Virus record (IMG/VR): IMGVR_UViG_3300037502_002216
Span: 1-38,280 of that record
From: a virus
Direction: 5' to 3' (one strand)
DNA: 38,280 nucleotides
A model generated the notes under the pieces. That model did no database searches, was not told the origin of the DNA, and saw only the letters and a list, made by a program, of their open reading frames with translations. How positions within the stretch are numbered: the first letter of the stretch is position 1; each line of letters begins with the position of its first letter. The position numbers and the translations under genes are program-made. Below are positions 1 to 38,280 of this stretch, piece after piece.

Positions 1-1
1 A

Positions 2-265
2 CCAGATTTTGGAGACGAACCTGATTCAGGTGGCATAGCTGCATTAGAGGCTGCAATTCAAGCTAATAACGCAATTGATGCAGAATTTAATTCGCTAGAA
101 ACCCTACTAGGACAAGTTGACCAAGCAAAAGAAGAATTCTATGCATTGGAAGCATCATTGCCACCGGGTTCATTGGAAATTGAAGAAGCTAGAAATCAAT
201 GGGTTCAATTGCAAATAAAAGCAAATGCAATATTAGACAGCATTGAGAACAAAATTAACTACTAA
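2..265 (+). CDS. C-terminal end of an unrecognised helical protein (5' end outside window)
   Basis: This frame is open from the window edge to a TAA at 263-265 and gives the last 87 residues of a protein. The visible part starts with a short acidic, glycine-containing stretch (PDFGDEPDSGG). It then becomes strongly helical, rich in Ala, Glu, Gln, Asn and Leu with no cysteine, as expected of a coiled coil or helical bundle. It ends 8 bases before the gp25-like gene and is on the same strand, so it is probably another structural or baseplate protein of the late operon. I do not recognise the family and the N-terminal part is missing, so no function is assigned. Confidence 0.75.
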   Translation, partial: PDFGDEPDSGGIAALEAAIQANNAIDAEFNSLETLLGQVDQAKEEFYALEASLPPGSLEIEEARNQWVQLQIKANAILDSIENKINY

Positions 266-273
266 ATACTATC
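261..273 (+). promoter_or_regulatory. Possible T4-type late promoter before the gp25-like gene
   Basis: The core CTAAATACT lies at 262-270 and overlaps the stop codon of the upstream gene. It resembles the T4 late promoter TATAAATA recognised by the phage sigma factor gp55. In T4, transcription starts about 6-7 bases after the last A. Here that would fall at about 274-275, on the start codon itself, so the transcript would be essentially leaderless or the motif is not used. Confidence 0.35.
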
Positions 274-723
274 ATGCCACAGTATATAGGTTTCAGCACT
301 AGGGGTGCAAATTTACCAAAAACAACAAATCAACCTACTGGAAATGATGGGGGAGTTGGCACGGTAAAAAAATCATTGAACACGGGTAGGAAGTTTAGAT
401 TAGTTGACGAAGCACTTGTTATCAATGATTTTATAAATGCAATTAATATTAAACAGGGCGAAAAAGTAGGACAACCGGGATACGGAACAACACTTTGGAG
501 CTTTGTATTTGAACCCAATACAGCCAATGTACAATTTCAGCTTGAAAATGAAATTAGAAGAATTGCCAATTTAGATCCACGATTATTATTGAATTCTGTA
601 AGGGCTTATCCACAAGAAAACGGAATTCTTTTAGAAATAGAGTGCGCTGTAACACCATTCAATCAAGCACAAGTTTTGAGTCTGTTTTTAGACCAAGGCA
701 CAAATCAAGCTGTAATTCAATAA
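274..723 (+). CDS. 25: Baseplate wedge protein, gp25-like
   Basis: This 149-residue protein matches the T4 gp25 / GPW family, a lysozyme-like fold in the baseplate wedge that contacts the sheath and tube. The clearest signature is around residues 65-85, where a GEKVGQPGYGTTLW stretch leads into SFVFEPNT. It is followed by a helix (ENEIRRIANLDPRLLLNSV) and a final beta hairpin. The family is normally about 130-150 residues, so this is full length. The ATG at 274 is close behind the previous gene and no clear Shine-Dalgarno sequence is visible. The next gene is gp6-like, its expected partner in the wedge. The call rests on family recognition, without a search. Confidence 0.88.
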   Translation: MPQYIGFSTRGANLPKTTNQPTGNDGGVGTVKKSLNTGRKFRLVDEALVINDFINAINIKQGEKVGQPGYGTTLWSFVFEPNTANVQFQLENEIRRIANLDPRLLLNSVRAYPQENGILLEIECAVTPFNQAQVLSLFLDQGTNQAVIQ

Positions 724-724
724 C

Positions 725-749
725 ACCGAAAAAAAGACGGTTTTTAGGT
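725..749 (+). terminator. Possible weak hairpin between gp25-like and gp6-like genes
   Basis: ACC at 725-727 and AAAAA at 729-733 can pair with TTTTT at 741-745 and GGT at 747-749, with one mismatch and a 7-base loop. An alternative is a 4-bp ACCG/CGGT stem (725-728 with 738-741) followed by T residues. Either fold is weak. It could be an inefficient terminator or an RNA-processing site just ahead of the next late promoter-like motif. Confidence 0.25.
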
Positions 750-751
750 AT

Positions 752-761
752 GATAAATACT
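752..761 (+). promoter_or_regulatory. Likely T4-type late promoter for the gp6-like gene
   Basis: GATAAATACT differs from the T4 late core TATAAATA mainly in its first base. It lies 16 bases before the gp6-like start codon. A start 6-7 bases after the last A (759) would give a leader of about 12 bases containing AAAAAGAGA. Of the five motifs listed here it has one of the more plausible geometries. Confidence 0.45.
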
Positions 762-777
762 AAAAAGAGATAAACCT

Positions 778-3700
778 ATGGCTACAAGTTCACGACAATC
801 TGCAATTTTCGGTGTAAATGACTGGCAAGCAATTTACCAGACCTTTAGAGAAGCCGATTTCAGAAGTTATGATTATGAAACTTTGCGTAAAAGTTTCATC
901 GATTATCTGCGTGTATACTATCCTGAAACTTATAATGATTTTATAGAATCCAGTGAATTCATTGCTTTATTGGATGTTATAGCATTTATGGGTCAAGGTC
1001 TTGCGTTCCGTAACGACCTAAATACACGTGAAAACTTTATTGATACCGCTGAACGCCGTGACAGTGTAATTAAATTAGCTAACCTAGTAAGTTATACACC
1101 TAAAAGAAATTTGGCAGCGCAAGGTTATCTAAAGGTTGTAAGTATACAAACAACTCAGAACATCAGTGATCTGAATGGAACTAATCTAGGTAATCTTCCT
1201 ATATTATGGAATGACCCTGCAAACCCTAATTGGTTAGAACAATTTAACACAATCATTAATGCTGCGTTAGTAGATACACAACGAGTAGGCAGACCTGCAA
1301 ACGTAGCAGATTTGTTAGGTGTTACAACAAGCGAATATACTGTAAGAATTCCAAATAATACTCTACCTATAATTCCTTTTTCATCTACAGTAGATGGTGT
1401 AAACATGAACTTTGAATTGTGTAGCGTAACTAGCGTAGATGCAGATTACATGTACGAAATACCACCGGCACCAAGTGGACGCTTTAACATGCTATACCGT
1501 AATGATAAATTAGGTTACGGTAGTCCTAACACAGGATATTTTTTCTATTTCAAACAAGGAAATTTACAAAACTACGATTTTAGTTTAGAACAACAAATTG
1601 CCAACCAGGTCGTATTTATTGGTGATATACAGGGGGTGAATAACGAAGATACATGGCTGTATCAGTTAAATGAAAACAACGGAACTAGAGTTCTTTGGAG
1701 AAAAGTAGAAAACATCTATGCTGACGCTTATTTACAAACAGAAACAAGTAACAGAACTATTTTTTCAGTTTCTTCTAGATTCAATGACCAAGTCAGTTAC
1801 GTATTTGGAGACGGTGTATTCAGTCAAATTCCAGTAGGAACATTTAGAGCATATGTACGTGCAGGAAACGCATTGACATACACAATTGATCCTACTGAAA
1901 TGCAAGGCATAACAGTGTCCTTTACATACATAAATCGTTTAGGCAAATCTGAAGTTATGACTTTAGGATTAGAGTTGCAATTGCCCGTAAGTAATGCACA
2001 AGCACGTGAACCCATAGCTCAAATTAAACAACGTGCTCCTACTAGATATTACACACAAAATCGCATGGTTAATGGTGAAGATTATAATAACTTCCCATAT
2101 ACATTATACAGTTCAATTATTAAATCTAAGGCTATCAATCGTAGTAGCATTGGTGTTAGCAAAAATCTAGACTTATTAGATCCGACAGGAAAATACTCTA
2201 GTTTAAATAGCTTTGCTTCCGACGGCGCATTATGGCAAAACACAGATGACGGATTCTTATCACTCACAATTAACACTGTGGGAAATATCATTACTTTCTT
2301 AACAGATTCTTTGGGAAGTGTTTTATCTAGCAACAGAGTGGTTCAATATTACACACAAAATTTTACACAATATTCAGTAAACAATGCGTCAGGCGATGGA
2401 ACTGTATATTGGAATACTAGTACAGTTGATGCTAATTCGTTAACAGGTTACTTTTATAATATTACTGATGGCAGTCCTTTGCCTATCCCCATAGGAACTT
2501 ATTCAACAAATAATGTCAAATACGTAACACCAGGCGCATTAGTCAAGTTTGTTGCACCTAGTGGTTTTTATTTTGATAAAAACAATCGTTTAGTAGCAGG
2601 TATACCTGGCGCCAGTGATCAAACGTATATATGGACAACGGTGTTATCAGTTATTGGTGACGGATACAATAATGGTCAAGGATCGTTTGCGAATGGTACA
2701 GGTCCTGTAACACTGAATCAGTATGTACCAAACGGTGCTATACTTACTACTGTTCTGCCATCGTTTGACAATTCTCTGTCTAATGAAATTGTACAAGAGT
2801 GTATCATTAGAATGGAATTGCAACAAAATTTTAGCTTAGTGTTCAATAACTCATTAACTATCGCACAAGACAGATGGAGTATTCAGCAATTCGACAATCC
2901 AAATTGGTTCGTTAAATTTGAAAGTTTAGCAGGCGGAAGATATACAGTCACCTACAGATCATTACGTTATTATTTTGGCAGTGTAGAAGATACCAGATTT
3001 AGCTTTGAACGTGACAAGTTGGTGTACGATCCACTAAGTGGAAAAATTTTACAAGATTTTATCAAAATTCTAGCTACCAATACACAACCAAATAGCAATA
3101 ATGCATTGGCTAAAGACATACAAATTAACATTGTAGGACAGACAGTCGAAAGCGACGGATACATAAATGATTTTGAAGTCGAAGTAGCAAGTAATGACAT
3201 AAACAACAGAGGTCTAATAGTAAGTCCCGATTTCTTTCAAACTGTAACAGGTTATGTCACGGGGTCAGCTAATACTGGAATATATGTATTTTTTGAATTA
3301 ATAGAGGATGCTATTAATCTATCAAGATATCAAATTGTTCCAACGACTGCTGTAGTACAGTATCAAACTAAAACTCAAATCGAAGTTTCTAAGTATGACT
3401 ATCCATTGGGTCAGTTATTTTACGCTTTTGGAGAAAATAAATTTTGGAAATCTGTACAAGACAATACAGTTACAACACCATATTACATTTTAGAAGAACA
3501 ACCACAATACTCTATTCAATATGGTCGTCAAGGATTGCAATACCAATATAGACATAACAGCAATAATACAACAAGAATCGATCCTGCAACTACAAACATT
3601 ATTGATTTGTATGTAGTGACACAGAGTTATTACACACAGTATCAAAATTATATACAAGATACTACCGACACTGTGCCTATGCCACCAAAACCAACAATCA

Positions 3701-4149
3701 ATGAGTTGAGTGAGGAATATGGACAACTAAATAATTATAAGATGTTGAGCGATAGTGTTGTATTGAACAGTGTAGTTTTTAAGCCTTTATTTGGACCTAA
3801 AGCAGATCCAAATCTTAGAGCTACTATAAAAGTGATCAAATCATCTACAACAAACGCAAGTAACAGTGAAATTAGAAGTTCGGTATTAGCAGCAATGAAT
3901 ACATATTTTGATATTAACAATTGGAATTTTGGAGACACATTTTACTTCTCTGAGTTGAGTGCATATTTGCACGACCAGCTGGGAGAACTAATAAGTTCGG
4001 CAGTATTAGTACCTAACGATCCTAATATGAAATTTGGAGATTTATATGAGATAAAATGTTCCCCTTATGAAATTTTCGTAAACGCTGCTACCGCAAATGA
4101 TGTGGTAGTTATAGCTGCATTAACACCAGCTGAATTGCAAATTGCTTGA
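778..4149 (+). CDS. 6: Baseplate wedge protein, gp6-like, enlarged
   Basis: This 1123-residue protein resembles T4 gp6, the wedge subunit that forms the inner ring of the baseplate. The N-terminal ~115 residues are typical: a helical region reaching FIDYLRVYYPETYNDF, then FIALLDVIAFMGQGLAFRND, then RRDSVIKLANLVSYTPKR. A second family hallmark lies near residues 418-437 (QRAPTRYYTQNRMVNGEDY). T4 gp6 is about 660 residues, so this version carries several hundred extra. Much of the excess, roughly residues 450-950, looks like beta-rich insertions. The C-terminal ~120 residues again look conserved (FKPLFGPKADPNLR, then the NWNFGDTFYFSELSAYLH region). It follows gp25 and precedes the giant gene by 10 bases, matching a wedge-assembly operon. 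Confidence 0.88.
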   Translation: MATSSRQSAIFGVNDWQAIYQTFREADFRSYDYETLRKSFIDYLRVYYPETYNDFIESSEFIALLDVIAFMGQGLAFRNDLNTRENFIDTAERRDSVIKLANLVSYTPKRNLAAQGYLKVVSIQTTQNISDLNGTNLGNLPILWNDPANPNWLEQFNTIINAALVDTQRVGRPANVADLLGVTTSEYTVRIPNNTLPIIPFSSTVDGVNMNFELCSVTSVDADYMYEIPPAPSGRFNMLYRNDKLGYGSPNTGYFFYFKQGNLQNYDFSLEQQIANQVVFIGDIQGVNNEDTWLYQLNENNGTRVLWRKVENIYADAYLQTETSNRTIFSVSSRFNDQVSYVFGDGVFSQIPVGTFRAYVRAGNALTYTIDPTEMQGITVSFTYINRLGKSEVMTLGLELQLPVSNAQAREPIAQIKQRAPTRYYTQNRMVNGEDYNNFPYTLYSSIIKSKAINRSSIGVSKNLDLLDPTGKYSSLNSFASDGALWQNTDDGFLSLTINTVGNIITFLTDSLGSVLSSNRVVQYYTQNFTQYSVNNASGDGTVYWNTSTVDANSLTGYFYNITDGSPLPIPIGTYSTNNVKYVTPGALVKFVAPSGFYFDKNNRLVAGIPGASDQTYIWTTVLSVIGDGYNNGQGSFANGTGPVTLNQYVPNGAILTTVLPSFDNSLSNEIVQECIIRMELQQNFSLVFNNSLTIAQDRWSIQQFDNPNWFVKFESLAGGRYTVTYRSLRYYFGSVEDTRFSFERDKLVYDPLSGKILQDFIKILATNTQPNSNNALAKDIQINIVGQTVESDGYINDFEVEVASNDINNRGLIVSPDFFQTVTGYVTGSANTGIYVFFELIEDAINLSRYQIVPTTAVVQYQTKTQIEVSKYDYPLGQLFYAFGENKFWKSVQDNTVTTPYYILEEQPQYSIQYGRQGLQYQYRHNSNNTTRIDPATTNIIDLYVVTQSYYTQYQNYIQDTTDTVPMPPKPTINELSEEYGQLNNYKMLSDSVVLNSVVFKPLFGPKADPNLRATIKVIKSSTTNASNSEIRSSVLAAMNTYFDINNWNFGDTFYFSELSAYLHDQLGELISSAVLVPNDPNMKFGDLYEIKCSPYEIFVNAATANDVVVIAALTPAELQIA

Positions 4150-4159
4150 GTAAGTAGAT

Positions 4160-7100
4160 ATGGCTACCAGAATCAGAACACTAAACTTTCTTCCAGAAAT
4201 ATTTCAAACAAAAACTAACGCACAGTTTTTAGCAGCCACGTTAGATCAGGTAGTGGCTCAACCTGAAACGAAAAAAATTGAAGGATACATTGGAAGTAAA
4301 TTTGGTTATGGTATCGATGCAAGAGACTATTACGTAACAGAACCTACAAAGGTTAGGACAGATTATCAATTAGATCCAGGTGTTGTTTTTACAAAAAAGA
4401 ATGAATCAGTCGCACAAGATTTCATCAGCTATCCTGGCATATTAGATGCACTAAAACTAGAAGGTGGTTTGGTTGATAACAATAATCGATTATTCAACAG
4501 TGAATTTTATTCTTGGGATAGCTTTACTAATCTAGACAAAATCATTAATTTTAATCAATACTATTGGATTCCTGAAGGACCTGCTAGTGTTGTTGTATCT
4601 AGTGAAACAGTTTTTTCGACCAATGACTATGTGGTAAGAGACTTACCTAACGGTTATAACATAGTGCCATTAACTGCATCCGAATCTGGAGGAAGTGTCA
4701 ATCCTACAATTACTCTTTTAAGGGGAGGAACATACACTTTTGCAGTTAATCAATCTTCTCAATTTTGGATACAAGGTCAACCTGGTGTAACTGGATTTAG
4801 TCCTACACAACCTAATTTACAAACAAGAGATGTTTACGGAGTTAACAACAACGGCGCAAGTGTGGGTGTCATTACATTTACTGTACCGCCAAAAGATGCA
4901 CAAGACGAATATAACTTACCGGGTAACAATTTAGTTGATGTTGTATCGACTGTTCCATTTAGTTCTATTAATGGGCAACCCGTTAGTGCTTTAGGAAATA
5001 TAGACGGAGTAACATCACTAGAAAATTTAACAGTGATGTTTTATAACACAGGAGAACCAAACGAAGTTGGATACGTTTCAAACTTCTTTGACTTTACACC
5101 ATATGATGAAAATAACAATTTAACAGGTGCGGTCACAGTTACCGTAACTGCTACAACTGCAGGAACAAACGCTATTACTTGTAACAGTACGGCTAATCTA
5201 GCAGTTGGTAATGCTATTACATTTACTGGTACTCCTTTTGGTGGTTTAGCACAATATTCAGCTACATTACCAAATACAATTTATTTTGTAGAATCTATAA
5301 TTAATTCTACACAATTTACTGTGTCATTGTCGGTTGGTGGTCCTGAGGTAATACTTTCCACAGCTACAGGATCATTGACAGGTAACGCTAATCAAGGTTT
5401 GTATGAGCAAGGATATTACACTAATGTAAATGAAAACTTTTATAGAATTACTTACGTTGGTAGTCCGTCTGAACCAGTAATTAGATTGGTTCCGTATGCT
5501 GAAATTCCTATCAATGAAAAAATAACTGCAGTATACGGTACGCAATGGATATCTAGAAATTTTTATAGAAACAATCTAGGTACTATATTATTGATACCTT
5601 ACATTAGTGCTCCATTAGATACTTTATATTACCAAGACGGTTCTTCTACAACAAAAGTAGGAATTATTCGTATTATTGAAAGTAATGCGTTGAACACACT
5701 TGATGTAGAACGTGATATTTTGAGTCAATTACAATTTACAGCTACAAATGGTGTTGTGTTTACTAATGGATTAAAAGTTAAGTTTCAAGGAGACGTTGTT
5801 CCTACTAGTTATTTAACCGGAGAATACTATGTAGAAGGTGTTGGTAGTGGTATAGAATTGCTACCAGTAGAAAATTTCATAGCACCCGAATCCTTTACGG
5901 CTAGTACATATGATCCATGGGATACTTTACCGTGGGATGCTTCAGCATGGGAAGGTAATTCTTACATTCCAGTGACACCAGATTATATTACTATTGCAAG
6001 AAATTCAATAGATAAAAATGCGTGGTCAAGAAGCAATAGATGGTTTCATATAGATGTTATAAATGCTACTGCAGGATACAATAATAATCCAAACTTAATA
6101 ACATTATATGCAACACCGCAGTATAAAGCTAAAAGACCTATCATAGAATTTTATCCTAATTTGAAGTTGTTTAATTCAGGATCTGAAGGAAAAAATCCAG
6201 TAGACTTTATTGATCTTAGAACTACTGACGCTTTTAGTTTAGTAGCAGGACAACAAAATTATTATCCAGATGTGGAAGTTTATACTGATTACACCGCTAC
6301 AATTACATCTACAAATTATACTCCTAATAGAAGTTTGACTTCTTACAATCTTGCATCTAAGCGTTTCACCTGTGACTCTACAGCAGGTTTTAGAGTTAAC
6401 GACATTATTGTATTCAACGACACACCTCCTGCATTAGGCATTACAACAGGTGCAACCTATTATGTTTCAGAAGTTGTTTCAGGAACATTATTTACAATCT
6501 CATCTACTAAAGGTGGCGACAATGTTGGATTTACTGTTGATTTGCCAACAGGTCCTTATATTGGGCCGTGGTCTCTTACTTGGACACCACAAAGTACCAC
6601 TATAACTGTATCTGCCTCTGATATAACAGGAGCATTTAGTGTTGGTCAATATATAACTGATTCTACTAACCAACTTCCTAGAAATTCTCAAATCGTTTCT
6701 ATATCAGGAACCACAACCATTACATTGGACGTAGAATGGGAAGAAGGTTCGTCAGGTTACATACCGACAACTACAAATGCTATGTTAATCGCAACTGACA
6801 CAACCAATGACAACTACTCATTGTTTGAAGGATCAACAGTAATATTTGCTGCGGATACTAATCCAGATGTAAGAAATAAAATATACGTATCTAGATTTTC
6901 AACAGTAAATGGTTCATCTATTCCGGTAATTACATTAACTGAAGTCCAAGACGGAGATGTATTGGATGAACAGCAAACAGTTGCATTACGTGGATACTTT
7001 AATCAGGGTAAAGAATTTTGGTTTAATGGTTCAAATTGGGTTGATGGACAACAAAAAACAGATGTGAATCAACCACCGCTGTTCGACATTTTTGATAGTA

Positions 7101-10100
7101 ATGGTATAAGTTTTGGTAATTCTGATATCTACGTGGGTACATCTTTCGTGGGTTGCAAACTGTTTGCATATGGATTAGGATCAGGATTAGATGATAGTAT
7201 ATTGGGATTTCCTGTTAGATATAGTTCGGTAGATAACGTGGGAGATATAAGTTTTGATGTATCATTAAATTTGGATACATTTGATTATGTACAGGGAAAT
7301 TCTCCAATAACACAAAAAGTTAATACTGGATATGTATTCCAATACAACAATAGAATTGAATACACTAGACAAATAGGATGGCAAACTGCTGTATCCCCTA
7401 GTGTACAATATCAAATCTTCCAATTTGACTACGATGCTTTGGTGCCAAATTTGGTATACAAATGTGATATTAAAAAACTTGATAGTAGTGATATTAACTG
7501 GCCTACAGTAGAAGTTTATTTAAATAATGTATTATTGTCTCACAGTGAATACACAGTTTCTACCACAGATGATTCTACTACAATCACATTAACTGAATAT
7601 CCAGTAACTGATACTGTAGTTCAAATACTGTTATTGAGTAATCAAGTGAGTAAAACAGCTTATTATTCAATTCCTATTAATTTAAACAACAACCCATTTA
7701 ATAACGACATAACAATTGCTAACGTTGGAGATATCAGAGGTCAATATCAAAGTATGTTCTTCAATAATCCTGATAGCGAAGGGCAGGTATTCGGGCCTAA
7801 TAATTATCGTGATTTAGGAAACATGGTTCCGTGGGGCAGCAAGATCATACAGAACAGTGCAAGTGTAGTTCTTCCTGGAACATTCCTGCGCAAACAAGAA
7901 CACAACCTATTCAATGCGTTAATGTTTAATAGTAAAGAGTATGTTAAATTTAAAAATTTACTAGTTTATACAGTACAAAACGCAGATTATGCACAACGAT
8001 ATGATCCTTCAACTATGTTAGATGATGCATTGGATCAAATAACAGCAGCAAAGACAGACAATCAACCATTCTTTTGGTCTGATATGTTGCCAAATAAAGC
8101 TGCATTTATTTCAAACACATACTCTTTTGCGAACAGTCTAGATGTAAGTATCTATCCTTTGTCAAAGGTATATGATTTCAGTAAAGCAAATTATAGCGGA
8201 GTATTAGTTTACTTAAAAAGAAGTGTAAATGGTACTGTTGTTACGAAACAATTAATAAAAGGTACAGATTACATTGTCAGTACAGATGCACCTTCTTTGA
8301 CAGTCACAGAAGATTTGCTGCCAGGTGATGTAATCATAGTGAAAGAATACAATCAAACTTATGGTAGCTATGTTCCAAACACTCCTACTAAATTAGGACT
8401 CTATCCTGCTCATATTCCGCAAGTTGTTTTAGATAGCAATTACGCTACGCCTACGTATTTTATAAAAGGACATGATGGATCATATACAAAGCTATACGGA
8501 GAATATGATCCTATAAACAATATATTAATTGATTTTCGAGACCAAGTATTACTTGAATTTGAATTAAGAATTTACAACAACTTGAAGTTAAGTGCTACTA
8601 TTCCTATCGAAGAATATGAAATAGTACCCGGCTTTTTCAGAGAAACTGACTACACGTATGAACAGTGGTTATATATGTATAGTTCTAGTTTCTTGAATTG
8701 GATTGGTCAAAATCGTTTAGACTATAAAACTCAGTTATATAACAATGCCAATACTTTCACGTATAACTATTATCAAAGTGGAAATGCTTTAACAGGTGCA
8801 CCAATAACACAGGGCTATTGGAGAGGAATATATCAATATTTTTATGATACTACTAATCCAAATACTGCGCCATGGGAAATGCTAGGATTCACTGAAATGC
8901 CAAGCTGGTGGACTAATAGATACGGTCCAGCTCCATACACAAGTGATAACTTAATTTTATGGAGCGACTTAGCAGAAGGTATAAATTGGAATAATGGTAA
9001 TCCTATTGTTATAGAAAAGGCTAAGAGGCCCGGATTGTTAGAGGTGATTCCCGTAGATGAGTCAGGAAATCTCTTAGAACCATTGGAATGCATAGTAGGA
9101 AACTACAATCAAAAGCTATTTAGGCGTGATTGGAAGATAGGTGACAACTCACCAGTGGAGTTAAGCTATAGACGTAGCAGCACGTATCCATTTGACTTAA
9201 TACGACTAATGGCATTGATGAAGCCTGCACAATTCTTTAACTTAGCTGTGGACCTTGACAACTATAAGTTTAACACTGAATTCAATCAGTATTTGGTCAA
9301 TGACAGAAGCCACCTAATTATCAAAGATATTCAAGTTTATGGTAATGGCATTGCTAAAACAAGTTACTTGAATTGGATCGTAGATTATGAAAAACAAATA
9401 GGTCTTGCAGCAACAGAAAACATAACAGAACTGTTGGATAACTTAGATGTTCGTTTAGTTTATAGACTGGCCGGGTTTAGTGATAAAGTGTTATTAAAGT
9501 TCTTTGTAGAAAAAGGAACTCCAAACTCTAACAATGCTAGCTTACTAATACCAGACGAAAGCTATAGTGTGTTATTGTATGATAATCAACCATTCAATAG
9601 AATAGTCTATTCTGGAGTCATAATACAGATTTCTGATGACGGTAATTATCTAGTATTTGGTAACTCGCAAACTTCTGCGTATTTTACAACATTAAAACCA
9701 AAATTTGCCGGCAACTGGCAAACATTTGAAGTAGAAGGCGTAAATCTACGAATAACAAACGATCACTATGAACAAGAGCAATTTGTGCCATATGGTACTA
9801 AATTCTATTCTATACAAGAGGTTGCACAGTTTTTAGCTGATTACGGTGCTTATTTAGAATATTTAGGTATGCAGTTTAAGGAGCAAGAAAACGAACTTAC
9901 CTTAAACTGGGATCAAATGATCGCAGAATTTATGTATTGGTCTCAAACTGGTTGGGAATCTGGAAGTGTGGTAACCTTAAATCCTTCAGCAAAAACACTG
10001 GTTATAGACAAAGACAGCAACATTGTACAGCCATTGACAATACAACAATCTAATTTTGTGTTGAATCAAAACTTGTATCCTATACAACTTAACGATTTGG

Positions 10101-13100
10101 CAGTCATTCGTGAACAAACAGCCTTCTCTGTGTCAGCGTTAAATGATGGTGATACTATATCATACGGCCAATTTAACTTAAGTAATTTTGAACATGGTAT
10201 TGTTTTTGACAACGTTACATTGTTCGGTGATATCATTTATAACTTGACTACTGGACTAAGACAAACACGTATTACGTTACGTGGAACTAAATCTGCTCTT
10301 TGGGACGGTACTGTAAATGCATCTGGATTCATATACAATCAAAACAATATTAAAGAGTGGAGCAAACTTACCAAATATACTAAGGGTGAGATTGTCACAT
10401 ATAAAAACAAATATTGGATAGCTACTAAAGTTATACAAGCAAGCGAAATATTCAAAGAGGAAGATTGGAAGAGAACAGACTACGATGAAGTACAAAAAGG
10501 TCTGTTACCTAACCCAAGTACCAGAAGCTATGAAAGCACATTGTATTATGATATCAATCAAGGAAATCTTGAAAAAGATGCAGACCAACTTTCATTTAGT
10601 TTAATTGGATATAGACCTAGAGATTACTTAGCATTGGCTGACCTTACAGATATTACTCAGGTAAATATCTATAGAAATCTAATTAAAAACAAAGGCACAA
10701 AAAATTCTGTCAACGCATTTAGAGGTGCTAACCTTCCACAAGGTGGTATAGACTACGAAGTGTATGAAAACTGGGCAATTAAAGCCGGTGAATTTGGTGG
10801 AGTGTTAAATAATAATTTTGTAGAATTTAGATTAAATCAAAAATACTTGACAGGCAATCCTTCTATTGTAGGGTTAACAAATGGACTATACAACACAGGT
10901 GTGCAACAAGAAGTTCCTCTATATTCTGTGTTTAATTACGAAAGACCAATAACCAACGTAAATGTTTTATCGACAATTTCACCAGATGAACCATCTTCTA
11001 TATATCCAACAGCCGGTTATGTAAATTACAACGATGTAAAACTTTCTGCATTTTTCTATTCACAACTACCAATTGGTGTTAATAAAAATGATGTTGTTAT
11101 TCCTATACAACAATTTTTTGTTAGAGATTATGCTTGGGTAGCAAATTACAAAGAAAGATGGGAAGTATTTACCCCATCATCTATGGGCCAAGTGATTAAT
11201 GCTAAGAACAATTTAAATGAAACCGTTACTATTACTTTCGACAGGCCACATAATTTAACACAGTATCAACCATTTGCAGTTGTAAATTTTGATGATAATA
11301 TTGATGGATATTATTTGGCGACAGTTGTTATAGATTCATTCAAGGTATTGATTAATAAGGTACTCGATGTAAGCATTAAGAATATAACAGGTCAGGGTGT
11401 TGGTCTTAAACTAACATCTCAACGTGTAGCAACCCCTGCGGATATCTATTCATTACCGCTACTCAATACAGAGTTTACTAAAAATACGGTATGGGTAGAT
11501 ACAGATACCAACGGGTCGTGGGGAGTATATCGTAAAGGTCTGAACTATCAATTAGAGGATCAATTAACAAAACCATTATCAGAATCATTGGGTAGTGCTG
11601 TTGCAATAGGTCAACAACTAGGTTACCTAATAGGTGATGCAGATGACGGTAAAGTTTATAGATATACCTTTAACAGCCTAAGTGAAACATATCAATTAAT
11701 ACAGACTTTAACTGGTGGTACTAGTTTTGGTTCTACTATTTCTTACTCAGGTGATTTGTATGCCATAGCAGAAACGAACGGAGCAGGAAGAAGTGTTAAG
11801 TTATACCAATTACAAAACACTCCAGAATCTGATGATTTGGTATTATATCAAAATATTCCCTCCCCGGTAGTTACTGTCTGGGGATCAGCAATATCCATAT
11901 CAGGGGATCAGTATTGGATTTACATTTCTGACGTAAACAACAACACCATCTATGTATATAGAAGGTCTTATATTCCAACTCCAGCTGGTAATTTTGTTCC
12001 CGGAGAAACGTATACTATTTCTAGCTTGGGAGATACCGATTTTACTTTAGTTGGTGCTACTACAAACGTAGTGGGAGTTTCATTTATTGCCACCGGTGTA
12101 GGAACAGGATCTGGTATAGCTATAAACTCCACTTATAAACAAATTACTACTATAGATGCTAACGCATTAGTGTTGACAACTCCTGGAGATAACTTTGGTA
12201 CTTCTATTAGCACCGATTATGATGGTGATTGCTTTGTAGTAGGGACCCCAAATCAAGCCAACGGTACAATTAGTAATTGGGGTTATGGATATATATTTGA
12301 TAGACTTGTTCAGAATATAGAAATTCAAAACAATGTAGTTCCTGCTACATTGCAGTTAGCATGGACTCCAACAACAGTACAAAAGACAGTATCTGCTACA
12401 ACATCATCTGGTAATTTTATAACGTTGAATAACGTCACTAACATTTCTGTAGATGATCCAATAGTATTTACAACATCTGGTTCTAACTTGTCAGGCACTA
12501 ATATTGTTAGCGATAAGGTTTACTACATTGATAGTATTGTGGGAAGTACAATCACCATCAAAGAATCACGTTTTGCTACAACTGAACTTACACTAGGGAC
12601 TAATGGATCGGCCTCAGCAATAGCACATGTTCAAACAGAATCGCTATTGGTATACAAAAACGGAACATTGGTTGAAGATAGTAACTATGCGGTTATTAAT
12701 GATACGCTACTGTACACAGGAACATTAACCGCAGGTGATATCTTGACGGTAAGTGGTAATGAAATTTATCATATTCAAACTATAACAACTGAAGAATCAC
12801 CACAAATTGGTGCACAATTTGGTATAAGTTTGGACACTAACACACATGCCAGTGAAATAATCGTCGGTGCCCCCTTCCAGTTGAATTCTCAGCTAGAAGA
12901 AGGTGTTGTATATAGATTTACAGATAGCGGTGCAAAATATGGTACCATCATCGGAACTCAAAATTGTAATGTAATAGCACCTAGAAAAATTTTGATTAAT
13001 GGATATCTAGTGTACATTACCCCCGGTGATGCAACTCACGTAGCAGATATTATTAAGTCAGTGAATATAACCAATGTAACCGCTAGTGCATTAGAAGGAA

Positions 13101-16100
13101 AGCTTGTCATATCTTTAATTAATTCAGATTTGGCACCAGTCAATGAAAAGTTATTCATTAGTGTAGATGGTATTTCTACGTTAGCAGAGTTGGGCATACA
13201 AATTTTCACACAAACACAAGACATTACTTGCCCTCACACTCAAGGACCTACACAGTTTGGTACAGTAGTTAAATTTAACGAACATGATAGTTTTGTAGCT
13301 AGTGCCCCTGTAGGAACTAGGTATTCTGCTACGACATTTGATTTCATTGACGACGAAAATCAAGACAATGATACTATATTTGATAATAACGCTACACAAT
13401 GGATAGATGAATCTCCAAACTTTGGTGCAGTGTATATGTTTGATTATCTGTCACAATACAACGAAAATATTTACAACACTGGTAAATTTGTATACGCTCA
13501 AAGTATTAACAGTCCAAATATTGTTTCTACACCATTCAATACTTACAACCAAGATAGTGATGTTACAGAAAATAATCAACCAAGATATGGAACAGCACTA
13601 GATTTTAATGAATATTCTGTTATAGTTGGAACACCTCTCGACACTGGATCAACATCAGGATCTACATATTCTGGTTCTGTAACTACCTACCTTAACAGTC
13701 TAGGTGTAAAAGATTGGTCTTTATATAGATATTCATCTTCAGTGGTTGATATAAACAAAATTTTCAATTTACAAATTTTTAGCGCCGAAACTAACAATAC
13801 GCTAATAAACCTAGATTATATAGATCCTATTCAAGGAAAAATTTTAGGAGCAGCAAGAGAAAACATCGACGTAGTATCTAATGATGATCCTGCAATTTAT
13901 AACAACATTCCAACTGTACCTGGTGGCATTGTTTGGGGTGCAAGTCAAGTAGGTAAAATTTGGTTAAATACAACTAATATGCGTTATGTAGACTACCATC
14001 AAAACGATGATGTAGTATACAATAGTCAATATTGGGCTACTTTATTCCCGGGCAGTGATGTTGCTGTATATAGTTGGATTGCAAGTAATGTAATACCTGC
14101 AGAATACCAAGGACCAGGTACACCTTACCAGATAGATTCTTATTCTATACAATATGTGATTAATCCAGCCGGATCACTAACACCGGTATATTACTATTGG
14201 GTGCGTGATACAAACACTGTTTTCATTAACAGTGGAAAAACTTTAGCTGACTCGATCATTGCATCGTATATTGCAAGTCCAAAAAATTCGGGTATAAGTT
14301 ATTTTGCACCAATACTTCCCAATGTATATGGTTTGTACAACAGTGATGAATATATTAACGCTACAGATTCTGTATTACATATCGGGTTTGCTACAGGAAA
14401 CAATGATGATCCTGCACACCAACAATTTAACTTGATACGTGATGGATATTCTAGTGACTTTTTACCGGGTGTACCTCTATTTGCAGATCAAACTCCTGAA
14501 TCACTATACGACAGAATGTTAGATAGTTTATGTGGCGTAGACGAAACGGGAGCAGTTGTTCCTAATCCATATTTACCACGTGCGGTACAAACAGGTGTTT
14601 TAGCAAGACCTAGACAAGGATTCTTCTTCAATCGATTCGTAGCATTAAAGAATTACTTACAGTACGCCAACACCGTATTAGCACAGTATCCAATAACAGA
14701 AATTCGCCAATCTTCATTCTTGACATCTTCGGGACCATTCTACGATACGGCCGACTATTGGGAATTCGTAAACTGGTGGGCACCGGGATATGATGATAAT
14801 ACAAAATCTACCTTACAAGTTCCTATATATGCGGACTTATCTACATTAACTGTTCCTGTAGGAACAATTGTAACAGTGTTGACCAACATAGACGGTAAAG
14901 CAGAAACGTATGTTTACGAATCTACAGGTATTTGGAAGCGCATAGGTCTTGAAAATGGTACTATAGCTTTCAAAGCTGCACTTTGGGATTACACATCTGT
15001 ACGTTTGGGTTATGGAGACAATTTCTTTGACACAAACTTGTATGATGAATATCCAAGTGAGGAAACTAGAAAAATTGTACGTGCATTGAACGAACAGATT
15101 TATGTTGAAGATTTGTTAATACACCGAAATAAGAGTTTGATTCTGTTGTTTGAATACATTCAAAGTGAAACATCTGAAAGTCAAAATTATTTGCCATGGT
15201 TGAATAAAACATCGTTTATTGATGTTTCTCATACTATACGTGAACTAAGACCGATTGAAGTATTCCAAAGTGACAATCAAGATTTTCTTGCGGGTTATCT
15301 AAACGAGGTAAAACCGTATCACGTTGTCATTAAAGAATTCTTATTCAAATACACAGGTGAAGAACTATACGCAGGAAATATTACAGACTTTGATTTGCCA
15401 GCCAAATATAATAAATCTATAGAACAATTCGTCACCCCCCAGTTAGTTTATAGCAATCCAAATGGTGTAAATCAATTCTTACCTTCTAATTCAATATGGC
15501 AAGAAGAAGAATATAAACAGTGGTTCGAAAATAATGGTGTCACGTTGACGGGAGAAGAAAACGTACAAATAACTACACTGACATCCTACATATCATTGAA
15601 TACGGCATTCTTTGCAGTAGACAATGCACAAGGACTTCCTATCAACGGTGTGTTAAAAATCGGAAATGAACATATAGGTTATTCTACAGTTGACCGAGCA
15701 TATAATATTGTATCTGGTTTAACACGTGGCGTGAACGGAACACAAATATCAGCACATATTCCCGGATCTCTAATATACATCGATTTACCAGCCGTGGTAC
15801 TATTGAACAGTGGTAGAGGCTATACTGAACCTCCTAAAGTTATTGCATACATAGATCCTGTACTGTATCCTGAACCAACTAGACCTGCAATATTAACGGC
15901 AGTAATGAGTTTGGATAGCGTATTAAGTGTTAACGTTGAAGACCCTGGTGAAGGATATGCTGTTCTTCCTACTATCAAAATTGATCCTGCTATAGTTGTA
16001 GATTTTTCTAGTGCGGATGTAAGCACACTTACTAACACCATCAAATTATATGCTCCATTGTTACAAACAGGTGACTTAGTACAATATAAAGTTTCGAATG

Positions 16101-19100
16101 GTAGCACCCCAATTGGTGGTCTTGAAAATGATCAATGGTATTACATTAATGTACTAGAAACAGTACCTACAGTTATTGTGGGATTGTACACAAATTATTT
16201 CAACGCAATTAACAATCACGATAGAATTTCATTGTTCTCTACAGGAACAGGCAATGGACATTCCTTAAATTTGGGAGCAAGAGCCAGTGCAATATCTACA
16301 TCGTATCCAATAAGAGAAAACAATATTACATTGAGATTTGATAGAACAAGTTATACTTCTCAAGTTATAGATTGGATTGCTGGTAGATATTACGGAGCAT
16401 ATTATGCGGGTTCGTATTCTAACAGTGAGTCTGTTGCAAGTTCATCCATTACATTACAAAGTAGCCAGCCTCCAATATCTAGTATATTAGCTAGTGCCCA
16501 AGGGGTTGCATTTGAAATTACGGATGTTAGAAACGAAAGAGTAGTAGCATATAGTTCATTCATTAGATATGTTCAAAGCACAGAAGTCACAGATAATTCA
16601 GTGAGATTAACATTGCAAGATGATGGATCAGGTAATCCTAACGCTTCGGGCGGTACATTAGGATTCTATATCGGTATGCCTATAAAATTTGTAGGTGAAG
16701 TAGGAACTAGTGGAATCGTAAATGAGGCAGTTTACTATGTAAATAGCGTATTAAATCAAACAGATTTTACAATATCATCAAATTCTTCAGGATCACCTAT
16801 TGTCTCATTAGCAGATTACACAATTGGACCTGCTGGTCTTGAATGCTACGTAGGTGAAGTAACTGATACGGCTGTAATTACTGTAAATTATCCGGGAATA
16901 CGTGGTGTGACAGAAACAATTTCTGGAACTAATAAATTGACTATTCCTCTAAATGTAACAGGAACAGGAGGAACACAGGGTTTCTATATTAATCTTCCTA
17001 TATTCTTTACAGGAACTGATAACAGTTTAGCTAATAACGGTATCTTTGGTGGTATAGTAGAAAATCAAGTGTATTATGTAACAACAGTCGTTGACGACCA
17101 AACATTTACAATGTCAGAATTTACTGATCCATTGACATTTAATGTCTTATCAACTGACAGTGTAACAGATAACATTTCTATAGACGGAGACACAACAAAG
17201 ATAAGTGTCAATGAGCCAGTCATATTTAATACCATGATTGTTGCGGGTTCTGAAGTTACTAATTTTGGTAATATAATTTCAGGCGAAACATATTATATTT
17301 CTGCAATTACAGGACCTAGTACTTTCCAAATATCCACTTCTGTAAACGGAGCAGTTTTTGCATTGGCTACAGTAACAGCAGCATCTAACACTTCAGCGTT
17401 ATTAACAAGCCAAGCTAATACAGTAAACTTAATCAATGCGACCGGCGATACAATGGTTGTAAATATAAGCTTACCTGTAAGCCCTGGACAAGTTAATGGT
17501 CAAAGATTTACTTTATATGAAACTTCCGAACAATATCCTAATTTGGTAGGAACAGACGGATCATTAATTACTAGGGGATTGGCAGCTTTAATCGGTGAAA
17601 GAACCATCGATGGTAGTCCAGTAAATGTTAACCAGGTAGTCTTGTCTAACTTTAATCCTGGCGTAAGCGTAGCACTACAATTAACAAACATTTATATAAA
17701 CATGCCAGTTGAAATTTCTGCTGACTTGTTTGATAGTGCATCTTTCTTAGAACCAGGAACAACGTACTATGTTGTAGATAAAGGAACTATTGAGGTTGAG
17801 GTAACTAACACATCTCAGATTACGACCGGCGTTACAGTAAATGCAGGAAGTTTTATTGTAGGCAGAACATATGTAATCGTAACAGTGGGAACTACAGATT
17901 TTACATTAATTGGTGCAACTTCTAACACACCTGGTTTAATATTTACGGCAACAGGTCCGGGTGCAGGAACAGGAACTGCTAATGTAGTTCGTAATCAATT
18001 AACTTGTGACACTACAGAATCGTTATTTGCAGACATGCCTATAGCATTTACTGGAGCAGGTATAGGTGGCGTTAATATCGATGTGGAATATTATGTAAAA
18101 GAAGTAGTTGATGACCATCATTTTACATTGACTAACACCCCTGGCGGTTTAGAAATTGTAGTTCAAACAGCTAGCGGATTAATGACAGGTATAGGTTTAC
18201 CATATATCAAACTATCTACTACAGTGGGTGGTTCTGAGATAGATCCCGGCGACACTCAACAAAGTGCAGCAATTAACGTAGCTAGCCCTGCAGTTGTGAC
18301 TGTAGCCGAAGCGCCTAGTAATGGAACTATAGTAATATTTAGGAACGGTACTCTACCGGGTGGAGTAAGTTTTGGTACTCCTTACTATGTACAAAATGCG
18401 ACTGCAACAACATTTGAAATCTCTTTAACTCCTTCAGGCCTGCCAATAAATTCTACAGGGTCCGCGGGTACAACTACAATGATTATTTCTACGGAAACAA
18501 CCATTGATCAAACCCCGTTAAGTACACCTCAGTTTGATGTAAGTTATATATTAGGTGGATACAGAGTTATAATTAGTACGCCTGCTTCAGGTTACGCAGT
18601 TGATAATACAATAACTATCGCCGGAACTAATATGGGAGGAACGACTCCTGCAAATGACTTAATCTTAACTGTTAATTCTATAGACAGTTTAGGAGCTATT
18701 ACAAGTGTAATTTGTGCAGGTACGGTTCCAGGTAACTCTAATCAATACTACTTAAAAGTAATATCACCTAATGAATTTGAATTGTATCAAAATGCATTAC
18801 TAACAGTCCCGGTTAGTGGATTAGGCTTACCTTATGTAGGTATAACAGAAACACCGGTCATGAGCGTTGCATCCGGCACAAACATTATAGCACTATATGA
18901 CGGAACAGGTTTTGAAGTCAACGATGGAATTGTATTTACAGGCGATCTAACTGCAACAATAGGTGCCTTGCAAGAAGGTAAAACATATTATATCACCAGC
19001 AAAGCAACCAATGATATCACTGTATCTGAAGAACCAGGTGGTGCGGATGTGTCTATTGTTACAAGCACAACAGTAGAATTTACGGCTGCAAAATCGGGTT

Positions 19101-22100
19101 CATTTGCCCTACTACCTGAACCGTTTATATTCAATCAAAGTATAGTCAAATACAACAATCGTGTTTATGTTTGCGTAGTTTCGAATAATGACGACGAGTT
19201 TGTATTTGGTAAATGGGAATTGTTAGATAGCGGAGATCGTCGCCTAAATGCTATGGATAGAGTTTACGGATATTATGCACCTACTGTAAATATGCCGGGT
19301 ATAGATTTATCTCAATTATTTGAAGGAGTTACATATCCTAATAGTATCTATTTAGGTAATGCCTTCCAACCCGATCAACAGTATCCGATTGACACAGTAT
19401 TACAAGATCAAGCTTTCTATCCCACTTCAGTGGATATAAAGGCTATTTCTTGGAATGGTATAACATACTTAGCACCAGCAGATACCCCGACATATTCAGC
19501 AGTGTTGGGAAGTATAGATACAAATGAATGGGATATAACCAAGCTAGCTAATACTCCATTAAGTGTAACTGATATAATATACGCAGGAGGATATTATATC
19601 ATTACTACAAACAACGCTGCTACCCCTGTATTCAGAAGTAGTGACGGTGTAACTTGGACAACTAACGGATATTACACTCCATATGGATCTACACCGTATA
19701 GTTCGACGCCATATGATATGACCGCGTTAAGTGTAGCCTCGATATCACTGAACTCGGTCGGATACAGAAATGGTATATGGGTAGCGGTAGGAGAAAATAT
19801 TGTATCAAGCGATGATACCTATCTATGGAGAGAACGCTTTGTATTCACTAATCCATTGCTGACAAACGTATTGTACAGTGTATCAGGAATAGACACAACA
19901 AATTTTGCAGGATACATAGCAGTTGGTAAGGGACAACAATTAAACTATTCTACAGGCATAGGGGTTACAGAAGATATTAACCTAATACTAACTAGTTCTG
20001 ATGGAATAAATTGGAATCAATTACCTTACGTATCCTCAAAAGGAATGTATGGCATAACGTACAACACAGCTAATATATTAACAGTAGGTGAAGACGGTAT
20101 TATTTATATTAGCGATAATGGTACGAATTGGTTAGGTGTTAATGAAGTTAAAGTACTCAGTGCTAATGATTCTACCAATGAACTTAACGTAACTAGCACC
20201 GCAGGATTTGCAATTAATAATGAAGTTATCTTTACAGAATCATTTAATGTATTTGTTGCAGGAACATCGTACTATGTTGTTAATATTATATCATCAACAC
20301 AAATACAAGTAAGTGCTACGTATGGCGGGTCCCCCGTTACTCTAAATGCATCCGATCCTACAGTAGACACATACATGCATTTACCGTATACATTCTCACT
20401 ACGAGATGTTCATTACGCAAATGGTTTCTATGTAGCAGTCGGGGATAACGGTTTAATCAAAGTATCAAGTGACGGATACACTTGGACACCACACACTTCT
20501 GGTGTTACTGAAAACCTTAATGGAGTTACATACAATGCTGATGCGGGTATTTGGATTGCAGTCGGTGATAACAATACTATATTAACTAGTGTAAACAATG
20601 GTGTAACATGGGTAAGCACATCCGTGTTTGCGCCGCAGCCAACAATTTACGATGTACAAGGAGCTGAATTCACATTTGGTTATGGTCCTGAAGAATTGGT
20701 ACCGGGCGTGGTTACGGATAATATTACTATGATTGTTGCAACAAGACCGGGTACTAATTGGGATGAAACAATTTATCAGCATGTTGGATACAACGTAGCA
20801 TCTATAGAATTACAACCAACCTCAGGTACACAAACACAATATAGTTTTGATGTTGGAGGTGTAGAAAACGTTCAAAATCCAGCAGAAATAGCATTGTATA
20901 TTATAAATGGTACAACTGGTTTAGGTACAGCAATATATGAAGGAGCTGATTACACAGTTGATTGGATTAATTTCACGGTAACCTTAACTGCACCTTTAAC
21001 ATATCTACCAGTATCAGATAAACTAAGAATAGACATATACGAAGTAGGAAATGGTAATCAATTAGTAAAAGCAAGCACGAAAACTGATCCAATACGCTTA
21101 AATGAAGTTACCGGTTGGAATGAAATCTATGTCAATTGCAACTATTCAGGTGAAATTTATGATGGTTCAGGAGTAATCAGACCTGCCACAAGTCCAGTAG
21201 ACGCTATATGTATAGAAACAGATGCAGCATCTAACTCTATATTGTGTGAAGATGTATCAGGATTTGTTTTGAATAATGCAATTACATTCCAAGGAACTAC
21301 TTTCGGTGGTATACAAGAAGATACCATCTACTATGTAAAAACAATTAGCTATATTTCCAACAGAATTACAGTTTCTTTAACGTATAATGGTGGTACTGGA
21401 ACAGCAGGTCCTACGTTATCATTAACAAATGGTACTGGGTATATGACTGCTGTTATAGCGACAGGTTCAGGATTAGTTTGGACAGATCCTATTATATACC
21501 ATAACGGTAATAAGCTACTATTGGGTACTACTGGAACAGTAACTAGAACTAAAGCTAGCCCAATTAATACAGTTACATGTAATACAACCTCAGGACTATC
21601 AGTAGGAAATCGAATAGTGTTCAGTGATACGATGTTTGGTAATACCATTGTCCCACAAACAACGTATTACGTTGCTTCTATATATGATTTCAACGAATTT
21701 AGAATATCAGAAAATAGCACCGCAACCTCTGCAGGTAGTTTCTTAGTAGGAGAGGAATATGTAATTACTACGATCGGAACTACAGACTTTACATTAATTG
21801 GTGCAGTGTCTAATACCATAGGGGTTACATTTACTGCGACGGGTGCTGGAACAGGAACAGGAACGGCGTGGAAGATATTAGAACTAGATGCAGCAACAGG
21901 TGGCGCAGAATTTATTTCTAACGATTATACATTTGGCATAGCAGATAATGGAATTTCTGCATCTATCATATTCTCTACAGGAAATTACGATGCTTCAGTA
22001 GACTATATTACCTACACACTGTTTGGAGAAACTACTCCATTGCAATACGGATACACTTTACCTGAGACACAAGTATTTGCAGGTAATAATACTGTAGGGC

Positions 22101-23956
22101 CCTATAGTTTAGATAATTATGTAGGTGATGCTAATGTTGATAATGCAATTGTTGAAATAAATGGATTGAGAGTTACAGGAGCAGACTATACAATCGATCC
22201 TAACTTAAATGAAATTACGTTCACATCTTCAGTTGCTTCCAGCGATACTATAGCCGTAACAACATATAATTTAACTGATAGACAATACTTTAACACACAA
22301 TATGGTTTAACAGGAAGAACAGTTGCTCAAATAGCTGATGTAAACAATACAATTACTGCGCCTCTAGCTGTTGTTAACTGTACGAATACCACAACAGGAA
22401 CTAATTTGATAACTTGTGTGACAACTGCAGGCTTCGCTGCCGGACAAACAATTATCTTTAAGGGAACTGGTTTTGGTGGAATAGCAACAAACGGCACTGT
22501 TTATTACGTGAGTGCAGTAACAAGTGGTACACAATTTACAATTTCTGCAACACAAGGTGGTCCTGTTCTTGCATTGACCACAGCATCAGGATTAATGGTT
22601 GCGACTGTAGGTGGACAACCGGCAGTAAGGGTAACTACAACAAGCGCACACAACTTTACTTCACCAACTAATGGTAATGAACTTGTAAGAATTGACGGAA
22701 CATTAGGATCTATTCAACTTAATAACAATGAGTACTATGTTCATGTAATTAATAGTACACAAGTCGATTTATACACTGAGCCGTACGATCCTGCAGTTAC
22801 AGCCGTTAATTCACCAGTTACTAATATTTCTAGCTATATAAGCGGTAGTGGTGGATATATTTTTAATTCAGATTCTTATACTATCGTCACAACCGAAGTA
22901 ACTGCAACATCAACTAGCCCAACGTTGGGTAATAGATTGACTGTTGCTGACAGTTCTATATTAATTGTAGGTACTCCTGTAATATTTACAGGCACTACAT
23001 TAGGCGGAGTAAACTTAAATCAAACATATTATGTAAAAGAAATTCCTACTCCGACAACCTTTACAATATCAGAAACACGTAATGGTGATGAAGTAATATT
23101 AACTAATGATTCTGGCCCACCTAACATGCAAGTTACACAGTGGGAACAGATAAATGTCGATAGATTATGGGTTACTATTAATGGATATAGAGTACCTTCT
23201 TCTTCATTGAGGTTAAATTCTGATAACCAGTTAAGCATTTTAGCTGCAATTACTAGTGGAGATGAAGTCATCATAACTAGCATGATGCCGACTGCTACGC
23301 CAAATGAAGAAGTGTATCTGCTGAATGTAAACCAAGAAGAAGTGGGAACAGTGTATCGTGCAAACACACAAACTAGAACTTGGCTGACTCAACCATTAAC
23401 AAACACAAGTTCTACTATATATGTCAATGATGTAACTCGTTTAACTGATGTTGTCGTTCAACAAGAAATTGCACCTGCTCCGATAGACAACATATATTCT
23501 ATTGGATTAACCGCAGACAAACGAATTATTTCGGACATTACAGTTTATAACAATACTACTGGCCAATACATTGCTTCGAGTGCATTTAGTATAAAAATTG
23601 TCAATTTGTCACCGATCTTGCAGATTACAGCAGGGGCATATATTGCAGCAGGAAATTCTCTAACAATTACCGTTTTAGAAGGAAATCTATTGTATATTAA
23701 CGGGGAACAAATCAAATTTACTACAGTAGATTTGGCTAATAATACACTGTCAGGATTACAAAGAGGTACAAATGGTACAGGTGAACAAACGTTTATTCCA
23801 AAATATGCAGAGGTGTTTGGATTATTGTCTAACAATGAAATGACTATTCCCGACTATTCTGAAACTTGGAATTCTAACGTATATTCCACAGAGGGAGATC
23901 CATTGCAGATAAGCATAACTGAGCCTGCAATTTTCTTAAGAACCGACATAAGTTGA
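4160..23956 (+). CDS. Giant multidomain virion (baseplate/tail) protein, 6598 residues
   Basis: One frame is open for 19.8 kb from ATG (MATRIRTLNFLPEIFQ) to TGA. No signal peptide or transmembrane segment is evident. Residues 1-2470 are a unique, aromatic-rich body of mixed alpha/beta type. Residues ~2477-3191 are a seven-bladed FG-GAP-like propeller. Residues ~3200-3770 are a second unique region containing NEVKPYH at about 3715, a motif I associate with giant phage baseplate proteins. From ~3800 to the end it is a beta mosaic: many ~75-90-residue modules, two 45-residue cassettes (a third sits in the first propeller), an Asp-box propeller (~5091-5494), and GEQIKFTTVD / RGTNGT modules near residues 3800 and 6510. 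It directly follows gp6, where T4 has gene 7 (1032 residues), so it may do gp7's job plus those of separate fibres; that is inference. Host-surface binding by the C-terminal mosaic is plausible. Coding is very secure; function is only moderately so. Confidence 0.9.
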   Translation: MATRIRTLNFLPEIFQTKTNAQFLAATLDQVVAQPETKKIEGYIGSKFGYGIDARDYYVTEPTKVRTDYQLDPGVVFTKKNESVAQDFISYPGILDALKLEGGLVDNNNRLFNSEFYSWDSFTNLDKIINFNQYYWIPEGPASVVVSSETVFSTNDYVVRDLPNGYNIVPLTASESGGSVNPTITLLRGGTYTFAVNQSSQFWIQGQPGVTGFSPTQPNLQTRDVYGVNNNGASVGVITFTVPPKDAQDEYNLPGNNLVDVVSTVPFSSINGQPVSALGNIDGVTSLENLTVMFYNTGEPNEVGYVSNFFDFTPYDENNNLTGAVTVTVTATTAGTNAITCNSTANLAVGNAITFTGTPFGGLAQYSATLPNTIYFVESIINSTQFTVSLSVGGPEVILSTATGSLTGNANQGLYEQGYYTNVNENFYRITYVGSPSEPVIRLVPYAEIPINEKITAVYGTQWISRNFYRNNLGTILLIPYISAPLDTLYYQDGSSTTKVGIIRIIESNALNTLDVERDILSQLQFTATNGVVFTNGLKVKFQGDVVPTSYLTGEYYVEGVGSGIELLPVENFIAPESFTASTYDPWDTLPWDASAWEGNSYIPVTPDYITIARNSIDKNAWSRSNRWFHIDVINATAGYNNNPNLITLYATPQYKAKRPIIEFYPNLKLFNSGSEGKNPVDFIDLRTTDAFSLVAGQQNYYPDVEVYTDYTATITSTNYTPNRSLTSYNLASKRFTCDSTAGFRVNDIIVFNDTPPALGITTGATYYVSEVVSGTLFTISSTKGGDNVGFTVDLPTGPYIGPWSLTWTPQSTTITVSASDITGAFSVGQYITDSTNQLPRNSQIVSISGTTTITLDVEWEEGSSGYIPTTTNAMLIATDTTNDNYSLFEGSTVIFAADTNPDVRNKIYVSRFSTVNGSSIPVITLTEVQDGDVLDEQQTVALRGYFNQGKEFWFNGSNWVDGQQKTDVNQPPLFDIFDSNGISFGNSDIYVGTSFVGCKLFAYGLGSGLDDSILGFPVRYSSVDNVGDISFDVSLNLDTFDYVQGNSPITQKVNTGYVFQYNNRIEYTRQIGWQTAVSPSVQYQIFQFDYDALVPNLVYKCDIKKLDSSDINWPTVEVYLNNVLLSHSEYTVSTTDDSTTITLTEYPVTDTVVQILLLSNQVSKTAYYSIPINLNNNPFNNDITIANVGDIRGQYQSMFFNNPDSEGQVFGPNNYRDLGNMVPWGSKIIQNSASVVLPGTFLRKQEHNLFNALMFNSKEYVKFKNLLVYTVQNADYAQRYDPSTMLDDALDQITAAKTDNQPFFWSDMLPNKAAFISNTYSFANSLDVSIYPLSKVYDFSKANYSGVLVYLKRSVNGTVVTKQLIKGTDYIVSTDAPSLTVTEDLLPGDVIIVKEYNQTYGSYVPNTPTKLGLYPAHIPQVVLDSNYATPTYFIKGHDGSYTKLYGEYDPINNILIDFRDQVLLEFELRIYNNLKLSATIPIEEYEIVPGFFRETDYTYEQWLYMYSSSFLNWIGQNRLDYKTQLYNNANTFTYNYYQSGNALTGAPITQGYWRGIYQYFYDTTNPNTAPWEMLGFTEMPSWWTNRYGPAPYTSDNLILWSDLAEGINWNNGNPIVIEKAKRPGLLEVIPVDESGNLLEPLECIVGNYNQKLFRRDWKIGDNSPVELSYRRSSTYPFDLIRLMALMKPAQFFNLAVDLDNYKFNTEFNQYLVNDRSHLIIKDIQVYGNGIAKTSYLNWIVDYEKQIGLAATENITELLDNLDVRLVYRLAGFSDKVLLKFFVEKGTPNSNNASLLIPDESYSVLLYDNQPFNRIVYSGVIIQISDDGNYLVFGNSQTSAYFTTLKPKFAGNWQTFEVEGVNLRITNDHYEQEQFVPYGTKFYSIQEVAQFLADYGAYLEYLGMQFKEQENELTLNWDQMIAEFMYWSQTGWESGSVVTLNPSAKTLVIDKDSNIVQPLTIQQSNFVLNQNLYPIQLNDLAVIREQTAFSVSALNDGDTISYGQFNLSNFEHGIVFDNVTLFGDIIYNLTTGLRQTRITLRGTKSALWDGTVNASGFIYNQNNIKEWSKLTKYTKGEIVTYKNKYWIATKVIQASEIFKEEDWKRTDYDEVQKGLLPNPSTRSYESTLYYDINQGNLEKDADQLSFSLIGYRPRDYLALADLTDITQVNIYRNLIKNKGTKNSVNAFRGANLPQGGIDYEVYENWAIKAGEFGGVLNNNFVEFRLNQKYLTGNPSIVGLTNGLYNTGVQQEVPLYSVFNYERPITNVNVLSTISPDEPSSIYPTAGYVNYNDVKLSAFFYSQLPIGVNKNDVVIPIQQFFVRDYAWVANYKERWEVFTPSSMGQVINAKNNLNETVTITFDRPHNLTQYQPFAVVNFDDNIDGYYLATVVIDSFKVLINKVLDVSIKNITGQGVGLKLTSQRVATPADIYSLPLLNTEFTKNTVWVDTDTNGSWGVYRKGLNYQLEDQLTKPLSESLGSAVAIGQQLGYLIGDADDGKVYRYTFNSLSETYQLIQTLTGGTSFGSTISYSGDLYAIAETNGAGRSVKLYQLQNTPESDDLVLYQNIPSPVVTVWGSAISISGDQYWIYISDVNNNTIYVYRRSYIPTPAGNFVPGETYTISSLGDTDFTLVGATTNVVGVSFIATGVGTGSGIAINSTYKQITTIDANALVLTTPGDNFGTSISTDYDGDCFVVGTPNQANGTISNWGYGYIFDRLVQNIEIQNNVVPATLQLAWTPTTVQKTVSATTSSGNFITLNNVTNISVDDPIVFTTSGSNLSGTNIVSDKVYYIDSIVGSTITIKESRFATTELTLGTNGSASAIAHVQTESLLVYKNGTLVEDSNYAVINDTLLYTGTLTAGDILTVSGNEIYHIQTITTEESPQIGAQFGISLDTNTHASEIIVGAPFQLNSQLEEGVVYRFTDSGAKYGTIIGTQNCNVIAPRKILINGYLVYITPGDATHVADIIKSVNITNVTASALEGKLVISLINSDLAPVNEKLFISVDGISTLAELGIQIFTQTQDITCPHTQGPTQFGTVVKFNEHDSFVASAPVGTRYSATTFDFIDDENQDNDTIFDNNATQWIDESPNFGAVYMFDYLSQYNENIYNTGKFVYAQSINSPNIVSTPFNTYNQDSDVTENNQPRYGTALDFNEYSVIVGTPLDTGSTSGSTYSGSVTTYLNSLGVKDWSLYRYSSSVVDINKIFNLQIFSAETNNTLINLDYIDPIQGKILGAARENIDVVSNDDPAIYNNIPTVPGGIVWGASQVGKIWLNTTNMRYVDYHQNDDVVYNSQYWATLFPGSDVAVYSWIASNVIPAEYQGPGTPYQIDSYSIQYVINPAGSLTPVYYYWVRDTNTVFINSGKTLADSIIASYIASPKNSGISYFAPILPNVYGLYNSDEYINATDSVLHIGFATGNNDDPAHQQFNLIRDGYSSDFLPGVPLFADQTPESLYDRMLDSLCGVDETGAVVPNPYLPRAVQTGVLARPRQGFFFNRFVALKNYLQYANTVLAQYPITEIRQSSFLTSSGPFYDTADYWEFVNWWAPGYDDNTKSTLQVPIYADLSTLTVPVGTIVTVLTNIDGKAETYVYESTGIWKRIGLENGTIAFKAALWDYTSVRLGYGDNFFDTNLYDEYPSEETRKIVRALNEQIYVEDLLIHRNKSLILLFEYIQSETSESQNYLPWLNKTSFIDVSHTIRELRPIEVFQSDNQDFLAGYLNEVKPYHVVIKEFLFKYTGEELYAGNITDFDLPAKYNKSIEQFVTPQLVYSNPNGVNQFLPSNSIWQEEEYKQWFENNGVTLTGEENVQITTLTSYISLNTAFFAVDNAQGLPINGVLKIGNEHIGYSTVDRAYNIVSGLTRGVNGTQISAHIPGSLIYIDLPAVVLLNSGRGYTEPPKVIAYIDPVLYPEPTRPAILTAVMSLDSVLSVNVEDPGEGYAVLPTIKIDPAIVVDFSSADVSTLTNTIKLYAPLLQTGDLVQYKVSNGSTPIGGLENDQWYYINVLETVPTVIVGLYTNYFNAINNHDRISLFSTGTGNGHSLNLGARASAISTSYPIRENNITLRFDRTSYTSQVIDWIAGRYYGAYYAGSYSNSESVASSSITLQSSQPPISSILASAQGVAFEITDVRNERVVAYSSFIRYVQSTEVTDNSVRLTLQDDGSGNPNASGGTLGFYIGMPIKFVGEVGTSGIVNEAVYYVNSVLNQTDFTISSNSSGSPIVSLADYTIGPAGLECYVGEVTDTAVITVNYPGIRGVTETISGTNKLTIPLNVTGTGGTQGFYINLPIFFTGTDNSLANNGIFGGIVENQVYYVTTVVDDQTFTMSEFTDPLTFNVLSTDSVTDNISIDGDTTKISVNEPVIFNTMIVAGSEVTNFGNIISGETYYISAITGPSTFQISTSVNGAVFALATVTAASNTSALLTSQANTVNLINATGDTMVVNISLPVSPGQVNGQRFTLYETSEQYPNLVGTDGSLITRGLAALIGERTIDGSPVNVNQVVLSNFNPGVSVALQLTNIYINMPVEISADLFDSASFLEPGTTYYVVDKGTIEVEVTNTSQITTGVTVNAGSFIVGRTYVIVTVGTTDFTLIGATSNTPGLIFTATGPGAGTGTANVVRNQLTCDTTESLFADMPIAFTGAGIGGVNIDVEYYVKEVVDDHHFTLTNTPGGLEIVVQTASGLMTGIGLPYIKLSTTVGGSEIDPGDTQQSAAINVASPAVVTVAEAPSNGTIVIFRNGTLPGGVSFGTPYYVQNATATTFEISLTPSGLPINSTGSAGTTTMIISTETTIDQTPLSTPQFDVSYILGGYRVIISTPASGYAVDNTITIAGTNMGGTTPANDLILTVNSIDSLGAITSVICAGTVPGNSNQYYLKVISPNEFELYQNALLTVPVSGLGLPYVGITETPVMSVASGTNIIALYDGTGFEVNDGIVFTGDLTATIGALQEGKTYYITSKATNDITVSEEPGGADVSIVTSTTVEFTAAKSGSFALLPEPFIFNQSIVKYNNRVYVCVVSNNDDEFVFGKWELLDSGDRRLNAMDRVYGYYAPTVNMPGIDLSQLFEGVTYPNSIYLGNAFQPDQQYPIDTVLQDQAFYPTSVDIKAISWNGITYLAPADTPTYSAVLGSIDTNEWDITKLANTPLSVTDIIYAGGYYIITTNNAATPVFRSSDGVTWTTNGYYTPYGSTPYSSTPYDMTALSVASISLNSVGYRNGIWVAVGENIVSSDDTYLWRERFVFTNPLLTNVLYSVSGIDTTNFAGYIAVGKGQQLNYSTGIGVTEDINLILTSSDGINWNQLPYVSSKGMYGITYNTANILTVGEDGIIYISDNGTNWLGVNEVKVLSANDSTNELNVTSTAGFAINNEVIFTESFNVFVAGTSYYVVNIISSTQIQVSATYGGSPVTLNASDPTVDTYMHLPYTFSLRDVHYANGFYVAVGDNGLIKVSSDGYTWTPHTSGVTENLNGVTYNADAGIWIAVGDNNTILTSVNNGVTWVSTSVFAPQPTIYDVQGAEFTFGYGPEELVPGVVTDNITMIVATRPGTNWDETIYQHVGYNVASIELQPTSGTQTQYSFDVGGVENVQNPAEIALYIINGTTGLGTAIYEGADYTVDWINFTVTLTAPLTYLPVSDKLRIDIYEVGNGNQLVKASTKTDPIRLNEVTGWNEIYVNCNYSGEIYDGSGVIRPATSPVDAICIETDAASNSILCEDVSGFVLNNAITFQGTTFGGIQEDTIYYVKTISYISNRITVSLTYNGGTGTAGPTLSLTNGTGYMTAVIATGSGLVWTDPIIYHNGNKLLLGTTGTVTRTKASPINTVTCNTTSGLSVGNRIVFSDTMFGNTIVPQTTYYVASIYDFNEFRISENSTATSAGSFLVGEEYVITTIGTTDFTLIGAVSNTIGVTFTATGAGTGTGTAWKILELDAATGGAEFISNDYTFGIADNGISASIIFSTGNYDASVDYITYTLFGETTPLQYGYTLPETQVFAGNNTVGPYSLDNYVGDANVDNAIVEINGLRVTGADYTIDPNLNEITFTSSVASSDTIAVTTYNLTDRQYFNTQYGLTGRTVAQIADVNNTITAPLAVVNCTNTTTGTNLITCVTTAGFAAGQTIIFKGTGFGGIATNGTVYYVSAVTSGTQFTISATQGGPVLALTTASGLMVATVGGQPAVRVTTTSAHNFTSPTNGNELVRIDGTLGSIQLNNNEYYVHVINSTQVDLYTEPYDPAVTAVNSPVTNISSYISGSGGYIFNSDSYTIVTTEVTATSTSPTLGNRLTVADSSILIVGTPVIFTGTTLGGVNLNQTYYVKEIPTPTTFTISETRNGDEVILTNDSGPPNMQVTQWEQINVDRLWVTINGYRVPSSSLRLNSDNQLSILAAITSGDEVIITSMMPTATPNEEVYLLNVNQEEVGTVYRANTQTRTWLTQPLTNTSSTIYVNDVTRLTDVVVQQEIAPAPIDNIYSIGLTADKRIISDITVYNNTTGQYIASSAFSIKIVNLSPILQITAGAYIAAGNSLTITVLEGNLLYINGEQIKFTTVDLANNTLSGLQRGTNGTGEQTFIPKYAEVFGLLSNNEMTIPDYSETWNSNVYSTEGDPLQISITEPAIFLRTDIS
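5162..5383 (+). repeat. Beta module 1 of the giant protein (74 residues)
   Basis: This is the best example of the module: GTNAITCNSTANLAVGNAI, then FTGTPFGGL, a YFVESI strand, STQFTVSLSVGG and a closing ATGSLTG. The pattern is I-T-C-x-S/T-T, then V-G-N-x-I-x-F-T-G, then Y-Y/F-V, then F-T-I/V-S, then G-G, then a short tail. It sits alone in the N-terminal body, between FDFTPYDENN and a region that reads as non-repetitive sequence, so it looks inserted. Confidence 0.7.
6353..6559 (+). repeat. Beta module 2 of the giant protein
   Basis: The pattern FTCDSTAGFRVNDIIVFND, ATYYVSEV, TLFTISSTKGG is a clear second copy in the N-terminal body, about 1 kb after the first. It ends in a Pro/Gly-Tyr stretch in place of the usual SGLMTG-type tail. 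Confidence 0.65.
11987..12121 (+). repeat. 45-residue TDFT cassette, copy 1
   Basis: Residues 2610-2654 run from GNFVPGETYTISSLGDTDFT to a VGTGSGIA end. The copy is exactly 135 bases, like the other two, and aligns without gaps (26/45 identical to copy 3 and 25/45 to copy 2, counted by hand). It lies between blades 3 and 4 of the propeller, in a loop between YRRSYIPTPA and TYKQITTID. Confidence 0.75.
12401..12619 (+). repeat. Beta module 3, inside propeller blade 4
   Basis: SGNFITLNNVTNISVDDPIVF, then VYYIDSIVGSTITIKES, then LTLGTNGSA follows the module pattern, although the Cys and the GG are missing. It lies between the blade-4 strand GYGYIFDRL and the blade-5 start at GAQFGISLDT. The stretch after it (LLVYKNGTLVEDSNY, TLTAGDILTVSG) resembles another small beta unit. 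Confidence 0.5.
15572..15784 (+). repeat. RGxNGT module, copy 1, in the giant protein
   Basis: This unit reads GVLKIGNEHIGYSTVD, then NIVSGLTRGVNGTQISAH, then a short hydrophobic end. It pairs with a second copy at the extreme C-terminus (around 23690-23827) that reads LYINGEQIKFTTVD ... LSGLQRGTNGT. This first copy begins just after the conserved NEVKPYH-containing region and marks the start of the modular part of the protein. Confidence 0.6.
16583..16849 (+). repeat. Beta module 4 (first of three in tandem)
   Basis: DNSVRLTLQDDGSGNPN leads to GFYIGMPIKFVGEVG, then AVYYVNSVLNQTDFTISSN and SGSPIVSL. It is a longer variant with an extra glycine-rich loop near its start, which the next copy shares (GTGGTQGFYINLPIFFTG). 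Confidence 0.6.
16913..17161 (+). repeat. Beta module 5 (second of three in tandem)
   Basis: SGTNKLTIPLNVTGTGGTQG, FYINLPIFFTGTDN, NQVYYVTTVVDDQTFTMSEF. The GFYIxxPIxFxG core matches module 4 more closely than any other copy, suggesting that these two arose by a local duplication. Confidence 0.6.
17162..17413 (+). repeat. Beta module 6 (third of three in tandem)
   Basis: DNISIDGDTTKISVNEPVIF, GETYYISAITGPSTFQISTSVNG, then a threonine/alanine-rich tail. It directly abuts module 5 with no linker. Confidence 0.55.
17846..17980 (+). repeat. 45-residue TDFT cassette, copy 2
   Basis: Residues 4563-4607 start GSFIVGRTYVIVTVGTTDFT and end GAGTGTA. It is 35/45 identical to copy 3 by hand count. At the DNA level, GGAACTACAGAYTTTACATT is shared by the two, so they separated fairly recently. 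It lies immediately in front of beta module 7. Confidence 0.8.
17993..18190 (+). repeat. Beta module 7
   Basis: NQLTCDTTESLFADMPIAF is followed by TGAGIGGVNIDVEYYVKEVV, then HHFTLTNTPGGLEI and ASGLMTG. It is one of the cleanest copies, with Cys, FTG, YYV, GG and SGLMTG all present. Confidence 0.7.
18281..18490 (+). repeat. Beta module 8 (divergent)
   Basis: VVTVAEAPSNGTIVIFRNG, then FGTPYYVQNATATTFEIS, and LPINSTGSAG. The Cys is lost and the tail is shortened, but the order of strands is retained. Confidence 0.45.
18866..19099 (+). repeat. Beta module 9
   Basis: SGTNIIALYDGTGFEVNDGI, VFTGDL, GKTYYITSKATNDITVSEEPGG, ending at AAKSG. It stands just ahead of a FNQSIVKYNNRVYVCV segment that leads into the Asp-box propeller. 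Confidence 0.6.
19430..20641 (+). repeat. Asp-box (BNR-like) beta-propeller in the giant protein
   Basis: At least five S/T/D-x-D/N-G-x-x-W Asp-box turns are visible: SSDGVTW, SSDGINW, SDNGTNW, SSDGYTW and VNNGVTW. Each is preceded by a strand of the type G-x-Y/W-V/I-A-V-G-x-x (for example NGIWVAVGEN, NGFYVAVGDNG, AGIWIAVGDNN). This is the layout of sialidase/BNR and photosystem-stability-factor-like propellers, but no sialidase catalytic residues can be assigned. Beta module 10 interrupts it between the third and fourth Asp boxes. It covers residues ~5091-5494. Confidence 0.65.
20162..20383 (+). repeat. Beta module 10, inserted in the Asp-box propeller
   Basis: ELNVTSTAGFAINNEVIFTE, then GTSYYVVNIISSTQIQVSATYGG. 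The flanks are propeller sequence: SDNGTNWLGVNEV before and LRDVHYANGFYVAVGDNG after. Removing the module would join two consecutive blade strands. Confidence 0.65.
21221..21451 (+). repeat. Beta module 11
   Basis: SNSILCEDVSGFVLNNAITF, QGTTFGGI, IYYVKTI, NRITVSLTYNGG, ending SLTNGTGYMTAV. It is a canonical copy with the Cys and FGGI segments intact. Confidence 0.7.
21557..21913 (+). repeat. Beta module 12, split by a 45-residue cassette
   Basis: INTVTCNTTSGLSVGNRIVF, SDTMFGN, TTYYVASIYDFNEFRISEN is a normal first half. The module then breaks off into cassette copy 3 (21734-21868) and resumes with LELDAATGGAEF, which looks like the missing GG-containing end. Confidence 0.65.
21734..21868 (+). 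repeat. 45-residue TDFT cassette, copy 3, nested in beta module 12
   Basis: Residues 5859-5903 run from GSFLVGEEYVITTIGTTDFT to GTGTGTA. It has the same 135-base length and frame as copies 1 and 2. It is nested inside another repeat, which makes it the clearest evidence that the cassette behaves as an insertable unit. Confidence 0.8.
22391..22600 (+). repeat. Beta module 13
   Basis: TTGTNLITCVTTAGFAAGQ, TIIFKGTGFGGIA, TVYYVSAVTSGTQFTISA, TQGGPVL and ASGLMV. It is the closest of all copies to module 1, although it lies 17 kb away. Confidence 0.7.
22913..23134 (+). repeat. Beta module 14
   Basis: LGNRLTVADSSILIVGTPVI, FTGTTLGGVN, QTYYVKEIPTPTTFTISET, DEVILTND. It is followed by WEQINVDRLWVTINGYRVP, which resembles the short strand-rich unit seen after other modules (VEINGLRV at about 22153). 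Confidence 0.65.
23402..23827 (+). repeat. C-terminal RGTNGT module, copy 2
   Basis: The segment starts with NTSSTIYVNDVTRL and ends with LLYINGEQIKFTTVD, NNTLSGLQRGTNGT and YAEVFGLL. The second half matches the copy at 15572-15784. It closes the modular part about 40 residues before the stop codon. Confidence 0.6.
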
Positions 23957-23958
23957 AA

Positions 23959-23966
23959 GATAAATA
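23959..23966 (+). promoter_or_regulatory. Possible late promoter before the 50-residue protein
   Basis: GATAAATA differs from the T4 late core TATAAATA only in the first base. It lies 6 bases before the start codon at 23973. The expected transcription start would coincide with that ATG, so a functional transcript might begin on the codon or serve only the next gene at 24125. Confidence 0.4.
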
Positions 23967-23972
23967 AATATT

Positions 23973-24125
23973 ATGAATGAAAAAACCTCAGAAAACAAGA
24001 AAAAAGAGCAAAAACCTGCTGAAAAGAAACCAAATGAACACGGTGGGTTTTACTTTTCTTCGCACCTGAAAATTTTTGATCCAAATACTAAGCAAGTACT
24101 AGTTGCAAAAAGAGGCGATTCCTAA
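23973..24125 (+). CDS. 50-residue protein sharing a motif with the next gene
   Basis: ATG to TAA gives 50 residues. The first 20 are Lys/Glu-rich and probably disordered. Residues 30-49 read SHLKIFDPNTKQVLVAKRGD. This closely resembles the start of the following protein (GFLKIYDPNNGEIFVDKKN), so it looks like a trimmed paralogue containing only the first beta hairpin. Its stop overlaps the next start (TAATG at 24123-24127), implying translational coupling. A late promoter-like motif is upstream, and without this gene there would be a 168-base hole in otherwise packed DNA. Function is unknown; a small virion or assembly adaptor is a guess. Confidence 0.72.
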   Translation: MNEKTSENKKKEQKPAEKKPNEHGGFYFSSHLKIFDPNTKQVLVAKRGDS

Positions 24126-24745
24126 TGTCAGTCATTACTTTATCATATAAAATTGAGGGATTTTTGAAAATCTACGATCCGAACAACGGTGAAATATTCG
24201 TAGACAAGAAAAATGCCATCAACTACGAAAATATGTCGGAAGCAATCGCTGACACACTTAGCAGTCGCGGCTACGGAGAAATCTATGAAATGGCTTTTGG
24301 AAACGGCGGAGCAAGCGTAGATGAAACTGGAGTTATAACATATCTACCCCCGAATACAACCGGACAAAATGCTGCATTATACAATCAAACGTATTCTAAA
24401 ATTGTTGATGATACCAGCGTTTTTAACCTAGATCCTACTAGAAATAAAATGACAGTTTCTCATACTACGGGAAGAGTCTATACAGATATTCTAGTTCAGT
24501 GTTTATTAGATTATGGAGAGCCAGCTGGACAAAATGCATTCGATAATAGTACGCAAACGGATGGAGAGTATGTTTTTGACGAATTGGGACTTTTGGCAAA
24601 CTATGGCACAGACAACAACGGAAATGTAATAACAAGATTGTTAACTCATGTCATATTTCACCCGGTTCAAAAATCCTTAAATAGACAAATTCAAATAGAT
24701 TACACTGTTAGAATTCAAGCATTAACTAATTTGGTAACTATTTAA
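24125..24745 (+). CDS. Putative virion structural protein, 206 residues
   Basis: The protein begins with a beta hairpin (GFLKIYDPNNGEIFVDKKN), then INYENMSEAIADTLSSRG, then EMAFGNGGASVD. The remainder is beta-rich, with LYNQTYSKIVDDTS and LLTHVIFHPVQKSLNRQI near the end. I recognise this style from marine T4-like phages, where such proteins sit between baseplate and fibre genes, but I cannot attach it to a named T4 protein. It has no cysteine-rich or catalytic motif. AAAGAGG at about 24109-24115 serves as its Shine-Dalgarno, about 9 bases ahead of the ATG, which overlaps the stop of the 50-residue gene. A baseplate or fibre-attachment role is inferred from position. Confidence 0.7.
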   Translation: MSVITLSYKIEGFLKIYDPNNGEIFVDKKNAINYENMSEAIADTLSSRGYGEIYEMAFGNGGASVDETGVITYLPPNTTGQNAALYNQTYSKIVDDTSVFNLDPTRNKMTVSHTTGRVYTDILVQCLLDYGEPAGQNAFDNSTQTDGEYVFDELGLLANYGTDNNGNVITRLLTHVIFHPVQKSLNRQIQIDYTVRIQALTNLVTI

Positions 24746-24753
24746 GATAAATA
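24746..24753 (+). promoter_or_regulatory. Likely late promoter before the 405-residue fibre protein
   Basis: GATAAATA directly follows the previous stop codon and lies 25 bases before the next ATG. A start at about 24760 would give a leader of ~19 bases that retains the GGAG at 24764-24767. It fits the T4 late-promoter pattern well. Confidence 0.5.
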
Positions 24754-24778
24754 AAAGAATAGTGGAGTGATTTGAAAA

Positions 24779-25996
24779 ATGGCATATACAATCGTTAAAA
24801 GTGATGGTACAGTTTTAACTACCATACCCGATGGTACAATTAATACTACCAGCACATCAATTGGCCTTCCGGGTAGGAATTACGCAGGGTACGGGCAAAC
24901 CCTAGATACAAACTTTGTTCATCAATTAGAAAATTTTGCTGATACTACTCCACCGTCAAATCCTCTAAGAGGTCAACTTTGGTACAATACAAATAATAGT
25001 ACACTCTATGTCTGTCCTACAGACGGAGAAGCAAATGCACTTGCATGGTTAGCACTTACTTCCACAAGTTCAGGGGGAACTACTACATTCGGTGCGGTTA
25101 CAGTTACAGGAAACGTACAGGCCAACAACCTAGCAGCTACTAATAACGTCACGGGTAACGCAGGATCCTTTAGCTATTTAACAGTATCAGCTAATGCAAA
25201 TATTGCTGACGCCAATTTGACCACAGCAAACATCGGTACACTCTACACAACTTCTATTTCTACTGGGGCAAACACTACCGCAGGCACGTTGACTGGAACT
25301 TGGACAATTAATGGTGGTTTGACTGGTAATGCATGGGTAATTACAAACGGTAATATTTTTATCGGAAACTCAGGTGGTTCTAACCTATACGGTATAAGAA
25401 CAGACAAATACATGTATGCGAACGGCGATCCAATCTCGTTTGCAGGAACTTATAGCAACTCAAACGTTGCCTCATATCTACCAGTTTACAACGGAAATAT
25501 ATTAACTGTACAAACTCAAACTACAGTAATTACTACAGGTGCAAATACCACGCCAGGAAATATTACAGGTAACTGGACGTTAACTGCAGGATCGAGATTC
25601 AATGCAACATACGCTGACTTGGCTGAACGATTTGAAGCAGATAATGCATATGACGCAGGTACAGTTGTTGAGTTGGGAGGTGAGAAAGAAATAACTGCGG
25701 TTCAATACGAATTAAGTGAAGATGTATTCGGCGTTATTTCTAATACTGCTGCCTACCTAATGAATTCGGCTGCCGGAGACGATGAAACACACCCTGCAGT
25801 GGCTGTTTCGGGTCGTGTAAAAGTTAAAGTAATAGGTAAAGTGAAAAAGGGCCAACGACTTGTAAGTGCTGGAAAAGGTATAGCACGTGCAGGAAAACCA
25901 GATGAAGTAAATGCATTCAATACGATCGGTAGATCCTTAGAGTCAAAGACTACTGATGAGATTGGCACAGTGGAAGCCATAGTAATTATAAGATAA
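24779..25996 (+). CDS. Tail fibre-like protein with C-terminal Peptidase_G2-like domain
   Basis: This 405-residue protein has three parts. Residues ~1-100 contain GLPGRNYAGYGQTLDTNFVH and NPLRGQLWYN, a head I associate with marine phage fibre proteins. Residues ~100-270 are low-complexity Thr/Asn/Gly/Ala beta sequence with a duplicated TGANTTxGxxTGxWT motif, typical of a fibre shaft. Residues ~272-405 begin RFNATYADLAERFEADNAY and continue with GRVKVKVIGKVKKGQRLVSA. This resembles the Peptidase_G2 or intramolecular-chaperone type end that trimerises fibres and may cleave itself; no catalytic residue can be proven by eye. It has its own late promoter-like motif and precedes another fibre-like gene. 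Confidence 0.72.
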   Translation: MAYTIVKSDGTVLTTIPDGTINTTSTSIGLPGRNYAGYGQTLDTNFVHQLENFADTTPPSNPLRGQLWYNTNNSTLYVCPTDGEANALAWLALTSTSSGGTTTFGAVTVTGNVQANNLAATNNVTGNAGSFSYLTVSANANIADANLTTANIGTLYTTSISTGANTTAGTLTGTWTINGGLTGNAWVITNGNIFIGNSGGSNLYGIRTDKYMYANGDPISFAGTYSNSNVASYLPVYNGNILTVQTQTTVITTGANTTPGNITGNWTLTAGSRFNATYADLAERFEADNAYDAGTVVELGGEKEITAVQYELSEDVFGVISNTAAYLMNSAAGDDETHPAVAVSGRVKVKVIGKVKKGQRLVSAGKGIARAGKPDEVNAFNTIGRSLESKTTDEIGTVEAIVIIR

Positions 25997-26005
25997 GGAT
26001 CAAAG

Positions 26006-26956
26006 ATGAGTTACGCACAATATGGCTTAATAGAAGCAGCAGACTTCAACAATTTGGTAGGTGGAAATCCTGTAACCACTAGCGGTAAATTAAACACTGT
26101 TTGGGCAACGGGAGGAACCAATGCGGGCTATGGACAAACGGCTGTCGCTAATGTAGCAGTTGGAACTACAGTGAGTGCATCCAATTGGGCATCATTAGTT
26201 AATAGCACTGCCAATTCTGCTACTCATCAAGGATCTAGTATTACAAGTGTGACTGCTCCATCATCAGGCGGAACAATTACATATCTATCAGCTATACCTA
26301 CAAATTTAACAACCATCTATACTAATAGATTGAATGCTGCATCACAGGGGTCGACCACATCAAACACAGCAACATATGCAAGCACATGGAGTTCGGCTCT
26401 TACATTTACTCATACTGCTACATGGGCAAACGGAGATGCTGCTAGATATTTCTTTAATTCGGGTGGACAATTAGCAATTACTTGTTCACATCCTAGCGGA
26501 ACAGGTATCAATTTATTGTTGAATAACTTAGCAAGTAATATTGGCACTGTTGTATTGAGTAGTCCTACTTCAGGAACAGTAACTATCGCAGGAACTTCCT
26601 ACAATGGAATTACTAAAGTGGGTGGAGGTGGAAATGCTCCTACTACTTCGCCAAACACCGGGTATTTTGCTTTAACAACATCAAATGCTACAGTGTTTAC
26701 ACAAACTGCCAGCACCGGACCTTCAGGATACTTAAGCACTTTTATTCGTGTAATTGTTAAATCAAACGGTACACAAGGATCCAATGGTGACGCAGGATCA
26801 GTAATCACCATTTATACTATTTGGGATGAAGTACCTGATGGATTAACTGCTGCGGCAAACTCAGCGACCACATTAACCGTAAGACCTCCCGAAACAGTAA
26901 ACTTGGCAAACACATGGGGTTCTATTACCCTAACCGGCACTGTGTCAGGTTCATAA
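26006..26956 (+). CDS. Putative tail fibre or virion surface protein, 316 residues
   Basis: The sequence is rich in Ser, Thr, Gly, Ala and Asn with almost no charged residues, as in beta-structured fibre or capsid-decorating proteins. Landmarks are AQYGLIEAADFNNLVGG at the start, GYGQTAVANVAVGTTV near residue 42, a central NGDAARYFFNSGGQLAITCS, and a TIYTIWDEVPDG stretch near the end. The start ATG follows AAGGA by a few bases and lies 9 bases after the upstream fibre gene, so the two are probably co-transcribed. The N-terminal GGTNAGYGQT recalls the NYAGYGQT of the preceding protein, which may be a common attachment motif. Exact role unknown. Confidence 0.68.
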   Translation: MSYAQYGLIEAADFNNLVGGNPVTTSGKLNTVWATGGTNAGYGQTAVANVAVGTTVSASNWASLVNSTANSATHQGSSITSVTAPSSGGTITYLSAIPTNLTTIYTNRLNAASQGSTTSNTATYASTWSSALTFTHTATWANGDAARYFFNSGGQLAITCSHPSGTGINLLLNNLASNIGTVVLSSPTSGTVTIAGTSYNGITKVGGGGNAPTTSPNTGYFALTTSNATVFTQTASTGPSGYLSTFIRVIVKSNGTQGSNGDAGSVITIYTIWDEVPDGLTAAANSATTLTVRPPETVNLANTWGSITLTGTVSGS

Positions 26957-26980
26957 TTTTTAACTACATTTAATATCCAT

Positions 26981-26989
26981 CTAAATACT
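26981..26989 (+). promoter_or_regulatory. Possible late promoter for the downstream enzyme operon
   Basis: CTAAATACT lies in the 47-base spacer between the fibre genes and the operon. A TAGGAG ribosome-binding site follows at 26992-26997, 6 bases before the ATG at 27004. If used as a T4-type late promoter it would place the whole sugar/radical-SAM cluster under late control together with the tail genes. Confidence 0.42.
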
Positions 26990-27003
26990 CTTAGGAGTGA
27001 TCG

Positions 27004-27309
27004 ATGGATACAAAAAATTTAGTTGCTGAGGCAAAAGCCCGATTTAACCATAATTCTGCCAAAACTTATCTTAAAGAAAAGTATCAAACACGCCTTATTG
27101 TTGCAGAGCAAGGCGGTCTTTGGCGCGCCAATATAGAAACCATAACTTTCTTAAATGCTGTAAAAACACCTAAGGTTATTTTAATAGACTCTTTTGAAAA
27201 TCCCGTAGAAGTCAATAGGGAAGAGTTATTATCTAAATTATTAGAAACCTACGATACAGTAATGAAAGAGTGGCATACTGAATGGAACGAACTTGAGAAG
27301 AAAAGATGA
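27004..27309 (+). CDS. Small conserved-looking protein of unknown function, 101 residues
   Basis: The protein is mixed alpha/beta. A basic N-terminal helix (NLVAEAKARFNHNSAKTYLKE) is followed by beta strands (TRLIVAEQGGLWRANIETI, KVILIDSFENPVEVNR). It ends in a charged helix rich in Trp and Glu (WHTEWNELEKKR). No catalytic motif is visible. It has the best ribosome-binding site of the region (AGGAG) and is the first gene of the overlapping run, sharing 4 bases (ATGA) with the next. I associate this type of sequence with marine T4-like phages but know no function. A structural or assembly role is as likely as an enzymatic one. Confidence 0.75.
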   Translation: MDTKNLVAEAKARFNHNSAKTYLKEKYQTRLIVAEQGGLWRANIETITFLNAVKTPKVILIDSFENPVEVNREELLSKLLETYDTVMKEWHTEWNELEKKR

Positions 27310-28112
27310 GTCGAGGAGCAGTATTATTTGCATTTAATTCCCCTAAATATAATTATTATGACATGGCAGAATTTGCTGCCAAAAGAATTAATCATTTTTT
27401 AGGGTTACCCGTTACTCTCATCACTGATGAGAATAGCCTACCTGAAGTTCCAAATTTCAAATTTGACAATATTGTACTAGTGGAACCTGATAAAAATAAT
27501 ATTAGAGATTATGTTGTTTGGATTAATAAAGGAAGGTATCAAGCATACGATTTCAGCCCATACGATGAAACACTATTGTTAGACACAGATTACGTAGTAA
27601 ATTCAGATAAGCTGTTAAAAACTTTTGAGTTAGGAACCGATTTCTGCTGTCATGATACTACATCATTTTTAATGCATCCGAAAGCACCGCAAGAAGTTTT
27701 AAGTGCCTATAGTTATAAAACTCTTTGGGCCACTGTTATTATGTTTAAAAAGACAAACAGAGCTAAACAAATATTTGAATGTTTAGAAATGGTTCAGAAA
27801 AATTATGAACACTACGCAAATATTCATAGCTTTATTGCAGGAGTTTATAGAAATGATTATGCATTGACCTTAGCATTGCGAATAGCAAACGGACATCAGT
27901 TACTTAATACTGATATCATTCCATGGAATTTAGTACACGTAGGAAAAAATACCTCAGTGTACGCAGATAATTCAGCAGAGTTCAATACAGAATATACTGT
28001 AATGTTTGACAATTGGCAACGTGGAAAGATTAGAAAAGAATACATGAATATTAAAGATATGGATTTTCACGTTATGAATAAAGATTCTTTCTTGGAGTTG
28101 ATTAATGAATAA
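27306..28112 (+). CDS. GT-A-like glycosyltransferase, 268 residues (first of a related pair)
   Basis: The N-terminus (GAVLFAFNSPKYNYYDMAEF, then LPVTLITDE) has the strand-helix order of nucleotide-sugar-binding GT-A folds. A DTD motif at residues 93-95, in SPYDETLLLDTDYVV, fits the metal-binding DxD of these enzymes. A later segment near residues 195-220 (NGHQLLNTDIIPWNLVHVG) could hold the acceptor site. It is soluble and full length for a single-domain transferase. It overlaps its neighbours by 4 and 8 bases. The next protein shares the YDxSPYxxTxxLxxD block, so the two look paralogous. Donor and acceptor sugars are not deducible. Confidence 0.68.
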   Translation: MSRGAVLFAFNSPKYNYYDMAEFAAKRINHFLGLPVTLITDENSLPEVPNFKFDNIVLVEPDKNNIRDYVVWINKGRYQAYDFSPYDETLLLDTDYVVNSDKLLKTFELGTDFCCHDTTSFLMHPKAPQEVLSAYSYKTLWATVIMFKKTNRAKQIFECLEMVQKNYEHYANIHSFIAGVYRNDYALTLALRIANGHQLLNTDIIPWNLVHVGKNTSVYADNSAEFNTEYTVMFDNWQRGKIRKEYMNIKDMDFHVMNKDSFLELINE

Positions 28113-28911
28113 AGGATTTGTAATCATTTCACAAGATGAAGGGTCCGCAGATACCTATCAAAAATGTGCTGAAGCATTAGCAGTTAGCATTAAAAATTCT
28201 ATGCCTGATGCTAATGTTTCTATTATTTCCAACAACAAAATAAAAAATAGAAGTTTATACCATAAAGTGATAGACTTACCATACGGAGATTTAGCACCTA
28301 GACAATACTGGAAGCTTATCAATGATTGGCAAGTTTATGATGCCAGTCCATACGAATATACGATTAAACTAGAAGCAGATTTATACATTCCAAAATCCAT
28401 AGATCATTGGTGGGACGTATTGAAACAACGAGATTTGGTAGTATCTACATGTGTAAGAGATTTTAAACAAGAAATAAGTCCATCAAGAGTTTATAGAAGG
28501 TTCATTGATGACAATAAATTACCTGACACATATAATGCTATTACCTACTTTAAAAAATCTGATTTAGCAAAACAATTTTTCGATGTAGTAAAAAATATTT
28601 TTGAAGATTGGCCAGAGTATAGAGCAATTTTAAAATGTAACCCATACGAAGAGGCAACAACCGATTGGGTCTATGCACTAGCAGCACACATAATTGGAAT
28701 TGAAAAATGTACCATGCCTACATTCAAAGAGATGTCTATGGTTCATATGAAAAGATTGATAAATAATTTACCTACGGAAGATTGGACAGATACACTAGTA
28801 TATGAAATCTTACCGCATACATTACGGATTAATTCTTGCCCACAGCAGTACCCTTTTCACTATCATGTGAAGTCTTTTTCTAATAAAATATTACAAGCAT
28901 ATGCAAAATGA
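28105..28911 (+). CDS. GT-A-like glycosyltransferase, 268 residues (second of a related pair)
   Basis: This protein has exactly the same length as the preceding one and the same key block: YDASPYEYTIKLEADLYIP, with EAD at residues 90-92 in the DxD position. The N-terminus FVIISQDEGSADTYQKCAEA and the ANVSIISNN strand fit a GT-A fold. If EAD replaces DTD as metal ligand, the enzyme may be altered in donor use or may have lost activity. It starts at an ATG behind TTGGAG, overlapping the upstream gene by 8 bases, and overlaps the next by 11. A role in building a phage-directed glycan is inferred from context. Confidence 0.62.
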   Translation: MNKGFVIISQDEGSADTYQKCAEALAVSIKNSMPDANVSIISNNKIKNRSLYHKVIDLPYGDLAPRQYWKLINDWQVYDASPYEYTIKLEADLYIPKSIDHWWDVLKQRDLVVSTCVRDFKQEISPSRVYRRFIDDNKLPDTYNAITYFKKSDLAKQFFDVVKNIFEDWPEYRAILKCNPYEEATTDWVYALAAHIIGIEKCTMPTFKEMSMVHMKRLINNLPTEDWTDTLVYEILPHTLRINSCPQQYPFHYHVKSFSNKILQAYAK

Positions 28912-29245
28912 TGACAACGATATTATAATAATTTGGGAAGCTCCCAAAATTATTCCTCCTGAGTTTAGACTTTATTATGATGAAGCAGGTAAAGTCATTT
29001 GTTATACCTGCGAAAAACTTGAAGGTAACTATATTGTCATAGATGCGACAACGTATGCACAAGCTAGACCTGATATAAGAATCATCGATGGTAAAATATC
29101 TACAGTATCCAATCATTGCATAGTATCTAAATTAATGCCATCTGTGACAGATGGTATTTCCTGTGAAGAAGAAGATATTAGTATAGTTTCAATGGCACAA
29201 AAAGGTATTACTAAGTGGAAATTAAAAACGTATGAACTCAAATGA
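28901..29245 (+). CDS. Small protein of unknown function, 114 residues
   Basis: The sequence is largely beta: DIIIIWEAPKIIPPEFRLYYDEAGKVICYTCEKLEG, then NYIVIDATTYAQARPDIRIIDGKI, ending with MAQKGITKWKLKTYELK. Five cysteines occur but are not spaced like a zinc or iron-sulfur site. It overlaps both neighbours (11 and 14 bases), lacks an obvious Shine-Dalgarno and probably relies on coupled translation. It sits between glycosyltransferase-like genes, so a partner of one of these is possible. I do not recognise the family. Confidence 0.72.
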   Translation: MQNDDNDIIIIWEAPKIIPPEFRLYYDEAGKVICYTCEKLEGNYIVIDATTYAQARPDIRIIDGKISTVSNHCIVSKLMPSVTDGISCEEEDISIVSMAQKGITKWKLKTYELK

Positions 29246-30185
29246 TATTATTGATATAGCAGATTTAGACTGTATATATCTAAGTTACGACGAGCCACAA
29301 AAAGAAGAATTTTGGCTCAAGATCAAGAACATGGTTCCATGGGCAAAACGTGTCGATGGTGTTAAGGGTAGTGACGCTGCACATAAAGCAGCCGGGGAAG
29401 CAAGTGATACTGAAAGATTTATTCTTATCGACGGTGACAATATGCCAGATGAGAATTTTTTTAACTTGCAATTAGATTTTACTGGTAAAGATCCAAACTA
29501 TCATAGGGCACAGTTTCGTTGGAAAGCTGTCAATGCTATCAATGGACTGCGTTATGGCAATGGTGGTATGAGTAGTTGGACAAAAACTTATGTCTCTAAC
29601 ATGAAAACTCATGAAGCACAAACTGACGGAGATGTAACACGTATTGCAGATTTTTGTTTAGATAGCAAAGATAATCTATACTGGGCTATGTACGATTGTT
29701 ATTCAACTACGTATCCTAATTATACTCCCTTTCAAGCATGGCGTGCAGGATTCCGTGAAGGTGTAAAGATGTGTTTGAATAAGGGTGAGGTTCCTAGCTT
29801 AGATGAGTTTAAAGAAACTGTAGCTAGTCGCAACTTGAACAACTTAACTATTTGGCACAACGTAGGTGCTGATGTTGAAAACGGTATTTGGGCTATATAT
29901 GGTGCTAGGCTAGGTACATACCTAACATTGTTGTCAGATTGGAATGCACATAACGTTCAATGGTTTGATAATTATCCTATATTATGGGAAGAATACAAAA
30001 ATAGAGATCCGGCAGTCGCAGCAGACTTCTTTGGTCAAGCACTGCACGACAAGTTAGGATTACCTATGTGTACTCTTAGCGCAGAACAAAGCAAATTTTT
30101 TAAGCGACACTATCAAGCTGACTATCATAATAAAGGCCCATTAGTCACAGAGATGGAAGTTATTAGACAAATCGAAGGTTGGTAA
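29232..30185 (+). CDS. Glycosyltransferase-like protein with DGDN motif, 317 residues
   Basis: The start has a strand-helix pattern (LDCIYLSYDEPQKEEFWLKI, WAKRVDGVKGSDAAHKAA). It leads to RFILIDGDNMPDENFF, with DGDN at residues 67-70 in the position of a GT-A metal-binding DxD. A central region carries YGNGGMSSWTKTYV, compatible with a substrate loop, followed by aromatic and acidic helices. I associate such proteins with marine T4-like phages, usually described as putative glycosyltransferases. It overlaps the upstream gene by 14 bases and its stop shares a base with the next start. Substrate unknown; the enzymatic call rests on the motif and context only. Confidence 0.6.
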   Translation: MNSNDIIDIADLDCIYLSYDEPQKEEFWLKIKNMVPWAKRVDGVKGSDAAHKAAGEASDTERFILIDGDNMPDENFFNLQLDFTGKDPNYHRAQFRWKAVNAINGLRYGNGGMSSWTKTYVSNMKTHEAQTDGDVTRIADFCLDSKDNLYWAMYDCYSTTYPNYTPFQAWRAGFREGVKMCLNKGEVPSLDEFKETVASRNLNNLTIWHNVGADVENGIWAIYGARLGTYLTLLSDWNAHNVQWFDNYPILWEEYKNRDPAVAADFFGQALHDKLGLPMCTLSAEQSKFFKRHYQADYHNKGPLVTEMEVIRQIEGW

Positions 30186-31594
30186 TGAGCGAAAGTCACG
30201 AACAAAGAAGAATAAAAGAAATAAAGATCAAAATCGAAAATGAAGTTGGTCCTACTTTTTGTCTAGCAAAATGGCATCATGTAACAATGTATTTACAGAG
30301 TGGAGAAACACATAGTTGTTATCACCCTGCACCTCATAAAATCCCATTAGAAGAATTATACGATAATCCTAGCGCACTTCACAATACACAACAGAAAAAA
30401 GAAGAACGTAAGCTGATGTTGGAAGGTGGAAAACCCAAAGGATGTCAGTATTGTTGGAATATTGAAGCAATGGGTCCAGACTATATTAGTGACAGGCATA
30501 TACGTAATGGATCAATCTTCACTGAAGAACGATATGAACAAACTGCTAAAGGACCGTGGAATCAAAACATTAACCCCGAGTACATTGAAATTAATTTCGG
30601 TAATGAATGCAATTTCAAATGCGGTTATTGTCATCCCAAGTATTCTACTAGTTTTTATAAAGAAATTGAGAAGTATGGTCCTGTCACTACAGTAAAAAAT
30701 CACAGATGTGATATTGATTGGATGCGACTGTATCAACGTGAAGAAGAAAATCCATATGTAGATGCATTTTGGGAATGGTGGCCAGAGATGCGTAAAACAT
30801 TAAACATTATACGCATTACGGGCGGAGAGCCAACACTTCACAGTAGTACATGGAGATTTTTAGACCAAGTTGATCAAGATCCTATGCCATGGTTAGAAAT
30901 TAATGTAAACAGTAATTTGGGGACTAAAAATGTTTTGATAGAACGTTTAGCTAACAAAGTCAAACATCTAACGGACGAAGGTAAAATAAAAAGCTTTAAG
31001 CTATTCACAAGTATGGATACATGGGGCCCACGTGCTGAATATATTCGTACGGGATTAGATTTAAAAGTTTGGGAAGAAAACTTTCACACATACTTACGTA
31101 ATACATCTAGTCCTATTACGTTTATGATTACCTTTAATATATTTTCTGTAACTACATTTAAAAGCTTTTTAGAAAAATTTATCGAATGGCGTAAGATATA
31201 TGGCTGGTATGATGATCCGGTAAACCCACAGCATCGTGTACGTTTCGATACACCCTATCTTCGTGATCCTATTCAATATGATATGAACATTTTACCCAAA
31301 GATGAATTCATGCCATACATGTATGAGGCATTAGAGTACATGAAAGAAAACACTGATGACAAGCGTAGTGATGCATTCAGCACAATTGAATATGAAAAAT
31401 TTAAACGTGTTGTAGATTATATGGCTGAAACAGTGTATTCTGAAGAAAAACTTATAGAAGGTCGTAGAGATTTTTATAATTGGTTCAATGAGCTAGACGA
31501 ACGTAGAGATACAGACATGCTAGCAGTATTTCCCGAAATGTTAGGATTTTATAGATTATGTCAAGAAGCGAACCAACTAAATCCATTACGATAA
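30185..31594 (+). CDS. Radical SAM protein with N-terminal twitch-like cysteines (1 of 3)
   Basis: The ATG at 30185 (TAATG overlap, GAAGG upstream) is preferred over a TTG six bases earlier; it gives 469 residues. The radical SAM CxxxCxxC motif is at C142, C146 and C149 (CNFKCGYC), with GGEP at 213-216 for SAM binding. Ahead of it, C26, C45, C87 and C90 (FCLAKWHH, SCYHP, GCQYCW) form a twitch-type auxiliary iron-sulfur site. In most known enzymes that domain follows the radical SAM domain; here it precedes it, as in the N-terminal-twitch phage and bacterial family. It lacks the CC pair seen in the next two copies. The reaction is unknown; sugar or peptide modification are both possible. Confidence 0.85.
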   Translation: MSESHEQRRIKEIKIKIENEVGPTFCLAKWHHVTMYLQSGETHSCYHPAPHKIPLEELYDNPSALHNTQQKKEERKLMLEGGKPKGCQYCWNIEAMGPDYISDRHIRNGSIFTEERYEQTAKGPWNQNINPEYIEINFGNECNFKCGYCHPKYSTSFYKEIEKYGPVTTVKNHRCDIDWMRLYQREEENPYVDAFWEWWPEMRKTLNIIRITGGEPTLHSSTWRFLDQVDQDPMPWLEINVNSNLGTKNVLIERLANKVKHLTDEGKIKSFKLFTSMDTWGPRAEYIRTGLDLKVWEENFHTYLRNTSSPITFMITFNIFSVTTFKSFLEKFIEWRKIYGWYDDPVNPQHRVRFDTPYLRDPIQYDMNILPKDEFMPYMYEALEYMKENTDDKRSDAFSTIEYEKFKRVVDYMAETVYSEEKLIEGRRDFYNWFNELDERRDTDMLAVFPEMLGFYRLCQEANQLNPLR

Positions 31595-32820
31595 ACAAAG
31601 ATTATTTGCTTAATGAAAGCAAAACTTTTTGTATGTTTCCATGGGTACATTTAAACGTTACCCCTAAAGGAGATATATATCCTTGCTGTAGTAATGATTA
31701 TTCAAAGCCGTATGGTAATACAAAAGAAATTACGTTAAAACAAGCTTTTAATAGTGAAGGAATGAAGCAATTGCGTTTAGATATGCTGAACGAACGCAAG
31801 AATGATATGTGTAATTTCTGCTATAAGCACGAAGAAGCCGGGCCGCATAGTTTTAGAAATTATAGTAAAGAACATTTTGGCAAGCACTTTGATGACTTAG
31901 TTCCTACTACTCAAGAAGATGGCACTGTAGAAGAATTCCGTATGCATTACTTCGACATACGTTTCAGTAATATCTGTAATTTTAAATGCAGAACTTGTGG
32001 GAGTGAATTTAGCAGTCAATGGGGTATGGAGATGAACAAAAACTATGATTCAAAACATCCCATATTAATACACGCAGATGATAATCAAGGTAAATTATTG
32101 GAAGAAGTATTAGAGCATGTGGATCACATCGACCTAGCATATTTTGCAGGCGGAGAACCTCTGATCACAGAGGAGCATTACATTATATTAGAAGAAATGA
32201 TTCGTAAAGGTAGAACTGACGTAACATTGAGGTATAATACTAATGCTAGTAATATCAAATATAAAAATCACGACATACTTGATTTGTGGAAACACTTCAA
32301 ACGCATAGAATTGAGTTGTAGTATTGATCATTATGGTGAACGTGCTGAATTGTTGCGAAGTGGTACAGATTGGGGAAAAGTAGAAAGTAATTTACTAACA
32401 TTCAGAAATTTAGATTACGTAATGTTCCAAATGAATACTGTATTTTCAATATTTAATTATCTTACAATAGGTGAATTTTATCAATACTTGCAAGATAAAA
32501 ATATTGTACGTAGAGAAGATTGGTATCATAGTTTGTATCTTGCCGTACATCCACTCTATTATAGTGCAAAAAGTTTACCTAAATCGTTAAAACCATTGGC
32601 TCAACAAAAAGCACTTGCATGGGCAGATAAAAATGAAAATGGTGGAACGTGTTTACCGAGATTGGTACGAGATGCTGTTAACTTTGCCAATGACGGGAAT
32701 AGTTGGAGTGAAGTTAGACCTACATTTTTAGGACATACTAAATCGTTAGACAGAATACGTGATGAAAGTTTTTGGAAAGTCTTCCCTGAATTAAATAAAT
32801 TATCTGAATTGTTGGAGTAA
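31558..32820 (+). CDS. Radical SAM protein with N-terminal twitch-like domain (2 of 3)
   Basis: This 420-residue protein has a complete N-terminal auxiliary set: C25 (FCMFPWVHLN), C43/C44 (DIYPCCS), C85 and C88 (CNFCY). The radical SAM triad follows at C140, C144 and C147 (CNFKCRTC), with GGEP at 198-201 and an SIDHYGERAELLRSG stretch typical of the barrel. Its ATG lies 37 bases inside the upstream gene, the longest overlap in the run; no nearer methionine precedes the essential cysteines. It ends SFWKVFPELNKLSELLE, and the third copy has a similar helical end (LEDVIPELKEVFDWA), as does the first (AVFPEMLGFY). Substrate unknown. Confidence 0.88.
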   Translation: MSRSEPTKSITINKDYLLNESKTFCMFPWVHLNVTPKGDIYPCCSNDYSKPYGNTKEITLKQAFNSEGMKQLRLDMLNERKNDMCNFCYKHEEAGPHSFRNYSKEHFGKHFDDLVPTTQEDGTVEEFRMHYFDIRFSNICNFKCRTCGSEFSSQWGMEMNKNYDSKHPILIHADDNQGKLLEEVLEHVDHIDLAYFAGGEPLITEEHYIILEEMIRKGRTDVTLRYNTNASNIKYKNHDILDLWKHFKRIELSCSIDHYGERAELLRSGTDWGKVESNLLTFRNLDYVMFQMNTVFSIFNYLTIGEFYQYLQDKNIVRREDWYHSLYLAVHPLYYSAKSLPKSLKPLAQQKALAWADKNENGGTCLPRLVRDAVNFANDGNSWSEVRPTFLGHTKSLDRIRDESFWKVFPELNKLSELLE

Positions 32821-32823
32821 TTA

Positions 32824-34095
32824 ATGGATACTATAACCGTAGAAAGTTTAGTCAAACACGGTAAGCATTTTTGCGTATTACCTTGGGTGCATTTTCATAG
32901 CTGGCCCGATGGGCGTGTAATGCCTTGTTGTGTTGCTGACAGTAGCATGCCAGTTGCTGATCTTAAAAATGGCGAATCTATAATCAATATGATGAATTCT
33001 GTTGATTATAAGAACTTGCGTAAGGCAATGATGAACGACGAGCCTGTTGCTGCATGTAAACGTTGCTATGACCTAGAGCTTATGGGCACATGGACTATGC
33101 GTCAAAGTCATAACAAGCGTAAGGGCCTTGAGTACGTAAAATATATTGCAGAAAATACATTAGACGACGGTAGCCTAATCGACTTTGAAATGAAATACAT
33201 GGATCTACGATTCAGTAGCATCTGTAATATGAAATGCCGTAGCTGTGGCCCCGGCTGCTCAAGTCAGTGGGCACAAGAATTTGTTGATCGTGTGGGAATG
33301 GAAAATTATGAAAAGTATTTCCACACTACAAAAATTGTAGTAAACGCCGCAGAAGAAATGAGTTTTATGAATAAACTGAAACCATATCTTAAGGACGTGA
33401 CTGAAGTTTATTTTGCAGGTGGCGAGATTGTTATCACGCCCGAGCATTATGAATGTTTAGACTACTGGATCGAAAATGGAATCAATGAAACAATTGAGTT
33501 AACTTATACGACCAACTTTAGTACATTAAAGGGGTATAAGGATAAAGACTTAATTGAATATTGGAAGAAATTCCCTAATCTGAAAATTTGGGCTAGCCTT
33601 GACGCACACGGTGAGGTAGCTGAATGTATCAGAAAGGGTACAGATTGGGATCGTATTGTTGGTAATATTAGGTTGTTAAAGGAACAAGTTCCTCATGCTG
33701 AATTTCAGATTACTCCAACTATCAGCATATGGAACGTGTTTACTTTTCCGGATTTCTTTGACTACATGGTCAAAGAAGGATTCATCGATACAAAGTCATG
33801 TCCTCGATTCAATCTAGCCACCAATCCATGGTATGCTAACATTATGATCCTACCCGTAAGTGTAAAACGTAGATTAGCAGAATTGTATCGAGTATATCAA
33901 AATCGTTATAAAGATAATGTAGATATCTACAACGGATTTAAGATGATTATCTACAATCTTACAGTAGGCGATGAAAATAAGGAAGGCATCAAGGAATTTA
34001 TTCAATTCAATAAAGAATTAGATGATTTTAGAAAAGAAAAATTAGAAGATGTTATACCTGAACTAAAAGAGGTGTTCGATTGGGCAAGAAGTTAA
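32824..34095 (+). CDS. Radical SAM protein with N-terminal twitch-like domain (3 of 3), GGEI variant
   Basis: This 423-residue paralogue of the preceding gene starts 3 bases after its stop behind a GGAG site. Auxiliary cysteines are C17 (FCVLPWVHFH), C35/C36 (VMPCCVAD), C78 and C81 (CKRCYD). Radical SAM cysteines are C134, C138 and C141 (CNMKCRSC), followed by an extra cysteine C145. The SAM-contact motif reads GGEI (199-202) where GGEP is usual; the substitution is tolerated in some families. The barrel continues with WASLDAHGEVAECIRKGTDW, matching SIDHYGERAELLRSGTDW in copy 2. Three paralogues in a row suggest either sequential steps on one substrate or several related substrates. Confidence 0.87.
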   Translation: MDTITVESLVKHGKHFCVLPWVHFHSWPDGRVMPCCVADSSMPVADLKNGESIINMMNSVDYKNLRKAMMNDEPVAACKRCYDLELMGTWTMRQSHNKRKGLEYVKYIAENTLDDGSLIDFEMKYMDLRFSSICNMKCRSCGPGCSSQWAQEFVDRVGMENYEKYFHTTKIVVNAAEEMSFMNKLKPYLKDVTEVYFAGGEIVITPEHYECLDYWIENGINETIELTYTTNFSTLKGYKDKDLIEYWKKFPNLKIWASLDAHGEVAECIRKGTDWDRIVGNIRLLKEQVPHAEFQITPTISIWNVFTFPDFFDYMVKEGFIDTKSCPRFNLATNPWYANIMILPVSVKRRLAELYRVYQNRYKDNVDIYNGFKMIIYNLTVGDENKEGIKEFIQFNKELDDFRKEKLEDVIPELKEVFDWARS

Positions 34096-35072
34096 TAGCC
34101 ATTGAAGCACCTGAACCCTATGTTGCAATTACATGGCAAGTAAACAATTTTTGTAACTTCAAATGCAGTTACTGTAATCCAGGTAATTGGGGAGGTAGTA
34201 ATCGCAATGAGGGCAATCTAGACAAATATCTAGAAAATCTAGGTATCATTGTTAATAGATATCGTAGCGCCGGCTATAAAAACTTTAAATTCTTTTTTAG
34301 TGGTGGTGAACCTACTGCGTGGGAAAATTTTATTCCTATCTGCGAATGGATACATGAAACATTACCCAAATCTACACTAGCTGTCAACACAAACTTAAGT
34401 CGCCCCACTGCATGGTGGGAAAAGAACTATCACTTATTTGATGATGTTGTTGCTAGTTTTCACGTTGAATGGGCGGATAAAAAGCGTTATGAAGCAAATT
34501 CAATATTGTTGTGCGACAAAGTAAATTATCTTTCTACTAAAATGCTTATGCATGAAGAAAGGTTTTGGGAAGTAGTCGAGTTTGCAGAACACTTGAAAAC
34601 AGTAATGCCCAATTATTTCATTGAATGGACTCCCCTGTACGATGAGTTGAGTCATGTTACGGGTCCATGGCAATATAAAGATCCAGCTAAGACTGAATTT
34701 TTTAAAACACACAACATCGAAATGAATTTTACGCTTCCTAAGCCCAATAAGCGTACAGAAAATACAGTAAGTTATAACAGATATGATGATAATTCTACTC
34801 AAGTATGTAATGCAAATGACCTAATAGTGAATGGTCAAAATTTTTACCGAGGTTGGAGTTGCAATGTAGGCGACTGTGTGTTTATTAATACTATCGGTGA
34901 AGTCAGCCTTGCTAGCTGCGGATTAGGTGGTTATGTAGGACATATATTAGATGATATAAGTCGTGTAGGTCCTAAACAAATTATTTGTAGAAAAGATATG
35001 TGTATGTGTGGAACAGACATTATCATTCCTAAATTCGATAATGATTGGAAAGAATCAAATGCAAAAAGATGA
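34080..35072 (+). CDS. Radical SAM protein with C-terminal cysteine cluster, TTG start
   Basis: This 330-residue protein differs from the three before it. The CxxxCxxC motif is at C25, C29 and C32 (CNFKCSYC), with FFFSGGEP ending at residue 78. There is no N-terminal auxiliary domain. Instead, cysteines C243, C261, C266, C280, C303, C308 and C310 lie in the last 90 residues, in a GWSCNVGDCVFINTIGEV / LASCGLGG / CRKDMCMCGTD pattern reminiscent of SPASM or twitch domains. No ATG precedes the motif. A TTG at 34080 has an excellent AAAGAGGT site (34066-34073) and overlaps the upstream gene by 16 bases, so it is the likely start. Substrate unknown. Confidence 0.85.
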   Translation: MGKKLIAIEAPEPYVAITWQVNNFCNFKCSYCNPGNWGGSNRNEGNLDKYLENLGIIVNRYRSAGYKNFKFFFSGGEPTAWENFIPICEWIHETLPKSTLAVNTNLSRPTAWWEKNYHLFDDVVASFHVEWADKKRYEANSILLCDKVNYLSTKMLMHEERFWEVVEFAEHLKTVMPNYFIEWTPLYDELSHVTGPWQYKDPAKTEFFKTHNIEMNFTLPKPNKRTENTVSYNRYDDNSTQVCNANDLIVNGQNFYRGWSCNVGDCVFINTIGEVSLASCGLGGYVGHILDDISRVGPKQIICRKDMCMCGTDIIIPKFDNDWKESNAKR

Positions 35073-36375
35073 TCCTATTAAAATAGCTTATAGTTGGATT
35101 GGACCTCGAGGTCCAATCATCAATACTGAGCTACCTAATATTCTTAGTTATTCTAACGTCGGTGAAGGATCATACACCGATTCGAATAAATTTTGGGCAG
35201 ATGATTTATACTGGAGAGTTTTCATGCACCATGGAAATTACCCGGTATCGCCTGCCTATCATATGCGTGAACATGATGTTTTTATCTATCCTTTTACATT
35301 GTCATGGAGAATTCAGTTTCAGAATTATTTCTTAAATGATGGTGGTGTTTTAGAATTCAGTCATACACCTAATCATATCACTCATCAAGTGAGACACCGA
35401 AATGGTTTCTTTTTAATTGATTATTCTCCTGAAGCTTTTGTACAAGAAGGACAATTACATGTGATGCATTCTTACTTTGGACATTATAATAAGATTCCAA
35501 TGGGTAAGATCATTTATATTACAGGATGTATGAATGTAGAAGAATTGTACAATAACTGGTGTACTAGAAATAATATACCAGACGATCCTATGCATAGGAT
35601 GATTGTGGTCCCGTTCGCAGTTTCGCAACACGCTATATCGACACAAATAAGTCAAGTAGAAGAACCGGTATATGATGAAACTGTTGTTCCTGAAAAACTA
35701 TTCTTATGCTGGAATAGAAGATTCAGATCACATAGGACACAGTTAGCATTAGCATTGGACAAAGCGGGACTGGTAGATAGAAGTTATTACAGTATGCATT
35801 TAACCGATCCCGAACTAAACTCTATGCATTTTAAAAATACAGTTGACTTGTATTCTAACCCATTGTTAAAATTAAGCAATAAAGATGTAGACAATTTTGT
35901 AAGCAAGTTGCCATTAGTCATCGACGGAGAAACACAGATCGTAAGAATGTGTGGTGACTTTGATAGAGCAGCAAAGAATTTCTATGAAAACAGTTTAGTC
36001 AGTATTATTACGGAAACAAACTATGAATTAAATGAATTGACTGCTACTGAAAAAACATGGAAGCCGGCTAAAGAAAAACATCCATTTATTATGGTTGGAT
36101 CTCCTGGCTCACTGAGAACACTGAGAAACTTTGGATTTCAAACTTTTGATGATTTTTGGGATGAAACTTATGATGAAATAGAAGATCCAAGACTTCGCAT
36201 GTTAAAAATTGTAGAAGTATGTAAAGAAATAGGAAGTTGGAATACTGAACAGATTTTAGACTTCAAACGTAGAGTTAAGCCTATAGTAGAACATAATTAC
36301 AATATGATTAAAACTAATAGTGCAAAAATATTGGCTGATAAAATCAGAGAAGCTATAGAAAAGAGAATCAAATGA
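35059..36375 (+). CDS. TEKTWKP-family protein, possibly a glycosyltransferase, 438 residues
   Basis: Possible starts are a GTG at 35008 and ATGs at 35041 and 35059. The last has GGAAAG 6 bases ahead and overlaps the upstream gene by 14 bases, so it is chosen. The N-terminal ~200 residues are aromatic-rich (IAYSWIGPRGPIINTELP) and unfamiliar. The C-terminal part holds KLFLCWNRRFRSHR, then SIITETNYEL, TEKTWKP at 330-336, HPFIMVGSPGSL and GFQTFDDFWDETYD at 359-372. This block recurs in many viral and bacterial surface-polysaccharide proteins and resembles the nucleotide-sugar side of fucosyltransferase-like (GT-B) folds, but I cannot be sure of the activity. A paralogue follows two genes later. 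Confidence 0.6.
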   Translation: MQKDDPIKIAYSWIGPRGPIINTELPNILSYSNVGEGSYTDSNKFWADDLYWRVFMHHGNYPVSPAYHMREHDVFIYPFTLSWRIQFQNYFLNDGGVLEFSHTPNHITHQVRHRNGFFLIDYSPEAFVQEGQLHVMHSYFGHYNKIPMGKIIYITGCMNVEELYNNWCTRNNIPDDPMHRMIVVPFAVSQHAISTQISQVEEPVYDETVVPEKLFLCWNRRFRSHRTQLALALDKAGLVDRSYYSMHLTDPELNSMHFKNTVDLYSNPLLKLSNKDVDNFVSKLPLVIDGETQIVRMCGDFDRAAKNFYENSLVSIITETNYELNELTATEKTWKPAKEKHPFIMVGSPGSLRTLRNFGFQTFDDFWDETYDEIEDPRLRMLKIVEVCKEIGSWNTEQILDFKRRVKPIVEHNYNMIKTNSAKILADKIREAIEKRIK

Positions 36376-37346
36376 AAAAAGTATTAGTATGTGGAGCCGG
36401 AGGATTTATTGGATCCCATTTAGTAGAAAAATTAAAACGTGATGGCCACTATGTTATAGGCGCTGATTTAAAATATCCCCTTTATAGTGAAACAGTAGCA
36501 GATAAATTTTATCAACTAGATTTGCGTAGTCAGCGAAACGTAGAACAACTAATTACATCAGATATTGATGAGGTATATCAACTAGCAGCAGATATGGGCG
36601 GAGCTGGCTATATATTTACTGGGCAACATGATGCCGATATTATGCATAACAGTGCTATGATTAATTTGAACGTACTTGACGAGATGCGTAAAAAAGGTGT
36701 CAAAAAAATCTTTTATAGTTCTAGTGCTTGTATGTATCCAAGTCACAATCAAGAGGATCCTGACAATCCGTTACTTAGCGAAGATAGTGCATATCCCGCA
36801 AATCCCGATAGTGAGTATGGTTGGGAAAAGTTATTCAGTGAGAGATTATATCTGAGCTATGCAAAAAATTATAGCTTTGATGTTCGTATAGCAAGATTTC
36901 ATAATGTATTTGGCCCATACGGGGCATGGAATAATGGCAAAGAGAAAGCACCCGCGGCTCTTTGTAGAAAAGTAGCAACTGTCGAGCCAGGCGGAACAAT
37001 TGAAATATGGGGTCCTGGCACTCAAACTCGGAGTTTTTTATACATCGATGAATGTGTAGAAGGAGTGCAAAGATTAATGACTAGTGAATTCACAGGTCCA
37101 GTAAATTTGGGAAGTGAACGCATGATAAGTATTAATCAGTTAGTGTTTTTGATAAGCAAGTTAGTTGGTAAATCGGTGTGCATAAAAAACGTACCCGGAC
37201 CAATGGGAGTCATGGGTAGAAACAGTGACAATAGATTAATCAGAGAAAAGTTGAATTGGTCTCCACAAGATAATCTTGAAGAGGGATTATTAAAAACTTA
37301 TAAATGGATTGAAGAACAAATCGCTGCAAATAGAAAAGACGTATAA
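36372..37346 (+). CDS. GDP-mannose 3,5-epimerase-like NAD-dependent sugar epimerase
   Basis: This is a full-length 324-residue short-chain dehydrogenase/epimerase. It has the nucleotide-binding GAGGFIG at 8-14, ADMGGAGYI at 73-81, SSSACMYPS with Cys120, Tyr149-xxx-Lys153 and NGKEKAPAALCRK with Lys192. These sit at a constant offset of 25 from the plant GDP-mannose 3,5-epimerase catalytic residues as I remember them (Cys145, Tyr174, Lys178, Lys217). Family stretches RSFLYIDECVEG and GPMGVMGRNSDN are also present. That enzyme converts GDP-D-mannose to GDP-L-galactose (and GDP-L-gulose). It overlaps the upstream gene by 4 bases (ATGA) and the next by 1. Among the enzymes here it has the best-supported specific function and points to a GDP-sugar pathway. 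Confidence 0.87.
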   Translation: MKKVLVCGAGGFIGSHLVEKLKRDGHYVIGADLKYPLYSETVADKFYQLDLRSQRNVEQLITSDIDEVYQLAADMGGAGYIFTGQHDADIMHNSAMINLNVLDEMRKKGVKKIFYSSSACMYPSHNQEDPDNPLLSEDSAYPANPDSEYGWEKLFSERLYLSYAKNYSFDVRIARFHNVFGPYGAWNNGKEKAPAALCRKVATVEPGGTIEIWGPGTQTRSFLYIDECVEGVQRLMTSEFTGPVNLGSERMISINQLVFLISKLVGKSVCIKNVPGPMGVMGRNSDNRLIREKLNWSPQDNLEEGLLKTYKWIEEQIAANRKDV

Positions 37347-38280
37347 TGATAAAAGCTTACTTAATACAAAAATTTCCAATACCCGGTGAGTCTGAATATT
37401 ACAGCAATCACATCAATAAAATAAAAGAAGAAAATCCTAATCTTATTGTAATTATTAGCTTAGGTGAGATTGATGTTGAGTATCTATTTGGTCCTATTAT
37501 GGATGGTGTAACCAATTGGCTAGTAGAAAACAACCGTATGATGTATGTACTTTGGGCCGGACCCGATAAAGAATTAAGACCTAATATTCGTGCAGTAAAC
37601 ACATTAGGTTCTGCTATGGGAAATATGCATTGTACAATGGGTTGTCAAGAAGCAGCGAGACAATTTAATTTAGTAAAAGATTCTACCAAATTATTTACAT
37701 GCTATAACAATAACGCCAAAGTAGAAAGATTAATGCTGGTAGACTCATTTGCCAAACACAACTTGCTGAAAGAAGGTATTGTAACATATAGATACCCTCA
37801 AACTAGATTACGAACCTCATGGAAATATCATGATGGTTCTAGACTTTTTGATGAAGAAGATTACACGATTAGTTCTAAACCTGAGTATAGTCCGGGATAT
37901 TTACCACGTAGTTACATGACAGGTTTCATTGATATTGTTACTGAAACAGATTGTCAAGAGGGATATTTTATACCTACTGAAAAAACAGCTAAACCATTGG
38001 GTGCATTGAAACCGTTTCTTGTATTATCAAGTAAAAATTATCACCAGTGGTTGTATGATGAGTATGGCATAGAAAAGTATGATGAAATATTTGATTATAG
38101 TTTTGATAACAAATCATCGATAGAAGATCGAATACAAGGAATAGTGGATAATTTAATTAGAATTAAAAAATTAATAAGCGAAAATCCTAATTACAAAGCA
38201 GAAATTTACAAGGCTTTAAAGAGGAAGCTATTAGAAAACAGATATAAATCAATCAATGTTCTTGAAATTTTAAAAGCAAA
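37346..38280 (+). CDS. Paralogue of the TEKTWKP-family protein, cut by window end
   Basis: The ATG overlaps the epimerase stop (TAATG), and the frame stays open for 311 codons to the window edge. An N-terminal segment (MIKAYLIQKFPIPGESEYYS) is followed by beta/alpha sequence. Then KLFTCYNNNAKVERLMLVDS aligns with KLFLCWNRRFRSHRTQLALA of the 438-residue protein, and IVTETDCQEGYFIPTEKTAKP (motif at 211-217) aligns with its TEKTWKP block. KPFLVLSS and a DEIFDYSFDNKSSIEDRI region also correspond. The two probably have the same chemistry, possibly glycosyl transfer to different acceptors. The C-terminus is missing, so total length is unknown. Confidence 0.7.
   Translation, partial: MIKAYLIQKFPIPGESEYYSNHINKIKEENPNLIVIISLGEIDVEYLFGPIMDGVTNWLVENNRMMYVLWAGPDKELRPNIRAVNTLGSAMGNMHCTMGCQEAARQFNLVKDSTKLFTCYNNNAKVERLMLVDSFAKHNLLKEGIVTYRYPQTRLRTSWKYHDGSRLFDEEDYTISSKPEYSPGYLPRSYMTGFIDIVTETDCQEGYFIPTEKTAKPLGALKPFLVLSSKNYHQWLYDEYGIEKYDEIFDYSFDNKSSIEDRIQGIVDNLIRIKKLISENPNYKAEIYKALKRKLLENRYKSINVLEILKA

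Follow-up and report, generated by a model that had tools for sequence, protein, structure and literature searches.

What do four consecutive radical SAM genes do in a jumbo phage, and on what do their products act? The question is raised by an IMG/VR fragment of 38,280 nucleotides (IMGVR_UViG_3300037502_002216; the whole stretch is hereafter the window) from a jumbo myovirus with baseplate genes related to those of Rak2-type phages and Atu_ph07. A previous reading, made from the letters alone, had noted four such genes in a row at 30185–35072.

The radical SAM block and its iron–sulfur ligands

This region indeed holds four neighboring, overlapping genes, R1–R4, all on the + strand, and each with a CX3CX2C motif and a radical SAM family match. 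Matches to PF04055 were recovered in all four, those of R1 and R3 being under the Pfam gathering score, yet strong in the NCBIfam entry NF033640 (N_Twi_rSAM). The motif and fold of the radical SAM superfamily were thus found in R1–R4, and the R2 model resembles radical SAM structures. The features of the block and its surroundings are as follows:

27306..28112, + strand: E, conserved gene upstream of the block, GT-A-like by eye (DTDY motif), in 58/60 R1-anchored loci; a Pfam search of E gave no match
28105..28911, + strand: F, conserved gene upstream of the block, GT-A-like by eye; PHROG 1903 (unknown function)
29232..30185, + strand: H, putative GT-A-type glycosyltransferase-like protein immediately 5' of R1 (predicted fold, co-occurrence, fusion)
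30185..31594, + strand: R1, N_Twi radical SAM protein (NF033640), ATG at 30185 and TTG at 30179
30260..30454, + strand: R1 N-terminal auxiliary-cluster domain, C28-C47-C89-C92 (sequence, ligand conservation)
30608..30631, + strand: R1 CX3CX2C, C144/148/151, numbered from the TTG at 30179 (sequence)
31558..32820, + strand: R2, N_Twi radical SAM protein (NF033640; AF2 pLDDT 94.4, pTM 0.90)
31630..31821, + strand: R2 N-terminal auxiliary-cluster domain, C25-C43-C85-C88 (Pfam SPASM; alignment to the BtrN C-terminal domain)
31975..31998, + strand: R2 CX3CX2C, C140/144/147, invariant in the alignment
32824..34095, + strand: R3, the N_Twi radical SAM protein that pairs with R4 (NF033640; R4 fusion; Bdellovibrionota adjacency)
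32872..33066, + strand: R3 N-terminal auxiliary-cluster domain, C17-C35-C78-C81 (Pfam SPASM)
33223..33246, + strand: R3 CX3CX2C, C134/138/141 (alignment)
34080..35072, + strand: R4, radical SAM protein whose C-terminal domain is twitch-like; starts at a TTG (sequence)
34152..34175, + strand: R4 CX3CX2C, C25/29/32, kept in 86/86 homologs
34860..35009, + strand: R4 C-terminal cysteines C261 (CX13GX4C), C280, C303, C308 and C310, in 85–86/86 homologs
35008..36375, + strand: GTa, probable glycosyltransferase by eye, 3' of R4 in many loci; no family match
36372..37346, + strand: GDP-mannose 3,5-epimerase, an optional partner (PDB 2c59 match)
37346..38278, + strand: GTb, probable glycosyltransferase by eye, extending past the window end (sequence, neighborhood)

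R1, R2 and R3 score 313.5, 371.7 and 358.1 bits against NF033640, all over its curated cut-off of 170 bits; R4, with 30.5 bits, is not a member. The N-terminal cysteine set of R1–R3 has the form CX12-13GX4C ... CX2C, and Pfam SPASM is matched by residues 25–88 of R2 and 17–82 of R3. The full seven-cysteine SPASM motif (CX9-15GX4C-gap-CX2CX5CX3C-gap-C) is absent from R1–R3; because conservation throughout is limited to CX12-13GX4C and CX2C, we classify this domain as the twitch-like half. Its alignment with the auxiliary domain at the C-terminus of BtrN pairs all four cysteines, and spans that one domain at 23–25 bits. Therefore, the domain order of R1–R3 is truly reversed, as had been suspected from the placement of the auxiliary domain ahead of the radical SAM domain in three of the genes.

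Both cysteine sets are intact in 356 of the 357 full-length N_Twi matches, which were collected without a motif filter; the lone exception, also a radical SAM protein, is short and of a different kind. Widespread ligand loss, which the sequence-only reading had named as evidence against its proposal, is hence not seen. Its C-terminal cysteine cluster in the fourth gene likewise holds up, with the putative ligands C261, C280, C303, C308 and C310 of R4 retained across the homologs as listed. Further, non-synonymous substitutions (0.05–0.16 per site) are far below synonymous ones (0.7–0.9), which indicates that R1–R4 are under purifying selection. R1–R3 had also been called paralogs: they are related, but as old, separate subfamilies rather than recent copies. 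A recent local triplication is ruled out by their falling into three clades with cellular members.

The genes of the block overlap (median gap −4 nt; 274/296 gaps ≤60 nt). Of the proposed late operon only the gene order stands, since no T4-type late promoter (TATAAATA) occurs on the + strand; scans for sigma-70 promoters and terminators gave counts at or near shuffled expectation.

Co-inheritance in phages and bacteria

We surveyed 72 phage loci that were retrieved by similarity to the window and are hence related rather than independent. R1 and at least two N_Twi genes are present in 72/72 R4-anchored loci with enough sequence, and an N_Twi gene lies immediately 5' of R4 in 71 of the 72. Anchoring on R1, we found at least two N_Twi genes and R4 in 58/60 loci and H in all 60. 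In the divergent loci L046–L049, identity is 30% for E, 31% for F and 42% for H, but 67–76% for R1–R4. Such retention of high identity where the upstream structural genes are replaced indicates that R1–R4 move as a unit; together with the 72/72 co-occurrence, it rules out the shuffling of single genes, the other observation that would have told against the original proposal.

The pairing of R3 and R4 extends beyond phages. They are adjacent in each of the five Bdellovibrionota genomes that have an R4 ortholog, in chromosomal settings with no tail genes alongside, and are fused into a single protein in one phage locus (L204). A co-inherited multi-enzyme set of this kind, recurring in Bdellovibrionota, fits the multi-step modification that four genes in a row had suggested. 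Clustering of four N_Twi-type genes is not in itself exceptional: a 231-kb phage contig has about 12, and bacterial loci have up to 8 within 17 kb. A tblastn search of a phage isolate collection recovered no relative of R1 or R4.

By its match to PDB 2c59 (330 bits, with the next enzyme class at 106), the gene at 36372–37346 is a GDP-mannose 3,5-epimerase. The co-occurrence map with the radical SAM genes, which had been proposed as a check, shows it to be optional: it is present in 36/63 R4 loci and missing from 27/63, and only 17/55 epimerase-anchored loci have one or more of the radical SAM genes close by. These counts rule it out as a core partner.

A proposed glycan pathway and its alternatives

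The remaining neighborhood is rich in sugar genes. In addition to the GDP-mannose epimerase, recurring neighbors include NDP-sugar dehydratases, UDP-glucose dehydrogenase, a DegT aminotransferase, an RmlC-like epimerase, NeuB, a sugar C-methyltransferase, a carbamoyltransferase and a B12-radical SAM protein. In Vibrio phage K566, N_Twi genes alternate with GT8 genes, with LpxC close by. Proximity to sugar genes alone would count for little, because phage tail regions often hold them (PMC7029224). There are, however, fusions: the H domain is joined to an N_Twi protein in phage locus L127, and in L312 an N_Twi protein is fused to a domain with 34% identity to L298:12024-12701, a stretch with a weak GT2 match of its own (E 0.005). 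The AF2 model of H (pLDDT 86.8) finds mostly glycosyltransferases as its best PDB fold matches, with high probability but low TM-scores (0.28–0.39 by query length); Pfam GT2 is matched by 2/32 H members, weakly (E about 0.008).

From the observed architecture, ligand conservation, co-inheritance, fusions and sugar neighborhood, we infer, with a probability of roughly 0.55, that R1–R4 act one after another in a phage glycan pathway, as radical SAM enzymes that modify a sugar or glycan by radical chemistry. They would fall into two linked modules: in one, H-R1, a putative GT-A-type protein would accompany an N_Twi enzyme; in the other, R2-R3-R4, R3 and R4 would work as a pair. In each enzyme, SAM would be cleaved at the CX3CX2C [4Fe-4S] cluster, and the 5'-deoxyadenosyl radical would abstract hydrogen from a C–H bond of an activated sugar or growing glycan made by the adjoining sugar genes. 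The auxiliary cluster with its four cysteines, which resembles that of BtrN but is N-terminal in R1–R3, may accept the electron, giving a two-electron oxidation, e.g., of an alcohol to a ketone. The oxidized sugar could then be elaborated by neighboring aminotransferases, methyltransferases, carbamoyltransferases or amidinotransferases. By analogy, the modification is probably an oxidation: BtrN, which oxidizes an aminocyclitol, has a fully ligated low-potential cluster that is regarded as its electron acceptor (PMC9012708, PMC6231123). The glycan is probably attached to virion tail proteins, or else to the host envelope. Substrates may vary across the family, because several Bacteroidota homologs are solitary and lack sugar genes.

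A bolder version, which we put forward tentatively, casts R1–R4 as a conserved assembly line for rewriting sugars in the assembled glycan, common to jumbo phages and Bdellovibrionota. Here, the reversed auxiliary domain would enable a reaction new to characterized twitch/SPASM enzymes, with a new sugar on virions or infected cells.

Whether the target is a sugar or a peptide had been left undecided; the neighbors and fusions favor the sugar. The notion of RiPP-like peptide maturases acting on residues of virion proteins, such as the tail proteins encoded just upstream, is unlikely, but survives best among the alternatives. SPASM/twitch enzymes are best known for modifying peptides or proteins; anSME, SuiB and SkfB are among the fold matches; and the block is preceded by tail-fiber-like genes and the small conserved genes D (101 aa) and G (114 aa). 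Against it, a search for the peptide-binding RRE domain gave no match and the tightly overlapping genes leave no space for a precursor gene, so that the block has neither mark of a RiPP maturase. D and G are missing from divergent loci that retain the block (L046–L049, L136, L195–L216), no obligate small partner gene emerged among the phage loci surveyed, and R3-R4 also occurs in bacterial chromosomes devoid of tail genes.

Nucleotide or DNA enzymes, viperin- or queuosine-like and serving counter-defense or genome modification, are improbable. Among PDB entries, the radical SAM core matches viperin best in both sequence and fold, and QueC-like and NadV genes lie near the KVP40 relatives; viperin family scores are nonetheless far under their cut-offs, viperin has no N-terminal twitch domain, and the block has no recurring DNA-modification gene. 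Similarly improbable is action on a lipid or other envelope component instead of a sugar: there is a weak match to tetraether lipid synthase, and the K566 genes have LpxC and an annotated PagP close by, but lipid-synthesis genes do not recur in the phage group to which the window belongs. Least probable are auxiliary metabolic genes for, e.g., heme-type cofactor synthesis, for although numerous viral radical SAM genes annotated as ahbD have been reported in the Baltic (PMC9301287) and KVP40.0261 weakly matches TIGR04546, R1–R3 are much closer to N_Twi_rSAM than to any heme enzyme, and no heme gene recurs next to them.

Relation to known systems

If the glycan reading is true, phages own a radical chemistry for uncommon sugars, probably disguising the virion or host surface, and its enzymes would be new carbohydrate tools. 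A group of very large phages carries four to six radical SAM genes as a fixed block in sugar-building operons beside tail genes; this block, the R3-R4 fusion, the GT-like fusion and the sugar neighbors together offer a testable substrate class for N_Twi_rSAM, which we find in many phages and bacteria. To our knowledge, no member of the family has a known reaction, and we found no paper on it under that name. R1–R3 are full-length members that share its N-terminal auxiliary cysteines and CX3CX2C; the family entry comes without an assigned reaction, and here three of its old subfamilies are fixed in an operon with R4 and glycan genes.

Among characterized enzymes, BtrN (2-deoxy-scyllo-inosamine dehydrogenase, PDB 4M7T/4M7S) shares the radical SAM core and four aligned auxiliary cysteines, and acts on a sugar-like substrate to which the proposed substrate of R1–R4 may be likened. 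It differs in its C-terminal rather than N-terminal auxiliary domain, and the overall similarity is weak. The C-terminal CX13GX4C and CXC-containing set of R4 resembles that of SkfB and other C-terminal twitch/SPASM enzymes, but R4 is without an RRE domain and a precursor peptide.

Among aquatic phages, the consulted parts of two accounts describe radical SAM cassettes in pelagimyophage host-recognition clusters (PMC7029224) and, in 2017, a T4-like marine genome encoding 12 radical SAM proteins (PMC5332604). Like the window, these have multiple radical SAM genes adjoining tail fiber and glycosyltransferase genes; in those parts, the genes are not split into N_Twi subfamilies, an R3-R4 pair or a cellular counterpart. 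MAG contigs L308 and L315 share the gene order B-C-D-E-F-H-R1-N_Twi. The culturable phages K566 and KVP40 have homologs: the K566 proteins are over or near the NF033640 cut-off, and KVP40.0260 and KVP40.0261 match it over nearly their full length, at 119 and 128 bits, under the cut-off. Both differ from the window in that no R4 partner is seen in the stretches examined. Vibrio phage QD01, whose recorded host is the V. natriegens strain Vmax, gives a tblastn match at 25% identity. N_Twi arrays in marine phages were partly known already, while the R1–R4 cassette and its cellular counterpart appear to be described here for the first time.

Architecture and conservation of the four proteins

As the sequence-only reading had it, four consecutive radical SAM genes lie at 30185-35072, and all four retain CX3CX2C. 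The genes are on the plus strand and overlap or abut. They and two genes relevant to them are:

29232-30185: H, possible GT-A-type glycosyltransferase-like protein, directly upstream of R1
30185-31594, + strand: R1, radical SAM protein with N-terminal twitch-like domain
31558-32820, + strand: R2, same family
32824-34095, + strand: R3, same family
34080-35072, + strand: R4, radical SAM protein with C-terminal cysteine set
36372-37346: GDP-mannose 3,5-epimerase

Against the N-terminal-twitch family N_Twi_rSAM (NCBIfam NF033640; membership cut-off 170 bits), R1-R3 score 313-372 bits, while R4, at 30.5 bits, is hence a non-member. The auxiliary domain was also correctly placed before the radical SAM domain in R1-R3, the reverse of BtrN. 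The direct evidence is that a profile built from 65 N_Twi sequences matches BtrN twice within one chain in the opposite order: positions 12-87 align to BtrN 185-263 (its C-terminal auxiliary domain), in register at all four cysteines, and positions 120-145 to BtrN 25-50. The radical SAM part of the predicted R2 model (pLDDT 94.4, pTM 0.90) matches viperin, anSME, SuiB, BlsE and DesII; R2 as a whole has no counterpart among solved structures (highest TM by query length < 0.4), and about 20 phage proteins in BFVD match it over its full extent.

Both cysteine sets are kept in 356 of 357 full-length N_Twi matches, gathered without a motif filter, and in 125/130 homologues from bacterial genome records. 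The C-terminal set of R4 (C261 and C280, forming CX13GX4C, plus C303, C308 and C310) persists in 85-86 of 86 sequences. Compared with near relatives, R1-R4 show pN of 0.05-0.16 and pS of 0.72-0.92. In the tree, R1, R2 and R3 define three clades (support 0.997, 0.981 and 0.744, respectively), those of R1 and R3 including sequences from bacterial records. Some such records resemble phage contigs in gene order or size (L297, L308, L309, L315), whereas others (L300, L302, L304) do not.

The gene block and its phages

Sequence similarity identifies the window, a linear IMG/VR record of 38,280 bases, as a fragment from the tail region of a jumbo myovirus, since gene 778-4149 encodes a homologue of a baseplate wedge protein (31-34% identity to Rak2-type jumbo myoviruses) and the gene at 24125 shows 50% identity to Atu_ph07. 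Related contigs reach 364 kb. The baseplate gene is followed by one 6,598-aa frame (4160-23956) with domains repeated many times, probably a giant tail protein. The T4 late promoter core TATAAATA appears depleted, occurring once in window 1-38280 against a chance expectation of 7.9.

Loci anchored on R4 were counted where 6.5 kb or more of sequence precedes it; all 72 contain R1 together with two or more N_Twi genes, and 71 have an N_Twi gene immediately upstream of R4; the remainder of the block is present in 58 of 60 R1-anchored loci with downstream room. The criterion for choosing these phage loci was their similarity to the window, and they are mutually related, so that the fractions are not independent trials. 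The block comprises four radical SAM genes in 21 loci, five in 41 and six in 12, and the median distance between them is -4 nt. Sequence comparison indicates transfer as a unit, because in L046-L049 R1-R4 are 67-76% identical as against only 30-50% for the upstream structural genes. Some loci (L225, L236-L238) have R1 with H but lack R2-R4; the block is therefore made of two modules, H-R1 and R2-R3-R4. The epimerase is not a constant partner: it occurs in 36/63 R4 loci, and only 17 of the 55 loci anchored on it have one or more of these radical SAM genes nearby.

The slot between R2 and R3 holds a DUF481 outer-membrane protein gene in L035-L042 and L297, and an unrelated 85-aa gene in L029-L034 and L045. 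Two distinct B12-binding radical SAM proteins (L006:15358-17316 and L006:18227-20473; Pfam matches on homologues) recur 3' of the block, one or the other in 56 of the 63 sufficiently long R4 loci.

The R3-R4 pair and a proposed link to sugars

R4-superfamily matches occur in 42 of 369 Bdellovibrionota genomes, only five of which have a clear R4 orthologue (367 bits or more; 40-44% identity). In all five it adjoins an R3 orthologue (37-39%), the two being divergent in L411, and is flanked on its other side by a third radical SAM protein of ~340 aa with an N-terminal SPASM match; L302 and L304 also possess an R1 homologue. In phage contig L204, R3 and R4 are fused in a single 749-aa frame. No other observation speaks as strongly as this adjacency and fusion for joint action of R3 and R4.

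The H model (pLDDT 86.8) has glycosyltransferases as top PDB matches, including the PBCV-1 capsid enzyme (probability 1.00), with low TM-scores. In L127 an H domain is fused to an N_Twi protein, and in L312 (Halobacteriovoraceae) an N_Twi protein carries a fused domain that shares 34% identity with a gene standing separately nearby, which has a weak GT2 match. The L127 fusion (4548-7988) bears several copies of a ~70-aa repeat (DIDYVIPWHDFKFEHVWMLD...) ahead of its H-like domain; L199, L207, L214 and L216 have comparably long H proteins. Representatives of neighbour families at R4 loci include NDP-sugar epimerases/dehydratases, UDP-glucose dehydrogenase, DegT aminotransferase, RmlC-like epimerase, NeuB, sugar C-methyltransferase and FkbM methyltransferase, in a plain tally of neighbours that also includes unrelated families, e.g., UvdE and DNA ligase. 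Carbamoyltransferases lie next to the block (L413) and next to an N_Twi array (L308).

BtrN catalyzes the two-electron oxidation of an aminocyclitol, its four-cysteine low-potential cluster being the supposed electron acceptor (PMC9012708, PMC6231123). In the proposed mechanism, R1-R3 would oxidise sugars in like manner, R4 would work with R3, and neighbouring enzymes would decorate the oxidised product. The position after the tail genes favours the virion as the destination of the glycan; the host would be favoured by analogy with pelagimyophage glycosyltransferases, for which PMC7029224 proposes O-chain modification.

Relation to known families

In the open PMC papers searched, we found no account of R1-R4 as a fixed block, of R3 and R4 as a pair with a counterpart in cells, or of the fusion proteins. 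The N_Twi_rSAM family and the radical SAM arrays of aquatic phages are already known in outline. A 231-kb phage contig (IMGVR_UViG_3300027733_001253) has two arrays, at 4.8-19 kb and 121-128 kb, which together contain 17 N_Twi_rSAM matches, ~10 of them above the cut-off; an H-like gene heads one of the arrays. Vibrio phage KVP40 genes 0260 and 0261 (L376:6911-9017), annotated as radical SAM or MoaA/NifB/PqqE, both encode proteins with the N-terminal cysteine set that align with NF033640 over almost their whole length, at 119 and 128 bits, below the cut-off. Some of the numerous viral genes described from the Baltic as 'ahbD' auxiliary genes (PMC9301287) might code for N_Twi_rSAM proteins.
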